From contig JASANE010028009.1 of the NCBI GenBank assembly GCA_030248225.1, positions 1 through 64,000 of the forward strand: DNA of 64,000 bases. The letters run 5' to 3'. Source of the stretch: Trileptium ribeirensis (Eukaryota > Nematoda > Enoplea > Enoplida > Thoracostomopsidae). Under the pieces are notes generated by a model, which was not told the origin of the DNA, ran no database searches, and was given only the letters and a program-made list of their open reading frames with translations. Position numbers and translations under genes: made by a program. Of the stretch, positions 1 to 64,000 are shown piece by piece; position 1 is the first letter of the stretch; each line of letters begins with the position of its first letter.

Positions 1-59
1 ATAGTATATATAGTATGTATGTAGAAGATATACATATGTTGCGGTACACATTACGCTCG

Positions 60-985
60 AATGCCATGCCGAGGGCAACAGGAAATAGCAGGGGCGGCAT
101 AGGGGCCAGCCACTATTGCTGAAAAAGAAAAACAAAAATTTTGTGGTGAAAAAGGCACCAGCCCCAACAGCTAGAACTACATCACGTGGGAGGCTATTCC
201 AAAATGCTACTGTCCTGTAGGCGAAACAATATCGCGCGCAGTCGAGACGCGGTACTGTTTTTGCACGTAGCTTGAATGGATGTTGCTGTCGGGTGCGGTC
301 GGTAACGACAATTTCAAAGAATCTGGACAGAGGAAGGTCCACCATGTTATGTGCCATTTTGTAGAGCGCAATCATATCCGCAAGCAACCGTCTGGTTTCA
401 AGCTTTTGGAGACGAAGGGCTACGAGCCGTTCATCATAGCTCAGATGACGTATGTCAGGTATCAATTTAGTGGCACGACGTTGCACGTCCTCAATCAGTT
501 TAATGTCCCTAGCATAGTGAGGGCACCACGAACAGCTGGCGTACTCGAGCCGGGATCGAACCAAAGCAAAATGCAGGGGAAGAAAAGTACCCTTGTTGAT
601 AAATTCAAGTGACCGTCTTATTACACCAAGAATTCTCTGTGCGGTTTGGATTACTTCAGCACAATGCTTCGATGATTTCAGGTCATAGTTTATCCATACG
701 CCAAGGTCTTTCTCATTTAAGGCATTCGGAATGGCAACATCATTGAGTATATACGCATTGTGGGGGTTATTTCGACCAATATGAAGACATACGCACTTAA
801 AAACATTAAATTCCATTAGGCCATCAGTTGCCCATTCCTTAATATTTTCTAGGTCACACTGCAAATCATGAGTGTCAATGTATGTGAAGCTAGAGTGGAG
901 GCGGCGAAGCATCTTGGTATCATCAGCAAACATATACATTATGTTGTTGACGAACTCGTCGGCATCGTTGACGTATAGAAGAAAA
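60..985 (-). pseudogene. CR1-like LINE remnant, 3' part (second copy)
   Basis: Minus-strand reading gives the C-terminal half of a non-LTR reverse transcriptase. An FADD catalytic motif lies near 916-932. It is followed by thumb and C-terminal sequence such as EFNVFKC, LGVWINYDLKSSKHC, HYARDIKLIEDVQRRATKLI and VAFWNSLP near 180-240, a layout typical of CR1/L2-type elements. Frameshifts and stops are present. The copy begins abruptly at about 985 with LFLLYVNDA, where it abuts another RT copy, so it is 5'-truncated or recombined. The 3' limit near 60 is approximate. Confidence 0.7.
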
Positions 986-3160
986 AGATCAAAAGAACGA
1001 GATAGGAGCGAGATCACACGATGTGCCTCGGACGCTATTCGACAATGATCAGATGGTTTCAATGATGACGAGAGCATGTAGCCAAGGTATCGTTCACATT
1101 CAGTTGTCGGAATAATTTCACCGCCAAGGTCATACTCTGCATCCGGGTTGCTACGACCAAAATGCAACACAGCACATTTGGCGACATTGACAGACATCAG
1201 CGATTTGACAGACCAGGCATAACCCACACCAAGATCAAATTTGAGTTCCGCAGCCTCTTCAGCGGGAGTGAGTCTGTTTATTCGATGTAGTAGGCAAGTG
1301 TCATCAGCAAAGTTACAAACATGGCTTTTGATGTCATCGGCAAAGTCTGATGTAAAAGAGGAACAATACTGGGCCCAGTACAGAGCCTAGTGGGACTCCG
1401 CTACGAACGGATATGGGGAGGGAAGATTTGCCAGAGATAATGACCGATTGAGAACGGTTTGATAGAAAGGCGGCAATCCATTTGAGAAGTTGGCCATTGA
1501 TACCATGGGATTGGAGATTATCAGGCATGTATGCGGCACGACTTCAAACGCCTTTCGTAAGGCCAGGAGGACGCTATCGGCACATCGTTGGAGTCAGATA
1601 ACGGAAGTTACTGTTTCAGAAGCATTCAATCAGCTGAAGGGTGGTGGGGCGACGGTACAGAAAACTGAATTGATTCTGCTAAAGAGATTGTGTTCTGATG
1701 CAAAGTTCATTACTGCGGTTTTGATAATGGATTCCATTGCCTTACAGCATGAACCAGTGAGGCTGATAGGGCGAAAATTACAGCATAGAGCTTGGAACCC
1801 TTCTTGTAGATCGGGGCAACGTTGGCAAAGAGCCATTCATCAGGTATTGTCGCAGACAGAAACAACTTGCGAAACAATACGAGAGTGGCGAACTGAGTGA
1901 AGTGCAGCAATATGATAGTAACACATTTGGAATACCATCTGGGCCTGGTCAAGACTGATGTTTGACCTTACGGAGTGTGTTACATACTGTTAAGGCGGAA
2001 AAGTCAACATCAAGTAGGGTGGCTCCAGTTCGAGGAGGAAACTGTGGAAGATTAGTCAAATGTTCGTCGACAAAGACAGATGTAAAAAGGTGTTGAAGGC
2101 ATTTGCCACATCACCAGGATCATTGGCAATAACACCGTGGTCGGCACGGAATTGAAGCGGAGGAGGTGCAGTTATGCAAGGAGAGTTTACGTGACTCCAG
2201 AATAATTAAGGTCGGTTGTTGATTTGGGATGCCAACAATGACAGATATCTGCGACTTCTATGTCCGCCTCAAGCGCGCGGCGCTTATGGTTCTACCAGGA
2301 TGGTTCACTACGACGACGCCGGAACAAACGGAAAGCATTCTTTTGCCGTTTAAGAGCCTGACGACAACGAAAATCCGGCCACGCTGGATGGCGGTGACAA
2401 CGAGCTCTGGAAAACTTGACATGGATGTAGACAGCAGCGCGCTATAGTCCCGGAAATATGAGCCCACATGTCATTACCTGATATATTGGCATCTATTACA
2501 ATTTTTGCTGTAAGAAAGTTTGAAATACCGACCCAGTCTACTCGGCCCCAGGCTAAGCGGCGCCCGGTGATGACCGTATCTAAGCAGCGCAGGATAGATC
2601 AAAGTTAACACAAAAGTGGTCGCTACGTCAAACACCAGGACCAACGGTCACCCAGGTTGACAATGTCCGTGGAGCGAAATACCAAGTCTAGAATGTTGGA
2701 TTTACGAGTCGGCTCGAATACGAATTACAACAACCCAATATCCAAGGTGACATTTATAAACTCGTCACAAGAGGCTGACCAGCTGGGAACGGACCACTCA
2801 ATTTGAAGAAAGTTGAAATCACCAATCAGCAGCAGCTCATCGTATATACCTCGTTGCGAACAGTCATCAAGTAATTGTACAGCATACCGTTAGTTGCTGC
2901 ATCGTTAGAGGGCGACCGGTAGACAGAGCAAACCAGAATCCGGATAGTGCCGACATCAATGATGCAAGCGGCGACGTCAGGGTGACCTGGGCAGCTGACA
3001 AGTGGCATTGGCAAGACTGAGGTGTGAGCGTAGACAATACTGCCGCCAGCGTGACCGCCTCGGTCTCCGAGAAATGTGGTAAAGCCGTCAATGTCTAGTT
3101 CGCGATCGATGATATCACTTTGTGCCCACGTCTCAGTTACACCAATAAGTATCACATATG
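986..3160 (-). pseudogene. CR1-like LINE remnant, endonuclease plus RT (first copy)
   Basis: The minus strand carries an AP-endonuclease domain at about 2740-3155, with TETW at its start and the catalytic GDFN near 2795. RT N-terminal sequence follows at 1630-1952 (NFRPISL block). The SGVPLGSVLGPVLF block sits at 1334-1528; most relatives have Gln where this copy has Leu. An FADD motif lies at about 1298-1312. The RT continues to SRSFDLF near 986 and then joins a second, related RT (60-985). Multiple frameshifts make it non-functional. Confidence 0.7.
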
Positions 3161-3800
3161 CCTAGCCCGACTACCGTAATTTTAAATGTGCAATTTTGTT
3201 GAGCAATGATTGAGCGTTGAACAAAATACATGACACTTCATCAGCAATACGTATAGTGTTATTGCAAGTTACTCGTTCAGTTACGTATATCTGGGCGAGT
3301 GGTAACATTAAATAAAACAACGTAGTAATTTATGACTATAGGACAGGAGTGGACCAATTAATCGGTTTCGAACAGGTCACCTCTCGAAAATATCTAGGAT
3401 CAATACATCAAAAGCGATTTTTGAGACATGCAACTGAATCTGTTTTTACAACATTTAGCACGTAAAGGAATCCACTCTGAGACTGTCCTATAAGGAGAAG
3501 ACAATTTTACGTTATCTAGCCGACCACGTTAAACGATAATTTCTATCTATATGTCCTGTCATGTGAGCTTCACGCAAAATAGTAAAGAAACAATGAATGA
3601 CCACCAAATTATGACCTCTAAGAATTCTCAGACCACTACCAGCTCCTCAAGGAATCGCATGGAGCTGCACTGTAGGCTCCAATTTCTAGCTTGAAAACCC
3701 GAGTATAGATTATACAGAATGCCATTTTAAAGCCATTAAGCAATAATTCCAAAACAAGGAGTAAAGAGTTCAAAATTACTATCAACACTAAAACTGCTTT
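3161..3800. other. No gene seen
   Basis: AT-rich sequence between the two LINE remnants, possibly including 5' UTR of the minus-strand CR1-like copy. No coding region, RNA gene or clear repeat was recognised. Confidence 0.5.
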
Positions 3801-3951
3801 TTAAGCTAGTGTTAAGATGTATAGTTACCGCAACATGGGGGGTTGGGATCACCTCCGTGGGAAGGGGTCATACATTACACTGGCGTATGTCCCTATCCCC
3901 ACAGGTTCCCCCTGGCATCCGTCTAGCCAACGGCGCTAACGATCCCAACTT

Positions 3952-4075
3952 ATTTTATTGTTATTTTTATTATTCTTTTATTATTACTATATTATTAACA
4001 TTATTATTGTTAATATTATTATTAATACTATCGTTACTTTTATTATTATTAATACTTAATTTTATTACATGTATT
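3952..4075. repeat. TTA-rich simple repeat
   Basis: Imperfect TTA/TTATTA microsatellite just upstream of LINE ORF1. Confidence 0.85.
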
Positions 4076-4103
4076 TTTTCATCTAGTTTTCAGAAATTAA
4101 ATA

Positions 4104-5250
4104 ATGGATGACGAAGATGATAATGATAAAAATAACACATCAGAAGCGGAGTCCAGTGCCTCAGGGACGGGCAAGGCCTCTGCCGAAATCGATTTGGTCC
4201 CGCCCGACCAAACCCAGAGTGTCGGTGAAGGTAATAGTGGGCTTAGCCCACAAGTCCAAAATCTAGCATTAGATCAAGAGTCAAGCCCAAGCTGGGGAGG
4301 GCGCAAGACGCTGTACCGCTTTGGGGCGACAAAAGTAAAAGCGATCAAGATTTGTCCTGTCTGGGTAGGGTGGGGTTCAACCCGCTGTACTCTCAGCTCA
4401 GGACAAAACTTTAAGCATTAATGTGGAGGCGCTGCATCAGCGTACGAGGGAGCCGTCTGCGCAGGTCAGTAGCCATGGAAGAGAGAACAAGAAGAATAGC
4501 CCGCAAGAAAAAGGCCACGGTATAAGCGGTGCTAAAAGAAGGTGGGTGCAAAAGCAAACAATGGCTAGAGAATACCCAGTTCTCACGATGGGGGCAGACA
4601 TTCCGTCGACCTCGGGATATGGTCAAAGTAAAAGAACGAGAAGTCCAACAGGTGCAACCCCTGAGGACAATAAAAGGCCGAATGTAATAAGCTATAACAA
4701 AACGGTCCAAGGTAGTCAAGAGCTTATTGCCCATGATAGTGAGAAACCACAGCGGAAATCCACATCGGAGGACCATGAAAAGCTTACAACAGAAATTTTG
4801 AGAATGAAAAAGCAGGATCCAGATAGAGGCAAAGTTCGCTTCGAGAACAGTGGCATCACTGGCGAAGGTTTCATCATGTTCACATGCTTTGATGAGTTCA
4901 CCGTGACATGGCTTAGAAAAGCCCTCAAACTTGTGATAATAGATGACCTTATGAACTTAGAGGCACTTGCTGAGAAGGAGTTGAATCTTACTCCAATTTT
5001 CATGTTTATACCAGCCAAGCCAAAGAAAGAAGTCCCGACGGAGGAAGTCGTGGAAGAGCTGCAAGGTTCAAACCCAAGTTTGCATACAGAAACGTGGAGA
5101 TTTAGACATAAGTCAAGAAAACCCGGAGGGTTTATCTTTTCTTTCAGAGTTCCACAGAATGTCATAGAAAATCCAGTACCGTTAGATTTCAGACCCTACT
5201 ATGAACTCACCCGTATATCCGTTTGGAAAATGGGTGGTGGTCCTCAGTAG
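4104..5250 (+). pseudogene. LINE ORF1 (DUF4780-like)
   Basis: A gag-like ORF1 broken into at least two frames. The first piece (4104-4421) begins MDDEDDND, is Ser/Glu-rich and ends in a stop. The second (4423-5250) contains a Lys/Arg-rich stretch followed by a folded region with SLHTETWRFRHKSRKPGG and IFSFRVPQN, which resembles the DUF4780 domain of ORF1 proteins in I/Jockey/Loa-type LINEs. ORF1 proteins bind element RNA in the cytoplasm. The frame change near 4421 suggests decay. The domain name is from memory of the family. Confidence 0.6.
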
Positions 5251-5441
5251 GTCTCAAGATTTATCAGGAACCTCTGCTCACAACACAAATGAGTAAGGTT
5301 AATAGAATATTGAAGTCAAGCGAGGAAGATCAAGCGATCATGGGAAAGATGGGCAGGAATGCAAGAGTATCACTAAGCAATTACAAGATAATAGTAAGGC
5401 ACATGCAGCAAAACAAGCAATATGACTAGAATTAGGCAAAC

Positions 5442-6190
5442 ATGCAGCATTGTAAAGAGGCCGTGGCTGAGCTCGCTAGAACCAAAGCTGGCCATTTGGG
5501 TGACGACGGCCGAGGTACGGCAGCCGTGATCCTGGTTCAAGAACCATATTTGGTAAGAAGCGGACCTCATTTCTTGAATAGAGACATTAGGCTCTTTGCA
5601 AAGATTGCAGATAGGCCAAGAACAGCTATACTAATAAGGAATTATCTAGAACCTGTTGATGAACTCATTTAGTGATCAAGACAGTACAGTAATTAGCATA
5701 AAAGTAAAATTGCACAATGAGAACGAATGTTTGTGGGTGGTTTCATGCTACATGCCACATGATTCCCAAACTCCACCACCAAGTGAAAATTTGACAAAAT
5801 AATCATTGTATGCGAAATAACATAAGATTAATAATAGGCTGTGATGCAAACGCTCATCACACGATATGGGGTAGTAAGGATTGCAACAAGCGAGGAATAG
5901 ACTTACTAGATTATGTTCTAGGGACAAATTTAGAGATAGTAAACAGAGGAACGGTACCAACGTTCTACAACCGAATAAGATCTGAAGTAATAGATATTAC
6001 ACTAATGGACTTTGATACTGCAGACCTAATTAAGAACTGTAAGGTATTAGAGGAAAATAGTTTCTTTGATCATAGATGTATACGCTATGAAATAGAAGGG
6101 CATATAGAAATAAATAATCCACGACATAACTTTATGAAACTTAATGAAACAAGCTTTAAAGCGCGTATAGTTAGAACTACATATGAATGA
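5442..6190 (+). pseudogene. LINE endonuclease domain
   Basis: Apurinic-like endonuclease of the LINE, in at least two frames. Visible motifs are ILVQEPY near 5530, GCDANAHHTIWG at about 5840, the DITL block near 5993 and an FDHRC block near 6067. The GCDANAHH form is typical of R1/I/Loa elements. This domain nicks target DNA to prime reverse transcription. Frameshifts at about 5670-5810 disable it. Confidence 0.75.
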
Positions 6191-6471
6191 GATCAGGGTA
6201 GAAGAACAATGCAACCCCGATCAAATAATAGCAGTAGCTTCTTTAACCAGTCTAATTCAACAGGCAGCCACTGAATTTAGCCCAAGCATAAAGGAATATA
6301 AAGCAAGACCAGAATGGTGGAACCATACACTTGAAAAACAAAGGAAAAATCAAGAAGATTATATAGATTTGCGACGCTATATAACACTTCCAGAGATTGG
6401 GACAGATACAGATCCATCCAAAGAGAATATAAATCAAAATTGAAAGAAGCCAAACGTATGTCATGAAAAAA

Positions 6472-6967
6472 TTTCTGCGAAGACATTAGAGGAACAACAG
6501 AGAAAAGTAGATTAATCAAGATATGCTCAATGACAGCAAAACAAAGATTAAGACAAGTTAAAAACATTGATCAAAGCATGACCCTCACTGGAGAGGAGAC
6601 TTTAGATTGTCTAATAAAGTGTCATTTTCGAGAATAATACTGGGATGATGAGATAGAAGAGAGAAACAGAGACACAATAAGAATAAAAGCGAGAGACAGA
6701 TGGAATAACAGAAGGAATCTTTCTGCGAAGACATTAGAGGAACAACAGAGAAAAGTAGATTAATCAAGATATGCTCAATGACAGCAAAACAAAGATTAAG
6801 ACAAGTTAAAAACATTGATCAAAGCATGACCCTCACTGGAGAGGAGACTTTAGATTGTCTAATAAAGTGTCATTTTCGAGAATAATACTGGGATGATGAG
6901 ACAGAAGAGAGAAACAGAGACACAATAAGAATAAAAGCGAGAGACAGATGGAATAATAGAAGGAATC
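6472..6967 (+). repeat. 248-bp direct tandem duplication inside LINE
   Basis: Positions 6472-6719 and 6720-6967 are nearly identical (offset 248), with about two differences seen (GAGATAGAAG versus GAGACAGAAG, and AACAGAAGG versus AATAGAAGG). The duplication lies between the endonuclease and RT domains and breaks the reading frame. Confidence 0.9.
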
Positions 6968-8381
6968 GTCACAGACAACTTCATTAGATGGAGTGTGGGA
7001 AGCTTCAAACCATACAAAACAGCTGGTTTAGATGGAATACTACCGAAGGTCCTGCAGGTGGCAGTTGAAGAACTGTTACCCGTACTAAAAAGATTTTTCA
7101 GCTCTCTTTAGCAAGCAGTTACATCCCAAAAACATGAAGAGAAACCAAGGTTATGTTCCTGCCAAAGCCTGGAAAAGAAGACTATACAGATGTTAAAAGT
7201 TTCAGACCCATGTATGTCTGACTTCTTTTGCATTGAAAGCACTAGAGACACTTGTAGACAGATATATAAGCAAAGAAATAGAACACAAGATGCATAGAAA
7301 TCAGCATGCATACCAAAAAGGCAAAAGAACCAGTACCAATCTAAGTAGTTTAGTATCGATGATTGAAAACAACAACTGTAAAAGCAAATATACAGCCTGT
7401 ATTTTTATAGATACTGGAGGCGCTTTTGATAGCACCAATTTGAGAGCATTTAGCACAGCTTTAGACAATTTTGAAATTACACCATGCATTAAAAGATGGA
7501 TACTGACACTATTGAGCAACAGATGGGTGACAGCTGAGCTTGGTGGAAATATGACAAGGTATAGAGTCACTAGGGGTAGCCCACAAGGCGGCGTCCTATC
7601 ACCATTACTTTGGACTATGATAGTGGATGATCTACTGAAGAAGTTTAATACAACTAGAATTTATGTACAAGCTTAATCTGATGATGCAGCAATAGCAAGC
7701 TCAAGTACAGACATTAAAATAGCAAATAGAAGAGTACAAGTAGCACTAAACAAGATAAACCAATGGTGCATAGCAAAAGGATTAACTATTAATCCACAAA
7801 AACGCAGCATGATTGTGTTTACTAAGAAAATAAACACATACAGAGAAATATGAGTTACGTTAGCAGACACAGTGATTCCTCGAGCACGAGTGGTCAAGTA
7901 CTTAGGAGTACAATTAGATGAAAAGCTCATGTGGAAAGAACAAATAGACTACGCAGTTAGGAATAGCATAAAAGCTTTAATGATAAGCAGAGCTGCAATC
8001 GGCAGAACATGGGGTCTGCGACCGAGAACAGTTCTATTTATTTATAGAATGTTCGTACTGCCTATAGTAAAATACGGAGCTATATTATGGTGGCATAGAC
8101 TGAAACTCACGACATATGCAAGGAAGCTTACAAAACTCTCAAGAATGGTGTGCCTAATGATATCAGGCGCTCTCAGATCAACGCCAACTATAGGCATGCA
8201 GGTGGTTTTAGATTTACTTCCACTTGACCTAGAAATAATGAAGGAGGGCATAATAAAGATAAACAGAACCGAAACATGTGTGAGTACAAATACTCATAGG
8301 GCATCGAAATTTGTCGAAAGAGATTTCACAACAAAGAATTTTGAGGTTTTCGTCAGACTATATGCCTGCAGAGATATTTGA
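6968..8381 (+). pseudogene. LINE reverse transcriptase domain
   Basis: The RT region shows TAGLDGI-like sequence near 7020, NQHAYQKGK near 7300, the FIDTGGAFDS block near 7405, and the SPQGGVLSPLLW block at about 7575-7612. A TAA at 7674-7676 falls immediately before the catalytic SDDAAIA block. Thumb sequence follows, with VKYLGVQLD near 7890 and LPIVKYGAILWW near 8060. Stops and frameshifts make it inactive. Confidence 0.8.
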
Positions 8382-8439
8382 AGACATAAACTGGGAGGTG
8401 ATTTTTCCATCAAGAGAGGACTGGAGAGAAGGAGGAAGA

Positions 8440-8717
8440 AATATCATCATGAATTCTGATATAGTCTGTTATACGGATGGCTCCTTAGTGGAGGTATCTG
8501 GTAAGCGGGCGGCAGGTGCCGGCGCTTGCCCAAATGACTTCCTACTTACTTTTCCACTGGGAAGCTTTGCATCGGTTTTTCAAGCTGAAGTTTTTGCCAT
8601 TGGGAAATGCGCTGATAAGCTAATAGAACAAAATAATGAAAACTGTAGAATACAAATATGTTCAGACAGTCAAACAGCGCTTAAAGCACTTACTACTTTT
8701 ATAATTAAATCTAAGAT
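8440..8717 (+). pseudogene. LINE RNase H domain, upstream half
   Basis: RNase H start with YTDGS near 8470, QAEVFAI near 8581 and CSDSQTAL near 8660, matching the D-E-D layout of RNase HI. It is interrupted after 8717 by a hAT MITE, and the domain resumes at 9503. Confidence 0.8.
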
Positions 8718-9494
8718 TAGGGAACGACCGAATATTCGGTATTCGGCCGAATAGTAGGTATTCGGTATTCGGCCGAATAGTTGGCAACTGGCCGCTGCCA
8801 GTTGAAAAATAGAGTCAACATCTGCCCACCAGATATCCTAATTTTACGGCCGGAGTCCTGATAATTATGCTGCAAACCGCTAAATACGTCCAACGTGTTG
8901 CAACTTTGGTAGAACAAGATGCGTTTGAGACTCATCAATTCAGTTCGCAGCCGGATCGAATGTTCTGCTCACCACAGTTATGTTCTTCATCAGCCGTGCA
9001 CTATCTCGCTGCCATAATAGTTGCGAAATTAATACTTTGGGGTCTAAATGCAGCAGGATTTGTTCGTTTTCTTTGACACATCGTGAATGTGAAGTGAGAT
9101 ATCATGCTATGCCGTTCTACATACCTACATAAGCCTAACCCTAAGTCTACCGCCCCCGAACACCACGCACTGCGTCGTTCTTGTTTTAACGATATGACTT
9201 CACGCACCAATTATCGCCGTTATCCAGATAATGAAGTTATAAAAAAATCAATAAAAAACAAAATTATAACTTCAACCTAGCAAACGAGAGCACAAAGGAA
9301 AAAAATTCATCGAACAAAAACTATCGCTGACTCAGCAACACACCATAAAACGACCTATTGCATGGTGCGCGTACATACAGTGGTGGATTTATAGATTTAT
9401 AGATTTCTCATCATACATAGGTGTTGCGAACAACTATTCGGTATTCGGCCGAATATTCGGTATTCGGTGAAATTAGGTATTCGGTCGTTCCCTA
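8718..9494. mobile_element. Non-autonomous hAT element (777 bp) inside LINE RNase H
   Basis: Terminal inverted repeats read TAGGGAACGACCGAATA at the left and TATTCGGTCGTTCCCTA at the right, with TATTCGG-rich subterminal repeats. The flanking 8-bp duplications are TCTAAGAT (8710-8717) and TCTAACAT (9495-9502), differing at one base. TAGGG ends and 8-bp duplications are hAT features. No transposase is seen inside. Confidence 0.9.
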
Positions 9495-10097
9495 TCTAAC
9501 ATCGTTAAGGAATGCATAGAGAGTTTACGGAAATTAGCGAACCAGAATGATGCATATTTAGTGTGGGTTCTTGGTCACTCAAACATAGAGGGAAATGAGA
9601 TGGCAGATGATCTAGCCAGGAAAGGTTCATCAAATTACTTTGTAGGTCCCGAACCAGTCTTACCAATAAGCAGGAAAGAAGTCCGCTCCAGAATTACATC
9701 CTGGATGCATAGAAAATTCGTCTACAGATGGATGAATGAAAAAGCCTGCAAATTTACAAAGAGTTTAATTAAAGAACCAGACAGTAGGAGAGGAAACTTT
9801 CTTCTTAGCTTAGGCAAAGATAAATTGAGTCAATGCATGCAGACAATCACAGGACATAGCTGGTTGGCACATCATATGTATAAGATGAAGATAAAACCTG
9901 ATAAGAATTGTAAAGAATGTAAAGTAGCAGAGACTGCTGAGTATTTTATATGTGAATGTAAAAGATGGGATAAAGAAACGGAACAAACGCTGGGAAAAAC
10001 AGTAATACCTATTGCAGAAATAGCTAAGCTAGACATCAAGAAACGGTATAGATTTATCATTAGCACATTTAGATTAAGTCTAGAGATAGAGAACTAA
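9495..10097 (+). pseudogene. LINE RNase H end and C-terminal CCHC-like tail
   Basis: Continuation of the LINE protein after the MITE: SNIVKECIESLRKL, then VLGHSNIEGNEMADDLARKG (the last RNase H histidine/aspartate block, near 9570-9625). A C-terminal domain with CKECKVAETAEYFICEC follows near 9910-9960. The frame is open to a TAA at 10097, then a short 3' UTR. Confidence 0.8.
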
Positions 10098-10733
10098 ATA
10101 CATGAGTACTATACAAATTAGTAATAAATAGAATAGACTAAGTAGGAATAAGCACCTTAAATAGTAATCAAATTAGGTGAGTAGGATGTCGTAATGGACT
10201 GCAAAGTCTGAGCGAGTGCATTCGCACCATATCCTGTTAACCTTCTATCTATCTACAGTAACATGCTAACATTTCGACACTTGCCTAACCAATGTACCAA
10301 CAGCGTTATAAACTGCCGCGGCACATTTTAAGACGAAATACTAGTCATCTTATGCGACTACCGTGAAATCGCTGACTCAACTGATCAAAAATGTCTGTAT
10401 TAAGCATTCACACAACACAATGATATGTCATAAGGAACGAAACAACTTAAATATTACTCCATTTACGAATATACAGTACTTTCTAGAAATGAGTGTAACT
10501 TTCGAACAAACAAATATCAAACAGAAATCGAATAAAATTAATTTATTATCGAACACTTTTCGAACAAACTTCGAACGGCTCTGGAACAAATTAAAAAAAT
10601 CGCGTCAAAATTTCGAACACATATCGAAGAAAAATTTTAATTTATCGAACCAACATCGAATGAAATTCGGGCGAACGGCACTCATTTAGGGCGAGCACTG
10701 TATTTATTACCATTGGATCTGATATACCATAGC

Positions 10734-11574
10734 TAGAGTTGCAAAAGTTAAAAATTAATACCCGGACCCGGAATTTTTGGAAAGAAATACCCGGACCCGG
10801 AATTTTTGGAAAGAAATACCCGGACCCGGAATTTTTGGAAAGAAATACCCGGACCCGGACCCGGAATTTTTGGAAAGAAATACCCGGACCCGGAATTTGT
10901 TGGAGGCAAATACCCGGACCCGGAATTTTGAAACAAAAATACCCGGAATACCCAGAAGTTGACGAGAGAATAAAAATTGTAAGGGGATAAAATAGCCAGG
11001 GCCATAATGTCGAAACAATGGAGAAGATGCGCACCTACTAGAGGCGAGAATACTGAAATTCCTAGGCTCGCTTCTAAAATAGAAATATACTCGCTTGTTT
11101 ACATATCTTTGCAAGGCGTTAACAACGTACGAACTGTCACAAGGTTTTTCAGTCTCGGTTTCTAAACCATGCGTTGTTACTCTCGTGCTATACGTCGTAT
11201 ATATAGTACTTAGGTACAAAACATTCGGAGTCGATTGCCAGCCCTAACCACCTTATTTTTGACCTTAGCTTTTTGCACAAAAGAACGCAATTATTGCTAC
11301 ACGCTAACGAACGCGATCAGGTATAAACGCAATATCAAGAAACGAATGCTGTTTCATTTCAACGCTTTACATGATCCAACGCCCTTGCTCAATGCGTATA
11401 TATGGCAACAGCAACACTGTTGAACTTTGGTCCGGGTATTTTTACAATTCCCGGACCCGGAATTTTCTTTGGAAGAATACCCGGACCCGACCCGGAATTT
11501 GTTGGAGGTAAATACCCGGACCCGGATTTTTCTTCGAAAAATACCCGGAATACCCGGACCCGGCTGCAACTCTA
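10734..11574. mobile_element. Non-autonomous hAT element (841 bp) with CCCGGA repeats
   Basis: Ends are TAGAGTTGCA and TGCAACTCTA. The flanking 8-bp target duplication ACCATAGC is perfect (10726-10733 and 11575-11582). Both ends carry subterminal tandem repeats of a unit of about 29 bp built on ACCCGGAATTTTTGGAAAG (10759-10955) and a related block at 11433-11562. The interior has no transposase. The perfect duplication suggests a fairly recent insertion. Confidence 0.93.
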
Positions 11575-11582
11575 ACCATAGC

Positions 11583-13176
11583 ATACATTAATAAAAAATA
11601 ACAATTCAAAGTCGTCCGTTAACTCATCTTCGTGGAAATATATTTAACAAAATGGATAAATTTTGTTGCCAAAATGTTTCTAAATCAAAAATGATTTATC
11701 TAAATTAATTAAAAAAAACTAGTTTTTGTTTGCTTATAAGAGAACGTTCTATTTCAACAACTTTAATCCAGAAACGGACAAGAATTATTTGAGAATAGGT
11801 GGGCCAATTCAGCTAAAATTTTCAGAAAGGTTATGATCTTATGTGGCATAAATATACAGAAAGTTGTGCCTTCTATAGCGTTTGTTTGGGGGCATTAACG
11901 CACACAAACCTGGCATTTTGTGCCAAGATCAGCGCAACCTTGGGTATTTTTAATTGTAACATGGTAATTCGTGAACCCATTGACTCAAATTTAGGTATTG
12001 TATAAAATTTATAAAGCATATATCTCTAACAACAACTCTACATTAAGTACTGCAAAGACTTCACGGGCTAAAAGTGAACAGTTTGGACCAAAGCCTCTAA
12101 AATTTCACTCCTAAGTAGCTTCGTAGTAGGTAGGTGAACTGATCTTTCCAACCGTTTCACTACGCATGTGAATTTACGGGTTACACGTGGTATTAGATTA
12201 TTTCTGCATCACGGTCAACAGAGTAATGATGGTTCAAACTTTAAACTTGATCAATCTACTTAATGAAATAATCACAGTTTGCCATATATAATAGCGTATT
12301 AATACTGGCGTGTTTTCGTAGTTATTGTTCTGTTCAGAACCCTAATATAACATTCATTATATTTGTATACCTTGATCAGAACGGTCAAATGGGGAAGAAC
12401 TCAAAATTTATATTCAAAGTTCCGATGTCAACTGTCAAAATATATTGCTTGCTACGATTTTTCCATAATTTTATAATTCATACTAGTGGGTGTATCTGTG
12501 CTACTTATTTCGTCCCGGTTGTATGTTAAAGTCTCCTGTGAACTTATGTGCATGGTAGTGGTTCCTCACTGGTTATGTATGACAGAAATTAAGGTGTAGA
12601 CCCAACGGTCCTAGCGAAGCATCGACTTATTATGTTAATAGTTTAATACTATTCTAAAAAATTTTTACTATGGACTCTTGATAAAAGTACAACTTGTAGT
12701 AGGCTCTGAGCATACACTCGGCACGTGCGGAAATAATCGCACAAAAAAGGAAAGCAACAGCATTCGCTTATAAAAGAATGCAAAAAAATCGTTCTAAAAT
12801 ACTAATTTTGTTTACGTTTATTTGTTCAAACTTCGTTTGCGTTTCGCGTTCGTCTTTTTATGCATTTATTTTTGCCCGAGACTGTACTGTTGTAAGAATA
12901 TCGGCAAACAGCGTACGATATGAAACACCGTTAAACTAAACTTAAATCAATCCCGTAGGAGACGAACGAAAACAACTATGAGGCTCTACTTTGTTAGTAC
13001 CCTTAAATATAATTATACTTAGCTATAACAACAGTCGATAATGGTTGACTCAACAACACTGAGAGAGTGCTCAGCAGAGTCCACTATCATCGAGTCTTCT
13101 TTATAATAATAATTATAATAGGAATGGTTAAGTCCCGTCTTATGGGGAAAACATTTATGACGACTAAAATTAGCAA
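11583..13176. other. No gene seen (STIM intron or flank)
   Basis: AT-rich, with many stops in all frames. I searched the minus strand here for the STIM transmembrane exon and did not recognise it. Confidence 0.5.
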
Positions 13177-13235
13177 CAGTGCGCGCTAGAAATAACTGTC
13201 GCGTTTCTAGCGACAGTAATTTTTGGCGGGCACTG
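13177..13235. mobile_element. Short foldback related to a mariner-like MITE
   Basis: Imperfect 59-bp palindrome that starts CAGTGCGCGC and ends GGCGGGCACTG, with GCGACAGT in the stem. The arms resemble the inverted repeats of the MITE at 21718-21877. No TA duplication is evident, so it may be a deletion derivative. Confidence 0.55.
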
Positions 13236-13640
13236 CTCCTAAATATTAAAGAACGTAAAATCGCAATAGCGTCACTATAATCAACATTACTACCTTAAGG
13301 CAATTTTAAAGTAAATTCCGATCAGTTAACAAATGTGCTAATAATTATTTTCGCCACCAGCATTTACTAAGTAAGCGGAGCAAAGCGAAACGTTTTGTTC
13401 TCGTCAGAGGGGGAAAATTCGGCACGTCCGTTGAACTTCTGAATAACTACTGGACTGATTAAAAAACCTTTTTGCTTGAAAGGCAAGAAAATATCGGAAA
13501 GGTGCAAGACATATCAATTTTGTCAAAATTTGGTTTAGTTCATTAGTAATTAACTAATATTAATTAAGCGTGTCAGCCTATTTTTAGCATTTTCAAACAA
13601 AAATTTTTTTATTTTTCAATGAATAATTATTGTAAAGCAT
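13236..13640. other. No gene seen
   Basis: Contains a GCGGAGCAAAGCGA...TGTCCGTT-like module also found near 19280-19350, and AT-rich sequence. No coding region was recognised. Confidence 0.4.
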
Positions 13641-14110
13641 TACATCTTTCCGTGCTGATTATGAATATAATGTGTATTGCTATTCGGGGATGTTAAAAAT
13701 ATACCAATTAGTTAATTAATTAGCTAATTACTAATTATTAATGAACTAATTTTTTGAAAATTTTCAAAGTGCTCGGAAATGAAAAAAATTGGGGGTTTTT
13801 TTATGACGCTGATCACAGATATGATATTTCTGAAGCTCTAAAACATGGCCATGTACGCTAATTAGTTAAGTAATCAATTATATAATTAGTTAATTTTATT
13901 AAAATGTAAAATCACCTTTAAATTTGTCATTCGGGGTTTTCGATATCACTGATCATGAATATGTGACGTTTAAACCTCTATGATTTTATCGTGTTTGCTA
14001 ATTAGTTAAATAATTAAGTGCTACTACTAATTAATTGGCTAATTTTTACCTAGCTAGCTTTTTGTAAGGTGGATTTGATATCAGTCGAAAACGTGATACT
14101 TAGTTTAAAT
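13640..14110. repeat. Diverged AT-rich tandem repeat, about 140-150 bp period
   Basis: The motif CTGATCAYRRATAT recurs near 13655, 13808 and 13947, each followed by a TTAGTTAA/AATTAATTAG-rich block. Spacing is about 150 and 140 bp. It is diverged and non-coding. Confidence 0.6.
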
Positions 14111-14299
14111 TGATTAAATATTTAGTTGATGGTATACATAAATAAAATATAATAAACTATGACTATTGCTCCGCTCACTTTTTGTATTTTATGACTAATA
14201 ATTACATTCATTAATAATCAAGGATATTTTATTGTTAAAACATCTAACATCCATGTGCTTAAATACGAGATGGTAATAAAAATATGTGGTTAAACTTAC

Positions 14300-14415
14300 A
14301 CTGTTGCGTTCCGAAAAGTACCAAATCCATCGAACGAACCTGAAGCTTTTTCCGGTGCGAGGGATTAGAAATCCGAACGACATTCGATAAAAAGCTTGTA
14401 TTGAGCGACGCCATC
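14300..14415 (-). CDS. STIM: STIM exon: end of SAM domain and pre-membrane segment
   Basis: A 116-nt exon on the minus strand. Its acceptor is TTGTTTGCTTCCAG (AG at 14416-14417) and its donor is GTAAGT (14299-14294). It enters at phase 2 and leaves at phase 1. It encodes a segment containing SNPSHRKKLQVRSMDLVLFG, which matches the conserved sequence after the SAM domain of STIM proteins, just before the ER membrane span. STIM is the ER calcium sensor that opens Orai channels when stores empty. The next exon, which should carry the transmembrane helix and CC1 coiled coil, was not found between 1 and 14293. It is either left of the window or unrecognised. Confidence 0.88.
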
Positions 14416-15049
14416 CTGGAAGCAAACAATTATAGAATCATCCGTTAAGATACTGTAATAAAAATTGTATTTACTTTTTTAATAATTTGATTAACCAATT
14501 AAGAAGTTGGTTTCATTGTTTTACATCATACTGGCTGTATTGTTAATCCTCTTCGGTGAAGCTGTAACAGAATTTGGTAAATTTTGGCACCCAAAAGTCA
14601 AATTTCGCAACTTTTTCATTATAGATGTATGTAGGTCAATCGAACGTGTCTATATGTTTTCGGGATAATAGAGGGTTAAACGGAGCGAGCGTGGCTTCAC
14701 CAAGTGGTAACTTTGTAACAGGCTTTGTGTTTGATGTATATACTACACTAAAACCTTTGTAATCCTGAACCCATCGAAAACACTAAAGCCTCATGGACCG
14801 TAAACCCATCAAAAACCAAAATCACACGAAGTAATCGTACTAGTTTTTAGATAACGCAACCATCGTATCCAGCCACGGCTGTAACCACAGAAAAACGTAT
14901 ATACGATTCTTGATGCCCCGGAAGCACTAAATAACCAAACCAGTCCATGAAAAGGTACAATATAATCAAGTATGTAGCAAAACAGGCGTATCCAGCGTGG
15001 TTAATCATTTAATGGATACTTAATGTTAAATGAAAACACGCAACAAGCC

Positions 15050-15480
15050 GAAATTTGAATAAGCGTTGTCTCTGGCAAAGGGTTGGCGACGGCCATTTTC
15101 GGGCCCGCAGCGCCCCGGGGATTATCCCACAAAAACTCATGGTCATTCAAATTGTAGATCTCGATGAGCTGATTCTGGATGGTAGTCTCGATTTCTGGTG
15201 CGAAGCTTGTGTCACGAGATATGGGCTGCGAAACACTGGTAACCGTATGGCCAAATTTAGCAAAGAACCTTAAAAATATCTTTTTGTCATTTTGTCCCCG
15301 AAGATGGGATTGGAACCATTCGTGTTCAGCTAAAGGGCACAACTTCATCTCTTCTGCTACCAAACAAAAACATTATCGAAATCCATCCATCCCAAGACAA
15401 GTTATGCGTGATAGAAACAGAAAAAAATTTTCACGATTTCTCCACCTTGCGCCCTCATTGAAAAATCCGCTCGCTCCGTT
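15050..15480. repeat. Dispersed repeat, copy 1 (related to 34740-35060)
   Basis: Shares GAGCTGATTC, GAGATATGGGCTGCGAAAC-like and CTAAAGGGCAC blocks, in the same order, with 34740-35060. The minus strand is open for 120 codons (15001-15363), with the second copy diverged. The family is not identified. Confidence 0.55.
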
Positions 15481-16600
15481 TCAATAATTTTTCTTAAAAT
15501 CTGTGATTTATAAATATAAAATTTTTTGGCCTTTTTGGTCATTGGAAGAAGAAATGAAGAGTTGTTCGGCTTTGTTATATCACCAAAATGACCGTATCAT
15601 TATCATTGAAGTATTGCCGGTGTATATTTGCTATCATGGGTATGTAAGCGGGCTTAGGTCCTGAATTTGAAACGACAAAATCATCAATAAGGACAGAGTA
15701 GTCACACTCGGTCCCCCCGGTTTCCGAGTGACTAGTTTTATGGTCATAAAGTCTATAATGTGAACTTTATCGTTTAACGAAACGCAGCAGACACGCGAAC
15801 TTAACTAAGAAAATTTACGCAAATATTTGCACAAAAGTTAAAGTACGATATATTTTAGTATTATTGATGCCTGTGCTCTTTCACGCCGTTGTACATACAA
15901 TACATGTTAATTGAATTTCGGGATAACCACATTGTACGCCTAATGCATAAAAGCTTCGTTTTATAAACCTTACAAAATAATGTACTATGCTTCGTTTTAC
16001 GATGACAAAGCCGACTGCAGTGCAAGACACAATGTAGTGGTCTGTATTGGAAGCAAAGTCATTTTAACCTTCTTTAACCCTCTTTAAAACAGGTTTTCTT
16101 ATAGTTTTACAATAAGATTTCAAAAATTTCGCCTATCTGATACCCAGTTAACATCACACAACAGTGCAAATACTAAGGAAACAGCGCATTTATAGTAAAT
16201 CTTCCACCAGGTTTTGTAGCTATTTTACTAAAAATAAGTCAGTGATATAGCTAAAAATCCTTATTATGCAAAGTTCAAGTGAACTAGTGCTACATGTTTC
16301 AACGACAAACTTCGGCTTAAATTAGCCCATAAAATTCAAAAAATTTATATTTCAAGTACAAGATTGCTGCACTGTCGCTACATCGCCAATAACATAATAC
16401 CAAAAAGAGTTGGCCCATACTATTCGAAGCGATACTTCCATACGCCAACAACAATAACCAATAATAAATTATGAATTTGGCGAGTAAATATTTTCGAATC
16501 TATTTTAACTACAGATTTGTCAATAAAAGTAAATATTTTAGTCATGCGTGCGGATCGCTGCACCGGCCCAGACCGATTGAACTGTTTTCACCAGAAATGT
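15481..16600. other. No gene seen (STIM intron)
   Basis: AT-rich intronic sequence with no recognised repeat ends or coding region. Confidence 0.5.
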
Positions 16601-17010
16601 CTGGGCTCTCCATTCGCTGAAAATTTTGGCAGGGGGCATGAACCAGGGCCCCCTGGTTCATAACTGGGGGCGCCCGATTTTGCTAGGGGGCATTTAGCCG
16701 AGAAAAAACGGTTAAAAATCGCATCAGAAACACTGCCAAAACGCTTTTGATGGAGAAAAAGCGATTTTGAAACAAATTTTGACAAAATTTGCGAAAGTTT
16801 TGGCTTCATAACGGAATTTTAGTAGAAACTTTGATGAAATTTTTTTGTACTTTGGACCGATTGGGAACAAAAAAATTTTCCAAGAAGCGGTGAAGCGGAG
16901 GAGCCCAAAATTTTGCCAGGGGCATGAATCGGGAGGGGGGCACCTGTTCTGAACCAGGGGGAACCGAAAAATGCCAGGGACTCCCCACCCCCCCAATTTG
17001 GAGAATCCAG
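16601..17010. mobile_element. MITE, CTGG-ended family with 5-bp target duplication (410 bp)
   Basis: Ends are CTGGGCTCTCCA and TTGGAGAATCCAG. Flanks are AATGT (16596-16600) and ACTGT (17011-17015), one mismatch. G/C-homopolymer-rich subterminal blocks (GGGGGC, CCAGGGCCCCC) are shared with the elements at 28099, 29388 and 30707. Confidence 0.7.
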
Positions 17011-18919
17011 ACTGTAAATTCGCATAAATTTTCCGAAAATTAAATTTGGTACTCTGAGTTGCTGTGTAATTCCTTAACGTGTGTTACGATATCATTTCGC
17101 TAAACATGAAAATGTAACACAAAACTATCTCTAAAAATACGCCTCAGCGAATTTGAAACACTGTTGGACAAAATGTTATATATTTGTTAGCTTAGAAATA
17201 AATATTTTAGACTTAGTTTAGCCCGGGCCACTGAACTTTTGAAATTTGTCCCAAGTTTGTCGATCGTTATTATTAAATTGCATTAATTTTTGGGTTAACT
17301 GTTCCGATTGTTGAACAAAAGGCTAGCTTGCACCGTTTCAACTATTGCGGCGGTTTGTCATTCATTATTTTTTATGATGTTCCACACGGCTGAACTAGAC
17401 AGTAGATGCTTCACTGTCAGGAAAGCTTCACGATAACACATTTTTCCTCTAAAATTAACACAGTTATCCGATTTTTTCTTATAAATTCCAGACTTAATAA
17501 TATTATGGCAACAACCCACATGTTCCACTAACTGTGCCGATACTAAGTAAATTGTTAGAAGAGACGAAAACGCAACTAACTATACAATAATGGCTATACA
17601 TATGTATGCCCCCATACTGCTAAACACTTTTTTAGCAATAACAAATCTGGTGAATTTTCATGATTCTTTATTCAATTTAATTTTTTATAAAACCTAATTA
17701 TCCGTGTTAAACAGCGAAAACCATTATACTATTTCACAAATTCTGTGTATTTTTACGGCAATAATATTTAAATATATTATTTCAACAAATAATTCGTATT
17801 TTGTACGGTTTATACTATTAAAAACACAATTTCTGTGTCCGGTATTGAGCCTATTAATTTGCTCTGGTGGTACCAGTACATAAGTAATTTTTACACGTGG
17901 CACTAGTTTCACCATATAACGCCCACGCTACCTGCATGATTGATAGTAGATACATAATTATTAAATAATTTATAGTACTGTAGACTTGGTGGCTACAAAC
18001 TATTGCCAACTAGACCTTGTATGTGTATTTACGGTTCTGGACTTACACCTACTACGACTACGCCCGGATAATATTATTGTTGTTGTCCGTACGGCGCAGT
18101 AATTACATATCTTTATGAGACTTTCCCAATAAGGGGAGGCTCGTATATATTTAGCTCCCAGGTAAATTTTGGACTCGCCAAAGCTTACGGTCCCAAATCC
18201 ACCCAGATACTTCATGTGCGACTAAAAATTTAGTAAATCTTGTTCTGTTTTAGCTAAAGCTAACTAGTACGAAAAAAGTGCCGTTAGCGGGCATGGAAAA
18301 AGAAACCACTGACAAAATGTTAATTGGAAAAGATTATAACGTTAAGTTTAGTGTGCTTATTGGCTGTGCAAAATAGGTTTGCCGCTGAAAATGTTCTAAA
18401 ACTAATAATTAAATACCGTGGTAAATGCGTTAGGGCGACGGTTTTGCTTTGAAAAATGCATCTATTTCCTTAATGTACTGGAGACACCTCATTGGTGGTT
18501 GCGGTAAAAATGCTCTATTGTTTTCAATTTAGCACGGTGTTCTACGGTGTGTAGTTGAGTAGCGTATTATAAGGACATTGCGGTGGAAAAAATACTTTTG
18601 AGCACGAAATTTTGCATTAAAACTAATGGACACATTACCTCAGGTCATACTAGCATATCTTCACTTTAAATGCTAAAACTTTTCTGAATATTACACAAAG
18701 CAATTCACGTTGTGGACTTATATGCAGAGGAGAGAATAATCGAAACTGCAATAATTATCCGAAACCAGAACTACAAATTTTCAATCGGCACATGGTCTTG
18801 AAATCCGAAGTTGGTGTTTCAAATCTATACATTTATGTTAAAATAAATGAAGACATAAATGTACCGTGGATTTTAAATGTGTTTTGTGTCCCATGGGATT
18901 TAGCAAAATTGAAGGAAAA
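17011..18919. other. No gene seen (STIM intron)
   Basis: AT-rich intronic DNA. A minus-strand segment near 18411-18480 ending LPR was examined as a possible SAM exon and rejected. Confidence 0.5.
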
Positions 18920-19142
18920 TGTTTTTTTAGCATTAATTACCACTATTTCTAATGCTAAAACGCTGCTTTATAGCTTGAAAATACATGCACGGCAATACAA
19001 CTATACGAAAATATGGAAATATTATTTTAATTAATATCATTTTTAAGCAAAATTTATTCCACCTATTTTTGTAATTTTCCGAGAATGAACATGCATCCCT
19101 CCCCACTTTTCGCGGGGGGGAGGGGTGACTGTGGACAAGCCG
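18920..19142. mobile_element. Truncated MITE, relative of 29388 and 30707 copies
   Basis: From AGCATTAATTACCAC to CTGTGGACAAGCC it aligns with the right part of the MITE at 30707-31069 in the same orientation, including GAGAATGAACATG. The left end is missing. Confidence 0.7.
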
Positions 19143-19381
19143 TAACAGTAGTCGTGAAAGCTGGACTTTGAGCGTGCTTTCGCAATCGGCTGAACGCAAT
19201 AAAAACAGACTATGGTCGGCTTCTAGACATGGTCACTAGCATCATCTTTGGGTAATTTTGCATAAGTAATTATTAGTTATTGAGCGGAGCGAGGCGATCG
19301 AGCGAAGCGTTTTTATTTTCTGTCTGGGAGCAAAAAAGTCCATGTCCGTTTGTCTTTCATGGATCTCAAGAACCACTGAAC

Positions 19382-20430
19382 CAGGGAGTAACCGGAATTT
19401 CGGTTCCGGTTCCGGCGAAAATAGTGTTTCGGTTCCGGTTCCGGCAAAGGGCAAAAACCATACCGGAACCGGAATTCCGGTTTAAAAATTTTGTTTGAAA
19501 TTTTCCACGTTTTTTGCTTTATCCTGCAATCCAAACATATGTAATATATATTATACAATGATCAAGCTCCAATACAACCAAGCAAAAGAAAAGATTAACT
19601 AACCAATTTGCCGTGTAAAACGTAAGTAGGGCACATAATTTGAGCAGGAATTTTTCATAATAACCTGCAGGAGTTTGTTAAATCAAAGCCAAGTCAATGC
19701 TTGTAGCAGCTATTTTACACATCCAGAAGTCTGTTGGATACGTTTGAATTAAACCGGTCCAACTCGGTAACAGAGTATGGCTTACGCAGAAGTACTTAGA
19801 GTATGCTTGGCTAACATAAATTGCGTCAGGCACCCGCCAGTGCGCTCGTAAACTTGATAAATCAGTATAAATTGAAGTAAACTAACGTTATCTGCAACGC
19901 AGCTAGAAACTGCTTTCTTAGCAATGAACTGTATTTATTGAAACTGTGCGAGCAGCATCACAGTGTGTCTCATTTATAGCATTCTGATTAGAAAGTTATC
20001 ATCATTATGATCTAACTGACGGGCACTGTTTGTTCAACGCTATCCTAAACAGTGTCTCTGACCACTGATCAGAAAATTACCTTCTATCTATTATTTTCTC
20101 TTAGAATCATATAAACCAATAATTTTAAGTTTCCTACAGAAGAACATACAACAAACGTATGTGTAGTAAAGGGAGGCGACTGGAGACAGAGCGAAAGTGT
20201 GTATTCTATGCTCCAAGCTTTGTAAGCATATTCGATTTGACGTAGTATATGCAATGGTGTATAGTGGAAGGCATTTTTGCTCTGGGTGTCCAAAAATCGA
20301 CATATTTGATCAATAAATAAACATTATTAGCTTCATCAGTCTCTTTAAAGTTTCAGAAAGGCAATAATACCATCGCAAAACAATAAGTTTAATGTAAAAG
20401 TTATTTTTAATATATTTACTTAAAGCTCCA
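19382..20430. mobile_element. hAT-like element, CAGGGAGTAACCGG family (truncated copy)
   Basis: Starts CAGGGAGTAACCGGAA, followed by CGGTTCCGG repeats. The body aligns, diverged, with 31123-32561: shared blocks include TAAAACGTAAGTAGG/GAAACGTAAGTAGG and CAGGAGTTTGTTAA, ending with AATAAGTTTAATGTAAAA. The right inverted repeat was not found, so this copy is 3'-truncated and its right limit is approximate. Confidence 0.65.
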
Positions 20431-21717
20431 TGGAAGTTATGTGTTTCTGATTACTGCTAACTGCCGCCCTCTCCGCTAAATTTAATCAACCATAGTCAAG
20501 GACAACAATATTTACTTAATTTTCTGAGCTAAGAAATATGTAATGCGAACTTTGTGGCCGTCAATGACGTGATTAAATAACGTTATAATTATTATTAGTG
20601 TTTTAATGTAATTATTATTTTCGGAGCAGCAGGTTACCATGCTGTGTGGGTTTGGCATTAGGACATAGCGCCAATACAGTATGATTAAATTTGAAGCCGT
20701 AATGAAAAATGGCACCGCTAGGGTGCGAATACTGCTTATATATAGAACATCATAAAAAAAAACTTGCCCAATGTAAATATTGTTTATAAATAATAGTACT
20801 GAACTTCATCAAAAAACGTGTCTAATGTAATTTATTATATTAAATAATTATATTTATTGGTAGTTATTGCGTAGTTCTTTGTTAGGTGACGTTAAATTTT
20901 TATGTAGGAAAAATTATTACAAATACACCGAACTGAACGTGCAGCAATTAAATCACAGCACAACACTCGGATATAAGACGCAATAAATACCATATATATA
21001 ATGTATTTATTGTCATTGTCCAACGATATTTTTACTGGACTGACTGCTTTAAAACTGAGGTGGGTATACAGAAATAAATAAATCAAGCTAGAAATATTAT
21101 CAAAATGCATTTTATTTGCACTGAATAATCACAAAATTTCTGTGTGCCGTGCCAAACGTTAGTGCGCTACAACAAACATGTGAATGGTTGCTTTAACTAC
21201 ACATCGCTACCATGCTTGATAGATTCCGCGCATAGGCAATATACGCTTTTAGCGTATTCGGAGATCCCGAAAACCTATAGACAAGTGCTCTAATGACAAA
21301 AATACATCTGTATAGAAAAAAATAGTGAAATTTGATAATTTTTGGTGCCAAAATTTATAGAGGACTGATTTGAGGAATGCGCGGAGGGGGGACGGACAGG
21401 ACGCAGTACGATAGAGAAATTTTAGCGGTCGGGACATAGTACTTCTTGCAACAGTGTTGTACGGTTATGTATATGATGGTTACTATGAGTTTATCCGTAA
21501 TACATGGATGGCCAACTTGCTAGATTTCTGATGGTCGAACTACACATCGCCAATATATATATAACTCTATATACATAATTGATCCGCACGGAACAGTTTT
21601 GGCAAGGACGCCAGATATATAAATATACATTGTTTGACAAACTTGCCATATTTCCTTGCCGGAATCAAATATGGTCGACTTAGTTCTAGGAGCCTTTTGG
21701 CGAATGAAACCAAGCTA
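20431..21717. other. No gene seen (STIM intron)
   Basis: AT-rich intronic DNA with no recognised feature. Confidence 0.45.
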
Positions 21718-21877
21718 CAGTACTCGCCAAAAATGACCGTCGCATTTCGAGCGAGTGGCTCGCTCGAGATTTCGCAACTATTTAAATTAATAGAAAATTC
21801 TATTTTTAGAACAAATATATTTCGAGCGAGTCGCGAGCGAGTGTCGAGCGAGCGACAGTCATTTTTGGCGGGTACTG
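21718..21877. mobile_element. Mariner/Tc1-like MITE (160 bp)
   Basis: Left end CAGTACTCGCCAAAAATGAC and right end GTCATTTTTGGCGGGTACTG are almost perfect inverted repeats, flanked by TA dinucleotides (21716-21717 and 21878-21879). The subterminal region is rich in CGAGCGAG. A weaker single end, CAGTACGCTCCGC, occurs near 22389. Confidence 0.85.
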
Positions 21878-22605
21878 TATGTATTTTGGTTAAAACCAAA
21901 TTAACAGAGAATAAATTTATTTTTAAACTGAAGCGATGTGAATTACTTCTTAAAATGCTAAAAACGCTATTGCGACATTAAAATGAATCCCGCAATATGA
22001 TTAATGGAACGGCTGAATGACCTCAATTTTTCGAATCCACTCTAGTCCAACTCAATAATTCATTTGAAGGAAGCAATTTACTTAGCACCAAATCGACTAC
22101 TATTAATTGATTATGTTCTTTATTTAGCCAAAAGAACTTCATTACAATCTGCAAATGATATCAAAACTAAATCGATAGAATTTAATTCCAATCAATATCA
22201 AATTTCGCTATGCCTGTCGTAAAAAGAAACTGCCTTCTCTGGAATTCAATATTAAGTACACTGCGCTCTTGGGCTTATTGTGCATTCTATAGCTTTTGAG
22301 CTAGAGCAAAGCGCACTACAGCCAAGTGGCTATATTGCAAATAACAATTTCCTTTTGTTCAAGCACCAGCGGTAACCTTAGTCGAGTACAGTACGCTCCG
22401 CAATTAACTGTCGCCTTATCAGCGAGCGATCAACAAACTAGCAGCGAGGGATCCATAAACGAATAATAAAATATGTATTTTCTCGAAAGCAGGTGGTGAT
22501 CTATTGCAGAACGTATTGTGGGTGGTGTTACGCCCGTTTCTCGAATCGATTCGACAGAATAACGGATAATGTCAACCGTCTGGCGGACTGCCGAGTCATC
22601 ACCAC

Positions 22606-23715
22606 CACGGGCGGTTTTAGAGGGGGGCGAGAGGGGTGGCCGCCCCCCCTGTCAGGTTTAGAAGACGGAAAATTTTTAGTGTCGTCCGTCGTCGTATTCT
22701 TTCGCGCATCGCCAAAGCCATTTGCTTTCCTCAAAAGATCGGTGGAAGCCTTGAATCCTAATGCAACTAAAACTGTTCTGCCTAAGCTTAGCGACACCAG
22801 GTGGGTTGAATGTCACATTGCATGTTTGACTTTCCCGGAGCTGTATCGTTGTGTGGCTGCAACGTTGGAAAATATTGCCCAACATGAAACTGACCAATAC
22901 CAATAAACTATGGGGCAGCAACCGGGCTTCTTGCCGCTATCAACAGATCATCTTCGTCATGTACTGTGCGCCATTAAACCCATAGCTGCATCACTGCAGT
23001 CTGTCGTACGAAATCATTATGAGTGCGTCAACGATATAAACATTCTGATGGAGCAACTTGAATCGTGGAGTAGCGGCCACGGCAGTGGAAATTTCCAGAA
23101 CTCCTTCCTCTGGAGCCAAGCTTGTGAGGTGAAAAATCATCTGGACATTGATCGTCTCGCTTCTGCAGGAAGGTGTCCACGAACACACCAGCTGCACCTA
23201 CGTCCATATGAATTTTATCGTACCACAGTTTATATTCCTTTTATTGATGGTGTCCTGAGCCAGCTCCACGCACGTATTAGATCTCATAGTGCCAACGTTA
23301 TGTGCTTGTCGTCGCATCTACCTCAGTCCGCGCCGAACGCAAGTTACAGCGACATTTCAGAAGCTGTGGATTTTTATATTGAAACCAAACAGCTTAGTGA
23401 TAAACAGTCGGCTGAGCAAGAATTCGAACGCTGGAAATTAAAATGCCGATCAATCGTTCAACTTCGTTGTAACTGTGCTACAGGCAGAATTTAGTTGTAA
23501 AGAAGCACTAATACAGGTCGCTATCAGGTATCTGTTGTAAAACACGTATGTTAAAATTGTTGCAAAGAGGAGAGTGAATTTTCCACAAATATTGCTCAGA
23601 AATAGTAGAATTATAAATGTCTGTCTGTGTCACTCATAACTCATTAACTCAAACATGGTTTTCAAAAACTTAAAGATCCGCCCGCCCCCCGTCAGAAATT
23701 TCTAAAACCGGCCTG
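22606..23715. mobile_element. hAT element with decayed transposase (1110 bp)
   Basis: Ends read CACGGGCGGTTTTAGA and TCTAAAACCGGCCTG. The flanking 8-bp duplication ATCACCAC is perfect (22598-22605 and 23716-23723). The interior carries a transposase remnant, so this is an internally deleted, once autonomous element. Confidence 0.9.
22680..23494 (+). pseudogene. hAT transposase fragment (DUF4371/P52rIPK-like)
   Basis: Plus-strand frame with LPKLSDTRWVECHIACLTF, a hallmark of the hAT catalytic-core proteins annotated as DUF4371 or zinc finger MYM / 52-kDa repressor-like. A single in-frame TAA (22904-22906) interrupts it. The frame then continues to 23494 through LWSQACEVKNHLDIDR and EAVDFYIETKQLSD. 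The N-terminal zinc finger and C-terminal dimerisation region are missing, so it cannot encode a full transposase. Confidence 0.7.
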
Positions 23716-23723
23716 ATCACCAC

Positions 23724-24029
23724 TATGGGAGCGAATGTGAATATTATAATCACCGGTGTCCCATGTAGATTCAGTATCACAGCTGTGGAACTTAGTGTAG
23801 GTGGCAACTAAAGAGTATCGACATAGTCAAACGTCGGGTTGTTGTTGAACCGTCGGGCATGAACCTGAACTTTTATTACAACCGAGCAGTAGTAACAGAT
23901 TCGAATATAGTAACAGATTCGAATTATTGATAATGGTGAATATGGCAAGCGCGTCTAAATAAAAATATTCAAAGAAAACACTATTGCTACGTATCGAAAC
24001 GGTCAAGCGTGCCTGCCTGCTTCGTCTAC
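23724..24029. other. No gene seen (STIM intron)
   Basis: Intronic sequence immediately downstream, in gene orientation, of the STIM SAM exon. Confidence 0.5.
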
Positions 24030-24141
24030 CTTGGAAAATATCGTCCATCGATATTGTTTTCGACAAAAGTAGGAGCGTATTGTGGAAGACCGACAGAATT
24101 CGACAGCCATAGTACAACTTCATCAACGGACCACTTGCTCT
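24030..24141 (-). CDS. STIM: STIM exon: SAM domain
   Basis: A 112-nt exon on the minus strand. Its acceptor is TTTGTTTAAG (AG at 24142-24143) and its donor is GTAGAC (24029-24024). It enters at phase 1 and leaves at phase 2, exactly matching the neighbouring exons. It encodes SKWSVDEVVLWLSNSVGLPQ and then a YAPTF segment. In STIM proteins the same positions hold NWT, eight residues later a second Trp, and then the LPQY motif of the luminal SAM domain. The SAM domain oligomerises when calcium leaves the EF-hand. The spacing matches known STIM without gaps. Confidence 0.9.
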
Positions 24142-24848
24142 CTTAAACAAATGTTGAACCAATAATATAGGTATAAATATTATTAATCTAGTAGTAAATT
24201 ATTATACTAGTAGGCATTGTACATGTACATGTCTTGCGGGCTGTAACATGGTGCTGACATCCATGTGCAATTTTGAAACTGAAAGATTATGGGTGCCTAA
24301 CGAGGGGTTAAAAACCTGTACCAAACAAATACAGATGATTATCATCCCTAAATACAACTAATCAAGTAAAAGTTGATGGAATTCGGCAAATTATTCTGTA
24401 ATAATTAAGCGAACCTAAACGGATAATTTTGAATCGAAAATATTGTTTAGTTCAAACTTTGACCGCGAACACGAAATCCATTAACAGAGATTAGAAAACT
24501 GATCACGGACAAAAATAAAACCAAATATTTCGATAAAAAAAAGATCAATAACTGCGATGCACGAATGAGCTAAATCCGAGAAAATATTGTTGTTACAACA
24601 ATACTGAACGTAAAAACACACAGAAAAAAACATTATTCAATGACAATCTGTCTGACTCTATAAGGTTTTTCAATGAAATATACACTGCTTTATCTCGGAA
24701 TATCGGGTTTTATCGAACGATTACGATGAACATATAAATTCACACGAAAGAATTCCAAGCAGCAAAATTTTCGAAGCTATACTAAAAACATAAACCGTAT
24801 GCTACACTGTAATAGGTTACCCCGACAAACAGTTATAATACACTGTAC
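24142..24848 (-). other. STIM intron (707 nt)
   Basis: Lies between two confidently joined STIM exons. It starts GTACAG and ends TTTAAG on the minus strand. No repeat was recognised inside. Confidence 0.8.
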
Positions 24849-24972
24849 CTTTCGACTGCATCCAACGGATCCAAAGCTCTTCAGCGCTGATATGGTCGTC
24901 ACTATTGTGAAACGTTTGTTGTCGATGCGAGCCTTCGGTACTGTCTTCAATTTCGAGCTCATCTTGAACGAA
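24849..24972 (-). CDS. STIM: STIM exon: second (hidden) EF-hand region
   Basis: A 124-nt minus-strand exon. The acceptor is TATATTTTAG and the donor GTACAG begins at 24848. It enters at phase 0 and leaves at phase 1. It starts FVQDELEIED and contains SDDHISAEELWIRWMQSK. In STIM proteins the corresponding segment is the F-L-R-E-E/D start followed by the hidden EF-hand with IS-x-x-(E/D)LW-x-x-W. It is part of the luminal EF-SAM calcium-sensing unit. Confidence 0.9.
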
Positions 24973-26083
24973 CTAAAATATACCGAAACCAATATATTAT
25001 CAATAGCCTAGAATTTCCACCTTATTGGCACAATCTTTGATATTTATTACTTGTGATCCGTCAATAAGTCATATTCTAACAACAACAACCCTGACAAAAA
25101 GTAGTGTTACGCATTTTGTCTTTCTAGATTCAGACTCATAGATGCCTCGCATAAATGTCTGCTTATATAACTAAATTACAGCGTTTTTCCTTTTCGTTAA
25201 AATGTCCAAAATTATTTGCATAAATAGTATATCTGCACTTAATGATTTAATTTGAGATTTACATTTTGAGCAATTTTTTTTAAATCATAGAAGTCAAACT
25301 TTCCAAAGGTACCACTACATAACATAATATAACAACCGTATTTCAGGCAAAATTGACTGACATAACGCAAGTAAGCGGTGGATACATTCAATAGCACTGC
25401 GATTACACAGTGAAAATCTCATTTTTTTCGTCGTACACGAAGATAGCCAAAATCTGTGACACAATTGATATATATAATACAGTATTATGCATTATATACA
25501 AACAATGAGTAACCGAACACCGAATAGCAAATTTTAAACCGAACCAGACTTGACTTTTTCCATATGGCTTTGGAATGTGCTAAAAACTGCACTATCGCAA
25601 CGCATTGCCGGCTGTTAGAAAATTTGAAGGGACTCGTGAATTGATATAGTCTGATATCTGTTTTTAACCTTCTGAAACCTCCCATTAGTCCTAGACAAAC
25701 AATATTGTCACCGCAGCACATTAAGGGCGACGTTATTATAACTAGCATATTCAAAGCCGTAAGGCCATCATTTTTCACTACACACTTAGACTGAACAAGG
25801 TTCTGGTTTCTTTTAAAATCCACTGTTCTGCTATGGTTACTCGCTGATATACTCAGTATATACCGGAATTTGGACTGCCCCACCCTTTTCGCAACTCCTG
25901 GGGAAGCCATTAAACGGGAGGTTCGATTCCAAATCCGGGTAGTCATAGTAATCGTTCTCCGGTTCCAAATAAATACAGTTACAGACAGAAATAAAAACAA
26001 ATCGGTCGCAAATAGCAAATTAAAAATTGTTTAATTTTCTCGAAAGATTTGCTTTTATTTCAGTCCAAAACTGTATTCGTAAT
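24973..26083. other. No gene seen (STIM intron)
   Basis: Intronic DNA of the roughly 10.2-kb first recognised intron. A 178-codon minus-strand open stretch at 25485-26018 shows no family resemblance and no splice context and is not called. Confidence 0.5.
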
Positions 26084-27089
26084 TAGGGATGTGTCGAATA
26101 TTCGGGATTCGGCCGAATGAAAAGGTATTCGGCCGAATACCGAATGGTTACACACTTTTAAACTATTTTTCTTAATTATATTTAGCCTCTCTTTAAAGCT
26201 AGATGTCATTTTATGGTTAAAACACGTTTCTCCGTACCAAAATTAATAAAAATGACCAAGCACAATCAATCTCATCTTAGGATCCCGAAATCTATAAAAG
26301 TTTTAAAAATTTATAAATGTAAAACGTGTTAAATCTCTGGAAGAATCGAACTCATCAGTCAGTAATCGATTCTACCTTCAGAGACCTACCAAATGACGAC
26401 CGAAGTTCTGTAATTCCATAGAAAAATAACAAAGACAAAAGCTGCTGCTGTTACAGCTACCACAGATCACGAAAGCAAGCCAACTCGTGCACAAGCTGCA
26501 TACTTGCAACAATAAACACCACATTAATTATAACAACAACCAACATTCACCTTTTGCACAGGCGGTAAGTTAAATTTTAGCTTTCGTCTTTGTAAATATT
26601 TTATATGAAAATTATGACGTACCAATGTTAAAATCTAATTCTCAAATCAGAACATGGCTGTTTTGGAGCACTTATCGACACAGGCTATAGATTGTTTTAC
26701 TTATTAGTTTACATTTGAGAAAAAGTCAGCTTTGGTGGTCGGGCATCATTAACATTGGAAGGGGGGGGGGCTTACGTCGTATGACCTCTGTAATTAAAAC
26801 TAAATTAACATAAAGATAGCCGAATTTCACGATCTGAATTACGCAAGCAAAGGAGATGGTGTTATAGAGCGTTTTAGACAAAAATGCACTAAAAAAGTAA
26901 CGTTCACTCAGCAAAAGCACACGTTCACACTTTTTCAATATTTTGAACCTAAACACAGTGGGGAAGTGCAGATATAACACATGCAATATTTATGTTGTAA
27001 GTATATACGTATCAATTATTCGGTATTCGGCCGAATATGGAAATCGAAGAGTTGGTATTCGGGGAATTTTATTGTTCGGCACATCGCCA
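26084..27089. mobile_element. Non-autonomous hAT-like element (about 1 kb)
   Basis: Left end TAGGGATGTGTCGAATATTC with the GGCCGAAT repeats typical of hAT elements. The right end TTGTTCGGCACATCGCCA is a diverged inverse. Flanks TTCGTAAT and ATCATAGT match at five of eight positions. No transposase is seen. A run of G occurs near 26761. Confidence 0.7.
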
Positions 27090-27339
27090 ATCATAGTGGC
27101 CTCACTCAGGTCTATGTATATAAGTTGACGCCTGCCAATGTCGGGCTCCGGGTACAACTCATTCTGGGCGCCAATACTTGTATTCTAAAGCTGTAGGCCT
27201 ATATATTAGTAACTATATCGAAATTGCAGAGAGTAGTGATGCATAGGTACACCTACGCCTTTTGCGTGCACAGCGATACAGGTTTTCATATCATACGTCG
27301 ATATGCTATATGTGGAGATAACATAATACCGCACAAGTG

Positions 27340-27620
27340 TAAAACAAAACTAACACCGGCAATACGTTTGCCATGAGCGAAAACACCAAAGTGCAGTGCA
27401 AGCTATAGCTAACTCCCAGGACGTCACAATAAAATTAGAAATTTTTGTTCGAAGAACTTTGGGGCGCCAAACCCCCGTACCCATAGAACCATGGCTCGCA
27501 GAGCAAAGCCAACACCGGCAATGAGTTTCCCATGCCCGAAAACCCCCAAGTGAAACTTTCAGCCGCCAAGGACATCGGAACAAATTTTCGAATTTTGGGT
27601 CAAAAAACACCATATTGCAA
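27340..27620. repeat. Two diverged direct repeats, about 158-bp spacing
   Basis: AACACCGGCAAT...GTTTGCCATGAGCGAAAAC near 27352 recurs as AACACCGGCAAT...GTTTCCCATGCCCGAAAAC near 27510. Function unknown. Confidence 0.6.
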
Positions 27621-28098
27621 TATATACCTCAAACACCATAACTCCAGAACAGAAAGGAAAAACAAAAGACACATATTCATTCAACAGCCTAATAGGAAAT
27701 AAAACCAACCAGAGAAACAAATTCGATAGTTACGATAAGAATAATCTTGCTTTCGTGAAGGGTACTAAAATTGGGTAAAAACCCCATTTTGACCTCTGAT
27801 CACGGACCCCGACCTCAAATCAAAAACGCTCGGGTATGTGCACTGTAAATCGACTATGCCGGTTCGAATGAGCGTAAGATCGTGAAAATCGGTTATGTCG
27901 TTCCCAAGATATGGTCGATCACACACACATAGACAGAATTTAATTTTTCACCCCTGCAACACAGAATCTCCACTACGTCACACTACGCTCCGATTATTTA
28001 TCATGCCACTGTTTGATGCATCCGACATGCATCCATAACTCACAAATATATTAATGGCTTCTTCAAGGACTCCTGCGGACGGAGGAGGGCATCAGTGA
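27621..28098. other. No gene seen
   Basis: Contains TGATCACGGACCCCGACC and an ACACACACATAGACAGAATT block that look like dispersed-repeat sequence, but no ends were identified. Confidence 0.4.
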
Positions 28099-28323
28099 CT
28101 GGCTAGTCCAAACTTCGGAAATTATAGCCGGGGGCCCCCCGGCTCACTTGCCGGGGGTGCCGGATTTTGCCGGGGGAGACAATTTTTTGCCGAGTTTGTC
28201 GTGTTTATACGTTAATTTTTCTCAGCAGGGCCTTTGAGCCGGGGGTACCCGAATGAATTTTTGACGGGGGCAGCCGAAAATACCAGGGCCCCCGCCCCGC
28301 CCCCCACACTTTGGACTAGCCAG
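28099..28323. mobile_element. MITE, CTGG-ended family, perfect 5-bp duplication (225 bp)
   Basis: Inverted repeats are CTGGCTAGTCCAAACTT and ACTTTGGACTAGCCAG. They are flanked by AGTGA on both sides (28094-28098, 28324-28328). The subterminal blocks are GGGGGCCCCCC-like. Confidence 0.88.
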
Positions 28324-28921
28324 AGTGAGGAGGCACCCTGAATCTAACTTTACAAAGGAGATCACATCGGGGAGGATGCACACTTGCATGTTTGTAGAAG
28401 TCAGCACTATATAACATGTTTCGTATGTAATATTTTTTACCAAATCGACACGGCGAATGCAAGGTGTCACTCGAACACTGTTCTGATAATACAAGCGATT
28501 ATACCCGTTAATATATATTATTAAAAATAGCAACTGTGGCAGGCTACACAGCTACTAGACAATATTTTTTTATTATTGGAAAGGCAGGTATAATGTGGTT
28601 TTTTCTTTGCAGCGTCGAAGCTATTGAGCGGTTTTATTTAATTCGATTATTTATCAAAAATAATAACACTTGGAACAACAAAATAAGACAACAACATTTT
28701 AAATGTTCACTTGTTTTTAACACTCGAATAATGTTAAACAATATATAATGTAAAAAATGACAAACAGCTAGCTATGTACAATACATCCAATTTTAAAAAA
28801 TATAGAATAAATTATGTATATGCAGCAACGGCAACGTACAGGGATCGTCAGAGCACGTATCGCAGTTATCAGGTCACGTGCTTGAATCTTAGTGCGTCGT
28901 ATAAACTTGTCGAGTAGAAAG

Positions 28922-28983
28922 TAAAGGCGTGTTCCCACGCTCAAACTTTTTGATCAAATTTTGAGCGTGTCAACACGCCTTTA
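28922..28983. repeat. 62-bp near-perfect palindrome
   Basis: TAAAGGCGTGTT and AACACGCCTTTA form the outer arms. ACGCTCAAA and TTTGAGCGT form the inner arms around a TTGATCAA core. It could fold as a hairpin in RNA or cruciform DNA. Confidence 0.85.
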
Positions 28984-29387
28984 AGATGACGTCGCGTCAT
29001 GTATCCACCTGTAAAATGAGCATGAGCTTGCTTGGATGGTAAAGAGAGTTTCCTTCTCGGAAATGGGATCCCTTCACGGCTAGCACTTGGACAACTCTGG
29101 CTGCGATTGTCATGACCGGGAGATGAGCACCAGCACAACTTGGGGACTTTAATACCGATAAGTTAATAAACACAGAACCATTAGTGCTATACCCAAACAA
29201 TCGGAGCTTCTTACATGCTAAAGCTTGGAACTCATGTTTCGTGGAACACATTGTTACCTATCACTGGACACGTATAAAACGAAGTATTCCGCCGTTCCTA
29301 AAGCCGTTGAATTCAATAGAGTTTCTCTTTGATTTTTTTGTTTTGGCAACACCATAGAATTACATTCAACCATGGTACAACAGTATC

Positions 29388-29749
29388 CTGGCTTGTCCAC
29401 AGCCCTCGAAAAGTGGGGGGACTTCGGGGGCCCCATGTTCATTCTCGGGGGAAAATTAAAAGTGGGGGTATAAATTTTGCTTCAAAATACTTAATATTTC
29501 CATATTTTCATGCATTTTCAGTACCGTGAATGTATTTTCAAGCTAAAAAACTATATTTAAGCATTATAAATAGTGGTAATTAATGTTTGAAAACAATTTC
29601 AAACAAAAAACATAAATTGTCAGACATAAAACATTTTTGGAATTAGTTGAACATGTGAGGTTTCGACCGAGTGAGTGTGGAGGACATGGGGAAAAATCTC
29701 ACGAACATGGTGCATTTGAAAACTGGGTCCCCCACTGTGGACAGGCCAG
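29388..29749. mobile_element. MITE, CTGG-ended family (362 bp)
   Basis: Inverted repeats CTGGCTTGTCCACAG and CTGTGGACAGGCCAG. Flanks are GTATC and GCATC (one mismatch of five). It is the inverted-orientation relative of 30707-31069, with matching subterminal G/C-rich blocks and AACATG motifs. Confidence 0.85.
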
Positions 29750-30541
29750 GCATCTAACTAAATTAATGGTGGAACAATCCAGAATTACTGACAGGTCCGA
29801 CAGAATCTTACTTCAGATTAATAACAGTCTGAACAACTCACGCCTGAATACCTTGGAATCTGCCGACAATACACGGGCGCCAAAAGACCCGTCTTGACGA
29901 ACTTGGCTTTCATGAGAAAAAGGTAAAGTACCAGTGTTTTTTCTCGAAATAAACGTAACCACGATGGTCACATTATAAGACACGCGTCGTCGGTTCAAGA
30001 CACGTCACACGATAGATCTGAATTTGACGAAGAGCACAGAGCACCGACCAAACAGCAATTGCCATAATTCTACTTACCCAACAATTCCTGCATATCTGAC
30101 TGATAACACTGATAGCTTTCAAACTACAATCAAGGACTCCGTTGTCCTTCGTATAGTTAACACTATACAACATACGCGTGGCAGCGAGTCATCACAACCG
30201 CCTATTCGTCAACCCATTCGATCATCTAATCGCATAAACCCGATGTCATTTTATACCCCGAATACATTAAGTCTACACAAAATGAACAACGTTCACAATC
30301 CATCGCCCAATTGGGATTTTTAGTAAAATTGAACCTTTGTTAAACAACCGGCGCACTGATGGGAAACGACACTAGTGAGTACACACAATATGAGAAGCAG
30401 TTTCATTCGTTCCGGCGTGAATTGCTTCGAGAAGCACAGCTGAAGAAAGCATTGTTGTGATAAAGATGGCCAACGAAACCTACACACACCCCAAGGCTGC
30501 CAACAAATATCGAATATGTAAACTCTTTAACAGCATGAACT
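29750..30541. other. No gene seen
   Basis: Short open stretches at 29637-29897 and 30024-30323 on the plus strand resemble no family. The first overlaps a MITE. Nothing is called. Confidence 0.4.
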
Positions 30542-30706
30542 GCCTCTCTCAAAGGCCCACAACAATAACTTACTAGCAATGCACATATTGAGAACACGGC
30601 CATTATTCAGTACGTTCAAAAATAATAGTATCGTAAAAATTCCGTGCGCCTAATGATAAAAAGAAACTGCCTGAGCCTGCCTCTCGCAAAGGCCCATAAC
30701 AATAAG

Positions 30707-31069
30707 CTGGCCTGTCCACAGCGGTGGGGGGACCCCCTCCAGTTTCCAAATCCCCCCATGTTCGTGAGATTTTCCCCCATGTCCGCCCCCCCCACGTTCA
30801 ACTAATTCCAACAATTTTTTATGTCTGAAAATTTATGGTCTTTGTTTGCAAATTGTTTTTTAAACATTAATTACCACTATTTATAATGCTAAAATATTGT
30901 TTTTAGCTTGAAAGTACGTTCACAGTAGTAAAAATGCATGAAAATATGGAAATATTTTGTATTTTTAAGCAAAATTTATCCCCCTCCACTTTGAAATTTC
31001 CCCCGAGAATGAACATGGGGGCCCCCGAAGTTCCCCCCCCCACTTTTCGGAGGGCTTTGGACAGGCCAG
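30707..31069. mobile_element. MITE, CTGG-ended family (363 bp), ATAAG duplication
   Basis: Inverted repeats CTGGCCTGTCCACAG and CTTTGGACAGGCCAG, flanked by ATAAG (30702-30706 and 31070-31074). The paralogous empty site at about 30560-30575 reads ATAACTTACT. The interior aligns with 29388-29749 in inverse orientation. Confidence 0.88.
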
Positions 31070-31122
31070 ATAAGTCACATGTAATGCACAACTGGTAACA
31101 CGACTACTTGTTCAGTATGTTC

Positions 31123-32561
31123 CAAGAAGTAACCGGAATTCCGGTTTCTGCGAAAATCGTGTTCTGGTTGCGGTTCAGGCAAAAGGCAAATAATAATGTC
31201 CACATTTTTTGCTTCACTTGTGGTCCAGTCATACGTTATATATCCAACACAATCAAACAAAAGAAAATATTAACTCAGCAAATTACCGTGTGAAACGTAA
31301 GTAGGACACAATTTCAGTAAGGATTTTCATCTTCACCCGGCAGGAGTTTGTTAACAAAACAAAGCTAGGTCGATGCTTTTTAGCACCTTATAAATTCAGA
31401 AATCTGGAGTATATGTTCCAGAAATCTACAGTATATGTTAGAATCAAGGTTTTATGTTTTTTAGTGCAAAAACACAGTGATATTTCAAAAAACACAAAAT
31501 TTAACACACCTGAACTGTTCAATTAAAAAACTACAAAAACAAAAATTTTTTGAGCTGAATGTTTATACACTGACCATCTTTATAACTGTGGTACATCTGC
31601 TTTGATCATGAAAGTGCCACCATTCTAGTTCTCTCAGGTAGCAATACAATATCATTGCTTGGCCTTTCCTGTAACGTTATAACAGGGTATTTGAGTATTT
31701 GCGGGTTATTTAAAAACACAGGTAAATTTCAAAAACACACCTAAATTTCAAAAACACACATTCTAGCACAGAACGAATTTTGAAAAAAAAACCTGGTTAG
31801 AATTGAACCGGTTCAACTTGATATACATAATAGAGTATGGATTATTGCAGTACTTAGTTGTAAGTTTGGCTAATATAAATTGTGCTAAGCACCAGCCATT
31901 GCGCTTGTAAACGGTGTAACCAGTCTATAATAGAGCAAAGTATCATATCTGCAAAGCAGGCAGAAAACGCGTTCTCGGGGAACGTACTGTATGCATGGAA
32001 ACAGTGCGAGCAGTATAACAGTTTATCTCATTTATAGCATTCTGATCAGAATATTATCATCTTCTAACTGGGGGCATATGTTGCCCAACACTAACCTGAA
32101 AAATGTCTCTGGCCAACGATCAGAAAATTATAGTATATATACCCTTTTATTTTCTTTTAGAACTATAAACCCATAATTTAAAGTTTCTCACAGAATAACA
32201 TGTAACAAACGTATGTCTTGTAAAGGCAGGCGACTGGAGACAGAGCGCAATTGTCTAGTTACAAGAACATTCAGCTTGACACAGACACAGTTTACGCAAG
32301 CCTGTACAACAAAAGGCATTTTTCCTCTGGAAGGACAAAAAGACGTAATCCTGAGCGATAAATAATATTTAGCTTTCTCAGCCTCTTCAAAGTCCCAGAG
32401 ACGCATTATGTCATCGCAATACAATAAGTTTAATGTAAAATTTATTTTTAATACATTGTTAATCCACAGTGCCTTCATTTCGTCCTTCATCTGTTCTTCT
32501 ATATAAGTTTCGAAATGCAGGTCCCGGGTCCGGTTTTAATGGACGGTTTCGGTTATTCCCT
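31123..32561. mobile_element. hAT-like element, CCGGTT family (1439 bp)
   Basis: Left end CAAGAAGTAACCGGAATT and right end CGGTTATTCCCT. Flanks are GTATGTTC (31115-31122) and GGACGTTC (32562-32569). The empty paralogous site at 30608-30619 reads TTCAGTACGTTC. A shorter relative lies at 19382-20430. No transposase is seen. Confidence 0.8.
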
Positions 32562-32618
32562 GGACGTTCAAAAAATAATAGTATCGTATACATTTAGAAC
32601 GCCTAATGATAAAAAAAC

Positions 32619-33298
32619 TTTCGACACTTACCATTACTGTAACTAGTTTTTACATTGAAGGCTCCAAGTATATACCGCAAAGACAATATCATTAACGGAA
32701 ATATCCACAACTGATTTATTAATTGTATCGACTTATTAATTGTAGCTTTCAATTTTCTGCTTTGAAAATATATACATTAAAATCAGGAAATTTTGGTGCC
32801 AAAATTAAAAGCATTATGATCGCCTAGAAATAGTGTGGATGATACAATAATATTTTAAACGATACAAATATGCGTACAAACGATGCTATAAAGCAAAGAA
32901 CTCAGCCAAAACTTTGGATATTTTCCATTTCTGAGTAGATAAAATTTGCCTCATCAACTGTGAGCGGCTTGTCTTGCAAAAACACTCTTGCGCGAAGTTA
33001 TAGCAAGCAATGACTTTAACTTCGTGATCTTAAGAGAGTTCTAACTGAAATCATCATAGTAGCCAACAAATTTTGTTGAAACGACGACATATTCCTTAAA
33101 ACATACCGCGGCAGATTATTAAATATTTCCTGGTACGTAAGATATTATAACACGAAGTAAACAAATCTTTTAACCCTCTAACGCATTTAGTTGCCCTAAT
33201 GCAACTTAATACAATACAACTTAGCGGATTAATTTATTTGAGTGCAATTTTGTTATTCGTTCGCGTTGACGAGCTTTAAGAATCCGAGCAACAGCGTC
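32619..33298. other. No gene seen
   Basis: AT-rich intronic DNA with no recognised feature. Confidence 0.45.
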
Positions 33299-33362
33299 GT
33301 CGTAGCTCAGCGGTTAGCGAGCGCAACTCTAACGCAACCAACTCAGATCCGACATCGCCTTG
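33299..33362 (+). other. tRNA-like segment (degenerate; SINE head or tRNA pseudogene)
   Basis: A good A-box, TAGCTCAGCGGTTAGCGA, follows GTCGTCG, but the expected B-box region reads AACTCAGATCC rather than GGTTCGAATCC. Probably tRNA-derived and not a working tRNA. Confidence 0.35.
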
Positions 33363-33365
33363 TTC

Positions 33366-34739
33366 AACGATAGGCGAAAAGAAAATTAAATCAAGAAGCA
33401 ATGTGTAAAACCAAGCAAAATAGGGCTAGTTACACCAAGTCATATCAGATGGATGCAACAAGCACATTTTATCACCACGACACATGACACTGTAGGGTTT
33501 TTCATTTTAAGCTAAATACCAAATTACATCCTGTAACAATACAGAGGTCTACGTCTCCAAATAGGGGGAGAAGGTTCCCACGTTCCCCAGGTATTTTTAC
33601 CTCAACATTTCATAAGCTCAGGTATATGAGACTGGACTAAAAATAACCAAATTATTGCTTGATGGGCTAAAAATATACAATTGTTCCCTATTTCGGCGAA
33701 AAATCTCCAAAATTTCCACTTTTTAGATAGGCGCAATTACAATCCGTTGCCAAATAGACATTTTTGCTATTTTATGACCGTTTCAGTACTTTATGCTACC
33801 CCACATGAACTGATGGAATCCCCAACCGGGTATTTTCGGTTCCCCCAGTTCGGAATCCAAAAATCCAAACATAATCCAAAAATCAACTAAGAATAAAAAA
33901 AGTAAAAATCTGCTACTGCCGTAAGAGGAAACTTCCGAAAAATGCCAAATTTCGACGGGTTTTTCGGTAATAACTAGGCTCAAATCAAAAATTCAACAAC
34001 TTTGACAACACCCTTAGATTTCTAGCGGCGACCTTGCTGCTGTCCACACTAGATAGTAAGGACACAATGTGGAAACTGACACATTCAGCCAAGCCTGACC
34101 ACTTTGTCTCTGCCTGAAAGACAGCCTCGTCTAGGTTCTAGAAAACTAGCGTAATTATTGTGAAAAGGTAACCCTACCATTGGTAACCGATACATCTATT
34201 GGTGGTTCCTTACTACGAACTCAAAACTTACTTAAACATCGAACTTGCATCTACATCTAAACATTTTCGAGATTTAGGTGGTTGCTTCCTACCCAATACT
34301 CACCGGCCGCTAGTGTGAGTCAGCTATAAGGCTGAACAGCAGCCGAAAAACTCACAGTCTATACGGTTCTGAAAATGAAGTATATATCTTGGGTTTCGAA
34401 CTAACCCGCAATACAAGATGATCAAATGCAGTTTCGTCTCCTTGGCCTAAGGCAAATACAGAATAGACTAAAACAGACCGCCTAAAGCAAAAATATGTAG
34501 ATATAACGTCAAAAATATGTTCCAAGACAGTCACATGAAGACATGTAAACAGTGTCATCTAAGCAATCTCGAATCAAGAGTTTGTCGCTATCTAACTGAA
34601 AAATGTTGAAATATTGGCCACGGAATGCAATGTTAAGATATCCGAATTATCCCACGAAATCTTATATATTCGTATATCCTTGCCCATCAGCACATATTAC
34701 GTAGCACAGCGGACTAGGAAGTTGTCTCACAGAAAAGTC
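33366..34739. other. No gene seen
   Basis: Intronic sequence. Short matches to the CCCCAGGT/GGGAGAAGG style of the GC-rich MITEs are seen near 33570-33600 and 33820-33850, but no ends. Confidence 0.4.
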
Positions 34740-35060
34740 AGCAAACATTTGTAGATCAGGATGTCAATGAGCTGATTCAGAAAATAGTGATCATTTTTTC
34801 AATACAAAGACGACGCTGCGAAATATGGGCTGCGAAACGTGGTGGCTGTATGTCCGGATTTGGCAAAGATGTCATAAAACCGGTTTTTAGGAAATCAACC
34901 CAGAGGATTGTGTCTGGGCTGTTAGTATTAAACTAAAGGCACGTCGTCACCACTTTTTCTATCGTACAAAAAATTGTCAAAACCTATTTATCCGAAAATG
35001 AGTTTTGAGCGACACTTACAGGCAAAAACGAATCTCCATGATTTTCAGTAAGCGCGCTTC
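34740..35060. repeat. Dispersed repeat, copy 2 (related to 15050-15480)
   Basis: Shares ATGAGCTGATTC, GAAATATGGGCTGCGAAAC and CTAAAGGCAC blocks in the same order with 15050-15480. Unknown family. Confidence 0.55.
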
Positions 35061-35154
35061 GCTAGTTTTATTTAAATTACGTCTATCACGTGGAGTAAGA
35101 TACCGATCACTTGGATGATCTAATTCATTGAAAAATAATCTTTTTTAAAGTAAC

Positions 35155-35436
35155 CTCAATTGTTTCGTCAGGATTCACCGTCCCCGACGCGTCGTCATCC
35201 ATTTGTTTGTGCAACTCTTGTATATATTCGAACATTTCCGCGTCTTCCGAATCAATCAATTCGAGCTTTGTTACGCCTGAGCTCAGGGACACTGAACGCA
35301 TCGAGCCATCACCTATACGTCGCCGAATGGCTTTGGCGTTGCTACGGCTGACAAATGAAGACGGAGCACTGAATTTATTGTTGCTGCTACTGGTGCGTGC
35401 AGTACCGCGCGAAGAAGTCGAGATATGAGACGACAC
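35155..35436 (-). CDS. STIM: STIM exon: canonical EF-hand
   Basis: Minus-strand exon ending ATT GAG with donor GTTACT (35154-35149), phase 0, which fits the phase-0 start of the exon at 24972. The C-terminal part reads FEYIQELHKQMDDDASGTVN then PDETIE. The EF loop DDDASGTVNPDE has oxygen-bearing residues at positions 1, 3, 5, 7, 9 and 12 (D, D, S, T, N, E), so calcium binding is plausible. The N-terminal part is Ser/Arg-rich and lacks the cysteine pair I expect upstream of the EF-hand in other STIMs. The 5' edge is uncertain: a stop lies just upstream and the acceptor may be TTATTATTCAAG or a site further inside. The signal-peptide exon was not found. Confidence 0.82.
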
Positions 35437-36484
35437 TTGAATAATAAATCACATGATAAACCTACGAACACAAATGCATTAGTGTTTAGTGGTATTTTGT
35501 GGATAAGGCACATTCGCTAATTTTCCACTATTCTGTGAGTTCATGCATATATCACTCCAAATTTAAAATCGTGGTATGATATATCGAATATTTAACAAAA
35601 CTAAAATTTCGAGGCCACAACCCTCTTTCGAAGAAAGTATGCAGTCAAATGGTAAAATTGAATTCTTAGAGTAATTATTCTAAACTTGCGAGCCAAAGCT
35701 TTCACTTCCCCTAACTGAATAAGATAAGAAACAATTAAAGCAACTGGCGTAGCGCTATTGCAGCAAAGCCACAATTTTTAGCTCACACGATTACAAAATA
35801 ATGGTCAATGCAAGAGCTCTAGTCTTTTGCAGTCACATAAGTTAACCAGTTACAATACTGGTAATAGTACCAGGTAACAGCAATGTAATAGTGCAATCTC
35901 ATATCCTCTAAGCTCAGTTTGGACAAATTTATATATAGCGGTAACTTAGAGTCTGATATACACCGTTGAACCAGAAATTGGGTCCGGAATTCAAGACGAT
36001 ACAATTACATGGATTCTACAAAGCTACGCTGATACACTCACAAGCCATAAAAGCAAGGTATTTAGATGCACAAAAATAATAGACAAAATTTCCATATTTA
36101 TTCTGCTATTGAAATACCAAAATAAAGAAAACACAACCAAAACAAATTTGCAATCGAAAAAAGTTTCTAATCGAAACCATGATGCTGTATCAATCCTCAA
36201 ATGTCCTTAGTTAAACTTCATAAAGTTGCAATGTGCAGAAAAACGTTTCAAGTACAATAACCATAAGCTTTCAAAAGACCCATGATTTATAATAGGAAAA
36301 AAGAATGGACGTCATTACTGCGATTTATGTAGGACCTCTAAATGCCAATTTATAATCGGTTCAGCATTGTCTTGTGCAATATTTTCCGATCCCAATTATA
36401 TAACTCACACATTATTATTATAATTCCACTAAAATTCTGCAGCTGATGTGAACGCATTCATTCTGTAGTGTCCTCACTGGTTGT
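35437..36484. other. No gene seen
   Basis: Sequence upstream of the recognised STIM exons. The first (signal peptide) exon and promoter should lie at higher coordinates but were not recognised. Confidence 0.4.
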
Positions 36485-36933
36485 AAATTTTTGGGTTGGG
36501 TAGTGACGTAGCGTCATAGGTATAACGTTAGCGTAAACAAAGTATCCATAAATGCACGATGAGAACTACCATTTTAGCTGTTATTAAAAAATTAATATTT
36601 ATTATACTCACCGATTGAGAAAATATGAAATGTTGACGAACAAACGAATACCACATCAAATAGTAACATAGTGTTTGAGATCATTCTGACTCATCTCAAA
36701 TCACCACAGATTGCAAATTTTTGGGTTGGGTAGCGACGTAGCGTCATAGGTATAACGTTAGCGTAAACAGAGTATCCATAAATGACGACGAGAACTACCA
36801 TTTTAGCTGTTATTCAAAAATTAACCTTTATTATACTCACCGATTGAGAAAATATGAAATGTTGACGAACAAACGAATACCACACCAAATAGTAAAATAG
36901 TGTTTGAGATCATTCTGACTCATCTCAGATCAA
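36485..36933. repeat. 230-bp direct tandem duplication
   Basis: AAATTTTTGGGTTGGGTAG begins at 36485 and again at 36715. The units are nearly identical and non-coding, which suggests a recent event. Confidence 0.9.
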
Positions 36934-37032
36934 ACAAAAGTGATTACGCCATATTACTATCGTATAGCAAGACCCGATATCCGTATTAATTACATGAACG
37001 TATCGATGTAAAATATGTTCATATCTTAAAGT

Positions 37033-37162
37033 AATAATAAACTTATACCGAGGTGGTTGCTTTTGTGAAAATATGGTGCATTTGAACATTTTACAAAAAT
37101 AATAAACTTATACCGAGGTGGTTGCTTTTGTGAAAATATGGTGCATTTGAACATTTTACAAA
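37033..37162. repeat. 65-bp perfect tandem duplication
   Basis: AATAATAAACTTATACCGAG starts at 37033 and 37098. The two 65-bp units look identical. Confidence 0.92.
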
Positions 37163-37349
37163 AATCAAAAGTAGATGTAAAACTGTACAAGCCCGCTTTA
37201 GGTGATTTTTGGTCGAAACCCGATGATTAAAACAATTTAACGTGACAGAAAAAGAAACAGATTCTAATTAAACGGTGAGCGTGTAAATTCTGTGGCTTAA
37301 TTGTAACCTTCATTATGTGTTTTGGTATAAAACATGTATATATATATAT

Positions 37350-37786
37350 ATCTTTTTCATGATCAACTTGTTTGGGTCGGGTAGCTGCGGTTGCACACAA
37401 CTGCAAAAAGGTATTTCGGCTGTGTCACAAATTCTGCAAACCGTTCGAAAAAGCAACAGGCATGTTGCCTCTGTTGTGCCACCGACATCGAAGTCGGCTC
37501 AATTTATGCGCAGGCGGGACCATTTTGATCTGTTACTAAAACGACAGACTCCAGGCGATCCATTAAAGGATACTGATTTTCAGTTCGGTGAATATTACAT
37601 CGACGACAGCAAACAACCTCCAACATTGGACACATTACTAGGGCTGTCAAAAACCTCCGAGACGGGCACGCAGTCGAAGAGGATGATTTGGCTCCAGAAT
37701 GCTACAAGGTTCTTAATACCAATATATTGCGCTATCTAGAAAAACTGCTGAAACACATATGGGCTTATGAAACGATTTCGAACTAA
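37350..37786 (+). pseudogene. Unrecognised coding remnant with a frameshift
   Basis: The frame ending at 37739 is open through LQKGISAVSQILQTVRKSN, FMRRRDHFDLLLKRQTPGD and PPTLDTLLGLSKTSETGTQ, with protein-like composition. At about 37675 the likely frame moves by one: the alternative frame reads VEEDDLAPECYKVL, then LRYLEKLLKHIW, and ends at TAA 37784-37786. This looks like a processed pseudogene or an exon with a sequencing or mutational indel. A short AT microsatellite precedes it. I do not recognise the family. Confidence 0.45.
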
Positions 37787-37940
37787 TGGCGCACTGGTTA
37801 GTGCCTTTCCATAAAAAAGACGACAAATCTCTTTGCTCAAATTAGTATATATATACAGAGGAATTTAGCTTCTAAATATTTCTTTTAAAATCATGGAGGC
37901 CATAATGGCGAGTCGCTTTAAACTTGATCACTTTGCAAGG

Positions 37941-38017
37941 AGCCTTAATGATACGAGCAATGGTTAGTAAATGTGACTTTCACCTGAGCGTTCGGAGTTC
38001 GATACCTCGCCGCGACC
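37941..38017 (+). other. tRNA-like segment with a good B-box (SINE-like)
   Basis: An AGCAATGGTTAGTAAATG A-box-like segment is followed by GGAGTTCGATACC, a good B-box, and CCGCGACC. The acceptor 5' strand is not seen, so a SINE or tRNA relic is likelier than a tRNA gene. A second A-box-like GGCGCACTGGTTAGTGCC occurs near 37788. Confidence 0.35.
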
Positions 38018-41000
38018 AATAACCGATACTCTAATTGAAAATTAATTCATTAAGTAAAAGATTACCCCGTGAAACGATCATGGCGATTTTACTACTATTC
38101 GACTTAGGTCATCAATGCGGTTCGAATGGTATATAAAAGATAGATTAAATGCTTGATTATATTGCAATTATAAGTTTACACTCTTGGAAATAAACAGTAG
38201 AGTATTGATGTTGTGGCGAACATGTAGAAATAGATAAAACGCACTTGACGTTAGGAATGTCGTCATACTTGGGCGCTCGTATTTGCAAGCATTATATACA
38301 TATGTACGTATCGTCGACAGTACGTATAAACCGGGAAAAATATAGTTAATTTTGAACGCCACCGAGTGGGTCCGCTACCACCTTAAAAGGTCTCCTGTCT
38401 TACGACAATGATGCAACAAAGGATGCAAATTCGGGCTAATGAATTATAACTATTTATGTAAAATGCAAGACTTAGCCTTAGCTTAAGCGAATGCCGTTAG
38501 TCAGAGAACCAATTGACTCAGCTCGACAATGCGTTGCGAGTGATATATAAAATTATATTCATACCGAAAGTTTTTTGAATTTTTGGGCACCATTAGGAAC
38601 CCGAAAAAAATGCCATAAATGTGGTCAGGATGGATATTTTCAGAAACAACTCTGCGAACTTGGTCTCGTGACATCAAAATTATAGCATGATTTTCAAAAT
38701 TAAATTTAAGACTTGGGATAGGGGTCTCGGTCAAGAAAGCCGTTGCTCAGATGGTATGGGCCGTCGCTTAGCCAGCCGTGGTCTAGGGTACCAGATGATT
38801 TTCATGTATATATACATAATCTCCATTAACAAACAAGCAAGGAGTTTGTATTGTCTAGTACCATTTTGTCATATATATTTAAATATATTTTTAAACTAAT
38901 ATGAGTTTGTATTTGTTGTGGACGATCAGTCCTATCTTCCTTAACAAAAAATATATATTACAAACAGAATATAATAGAACAAATATTTGTAATATTTATT
39001 ACGAACGACGAATCGTCTGCAACCATATTTACATACGCGTTATTGTCTATAACTGAATATACCGATGGTCGATCGTTTGTAACAAGGTACGGACGACACT
39101 TCGTTGGTCAAAAATTTTCGAGTCAGTATACCTATGGCGCATTATCCATAAGTCTGACAAAAATGTGTTGGACAATAAGGTTGGCAGGGCCGACAAACAG
39201 GCATGGTAGAATTTATCCGTGCGTATACAATTGCTTCCTCTCAACTTGAAAACGAAGTTAAAATGACGCCCTAAAATGCAATTCTCTGCCGGAATTTAAC
39301 CGGAGTTATGCAGGAAAAGCTAGCATTATCGTCCGGCAGAGTAGAGTCTGCCAAGTACGCCCAAATCATTGAACCGTTCTATATCACTGACCATCTCAGC
39401 CTTTATAAACGTGTGTGGCTGGCAACACTTATCAACTATATACACGTATGAACATTTTATTAGCGAAGTTCGTTAGTTATTCGCGCTGCGAGTGGAAATG
39501 AATCGAGCGCAGTTAATCTGAACTTAATTGTAAGATTCCAAATTCGGCTTTTTAAATTTTTAGAACACACCGACGATACGTTAGTGGCAATGCTATAGCC
39601 AGAATCCTTTGTTGCACGCTCCTGTAGTGCCATAATCAAAAGACTAAAACATTTGAAATCTCTAAATCACAAGTTTTATTAAAAAGTTATAATTTAAAGT
39701 TATTTTTGCGTTGCGATCCATCGCATTTTTTTATTTGATACATGCCACGGCAATACAACTGCTTTTATCGAATTCATCAACTTTGAATACCTGTAGCCAC
39801 ATTCTAATCACCAACAAACCAACATATTGACAAAGTGACAAAAGTCCACTACTTTGGCGCCAAAATTTACCAAATTTAGCTTCGGTATCAGCGTTAATAA
39901 GACATATCAAATATTAAGTTAAAATGATGCAACTAATGCATTGAACGGATTAGATAACCTAATAATCCCTTGGTTTGCACCAACAGCCAGAAAATTGCTT
40001 CGTTAAAATTTTGAAAATTTTACTTTTGGGGTTCATTTAAATTCCAGCTCATAGCTCTGGAAATAATGAGCGCAATATCTAGCATAGCTAGCAAAAGCTA
40101 GGCCCATATCGCACAACTGTACATTGCATTTCGCGTAGAATAAAAATTACGAAAATCCATTGATCTGATGAAGAGTTATCTGACCAGCACACTGACTAGA
40201 AATAATTTTTGTCGCTATTATGAGATATATATAATTGAGTAAATTCGGCTCGCTCCGTGTCAACAAATAAGTCCCATGTATTACACCAATATTTCAAATA
40301 AGTCACGCAATTCCAGAAGTTCGAGTATAAAATAAACTGGGTACTTGGTAGTCATTTTATGAATTAAAGTAGCCAACACGGTTCATGTAGATTTGATTTC
40401 AATCCAGTCAAACATTGCTGTGTAGCGGAAGAATGTGCAGGATCGGACAATGACAGTCGGGCAACCAGCTGCGCACTGTAATGGTTTGTATATTCACTAG
40501 TTCAGTTTTATACCAAATGTTTTCCAAACGAAATCAAGTAGGAAATATATTAGTTAGGTTTTCCAAATTAATTTCAAAATTTTTAGTTGCATGGTGGGTG
40601 CTTTGGTGCATGGGTGGTGGCAGTATCTTTTTAGATCCATCCGTTCACTTGGGGGTCTAGCTGGTATTAAAATTGCTGCTCGAACACGGCTTATTAGCAC
40701 CATAGCAACCGCTAATACTACTTTTCTTTGATATCAAACACGACATTGTTCCATAGGTATACTATCTCAACTACAGATTATCCACCTATATTTCCATCTA
40801 GCTCCAAATTATACCGTTAACCAAATTTACTAACCTTACATGCACATCTCTAATTCATCGCAAATCCTTAATAAAGTTCAACGTTACACTTTAATTTAAT
40901 AGCGATCGGAACTATCTTATTATCCAACTTTAAGTGTCAAATTGAGAAAACGACACCAAAGGAGCTATCAGTAACTATACTTCTATTCCAAATCAAATGT

Positions 41001-42180
41001 CTTATTGACAAGGTTACAATAAGTAATGTGTTCGTGTAGCGATCCACAATTAATGCAATTATTTTCAGTCGTTTTATGATGAAATGTTGGGGGTAGGGTT
41101 GGAATGGCATTTTTATGACGGTTATCGTTATTTTAAAAGGGGAGGGAATTGTCACCGAAGATTGATGGGAACGAGATGTGGCCAGTAGTACGCCGGTGGG
41201 ACAGTGAGTATGGCACGATTTCTTGCGAGGCGGCGTGACTCTGTCTGCCGCTGCGGCGTGACTACTCGACACACCCTTGGTTTAGAAATTTTGAAACCAA
41301 AGACACAAGTAAAAATTGTTTGTTCTGATAAAATGATTACATGTATATGTATCATGCACACAGTTCTTTATGATTGCGTTATAATTGACCCCTTCTATTT
41401 TAGCTCCTGGCTTTTTCGGTGACTCAATTTGTAGTCAGATGATACTACCTCTGATTCTTTTCACTAATACCCCTTAGTACTTAGGTTATCTATTATTTTA
41501 TTAGTTCTCTTTTGAGATTAATGCAGAGGCCCCGGTAGGAAGCGCACCGCAATTTTATTTCAGTACCTGAGCCGAATGCCTTAGAGTTAAGCTGGGTATT
41601 ACCCCTATCTTATGTAACGCACACCCAGTGTTATTTCACGAAGTTATTTCATCAAATGCACGAGTGCTATTTCATGAACTAGGTTGAGATGTTAGTACAC
41701 ACAATAGTTGGAACTTTGTCTGCTCAGGTCCTCCGGCGCATGGTAGCAATGCACAGCAGGTAGTATTTGGGGGAGGTAGGCAGCTTAAGATCAGTCGTAA
41801 TAATGCCACGTCCAGAACTCGCCCCTCACACTCACGCAGTTAACCCATGTACTATGCTCCTTCCAGAGGATGCTCACTGTGGTTGACTCGGGCCGATATT
41901 GAGTTTATTTTCTAATAATTATTTGTCACTATTTGTAACTCTTGGACTTAGTTCTTTAAGCTGGCACACCTTGTCGGGGTTGGCGCCTTTTTCAAACTCC
42001 AAAATTTTTCAACTTTCTACTAAATCACCGGGGCCGGCCTCCACTTCTGCCTTGGTGTTCCCTCTCGTCCTCGGCGTCGGCATGGTATATGAGCGTAATA
42101 TTTACGTAAAACTATACATAGCCTGCTATATAAATATAAAACTAGCTATGTATTTACTTATAAATATATAAAATATAATA
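38018..42180. other. No gene seen
   Basis: AT-rich intergenic or intronic DNA. Short open stretches (39043-39249; 41152-41422 on both strands) resemble no family. No transposon ends were recognised. Confidence 0.4.
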
Positions 42181-42905
42181 AAACTTATATAAGTATCAAA
42201 ATTCACCCATACCCATAAATTCCCCAAAACCTAAATTTCTTAAATAAAATTATATAAAATACACTTTTTCTTTCCCAATACCCTATTTTCTACAATATAT
42301 CCCATATTCACCCACCCTCTCTCATTAAAACGAACATTACACCAAATTCCATTTTTCCTCCGTTTCCCACTTTTTCAACCAAAATTCAAACCCCGCCCTC
42401 TCCCCAAAACTAAACCAGTACCCCTAAAATTTCCATATCTTTTTCCAATAACTACACCCAACCACATATTAAACCCCTCCTTTACCTTTCTCTTATTTCC
42501 TATAAATTTACCCTTTCCAAAAATATCCTTTTTCTCCTATTTCTCATATTTTTATAAAATATTCCTTATCCCCCTAAAACTCAACCCATACCCCTCAAAG
42601 TTTAATATCCTCTCCCCTCTACCACACCCCTTCATATATATAATCCACTCCTTTCCCCTCTTTCTATTCCTCACAAATTTCACCTTTCTTAAAATCCCAA
42701 TTTTCACTATTTTCTCACATTTTTCAAACACCTCCTATTTTCTCAAATCTTCACCTCTACTTCTCAAATTCCCAATTTCAACTCCCCTTCCTACCCCCTT
42801 CATCATATTAAAATTTCACAATCCATCTCTCTATTTTTATCAAACCACACCCCCACCTTCCTACCCCATTTCTCATTTTAAATTTTACATTAAAACTCCC
42901 CTAAA
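42181..42905. other. G-depleted tract (about 720 bp)
   Basis: The plus strand is almost entirely A, C and T, with roughly ten G in about 720 bases, and is rich in CCC, TTTC and AAAT words with no exact tandem period. It ends abruptly at a TATATA stretch near 42910. It may be part of the large LTR element's terminal region, but this cannot be proven from one copy. Confidence 0.8.
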
Positions 42906-43643
42906 TTATATAGTAGATATATAATATATATGTTATTATTTTCGCGTGTACCGCGTATAACTCTAGTACGGTACGGGGAACCGTTTAGTTGCGTCTGTAC
43001 GGCGTTGCGTATACTCAACTGTATTTACTTGGTATATATATTGAATTTGAATTATTATGTAATGATTTTTTTGAAAACGAGGAACGGTTACATGTCTAAA
43101 GTAGCTACGTGGAGATATGTTTTCTTTTGGTAGAGCATCGTTGTAATGTTATTATTGTTGAATATATATAGTCATATGGTTGCAACTTGAATAGTTATGA
43201 ACGAGAGTGTAAGGGTGACGTTAGTCGAGAGATGTATTAGCTATTAGGAAGAAATCATTCATTTCGTCTGTAGATGCAAATGTCATAAGTGCTGATGCTG
43301 AAAATTACAATCGTTTAAATGCTTACCTGTTTCTTTCTACGCGTTAGTTAGCGAAGTAACATAGCAGTCCTTCTTAATGATTTGTTTTATCGATTTTTTT
43401 GAGAGTTTACGTTTATTGCATCCTGTGAGATGTTTTGTGCGGGATGGTATCGAATTCTTCACGATTTGAAATCAAACAATTAAAATGGGTATCTTATTAA
43501 AAATTGTCGCCGTCGCGTTTTGGCCGCGATTATGGTTATGTTGAGTCTGTTATGGCATTGTGCATTGCCAATGACTAAGGAACTGCAAAAGCTGATCGAT
43601 GCAGTTACCGGCATGCGACGAGTTCCTTGCACTAGAGCATAGT
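42906..43643. other. No gene seen
   Basis: Ordinary-composition DNA between the G-poor tract and a candidate LTR start. Confidence 0.4.
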
Positions 43644-43724
43644 TGTAACAGCCCGGGTTTTGCGAGGGATCTCAAACATTCAAAATCAGGCCATAAAGGC
43701 CACAAAATGCAATGGATAAAAGGG

Positions 43725-43907
43725 CGATCGGATACAGGTGGAGCGTGGTCCGGACTATAACTTGTGTATTGTTGTTTCGTTGTTATAAAATAAATTCCAT
43801 ACCATCATGGTATTGTGTTGATACGGTCACGCTCCACCAGCCCGAGGTGCGCGGGGTGACTTCGCACCAAAATTGAATCAAAATACTACTGCAGGGGTAT
43901 CCGATCG
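43725..43907. repeat. Nested inverted repeats
   Basis: Outer pair CGATCGGATAC (43725-43735) and GTATCCGATCG (43897-43907). Inner pair GGTGGAGCGTG (43737-43747) and CACGCTCCACC (43828-43838). A related GGAGCGTGGTACGGA occurs at about 43973. These may form an RNA stem or bind a dimeric protein within the putative LTR. Confidence 0.75.
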
Positions 43908-45324
43908 ATCCCAGGATGTTATTACGTTATGAATGATATCGATGCATTAGTATGTAAGAAATTTATATTGGAGCGTGGTACGGATGCGTAATCGAATCGG
44001 CCGGGGACAGGGGAAAGGATTTCACGATTCTCTTCACAATTTGGCTCAACAGATTTTCAAAGTAGGTGCCCCAGGGTCGTTTCTGATGCGCATCCGTAAA
44101 TAATTAAATGTGCTTATTTGTTAAGTAGCACCATGTATACTGTATGTAATACCAAGTGTCAGGATGGGTCAGGGCATTGTGCAGAACCCCACAAAAAGGT
44201 GCGTTTTGAGTTTTCTTGTCGATGTTTTGGGACCTGGGAAGACCTATCCTGACATGCGGAAAAGTAAATAATTAGCTTGTGTACCTGAATATATCATGGG
44301 ATGTTGCTTCGTACCGTTACTTCGTTACTTCGTATTAACAGTTACTTCGTATTTTAGAAAACGCTAGGACCAAGCGACAAGACGACTAACTTCAACTTCT
44401 GAGGGGTGTTCTATCATTTTGGAAATTTTGGAGTATTTTTAATGTTTAGGCAAAAAGGGGGTGATAACACCGTGATCAGGGATCTTTACGGCTTCAAAAT
44501 TGTTCCTTCGGGTCAACATACTCCCAACCCGAAAGTACTTATGGACCCCCGATCCGGCGTTTAAATTCCCAAATTTTCGGGCCCTAAATCACTACATCTC
44601 AAACCAAAACTCCCCGATTTTTGGACTCCTACACCTCGATTGGGTCCTATACTAACTATATTATTGAAAACCGGGGCCATCCGCCCCAACGGGTCTGCGC
44701 AGGATTCCCATAACCCAATCGGGACCCAAAATTTCCCTATCGTGCACGCATTCTTCTGCCTCTATCGGGCCTCCTAGGGTGCTTACACTAAATTCAAGAC
44801 TCTCACAAGCAGGCGACCAGCCAGGGCATTGATATGACCCCGCCCCCGGCCGCCTACTCCATCCTGTTCCTGAAATATGAGCAAAAAAATAACAAAATTA
44901 CAATACGTTTGAAGCGCCTAAAGCGCTGATATATTTTGCCATCGTCGAAGGCCTCGCGCCGACCAGCGCGAGGTTTTGTTGTTTACGCGGCCTCTCGATA
45001 TTGTGGCCAAAAGTTGTCTGCTTGGGGCGTTTATCATATTGTTTTGACCATAGTCCGACTACAGCAACACGAGCCCGGCTAATGTGTGTGTATTATTATT
45101 ATAGTTGTCGCCAATGCTATGGGCTGTTGGTTATTATGTGCGTGGACGAGCCTGCTATGGTCGCCTTGTTTTGTTAAATACATATATTTTCGGCTCGTTC
45201 TGTTTTGTTATATACATCTGTGTTGGCGGCGGTGACTTTAAAAGTTTTAAATTTAAAACTTGACGCGATTTTGAGAGCTAGAGCACACAGAGAGGAGAGC
45301 AAGCAAAGGGGGGTTCAAGCTAGG
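43908..45324. other. Putative upstream LTR (U3) sequence; no gene seen
   Basis: Mixed-composition DNA with higher GC than the left half of the window. No coding region. Assigned to the LTR only by position upstream of the TATA box. Confidence 0.35.
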
Positions 45325-45332
45325 TATATAAG
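45325..45332 (+). promoter_or_regulatory. TATA box of the giant LTR element
   Basis: TATATAAG, followed about 30 bases later by a GGACCAGTCGAG initiator-like segment near 45356. It is the only well-formed TATA box noticed between 43.6 and 49 kb, oriented toward the gag-env ORF. Confidence 0.5.
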
Positions 45333-45359
45333 GAGACTGCCCGATTCCCCGATCGGGAC

Positions 45360-48300
45360 CAGTCGAGAAATATGTGTTTAAGTTCGCCGGTTGCCGACAA
45401 TTAAAATTGTAGTTTTCGCTATGTTTTGCTTTTGTTTTAGGCTTCTCTTTTAGACTTGCCAGGGCTCGTTTCTCGCCGTGCCCCCACGGTGGAGAGCCCT
45501 CCCTGGATCTAGGACTTTCACAATCACGCAAGGGCCGCCCTTTGCGGGCTTTGGAGTGTCGGAAGGATGCTCCGCGCGCCCGTAAAGGTCGGACCTCGAC
45601 AAAATTCGTGAAATTGCATCAAATGGCTCAAAATTCTGATCAATCGCATCTCGACTGGTTCCCCGCTCCTCGGACATTTTCTTTCTTTCACAGGTCCGAG
45701 GAGTGATCAAAATTTCTACTTCAAGGCAAATGTCACTGTGCAAAATTTCTAGGTTATGGCAAAACTGCTTAGGGTTGTGTTCTACTTGATAAAAATTTTC
45801 AACTCCACGGCAAGTGATTCCGTTTTCGAAGGGGCAATTAAGTGGTGTTTTGAAAGGATTAATCAAAATTTCAAAGGTGATAGGAGTGACAATGGGACGT
45901 GGCCGTTTGCATCCTCGGGTGACACGCGTTGTCCCCAATTATCTGAAATCGAGCAGCAGCGTCGAATCCCCATTCGTTCGTTGTTTCTTCTGCTTCTGGT
46001 TAGACTCTGATGCAAACGACTGCGGACCCGACCGTGACAAAATTTTACTAGGCACTCGTTGAGCATAGCACGAAACAGAGACTGGAGCTGGCGGTGAGCT
46101 GAATCGTATTAAAGTTTGGTGGGACGTGGGTTTTCTAACCGTGCAACTACGAGGAAAATCTAGGTCGGCACCCTCTCCCGGAGCCCACTGGGAGCGAGTT
46201 TCGAATTCGGCGAAATGGTCGTGGGCCGATCCAGTCGCTGTTGGAATTGCATGAACTTCTGGATCTTCCGCCCTATTTCCGCGAAGTTCAAATCACCTAA
46301 TAGGACCAATCATAGTGGGTCAATAGATAAACAACCGTTTAATTGACAAAAGAAAAATTGTGGAAGTCCCAGGAAAATTAGCAGTCTCATCAAAATTTTG
46401 TCTGGCTCTTATTTCGGTCAAAGGTTCCTCAGGGTATAGCACTCGGAAGAGCATGTAGTATATGCTGTACGGTATCTTGTAGGGTACTCGAAACTAATAA
46501 CGTTACAATATACATGTTGTAAATAATTGTTGTATGCCCCAATTGGGCGATATTATAAGGTGTGTCAAATACAAAAACGCATCAATAGTAAAACGATTGA
46601 ACCGCGTGTCACTTCTGGAAGCAGTTCGGAAATTTGTTTAATTGTCTAACCACAGTAGTTTTGCCTTGAATACTTCTAGCCTCGGTAAGCGCCCCTAAGG
46701 ATCTATGAGTCAAGTCAATTTTAACCGCAGCGAGCAACACCTCCACAACACCACGCCCGCTCCACTACGTCTCCCGGCGTAACCCGCACGCTTCCACTTC
46801 AGAGTCCGAATCAGCGATCCTCTCCGCACTTTGCATTATACCCGCACTGTCAGGAACGCCTCTGCCGCTAACCTCTTGCAGATAATCCTCGCCTTGCATA
46901 GCCCGCCGCCCGGTTTGCAACTCAAATAATTAGAATCTTGACACCCAAGGGACTGGGGTCTCCGCCTCAGTGCCTTAACGTTAAAATAAGTAACTAAACT
47001 TTGTCACCATTCAAGTTTCATAGGGCCAGTCATGTTTTACCTAGGATTAGAACGGGACAATGGCACAAGGGGACACAACCTTATTCAGCTATACTAGGGC
47101 CAGAGAACCCCGCTTAGGGGATTAAGTGGATAATGAGGGAAAGGCGAGTCAGCCTTATTACCTGTGAGCAGGCTTAGGGGTTGACTCTCCCTCGGGGGAC
47201 CTCATACCATTAGACACGTGGGCCAATATAGGGGCCAGGCCGAACACCCTGGTTAACCCGCCGGCAGCCTGCTAAGCTAAGCGGTTCCCTTAGGTCATCG
47301 CATAGACCACCGGGGGAGTCGTGGAAGCCGGGGTTGTCCGGGCACCACACGCTAAGGAGAACAGTGGTGCAGCTGGGATCCCTTAGGGCCAGAACTGGTC
47401 CTAGTACATAAATTTAGTGGGGGCCACGCCGTGAGGCGTCAATGAATTTTTGAACAAAATAACCCTCATTTTTCTTTGAATCGCTAGTTCTCGGACCTCT
47501 CGCACGCCAGCAAGGCCGGCTGACTTTTCGACCAAATTTGTGGAGGCACCATGTCAAATTTCAATCAATTGATGAACAGCTTAAATCAGTGACTTGTATG
47601 ACTGCAGTATAGTTAGTCTCAACGAGGCATTTTAAGTGTTTGCAAGTAATGATGGTGTGTATGACGTCAGCTCATGCGATCCAAGGGTCTGGCGCAAACC
47701 TATTCATCTGCTTGACTAGGGCTCAGATCAATTTTATCCGAAAGCGCCCATTTTCGGTTTTTGGTCGTCTAACTAGACCCTAAAACAAGCAACAAAATTT
47801 GTGGACCGCATGAGTTGATGTAAAATATGAAGAACGAGAGGGGTCGAACTGAGATGTGGAATGCTGAGGCACCGTGCAACCGTCCGATGAGGCCGAGGTC
47901 GGTTCGCGATGTATTACAACGTTTTGGAGTCACCGGGTTTTTATTTACGAGTGACTTGGTGTTTATTTAATTGGTATTAACTAGTTTAGATCATAAACGG
48001 TGACAGAGTTCGAGTAATTCGCGTGGTTATCGACGCTGTTAAACTGATATTGATTGACGATACAGCCAGTCGGCGAACATTTGCTGCCCTAGTAACTCTG
48101 ATTGGGACTAATTATCAAACGCTCAGGTCTCTTCGGCGTCGTGAGTGATCGCTTGGTAAATTGGACTATCTTGGCGAACATTAAATTAGTGGCGCTACGG
48201 TTGTGTGATTATCTACGCAGACGAAAGTTGACACTATCGACTAGCCGAATTATTGTCACCTTAAAGGCGCACCACACACCGATCATCACTACAGCATCTC

Positions 48301-49076
48301 GAGTAACTGTTGGCATAACGGACGACATCGGGCCTCAGTGGACGAAGCGGACGACTCAGGGACGCAAAAGAACAATAAACGCTGCCGGTTGCACTGAAAG
48401 ACAATCAAATGATGGTCAGTACTGTACCTTGTATGATTTATTAGTTATTTTGTTACTTTGAAATAATGTGTGCGAAGGTACATCGTGGCATTTTGTAGAA
48501 TTGGCTTAATTTGTAACCGTTTACCGTGTATGGTAATTGTCGTTTTGGTTCTAAGGCACGTATCTCCGGTTTAAGGTGATTAGCGGATACCAAGGAATCC
48601 TTCTGTGAATTTCACACGCATAGTTGTGAAAAATTCTTTCCGAAGTTACACGCTTTTCCAGTTAACGGGTACCGAAATTTGGATAAGGTGGCGGAGTAGT
48701 AGCACCGAAGTGGTCGAGTTCTGTTGCCCGTAACGAGCCAACTCTCAAAACAATCGATACAGTGTTTTAGCAGTTTCATTGAGCTAACCCCGCAAGTAAA
48801 GTTTTGAAACAATAAGGGTTATTTGAGACCTAGGACGAACCAGCTGATACACCTGCTAGCAGTGATTTAGCGTAGCGAAAAGTTCACACAACCAGTCACA
48901 TACTTAAGGAATAGGCACACAGGTACAGTGAAGTTTACTTGACAGTAGAACTTCCGCTATAAAGTAAACACGTATATTTGATCATACATTTAACATCCGT
49001 GCTCAAGTCAGGTTTGAGCTACGGACGCCCAACAGCTCAAAACAAATAGGGAATATTAATAATTCGGAATTCAAAA
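45360..49076 (+). other. Long untranslated leader (R-U5 and 5' UTR)
   Basis: About 3.7 kb before the Gag-Env start. It holds many short upstream ATGs and a GC-rich, possibly structured zone (46920-47420). An antisense open stretch of 162 codons (45450-45938) and a sense one of 119 codons (48102-48461) resemble no family and are not called. The LTR/leader boundary and primer-binding site were not identified. CTTGGCGAACATT near 48174 was considered without convincing support. Confidence 0.45.
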
Positions 49077-52000
49077 ATGTCATTGCCAGCGAGCGCAAAT
49101 AGAACGCCGATTAGCGGCACGTCAGCAACAACAAATGTAGGAGGTGGCACGGCCACCACGGCTGGTAGTACAAATGGACCCAGCCCCACTGTATCAGGAG
49201 ACCCATTAGTAGCAATCCTACAGCAGCTTATGGAACGGACTACGACAACGGCGCCAATCATACAGGTGGGCGACATCCCACAATTTTCAGGAGCTGACGG
49301 ACAGGACTTTGAGGCATGGCTAGCCACCTACGACAACTTGACGGACGCAAATGGATGGACATTAGAACAGAAACTCATCTGCTTCCCGACTGTGTTAAAG
49401 GGCGAAGCGCTTAAGATATACGAAAGCTTCCCGGACTGCCAGAAACAAACGTACGAAGCCCTTTGTTACAACATGGGTTTCATGTATTCCTCCTCGCAGC
49501 GCGACGAAGACGCATTAATCACGCTACGCATGCGCATACAGGGAGAACGAGAATCAGTCGCTATGTACGGACTTGACCTCCAAAACCTAGTGGACAAAGC
49601 ATTCCCGGAGGTCGAAGGCGAACAACGTGACGCGCTACTACAGAAATTCCTGCGACAAGGACTGAGGAAGGAGTTGAAGTCTAGTGTTATAGGGAAAACC
49701 TATCCATCTTTCAAACACATGATGGATAAGCTCAAGTACAAGGAGGACGCCATTATAGCGTCCCAAAAGGATATTATCGGAGTGCCGGTTCGCAAAAGCA
49801 GCCGGTCTAAAACAGTTAATTACATGACACAGGGAGGTGAAAATAACCAACTAGTAGATCAAATACGTGAGGCACTCGATGAGAACAAGCGCACCACAGC
49901 CGGCAGCGATGCTACTATCGCTCGGCTCATTGATCTACTAGACAAGCGTACTGAGCAACACCAGTTAAATGCGATGATGCAAAATAACGGAGCACCGCAG
50001 ATAGGCGCAAATGCGATACCACCAGCAACGCCGGTAGGAAACCAATGCTTTCGATGTGGCTATCTAGGGCATTTCGCTAGGGAATGCCCGTATTTCCGAA
50101 TGGACATATACGATCCATTGCAAAACGAGTATACACGCTTAGCCACGCGAGCAGCGCCTAACTACACGTACGGTGCACCGCCACCGCCCGCTATCGAATA
50201 TGCTAGGCCGCCACCGCAGTACAATAATCGTCCTCGCTATCGAGTAGTTGAACCTAGAGGTGGAGCACGCTACTCGCGACGTGATGATTGGAACAATACA
50301 GCTAATCAGCGGGGATACACTGGTTATGGGCAGCAAGGATACTATCGCCCAGAGCCCGCAAATTACAACACGTATGGCAATGGTGGTCAGACCGAATACT
50401 ATAACAGATCCCGCGGACGCAGCGCAAATGGGTATAACCAGCGAAACAACGGGTATAACCCAACATACGATCGACGCTATGCTGCACCACCCCAACCACT
50501 GTCGGCCGAAGCCGCACCGTTTCGACCGCGCACGCCTAGTAACGGTTGGAATAACGCAAATCAGTTAGGAGCAGTGCCTCGAAATAGACCCGCGCAGGCA
50601 CCAATACATAATAACGAACGAGTTGATCGCCGTAACGCCGGCGTAATGTCAGTGACCAAAGCAGTAGATCCTGAGCTAGCACACCGCTTAGATGTCATGC
50701 GACATGAAATGTCTACGCTTGAAGAACGCGCAGGAGCTGGCTTAGGCACCCGTTCAGCACAAGTTAACTTAATGGTCACTGAAGATGAAGCAATGCCAGA
50801 ACAAAACAGCCCAAATTTCGATATTGAGCAAGAATATCCAGAGGAAATCGAAGCAGAACCAGGTGCATATCAGGTAAATTTATTGCAAACCAGTAAGGAC
50901 ACACCACGAGAATGGTCACAAGCGATCAGGTCGCGGAGTGGCATAGAACCAAGGCAAACATATGAAGAAGAAACACTTGCATACGGAGAATACAACTACA
51001 GTGAAGTACAAAGCAATACCGAACCCATACGGCGCTCGGCTTTGTTGTTTCCAACCCCTGGCGCGCAGGGTGTGACCCGAGACCTTGTGAATACTGGTTG
51101 GCCAACCAACTTATTTGTATATCCCGATAGGAAGTCAGCGCGAGGAGATGAAGAGTACCGAGATACCGAGCAGAGGAGTGAGAGGGGAGGAGGAACCGAG
51201 AACCTAATGGAACCAAAGGAACCTAATGATCCTGATGTGCCGAGTGAGAAATATGGGAGGTGGCCGTTCGGACTTCGGGGGCCGATTAATAGGGCATCCG
51301 TGTCTAGCAATGACCCAAACGCTGGCACGTGTAACCCATCTCAGGCGGCTGCACATCGGATGGAACCTAAGAACCTAATGGATGGAGAACCTAATGGAAT
51401 GGAACCTAGAGAGACGCCGTTCGGACTTCGGGGGCCGATTAATAGGGGTCGCGTGTCTGGTAATGGCTCTAACGCCGGCACGGTACAACCTGGGGAAGCG
51501 ACTTTCTGTAGGCTTATTCAAAATTATATATGTGAAGCGGAACCAGAAGAACCTGCGGAGGAACTTATGAACCTAATGGAACCTAATGGACTTGCGGATA
51601 CCGAGAACCTAATGGAACCTAGCGGATGGAATGGATTACCGAGGAACCGAGAACCTAAGGAACTAAGTGAACTTAACCTAGCGGATGCATCCAACTTAAC
51701 TAAACTGACTTCCACCAATTTAGGGCGGCCGTGTGAGGCCCCTGTAGCTTTTCAACCGACCGGGGAAGACCGTAAAGGACACTGGTCAGGTGCGATGGAG
51801 ACCTTCGGAACACGGGTCAGTCCGATTGTCCTAACTCCGTTCAAAATTCGAAAGCGTATATGTACCCCTAGTATCTTTAGAGGCCGGGGAAGACCGCTCG
51901 TGGACACTGGCCAGGTGCGAGGGAGGCGTCGGGAAGTGAGCTGTCCTGATTGCCCTAGCTCCGTTCAAAATTATAATTTATGTGTAGGATCAAATTCGAA

Positions 52001-55000
52001 TAGAGTTCGGTCCCTAAGTGTAGGAGCCGTAGGGCCCGACCAGGTCGGGAGCCGCGGTTATCGTTTGTCGTTGCATAGTAGCTCAAACCGGCAGGTGAAT
52101 ATGTGTGTGCTTGAGTCTGAGTCGGCTAGAACCGACACCACGGGAATGTGTGTAGAACCGGGGGTAGAGACTGTGCAGCATGTGAGTGAAACAGGTTTAG
52201 GGCTACACGGAGACAACGCCGAGCCGAGTGCCGAAAACATTACAAGCCTGGAACACCACGATAATCGAGCTAGAATCAGCGAAACTATGGAACCTAATGA
52301 CCATATGGCGGAACCCAATGATACCGACGGAGAACCTAGTAACCTAAAGAAGAATTATGTTGATAAGGAAGAACCAGTAGTAACCAGCAAAAGCTCGAAG
52401 ATTGTGATGATAACACCCATAGTAAATAACATAGCACAGAGAACAGACGGAACGGAGAACCAACGATTGGAGAGTAAAACAGAAATTGTAACCTGTCAAC
52501 TGAGTACAGAAGAAGCCCACGAAATAGGGATCAACTCGACCGGATCGCCGGTTGACCTGACAAAAGTAATTGAACACGCATTGAACGCACCTGAATCGTT
52601 GGGGAATGTACAAACTTTCGGCCGAGTTAGTATGAATCCCGCGATTAACAACATGGACATAAATTTAGCGGAATCCGAATACCTATTGGATCAAGGGCGT
52701 ATCCGTATACATAAACAGCAGGTATTGGACATCATATTAAGGAAATTGCTCGCAGTAGATAACACCAGCGAAATAATAGAGCCCTTGATCTTGCAGGGAT
52801 TTCCGGATGAGGAACGATTAGTGCTGCTGGGACCGGATTCAGAATTTGTACCAGCAGTTAAACCGGAGTGTCATGGGAAGTTCCCCCACTACACGCTCGC
52901 GCTACCTAAGTTACGTTTCGGGGAAGACCGAACACCAATAAGATCACTATTTTATCGGAGGGTCATAGCTGTGTCGGAGCGTATATGCCATGCCCACCAG
53001 TTGCTTCGGATCCGAGTAGCTGGAACGGCCCGAATTGACCGACGGCGGGACGCTGCCGTTTTGTCAGGGCTGTTAGGGTTCGCATCTCCGTTCCTACACA
53101 CTATGCCGGGGATACACGTTAGCAGTAGCATGTTGAAACACCTTGAAGGACTTTTGGAGATCGTTGCCCGGGTTATTAACGCAATGAGCATTACACAGGC
53201 AATCACAGAAGTGTATCGGTCTCAAATTCCTATTCTACAGACATGCATCATGTGCGAGGAACGACACAATACAAATTTTATGCCTAGGGAAGAGTGTGCT
53301 TTTATCACCTATCATGGCGAATGGGATTACACCGGAAATCTGTCCGCAGACTATGGAACCATCAGACGGGACGGGACAGTATCCATTCGACCAAGTAGCA
53401 CACAAGGGTTATACACGGCCTACGAACTCATAGCGTATAGGGAAGCCAACTTGGAGTTTCTAGAAACCATTATAGATGCGCCGTACCTATTAGACCACCT
53501 AGTTACGGAATTCGACGAAACCGGACCTAAGGTTCCGGTGCAGTCGCTACATCGCATCGTGTACGCTATAATGGCTAACGCCCTTTTCATTGACATGGAT
53601 AGTAAACCGAAGCGCGAGGAACTATTATACCTACGACTGTTATGGTTGCGCAAGCCCGCTCAAAACATTTGGCAAAATGACCCAACGGAAGACATGGACT
53701 TAATTCCAAACATGGACCATGACGCGGACATAACATTCATCGACGAAGAGGAACTTGAAAGTGAGTTGAGTGCAGTACTCAGTGACGCCAGCGATGACGA
53801 ATTTGACATGCCAGCAATTGACTCACTCGACTCTGACGAGCTCATTTCTGAGCTGGGTTTCGCCGTGGGCACTGAAGTTGCCAGAAATGGACATGACGAT
53901 AATGCTACTGATAGGAGTGACCGGGTATCACCGATCAGGTCGGTACGGTCCTCTCCAAACCTATTAGGACAAGGTATAAAAGCTGCGGTCGGATTGCTAA
54001 ATAAGGGAACTAAAATAATGGGATTGCTAGTTGCTCTGTTAATCCTTCATCAGTTAGGGCAAACTCACGCTATCGCTACGCCATTCTCAGACCAAGTTGC
54101 ACGCTTAGGAGCCATGGTAAATCAACAAGTGGGTACGCTAATCGAACCACAAGGCTTGGTAATAACTGCTTCACAGTCTACCTTTTTACCAATAATTTTA
54201 AGACTATCGTTAGATGGACTACAACCTAGTAGACAAGCAACTGGTATGGCGTGGTGTGTATACACTCCTCGGGGTAAACCATGCTTGGGGAACTGCTGTC
54301 CAAACCCAAATTGTACTACCATGCCGGATTTACAACAGAAAATACAGGAATTAGAAAGAGAATTAAGGAGCACCTATCAAGGTGTATTGGACACTAGTTA
54401 CTACATGGCACTAATGCGCGAATATTGCGAAGCGAACTCTCATCTTTGTGAGGAACCTAAGGTTAGAAAGAAACGATTTCTCGCTGCATTAGCTGGAGCC
54501 GCAGGCGTAGTAACAGGATTTTTAGGTGTAGGTGTAGCGTTCACCAACGCTGTACACCTTAAGGACTTAAATAAGCAGGTGCTAGCGTTATCTAAAGAAA
54601 TGAGGAACACCTATAATGTCGCTTATGGAAACTCGCGAGCTATAATGAAACTAACGCACGCTAACGAGGAGTTATACTCATTTTTACATCATGAGATGCA
54701 GGTAGTAGTCGCTATGATCGATCAGGTAAGGTGCCAGGAGCAACGCTATGTAACTGAGGTCCACCGCGAGCTAGTTAACCACATGTTTCGCACTAGCCTT
54801 CGATCATCGGTCGACGCTGTCATGGAAGCCATGATGAGCGGTCAATTATCACCTAAGGTAGTGGACGCATCCACGCTAAAGAACTTATTCCAAAAGAACT
54901 CGCAGATATCGCAGAACATTTTAATACGCGACCCAGCACTAGCATACCAGTTCGGACAAATCTACCCAGTGCACATCGATCTAGGCTCATTTAAATTTGC

Positions 55001-55808
55001 TTTCATACTGCGGGTGCCATTAGTTACGTCGGACGACGTCCGACCCTACTTCCGCATATACAACGTCGGCTGGAACGTCCCAGAACGCAGCGCTCACATG
55101 AAATTACCATTACCTGATTACGCTACACGGATAGAACGAGCGCGGTACGAAGTACTAAAATTACACGCATGCAACACGCGACCAGGTATTGCATTCTGCG
55201 AAATACACGCCTTAGCAACGGATCATACATCACGCTGTTTGGACTGGATTATCATGGGCGAGGACGCTCCAGAGGAAGCTCGCCAACTTTGCAAGAACAG
55301 TGCATTGGTCGGGCCAATGGCAAACCATACCGATGTCTACACCACGGCACAAGGAGTGTTAATTCGAACTGCTGAACGTAAGGCTGTCGTCTCCAAGAAG
55401 AAACATCTTAGCCACGTTACCCGAGGAGAGACAATTAACATCGCTGACAACGGAGTTTTGTGGTTGTCACACAACAACTATACCCAGCTCGTGGTCGGGC
55501 CACTTATGCTGGCTAGCACACTAGACGCGCAGGAAGTCACAATCCATATTGGACCTAACATCACTGTCCATGACTTTCCGGACATACCGCTCAAACCAAT
55601 TGCTTGGAGCTCGTTGGAACACGCCAAAGCGACGAACTTACAAGTCCAACAAATAGCAGACGAGCAGTTGAAGAAGGTAATTGACTTCCCATACATCACT
55701 ACCACTGGCGTAACTCCTTACTTATGGATGCTCATCGTGCTAGCAATTGCCGGGATAGGGGCAATAATCTACTTTAGGAAGAAAGCTGGATTCTTCCTAA
55801 ATGCATAA
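49077..55808 (+). CDS. Gag-Env polyprotein of errantivirus-like element
   Basis: 2243 codons without interruption; AAAAATG gives A at -3. Residues about 65-230 form a retrotransposon Gag capsid-like region (FEAWLATYDNL, LKGEALKIY). A CCHC knuckle is at C324, C327, H332 and C337. A Tyr/Gly/Asn/Arg-rich stretch follows (about 350-480), then a long Glu/Pro/Asn-rich linker with internal duplications (about 700-1000), a possible folded region (about 1190-1540) and an acidic patch (1554-1598). An internal hydrophobic signal (about 1643-1662, ending THA) precedes an envelope-like part: a CXXCC-type cysteine cluster near 1736, basic site RKKR at 1797-1800, Ala/Gly-rich fusion-peptide-like segment, helical heptads, and a C-terminal membrane span (about 2210-2230) with a short basic tail. 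Capsid and glycoprotein would be separated by proteolysis. Fusion of gag and env upstream of pol is atypical. Assignment of Env is by architecture, not by a database match. Confidence 0.85.
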   Translation: MSLPASANRTPISGTSATTNVGGGTATTAGSTNGPSPTVSGDPLVAILQQLMERTTTTAPIIQVGDIPQFSGADGQDFEAWLATYDNLTDANGWTLEQKLICFPTVLKGEALKIYESFPDCQKQTYEALCYNMGFMYSSSQRDEDALITLRMRIQGERESVAMYGLDLQNLVDKAFPEVEGEQRDALLQKFLRQGLRKELKSSVIGKTYPSFKHMMDKLKYKEDAIIASQKDIIGVPVRKSSRSKTVNYMTQGGENNQLVDQIREALDENKRTTAGSDATIARLIDLLDKRTEQHQLNAMMQNNGAPQIGANAIPPATPVGNQCFRCGYLGHFARECPYFRMDIYDPLQNEYTRLATRAAPNYTYGAPPPPAIEYARPPPQYNNRPRYRVVEPRGGARYSRRDDWNNTANQRGYTGYGQQGYYRPEPANYNTYGNGGQTEYYNRSRGRSANGYNQRNNGYNPTYDRRYAAPPQPLSAEAAPFRPRTPSNGWNNANQLGAVPRNRPAQAPIHNNERVDRRNAGVMSVTKAVDPELAHRLDVMRHEMSTLEERAGAGLGTRSAQVNLMVTEDEAMPEQNSPNFDIEQEYPEEIEAEPGAYQVNLLQTSKDTPREWSQAIRSRSGIEPRQTYEEETLAYGEYNYSEVQSNTEPIRRSALLFPTPGAQGVTRDLVNTGWPTNLFVYPDRKSARGDEEYRDTEQRSERGGGTENLMEPKEPNDPDVPSEKYGRWPFGLRGPINRASVSSNDPNAGTCNPSQAAAHRMEPKNLMDGEPNGMEPRETPFGLRGPINRGRVSGNGSNAGTVQPGEATFCRLIQNYICEAEPEEPAEELMNLMEPNGLADTENLMEPSGWNGLPRNREPKELSELNLADASNLTKLTSTNLGRPCEAPVAFQPTGEDRKGHWSGAMETFGTRVSPIVLTPFKIRKRICTPSIFRGRGRPLVDTGQVRGRRREVSCPDCPSSVQNYNLCVGSNSNRVRSLSVGAVGPDQVGSRGYRLSLHSSSNRQVNMCVLESESARTDTTGMCVEPGVETVQHVSETGLGLHGDNAEPSAENITSLEHHDNRARISETMEPNDHMAEPNDTDGEPSNLKKNYVDKEEPVVTSKSSKIVMITPIVNNIAQRTDGTENQRLESKTEIVTCQLSTEEAHEIGINSTGSPVDLTKVIEHALNAPESLGNVQTFGRVSMNPAINNMDINLAESEYLLDQGRIRIHKQQVLDIILRKLLAVDNTSEIIEPLILQGFPDEERLVLLGPDSEFVPAVKPECHGKFPHYTLALPKLRFGEDRTPIRSLFYRRVIAVSERICHAHQLLRIRVAGTARIDRRRDAAVLSGLLGFASPFLHTMPGIHVSSSMLKHLEGLLEIVARVINAMSITQAITEVYRSQIPILQTCIMCEERHNTNFMPREECAFITYHGEWDYTGNLSADYGTIRRDGTVSIRPSSTQGLYTAYELIAYREANLEFLETIIDAPYLLDHLVTEFDETGPKVPVQSLHRIVYAIMANALFIDMDSKPKREELLYLRLLWLRKPAQNIWQNDPTEDMDLIPNMDHDADITFIDEEELESELSAVLSDASDDEFDMPAIDSLDSDELISELGFAVGTEVARNGHDDNATDRSDRVSPIRSVRSSPNLLGQGIKAAVGLLNKGTKIMGLLVALLILHQLGQTHAIATPFSDQVARLGAMVNQQVGTLIEPQGLVITASQSTFLPIILRLSLDGLQPSRQATGMAWCVYTPRGKPCLGNCCPNPNCTTMPDLQQKIQELERELRSTYQGVLDTSYYMALMREYCEANSHLCEEPKVRKKRFLAALAGAAGVVTGFLGVGVAFTNAVHLKDLNKQVLALSKEMRNTYNVAYGNSRAIMKLTHANEELYSFLHHEMQVVVAMIDQVRCQEQRYVTEVHRELVNHMFRTSLRSSVDAVMEAMMSGQLSPKVVDASTLKNLFQKNSQISQNILIRDPALAYQFGQIYPVHIDLGSFKFAFILRVPLVTSDDVRPYFRIYNVGWNVPERSAHMKLPLPDYATRIERARYEVLKLHACNTRPGIAFCEIHALATDHTSRCLDWIIMGEDAPEEARQLCKNSALVGPMANHTDVYTTAQGVLIRTAERKAVVSKKKHLSHVTRGETINIADNGVLWLSHNNYTQLVVGPLMLASTLDAQEVTIHIGPNITVHDFPDIPLKPIAWSSLEHAKATNLQVQQIADEQLKKVIDFPYITTTGVTPYLWMLIVLAIAGIGAIIYFRKKAGFFLNA
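51267..51484 (+). repeat. Direct repeat in Gag-Env linker (offset 151)
   Basis: CCGTTCGGACTTCGGGGGCC starts at 51267 and 51418, and similarity extends about 66 bp to GCTGGCACG/GCCGGCACG. The protein repeat is FGLRGPINR. The offset is not a multiple of three, but each copy is in frame through surrounding indels. Confidence 0.8.
51760..51975 (+). repeat. Direct repeat in Gag-Env linker (offset 126)
   Basis: CCGGGGAAGACCG near 51760 and 51886 begin two diverged copies, each ending CTCCGTTCAAAATT (51836 and 51962). The offset of 126 keeps the frame. It is part of a chain of linker duplications with nearby GAACCTAATGGAACC repeats. Confidence 0.75.
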
Positions 55809-57907
55809 TGGGACGCTTACAGCGTTGGTGGCAACAACGACCATGTGCTCGTGAGGAACTAAGGCGACCTGAATTGCATGTTAAGACGGACAATGAGTAT
55901 GGCACCACAACCGCGCCGCGACCAACTGTCTCAGCCCCAGCTGCTCCCACGGAACATCTCAAATTACGTACAGTGAGTCCACGCCGCTCAGCACGACTAA
56001 ACGCTACCAACGAAGACGAAAGCGTCGTTCTAGTAGAGCCTACTGAATTATTCGCGGTATCTGAGCGATCCCAACGTAGAGGACACCGGACAGTAGCCTA
56101 CCACCGACAGGTCAACGCGATACATCATATGGACGCACCCTTACTCATCAATGCATTTGTGTACCGCACGCCAGTACTTACACTAATAGATACAGGGGCA
56201 GATGTTTCCATCGTGTCCCAATACTTGGTAAATAAATTAGGCCTCCAGCCGCAGCCTGACGATTCCACTAGGATAGTATCTGCCACCAAACAGGAATTAG
56301 CATTAGATGGCAGCATAAGTGTACCTTTGTCGATCGGGTCCATAAAGGTACAAACTGAATTCTTTGTCACTAAAACAGCACCTTATCACTGCATCATAGG
56401 AACAAATTTCATGTCCCAGTTGCCAAAGTGCATCATAAATTTTAAGGAACGTTGCTTAGAAATAGCAGTGGATGAGGAAGAGGCTAAGATACCTTTTGCA
56501 GGTCTAGAGCGCTACGACCCACCACTAATTGCAGTAATGTGTCGGAAGCTCACCACCATAGAACCAAACACTGAAACATTCATTAATGCGATTCCCGAAA
56601 TAGCTGAAACAGGCGTAGGACCGGCACTATTTGTGCCCGCACCAGAAATGGTTGACATCGCAATGGCACATGCATTAGTGTTAAGAAGTCAAAGAACCAT
56701 ACCAATCGCAGTAATTAATTTCGGAAATACACCGGTCACTATCTATGCCGGACAAACAATAGGTCACATTGAGGTAATGATGAACCCCAACGTGCAGTTC
56801 TTGAAGGACACAAACAAAAATTTGATCCGGTATGAGGAGCACAAACCTGCCAAGCAATTAAATAACATTACTGCACACCCTGAAAGGATCATCCAACACA
56901 TAGAGGCAGGAAAAAGGTCAATTGACCATGAAAGAGCTCAAACGGTCTTGAGTAAAATAGATTTTGATAAGACCCTATTGTCGCCGTTTGAGCTAAAACA
57001 GTTGAAAACCGCAATTGCTGAAAACGCAGATGTCTTCAGCACGCACGACTTTGATTTAGGACGCTACACAGAACATAGGCACCGCATCGAGACCGGAGAC
57101 GCTAAGCCAATTAAGCAAGCACCGTATCGACTAGCACATTCCTTGCGCGAACCGCTTCGCGAGGAACTCAACAGTATGCTAGATGCGGGACTAATATCAC
57201 CATCAAGCTCACCTTGGGGATCACCAATAGTGTATGTAACCAAGAGTGACGGCTCACTCCGACTCTGTGTGGACTTTCGGAAGGTAAACACAGTAGCAGA
57301 ACAGGACGCATATCCATTGCCTAGAATGGACGACATTGTAGGATGCCTCCGAAACACCAAATTAATGTCCAGCTTAGATCTAAATAAGGGTTTCTGGCAG
57401 CTAGAATTAGATCCAGAAACCAAAGACAAAACATCTTTTGTAACAGTTCATGGGCAATATGAATACAACGTCCTACCGTTCGGATTAAACTCATCCCCAG
57501 GAGCTTTTCAACGTTGCATGTCCATGATTTTAAAGGGGTTAGAGTGGGAAAAATGTTTAATCTATATTGACGACATACTAGTATTTTCGCCAACATTCGA
57601 AGATCACTTGGCAGACCTAATCAAGGTTTTCGATCGTTTTCGTAGGGCAAACTTAAAATTAAAACCATCAAAATGCCATTTTGGCAGAGGTAGTCTAAAA
57701 TATTTAGGACACATAATTAGTACAGAAGGCGTAAAACCAGACCCAGAAAAGGCAATAGCAATAGAGGAATTCAAACGCCCGGAGACGCTGAAGCAGCTTC
57801 AAAGTTTCCTGGGACTAGTAGGTTACTATCACAAAGTTATACCAAACTACTCGGACATATGCGAACCACTCAATGAGTTAAAACGCAAGGATGCAGTATT
57901 TAAGTAG
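55808..57907 (+). CDS. Pol, upstream part: protease and reverse transcriptase
   Basis: The ATG overlaps the Gag-Env stop (TAATG at 55806-55810), suggesting termination-reinitiation. Residues 1-100 are basic. The aspartic protease motif DTGA is at 128-131. The RT carries LRLCVDFRKVN, SSLDLNKGFWQLE, LPFGLNSSPGAFQR, YIDD (586-589) and YLGHIIS. All are standard for Ty3/gypsy elements. The frame ends at an in-frame TAG (57905-57907) just after the RT connection region, in the middle of pol, while the same frame continues open for 819 codons. The stop is most simply a recent inactivating mutation. Confidence 0.9.
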   Translation: MGRLQRWWQQRPCAREELRRPELHVKTDNEYGTTTAPRPTVSAPAAPTEHLKLRTVSPRRSARLNATNEDESVVLVEPTELFAVSERSQRRGHRTVAYHRQVNAIHHMDAPLLINAFVYRTPVLTLIDTGADVSIVSQYLVNKLGLQPQPDDSTRIVSATKQELALDGSISVPLSIGSIKVQTEFFVTKTAPYHCIIGTNFMSQLPKCIINFKERCLEIAVDEEEAKIPFAGLERYDPPLIAVMCRKLTTIEPNTETFINAIPEIAETGVGPALFVPAPEMVDIAMAHALVLRSQRTIPIAVINFGNTPVTIYAGQTIGHIEVMMNPNVQFLKDTNKNLIRYEEHKPAKQLNNITAHPERIIQHIEAGKRSIDHERAQTVLSKIDFDKTLLSPFELKQLKTAIAENADVFSTHDFDLGRYTEHRHRIETGDAKPIKQAPYRLAHSLREPLREELNSMLDAGLISPSSSPWGSPIVYVTKSDGSLRLCVDFRKVNTVAEQDAYPLPRMDDIVGCLRNTKLMSSLDLNKGFWQLELDPETKDKTSFVTVHGQYEYNVLPFGLNSSPGAFQRCMSMILKGLEWEKCLIYIDDILVFSPTFEDHLADLIKVFDRFRRANLKLKPSKCHFGRGSLKYLGHIISTEGVKPDPEKAIAIEEFKRPETLKQLQSFLGLVGYYHKVIPNYSDICEPLNELKRKDAVFK

Positions 57908-60367
57908 ACTCCTAAGTGTGAGGATGCATTTAAGAAGCTAAAACAAGCGCTATTAGATGAACCAGTACTAACACATCCCGATTTCACGCAGCCGTTCATT
58001 TTACAAACGGACGCTTCAGGATATGCAATGGGCGCAGTGCTCTCGCAGAAAACTAAACAAGGTCTCAAACCCATTGCATACGCAAGCAAAGCTCTGTTAG
58101 ATTATCAACGCCGCTACCCCGCAATCGAGGCCGAAGCTCTCGCAATCAGATGGGCAGCGTTACACTTCAAGCACTATTTGGTAGGGCACAAGTTTCATGT
58201 CGAAACCGATCACAAACCGTTAAAAGCCTTGTTTGACAAACCACCTAGAAACTCACGCTTATCCCAGTGGCGCAGTGAATTACTACTTGAATTCGGAGGA
58301 TTTGAAATACTATATAGACCAGGTAAAGAGAACGGCAATGCCGACGCGTTGTCGCGGGATCCTAGGTATGACCCACACATAAATGAAGAAACAGGAGACA
58401 CGTATGAAATATTAATGATGGGTCGAGGACGACCCACCGGACCTCGCCCACCCACAACCTGCGCAGCATGGGACCAATCGCATCTGCCGTATCCCGTACG
58501 CACAGTGACACCGCTCACACCTGGGGCGCCAACAGCAGTAATAGGAAGTCCGATAGCTCCCCCAGGACAGCCAAACCCCGAGGCAATCCCATCGCAACTA
58601 GTTCCCGACACGCAGATAACTACAGTACCCCCAGCGACGCTAACACAGCAAGCAGCCACGCTCAGTGCTATCCCAATTAGAATGGATCCAGGAGGAACAC
58701 CAGCAATGTCAGTACACACTACAACAATCTCGGGTTCTGGAGTCGGACCTCAGGCTCGAGGATCTAAAAGGCCACACCGGCCCGAATCAGAAACCGTAGG
58801 ACTAAGAGCAACCACATTACCGACAGAGCAGGAATTTGATAGGCTCATGAAATTAATGATGCACTATGAAACTGAAATATTACCAACAGTAAGGATCGAG
58901 GACGCACAAGACACCCACGAAAACATATACCTACCATTCTTTTCAGACCTCCCAGATTTTAATCTAGTACGGCTCTTGCCGTACATCCAAAGAAATGACC
59001 CAGAACTGGGTCCAATTTGGTGGTATTTATACAACAAAACACGGCCCAAGGCCGAATTGGGCGCACTAAGAATAGAAATGCGGGCTCATTACTTCGAACT
59101 AGCCCAAGACACGAAAATATTATATATGCATCCATTACAACCAGGGGACATAAATTACAAATTGTGCGTCCCAATTACACTAGTACAGCAGGTACTCAAA
59201 CACGAACATAACACCTTATATGGAGGACATCCTGGCCGCGATCGGCTACTAGCAAAATTAAAGCAATTTTACTACTGGAAGGGTATGTCGGAGCACGCAC
59301 AACAATGGATCAGGCGATGCACTCTATGCCAATCCGCGAAGGACCCAATTGCTCGGATAACCACCGGATTGGGTAGGGTTCCGTTGGCAAATCAACCAAT
59401 GTATCGTGTATTCGTAGACATACTCGATATTCAAGTTCGGTCGCAAGCGGGTAACCGCTATGTTATTGCATTCATCGATCAATTCACAAAATTTGCAATA
59501 GCAGTGGCAATAAGGCACCAGGATGCACACACAGCCGCACACATATTTTTATATGAGGTAGTCAACAAGTACGGAGCTCCCAGGGAACTATACTCCGACA
59601 GAGGAGGTGCTTTCACCGCACACATGTTTGAAAGTCTGTGCCAGGAAATGCAGATATTTCGACACATGAGTTTAGCTTACCACCCTCAGGCAAATGGAGA
59701 AATTGAACGATTTAATAGGACTTTACTATATTTATTACGGGTAAGCGTACCACAAAATGATCATCACTCATGGGATGTATCATTACCATTTTGTATCATG
59801 GCTTATAATTCATCAGTACACACCGCAACAAAATACCCACCATTTTTGCTCATGCATGGATTCTATCCCAGGTTACCCGGAGAATACGACACGCATAGTG
59901 CAGCCACAGGATACACAGGAGCCCACTCCTATAGGGCCAACGCGCAACGCTGGATGGCTTCTATTAGGGAACGCGCATACCAGTCAATGAGAGCCGCTCA
60001 AGAGATAAATCAGCTGAGGTACAATAGGCGTACCCGCGAACCTCGCTATCAAACAGGTGAGTTAGTTTGGGTCTATAGGCACGACACCACACCGGGAACA
60101 TCTAGAAAACTTACGCCTCGTTGGTGCGGACCATACAAAATACTAAGGATCACTCCGCCATGCATGCGTGTAAGAATGCATTCCAATCCGGAAGGCATGG
60201 AACATGTCGTGCACATTAATAGGACAAAACCTTGTTTTAGGGCATTATATCCAGTGCCTAATGTAGGGGACTGGCTAGGTCAAGTACACGCTTCCGTATT
60301 AGAAAGGGGTCTAAATGAACCAACCCAACGAATTATCGCTGATAGGGATTTTGTTACCGAAATATAA
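57908..60367 (+). pseudogene. Pol, downstream part: RNase H and integrase
   Basis: Same frame as the upstream part, after the TAG. RNase H has QTDASG, the EAEALAIRW block and ETDHKPL. A Pro/Thr-rich insert of about 140 residues (58400-58840) separates it from integrase, which is longer than usual. Integrase shows an HHCC zinc finger (about 59200-59335), catalytic D (59417), D (59597) and E (59705) in DD35E spacing, and YHPQANGEIERFNR. A GPY/F-like module (RWCGPYKILR) lies near 60118. No start codon context is evident, so without readthrough this part would not be made. It ends at TAA 60365-60367. Confidence 0.88.
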
Positions 60368-61660
60368 CCCGTAGATGAAGTAGCAGTGCGTACCGTAAGA
60401 ACAGCAGTCAGTGATAGTTCAGACACCGAGAGTATAGAAATGGGTGACCCTAACGATCCTAACTTATATCGTCGGACATACGCAGAAATCGAGGCCGAAC
60501 AAGCAGCAGTGGAGCACATTGAGTATCGGACGGACGACTACGAGCCGCAGAATCCAAGGACAGTCAGGAATCGGATTCCTCTGACTGATCCAGATAGAGA
60601 AATAGAACCCTCTTGGCCACCAATATCGCAGGAACAGGTTACAAGCCAAGAAGCATTTTCATACATACCAGAACCTGGTAGCCGAGACACTCAGGTAGAA
60701 TATGGACGACACACTGTACCAGTAACAACGATGGAAAGGATAGCAGCCACCAGCGAGGAAGTTCCATTCGGCGTACCGACTGTAGGTGTAGGCATACTTG
60801 AAGGACAACACTTCTATCCCGCGGATGTTACGCTGTCCACTACACCTCGAGGAGCTTCAGGTGGAATCGTCGTACCTGGTCCATACACTTCAGGAGACCT
60901 GCGCTATGCAATTATGCTCGCTGCTCAGGACCATCCATTATTTCAATCACGACCAGCTGAACATATTATGGCATCACGGCTGCGGGTACCAATGGAAATG
61001 TCAACTCAAACTGTAGGAGACTATTCGACAATACGCCCTTATAGCGCTCCACCAGCAGCTGCCGACAGGCCTATGTCTCCCCATCAATATGTTTATCGCG
61101 AGGCAGCCTTTACTCAACCACCAGGGTCACCAATGTCCAGCTATTTATCAGAAACATCGGGCGAAGGCACCACGGTGGACGTGAGAGCAGCTGAAGCAGA
61201 CGACGAGTTAACTAGCCAGACATCGCAGGACCCCTCTTCAGCTGAACGACGCGGTCAAGCAGGACAGGAAACATCCAGCAGTAGTTCTCGAACACCTACT
61301 ACGCAACCAGGAACCTCCGACTCACTAAGCGAATTCACGCTTGCGGAATCAAGCAGCGAACCACCAGCACCCCGAATGGGAATCGTTCGCGCGGTAACCT
61401 TAGATACCTCTGCCCGCACACGAGCATCGACAGAAGAACGAGGAAAGGCACTTGTTGGACGGGCCACGCAACGAAAACAAGTTGCATCAGCACGAGGAGG
61501 TTTGACCACCCAGTCTGGCACCACTGACCAGCCAGGACCATCCGCGGTAACCATCACAGCGCAGGTACACCCCACTACTGCTGCTACTACCTCCTCAGGA
61601 ATAATACGCCTTAGTACGACTCATGCGACGGTCCCATCCAGACACTTACTACATCGCTAG
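60368..61660 (+). CDS. ORF3: Ser/Thr/Pro-rich protein, pol frame
   Basis: Open directly after the pol TAA and in the same frame, with no ATG at its beginning. The first ATG is internal (near 60440, MGDPNDPNLYRRTY). The N-terminal half has mixed composition (PFGVPTVGVGILEGQ; GDLRYAIMLAAQDHPL). The C-terminal half is Ser/Thr/Gln/Pro-rich and probably disordered. The PNDPN motif recalls the NDPN/EPNDPD words of the Gag-Env linker. It ends at a TAG (61658-61660), and the frame continues. No family recognised. It could be expressed from a spliced RNA, by reinitiation, or as a pol extension; the sequence does not decide. Confidence 0.55.
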   Translation, partial: PVDEVAVRTVRTAVSDSSDTESIEMGDPNDPNLYRRTYAEIEAEQAAVEHIEYRTDDYEPQNPRTVRNRIPLTDPDREIEPSWPPISQEQVTSQEAFSYIPEPGSRDTQVEYGRHTVPVTTMERIAATSEEVPFGVPTVGVGILEGQHFYPADVTLSTTPRGASGGIVVPGPYTSGDLRYAIMLAAQDHPLFQSRPAEHIMASRLRVPMEMSTQTVGDYSTIRPYSAPPAAADRPMSPHQYVYREAAFTQPPGSPMSSYLSETSGEGTTVDVRAAEADDELTSQTSQDPSSAERRGQAGQETSSSSSRTPTTQPGTSDSLSEFTLAESSSEPPAPRMGIVRAVTLDTSARTRASTEERGKALVGRATQRKQVASARGGLTTQSGTTDQPGPSAVTITAQVHPTTAATTSSGIIRLSTTHATVPSRHLLHR

Positions 61661-62038
61661 GCCAGGGACCGGGTCTTTAGGCCATACGGCGCAGCATCAG
61701 ACGAAGAGATAGGAGACGCCTTACGCAGACATAGACGCGTAACCTTCCAGGAACCCGGGACGACCATCACTGAAACAGCAGGAACATCAACCAGGCTAGC
61801 CTCTACTACACGCACCCAATCCACCACTGTCACCACTTCAATGACCAGTGCACCAACACCAACCCCACGACAACTTTTAATGGAAGGACGCTCGCCAGGT
61901 GGGACACAGCCACCAACCTCATTCTCCCGATATCCTTCTAGCCAGGAATTACACCCTGCAGCTTGGCGACGACGAACACCCCGACCACCACCCTATGAAG
62001 AGTCTGACTCGGACGACCCTGACCTACGGGTGGACTAA
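61661..62038 (+). pseudogene. ORF3 continuation after in-frame TAG
   Basis: The frame of ORF3 stays open after TAG 61658-61660 to TAA 62036-62038. It keeps the same Thr/Ser/Pro/Arg bias (TTITETAGTSTRLA; RRRTPRPPPYEESDSDD), so it is probably the original C-terminus. The last residues are acidic. Confidence 0.5.
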
Positions 62039-62180
62039 TCCTAACCATACTCGCACGTACCTCAACACTAGTAAACACGACAGGCCAACAAAAGGGGAGT
62101 AGAAGAGGGGATCAGGAATACATTCACAGGTAAATAAGACTATCTTTGCACTCAGACTTATTTCGGTATACACATTATAG

Positions 62181-63413
62181 ATGCGACGAAGCTACAGTGC
62201 CAACGACATCCAGATGCCAATGCTACCAAAAGGCGTGCGGCACGTACCGATGGTTTGCGGCGGCGGCGTCTATCCGACGGTACCTCTTTATCAAGCTCCA
62301 CCAGGATCGCGCGGGGAGAATTTCGCCTCCAAAGGGGCCCGCCGGCCAATGCTCGCCAACGTGACAACGACGCTGGACAAATTCGAACATAACGGACGGC
62401 GCCTGTCCAGCGTGTCTGAGCATTTCCACCTCATCGTCCTGGAGCTGCTGGATTACAACAACGCCGCAAAAGAGTTGGCCGAGGCGAACATCAGCCCAAC
62501 CGAACTACAACTCCGTAGCATCGCACTCCATCGCCGCCTACCGATGGAGAGACGCTACATGCTGAAATCTTATTACCCGCATATCATGCGGCCAATACTA
62601 CTGGCCAAATTCAGCATGCCTGAATATGCGGAGGAGTTGGAGGCCACGAACGACCGGCGTCTATACAACGCCTCGCTCGACGATTTCTGGGGAACTGGCG
62701 CCTTCCACATTGACTGTTGTTGCGGGCGCACGTTCCATAACGTGACGGGTCGCCTGCTCGAGGAAATCCGGGCATATCATCGGGACGGCCTCGTTCGATG
62801 GCCCCAGGTCATAGTCGCAGGTGACGAACAGGCGTTGCCACTACTTAACGTCGCCGATCAACATAATTGGTTGGTGTTCGCATGGCCACGCATGGAGATG
62901 GCCGACTTGATACAGTGGGCCAACGCCTTCGTCACGCCACAGACGGACTGCGTAATCGTCCTCGGCGGTTGTGGCAAACTATGGCAAACGGACCGCAAAG
63001 TTTATTCGCCCAGTGCGTTCATCAAACGCATTAAGCGGAAACTGGAGGTCCTCGAACGACGCCTCCGAGAAAATGCGGCCGTCTTCATAGCTCCGCCGCC
63101 ACCACAGTGGAATGCCACGAATTACACCCGCGAGGCGTGGGCTACGGAGCTGCGTACACGGAAACTGCGCCTTACCGCGGACCACCAAGCGCTCCGAAAC
63201 GTCGTCATGGCCCCATGGTCGGTACCACTAACGGCACCCGAAGCCTGGTATATGGTCGGACCGTTCAACCGGGGTGAGGATCGCCAACGATGGGCCGAAC
63301 CGGTGGTGGCACCTGCCTACCACCCGGAGCTGGTCAATTGGGTGGGCCATTATGTTCGTTGCACAGGACTTTTTCGTCTTGGTGAACAACGCGGACGTGA
63401 CGACGAAAAATAA
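62181..63413 (+). CDS. ORF4: 410-aa protein, possible divergent SGNH-hydrolase fold
   Basis: Starts ATGCGACGAAGC. It is uninterrupted and noticeably more GC-rich than the gag-env and pol ORFs. The N-terminal 200 residues are basic/mixed with a helical stretch (FHLIVLELLDYNNAAKELAE). Residues about 211-390 follow the block order of SGNH/GDSL esterases: VIVAGDEQ (block I, with Glu where the serine nucleophile should be), CVIVLGGCG (strand and loop of block III), then helices, a VFIAPPPPQW strand and PAYHPEL with a candidate His. If correct, the enzyme site is altered and may be non-catalytic. Esterase domains are known in CR1 LINE ORF1, but I know of none in Ty3/gypsy elements. The fold call is an inference. 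Confidence 0.6.
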   Translation: MRRSYSANDIQMPMLPKGVRHVPMVCGGGVYPTVPLYQAPPGSRGENFASKGARRPMLANVTTTLDKFEHNGRRLSSVSEHFHLIVLELLDYNNAAKELAEANISPTELQLRSIALHRRLPMERRYMLKSYYPHIMRPILLAKFSMPEYAEELEATNDRRLYNASLDDFWGTGAFHIDCCCGRTFHNVTGRLLEEIRAYHRDGLVRWPQVIVAGDEQALPLLNVADQHNWLVFAWPRMEMADLIQWANAFVTPQTDCVIVLGGCGKLWQTDRKVYSPSAFIKRIKRKLEVLERRLRENAAVFIAPPPPQWNATNYTREAWATELRTRKLRLTADHQALRNVVMAPWSVPLTAPEAWYMVGPFNRGEDRQRWAEPVVAPAYHPELVNWVGHYVRCTGLFRLGEQRGRDDEK

Positions 63414-63672
63414 GTCTCAGTAAGGAACTATTCGCACGTGAGTACCTTCAGCATTAGGAAGTAGAGGATTAATACGAGGTTATAGAACGCCCTGAAGCAA
63501 TGGCGAATGCGATTCACTGGCACTTAGAGAACCCCACTTTAGGACAAATGCAAGAATTTGAGGGTAGAATTAGAAACTGTGTGCACCACCGCACTCAATC
63601 ATACACACACGCGCAGCGAAAACCGACCAGCATACGGTAAAGGGCGGCCATTTATAAATGCTATATTTACAG
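63414..63672 (+). other. Spacer between ORF4 and ORF5
   Basis: 259 bp with stops in all frames and GC content lower than ORF4. Confidence 0.5.
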
Positions 63673-64000
63673 ATGGACAACAGCGTTCGGCAACGCGGTG
63701 AGAATAACAAGGACGACTGCAGCGTTCGGCGACGCAGCGACAGTCAACTGGACCAAAGCGTTCAGCAACGCAATGGCAGCGACACCAGACGGTCTGAAGG
63801 CGGCCCGGCCCGACGGTTATCAACAACTGGGCCATACGCTCCGCCCGAGGCCACTACCTACAGCCTGCCCAGTATCCCGACCTATCACGTCGACTTAACG
63901 CAGCCTATGTCCCGTTCCTGTCGCACGGTACCGAGTGGCCGGAGCTGTCCAACATGCACGAGGCAGCGACGCCCTTCCATCATGACTGCACTACGGCCCC
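63673..64000 (+). CDS. ORF5: partial, open to window edge
   Basis: From ATG 63673 the frame is open for 109 codons to the end of the window: MDNSVRQRGENNKDDCSVRR, then repeats of SVRQR/SVRRR/SVQQR (DNA motif CAGCGTTCGGCRACGC three times), then Pro/Ser/Tyr-rich and Cys-containing sequence (CPTCTRQRRP). It is polar and probably disordered so far. No family recognised. A shorter open stretch in another frame (63698-63898) is likely a shadow. Confidence 0.5.
   Translation, partial: MDNSVRQRGENNKDDCSVRRRSDSQLDQSVQQRNGSDTRRSEGGPARRLSTTGPYAPPEATTYSLPSIPTYHVDLTQPMSRSCRTVPSGRSCPTCTRQRRPSIMTALRP

Follow-up and report, generated by a model that had tools for sequence, protein, structure and literature searches.

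The window, the 64,000 nucleotides of contig JASANE010028009.1 from the nematode Trileptium ribeirensis that we analysed, contains one open frame of 2243 residues at 49077-55808 on the forward strand, with a Gag-like CCHC region and, at its C-terminus, an Env-like segment. Protease (PR), reverse transcriptase (RT), RNaseH and integrase come after it, in the ORFs 55808-57907 and 58028-60367, as an earlier sequence-only reading had described. The features are as follows.

43644..47408, + strand: 5' LTR, TGTAACAG...AGTACA, about 3.77 kb (BLAST against L031; ends read)
47409..49076, + strand: leader, from the LTR to the first ATG, 1668 nt (ends read)
49077..55808, + strand: gag...env part of the giant frame, 2243 aa in the window copy; runs on into pol in other copies
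50043..50090, + strand: CCHC zinc knuckle, aa 323-338 (Pfam PF00098, E 4.4e-05)
52965..53100, + strand: synonymously constrained, structured RNA stretch (hairpin 52997-53023, palindromic loop 53008-53013)
53988..54065, + strand: hydrophobic signal-like/TM segment upstream of the Env-like ectodomain (hydropathy)
54054..55805, + strand: Env-like segment, aa 1660-2243 (RKKR 54465-54476; TM 55719-55775; dN/dS about 0.015)
56168..56419, + strand: retroviral-type aspartic protease (Pfam gag-asp_proteas, 1.7e-09)
57239..57718, + strand: reverse transcriptase (Pfam RVT_1, 6.9e-32)
58028..60367, + strand: RNaseH and integrase (Pfam; H2C2 59168-59344, rve 59390-59686), with premature stops in the window copy
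60386..62040, + strand: C-terminal tail of the giant frame (window copy: 424-aa ORF to 61660)
62181..63413, + strand: ORF2, 410 aa, weakly NADAR-related (TIGR02464, E 6.8e-04, below its cut-off)
C18418:66100-69832, outside the window: 3' LTR (BLAST; ends read)

The limits of 49077 and 60367 first given to the element were too narrow, as its LTRs (about 3.75 kb) lie outside them; the whole element is 26.2 kb long and extends past the window. The two LTRs are 95% identical (K2P 0.036 over 3720 aligned columns), and the target-site duplication consists of just AGT on each side, little better than chance. The gag start, MS[LV]PASANRTP, is the same in L049 and L050. Between the LTRs, Pfam matches to protease, RVT_1, RT_RNaseH, H2C2 and rve occur in this order, and among the 137 protein relatives, most of those listed carry RT, RNaseH or integrase domains, some being named Gypsy- or K02A2.6-like. 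By its LTRs and the order of its pol domains, rather than by a tree, we class the element as a Ty3/gypsy-type (Metaviridae) LTR retroelement. The protease also matched ASPRV1 structures (best E 9.5e-05). No Pfam match was obtained for the 424-aa part of the tail.

The genome yielded at least 75 scored copies of the env segment, 58 of the 75 having no stop within that segment. A single frame of 4,314-4,346 codons was found in 11/75, comprising Gag, a long variable linker, a more conserved region, the Env-like part, PR-RT-RNaseH-integrase and the tail, with its end at about 62040 in the L039 copy. The env-PR junction (22 of 30 loci aligned in the first comparison, all 30 then read) was open in 28/30 loci of the first set and in 7/7 loci of the second subfamily, so that 35 of the 37 loci read were open across the env/pol break. 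The window copy has a length change at this junction and further stops in pol and the tail, at 57905, 60365 and 61658; L039 is open over the stretch holding all three. The split between gag-env and pol, together with these stops, is thus a set of lesions of the window copy, and the window holds a damaged member of a large virus-like element present in many copies. Since the intact copies carry pol in the same frame, the unit is gag-env-pol rather than a gag-env gene with pol behind it; of that earlier description, the shared frame stands and the separation from pol does not.

Selection was analysed in 29 of the 37 loci, after the window copy and seven further loci that had stops or ended short were removed, and all pairs were used within subfamilies for Env and for PR to the RT start. 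Env dN/dS was 0.012-0.027 (about 0.015), indicating strong purifying selection, and that of PR to the RT start was 0.017-0.044 (about 0.023); the first 30 loci were the best-scoring for the window Env and are therefore biased to low dN. Between subfamilies dS was saturated, so many pairs were not computable and 9/154 were kept for the Env FP-TM part. Gag gave 0.02-0.07 in the four of six pairs with computable dS. The linker just upstream of env was weakly constrained (0.34-0.37, codons 400-480 of the loci). The number of scored env copies, the stop-free majority and a dN/dS near 0.015 exclude a chance frame, and the test by other copies and dN/dS suggested in the sequence-only reading came out in its favour.

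The surroundings of the CCHC knuckle were 21% identical to the Gag part of P0002 over 269 columns (E 1e-06). No Pfam match was found in aa 576-1659 of the 2243-aa frame; aa 1200-1659 gave a sub-threshold match to WSN (E 0.24) in the window copy, and the same part of L032 one to BNIP2 (E 0.11). A PDB match of an 84-residue stretch of the linker to EGFR kinase (best E 9.5e-04) was taken as chance, other EGFR chains scoring 0.27 or worse.

Class I fusion proteins have a hydrophobic segment, a cysteine-rich ectodomain, a cleavage site, a hydrophobic stretch, a helix and a TM segment. Residues 1638-2233 of the frame contain a signal-like hydrophobic segment, RKKR (1797) immediately followed by a hydrophobic stretch, and a C-terminal TM segment (2215-2233). 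The two membrane segments enclose four sequons and all 12 cysteine residues that follow residue 1640; a fifth sequon (1609) is upstream of both. A heptad-like helix after the hydrophobic stretch gave p 0.013 (one of eight periodicity tests, uncorrected); the stretches 201-230 and 231-262 and the pre-TM part gave 0.09, 0.93 and 0.12 (uncorrected) respectively, a mixed heptad signal. The signal-like segment was variable in sequence yet hydrophobic across the 28 copies shown, and constraint on the protein begins abruptly just downstream of it, as at a signal cleavage site. A methionine at the start of this segment was present in 13 of 28 readable copies and absent from 15, which argues against a private start for env, and an env ATG as a conserved feature was rejected. 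In the seven second-subfamily copies and L025, the hydrophobic segment has a methionine in its interior or at its end.

Relatives of aa 1660-2243 were found neither in a protein search at E 0.001 (7984 candidates scored) nor by alignment with the limit set at E 10 (7998 scored). Pfam yielded no match above cut-off, PHROGs nothing above threshold, and the PDB, by sequence and by profile, no convincing match for the segment. All these searches score just those candidates that have exact words in common or get through HMMER's filters. The single-sequence AlphaFold model of the segment (pLDDT 36.6) was too low for use. No NPGP, as in a 2A peptide, is present in the 2243-aa frame. We term the segment Env-like entirely from its features, namely the membrane segments, RKKR, the helix and the TM segment.

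Errantiviruses (gypsy and relatives) have a gag-pol-env order, in which env is an ORF of its own, expressed by splicing. The present element shares with them a Ty3/gypsy pol and an Env-like gene, but its env lies inside the frame and before PR, and the ORFs downstream of pol are NADAR-related. The sequence-only reading took this order to be undescribed. However, Burro of dugesiid planarians is reported to have an in-frame env between gag and pol, called there the first case, with Env homology at that place found by HHpred (PMC6431247). Both are giant Ty3/gypsy LTR elements that start with gag, place env between it and PR without a frame break and carry accessory ORFs, and in both these parts share a single frame, read piecewise here (4,873 or 5,140 aa in Burro, compared with about 4,300 codons). 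The likeness is one of architecture, set against that published description rather than against sequence. The same source gives Burro two or three CCHC knuckles, where we found one, and BCL2, MATH/TRAF-C, BIR or ankyrin motifs that vary among elements and come partly from HHpred (PMC6431247); in the pieces scanned here, no BCL2, MATH, BIR or ankyrin Pfam match was above cut-off. It also places a dUTPase-like domain between PR and RT (PMC6431247); in our element, a herpesvirus dUTPase model matched only below threshold (E 0.11). The two NADAR-related ORFs after the giant frame set the window element apart from Burro as described there (PMC6431247).

Taken together, our results make it likely that this 26-kb Ty3/gypsy-type LTR retroelement works like Burro, with gag-env-pol in one polyprotein frame. 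That Env is made as part of a polyprotein, as proposed earlier, is the best reading because copies retain the frame and purifying selection acts on it. One polyprotein would be produced from the ~4,300-codon frame, with Gag and the linker in the cytosol, the ectodomain in the ER lumen and Pol back in the cytosol. The adjacent protease would release Env, Gag and Pol, and a furin-like enzyme may prime Env at RKKR; Env function and particle release are likewise predicted.

Env might instead come mainly from a spliced RNA, its 5' donor near the gag start and its acceptor upstream of the signal-like segment, the common frame being incidental. The weakly constrained linker would leave room for such an acceptor, and the constrained RNA stretch at 52965-53100 lies upstream; however, a separate exon does not require that gag-linker-env-pol be open in 11/75 copies and env-PR in 35/37 loci, and we consider this route unlikely. 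Equally doubtful to us is that the segment is another kind of membrane protein within the polyprotein and not a fusion glycoprotein: although it lacks a sequence relative in our searches and a usable structure model, the order of its parts fits class I fusion proteins, and Burro is reported to have Env homology by HHpred at the same place (PMC6431247). The junction length change and stops of the window copy would suit a fusion arising by decay or misassembly, which is very improbable given a gag-env frame common to many copies, with synonymous divergence saturated between subfamilies.

About 1 kb upstream of env, the RNA stretch at 52965-53100 had a between-subfamily pS of 0.197 in its core window, a z of -4.67 and a consensus structure of 48 pairs. 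Two other 25-codon windows also had a low between-subfamily pS (450-475, 0.414; 1550-1575, 0.435). Among the 100 copies listed of 199 genome matches, with a tally pattern that demands intact hairpin flanks, the loop was perfectly palindromic in 80, as five different hexamers (GGGCCC, GAGCTC, GGATCC, GACGTC and TGATCA); 11 of the 20 exceptions were of one class, TGGCCC. It was the sole window with more than three palindromes among 3311 variable windows, a self-complementary hairpin loop that stays palindromic through sequence change, as expected of a retroviral-type dimer initiation site. RNAalifold found a double change in 0/48 pairs. The window-derived structure had one in 2/61 pairs (8 cells), a pair number reached by 191/500 shuffles, and sliding the partners by -3 gave the same pair number and the same covariation score (0.048), with 40.4% compared with 94.6% of cells paired. 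The case for this candidate RNA element is made by stability, suppressed synonymous change and the loop, not by covariation. We somewhat favour the view that it is a genome-dimerisation signal deep in the polyprotein frame, lineages in one genome having switched self-complementary loops as if pairing with their own kind. The PAL6 dimerisation site of Ty3 is likewise an apical-hairpin palindrome, at nt 391 and, judged by its order among the palindromes listed, in the GAG ORF (PMC11381356). PAL6 is thus near the 5' end, whereas the window palindrome lies about 3.9 kb into the ORF and, unlike PAL6 as described there, differs between copies yet stays palindromic (PMC11381356).

Of the two NADAR-related ORFs downstream of pol, ORF2 had 104 genomic matches and a dN/dS of 0.092 over 8 copies, and was 38% identical to ORF3 of the window element, which also matched PHROG 1017 (unknown function; E 1.3e-08). 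No NADAR structure was matched in the PDB search. Visual inspection had suggested SGNH/GDSL for the C-terminal portions of ORF2 and ORF3, but this was dropped, as searches backed NADAR and none backed SGNH/GDSL. Ectocarpus Gypsy elements carry a NADAR domain too, at the Pol N-terminus, whereas here the ORFs are separate and follow the giant frame (PMC12477816).

While the gag-env-pol order has already been reported for Burro (PMC6431247), what is added by the present family is further genes and, within the coding region, a probable signal for RNA pairing. Its NADAR-related ORFs are a further instance of retroelements reported to carry this enzyme family. If the switching palindrome is a dimerisation site, it would provide a natural variant set for genome pairing in a Ty3-type element. 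Selection tests on numerous copies show that an Env-like segment in a gag-env-pol frame is conserved no less strictly than the protease and the RT start. This turns the question of how a membrane glycoprotein could be produced from the interior of an otherwise cytosolic polyprotein into a testable one.

The sequence-only reading had proposed a long gag–env frame followed by pol, and this arrangement was borne out in the window copy of the Ty3/gypsy-type element. The features of this copy, together with those located on other contigs, are as follows.

Features of the element (window positions unless a locus or contig is named; aa, residues of the 2243-aa frame)
43644–47408: 5′ LTR, TG...CA ends
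49077–55808, plus: gag–env frame, 2243 aa
aa 323–338: CCHC knuckle (Pfam)
near aa 1638–1660: hydrophobic segment
aa 1797: RKKR, then a hydrophobic stretch
aa 2215–2233: TM
52965–53100: structured, synonymously constrained RNA stretch (hairpin 52997–53023, loop 53008–53013)
55808–57907, plus: pol ORF with protease (PR) and RT (Pfam)
58028–60367, plus: pol ORF with RNaseH, integrase zinc finger and integrase core (Pfam)
60386–61660, plus: additional ORF, no Pfam family
62181–63413, plus: ORF2, no Pfam family
L039:2042–3415, minus: ORF3 of the C12004 copy, 458 aa
C18418:66100–69832: 3′ LTR, TG...CA ends

The protease matched solved ASPRV1 structures (best E 9.5e-05), and some of the N-terminal region shared 21% identity with the Gag portion of the gypsy-type protein P0002. 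Pfam gave no family for aa 576–1659 of the long frame and only sub-threshold matches for the Env-like segment. The variable linker carries a 67-nt direct repeat (51263–51329 and 51416–51482, 85% identical). Elsewhere in the window, a long open frame at 1–1227 (minus) resembles by eye part of the reverse transcriptase of a non-LTR element. The window ends before the 3′ LTR; the locus carrying the 3′ part of the element (L031, C18418:64001–70000) contains a stretch 95% identical to window 43641–47408. The LTR pair gives an element size of 26.2 kb with LTRs of ~3.75 kb, and the leader is 1668 nt. The K2P distance between the two LTRs is 0.036 (3720 aligned columns).

In intact copies elsewhere in the genome, gag, env and pol share one frame. 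Among at least 75 scored copies of the Env segment (a lower bound, as 75 of 2630 candidates were scored), 58 were stop-free inside the segment and 11 had a giant frame of 4314–4346 codons around it, read piecewise. The env–PR junction was open in 28 of 30 excised loci, the exceptions being the window copy and one other locus (L029), and in all seven second-subfamily loci. When the junctions were aligned, the window copy was off by a single gap position relative to 20 of the 21 other loci, and L029 showed six. The frame of the C12004 copy (L039) continues through pol to approximately window position 62040; the window copy's stops at 57905, 60365 and 61658 therefore also count as lesions. In a second-subfamily locus (L049:746–3001), a linker patch is by eye protein-identical to the window copy (49077 onward) with differing surroundings, which suggests recombination between the subfamilies.

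The Env segment proved to be under purifying selection. In 20 open, equal-length copies (190 pairs), mean dN was 0.008 and dS 0.52, giving a ratio of 0.015, compared with 0.023 for PR to the RT start. A set of 29 copies, 22 from one subfamily and seven from the other, gave ratios of 0.012–0.027 for Env and 0.017–0.044 for PR to the RT start; between-subfamily dS was saturated and many pairs were uncomputable (for the larger Env part, 9 of 154 remained). Thus Env is as strictly kept as the compared enzymes. The 80 codons directly before the signal-like segment gave 0.34–0.37 (29 copies). For Gag aa 1–345 in four copies, the ratio was 0.02–0.07 in four of six pairs, the remaining two being dS-saturated.

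Between the two membrane segments lie four sequons and all 12 of the cysteines found beyond residue 1640; a fifth sequon (1609) is upstream of both segments. Heptad-like periodicity was detected after the fusion-peptide-like region (p 0.013) and in 90–127 (p 0.002), but not in 201–230 (p 0.09), 231–262 (p 0.93) or the pre-TM part (p 0.12). Set against these features, protein, alignment, PDB and Pfam searches gave no sequence relative of the segment, and a single-sequence structure model was unusable (pLDDT 36.6). The segment is therefore probably an Env.

The hydrophobic segment is variable in sequence, with hydrophobicity kept across copies. Protein constraint sets in right after it: pN between subfamilies is 0.378 in one 25-codon window and 0.046 in the next, the kind of step that a signal cleavage site would be expected to leave. 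We infer a topology in which Gag and the linker would be cytosolic, Env lumenal, and PR cytosolic adjoining the TM; PR would then cut Env from Pol, and a furin-like enzyme would cut at RKKR. A spliced env RNA may exist. A private env start at the hydrophobic segment is not conserved: of 28 readable copies (one of 29 was unreadable by motif), 13 have its Met and 15, among them all seven of the second subfamily, lack it.

Within the ORF, the core 25-codon window of 52965–53100 had a pS between subfamilies of 0.197, compared with mostly 0.6–0.9 elsewhere (next lowest windows 0.414 and 0.435). A 171-nt window piece folded at −79.4 kcal/mol (z −4.67), and the consensus of 36 copies contained 48 pairs, none with double changes. 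The hairpin loop read GGATCC, GGGCCC, GAGCTC, GACGTC or TGATCA in 35 of the 36 aligned copies and TGGCCC in one; GAGCTC and GGATCC loops are common to both subfamilies. Of 4735 hexamer windows in the 29-copy alignment, 3311 had at least four variants, and three of these had at least three different palindromes: the loop window, with five in 97% of copies, and two others with three each (66% and 14%). Single-palindrome windows reach 90%. A pattern search with the loop bases left unconstrained found 199 places (reversed-pattern control, 0); the 100 listed comprised 80 perfect palindromes of five kinds, 11 TGGCCC and nine rare variants. The palindrome may function at the DNA level. The two central bases cannot pair within one loop, yet they were complementary in 98 of the 100 listed places, as a kissing-loop dimerisation site predicts. 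Judged from these patterns, the hairpin is a candidate genome-dimerisation site. In Ty3, the dimer palindrome PAL6 lies close to that element's 5′ end (PMC11381356).

Two ORFs lie 3′ of the giant frame. In the C12004 copy, ORF3 matched Pfam NADAR above cut-off (E 9.8e-14, 52.4 bits) and TIGR02464 under that model's cut-off (3.6e-15). ORF2 matched TIGR02464 weakly (6.8e-04) and shares 38% identity with ORF3 of the window element (L031:29–1006). By sequence, both accessory ORFs belong to the NADAR family or resemble it. ORF2 has 104 genomic matches and a dN/dS of 0.092 (eight copies). NADAR domains are very numerous genome-wide (at least 150 matches, scored from among 2317 first-look candidates); the matches listed all exceed the Pfam cut-off, with at least 123.7 bits compared with 52.4 for the element's ORF3, and are perhaps other repeats. 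NADAR is already known in retroelements, namely Ectocarpus Gypsy and oyster Tx1 LINEs (PMC12477816), and NADAR enzymes reverse guanine ADP-ribosylation (PMC11125620). Our guess is that the element's ORFs might act against host ADP-ribosylation.

The gene order is not, as had been supposed, undescribed: the planarian Burro elements already have an in-frame env between gag and pol (PMC6431247), so the headline architecture is published. Among the open-licence papers listed for this architecture or for Burro, titles and the starts of abstracts revealed no further element of this kind; other mentions of 'Burro' were a chance hit within a reference list and a remark about planarian genomes. Burro's accessory domains were not found above Pfam cut-offs in the scanned pieces of the present element. 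Taken together, the element is real, functional-looking and well supported by its copies. The analysis adds evidence from many copies that the in-frame Env-like segment is under selection, along with NADAR-related ORFs in a gag–env–pol setting and the palindrome-switching RNA element.
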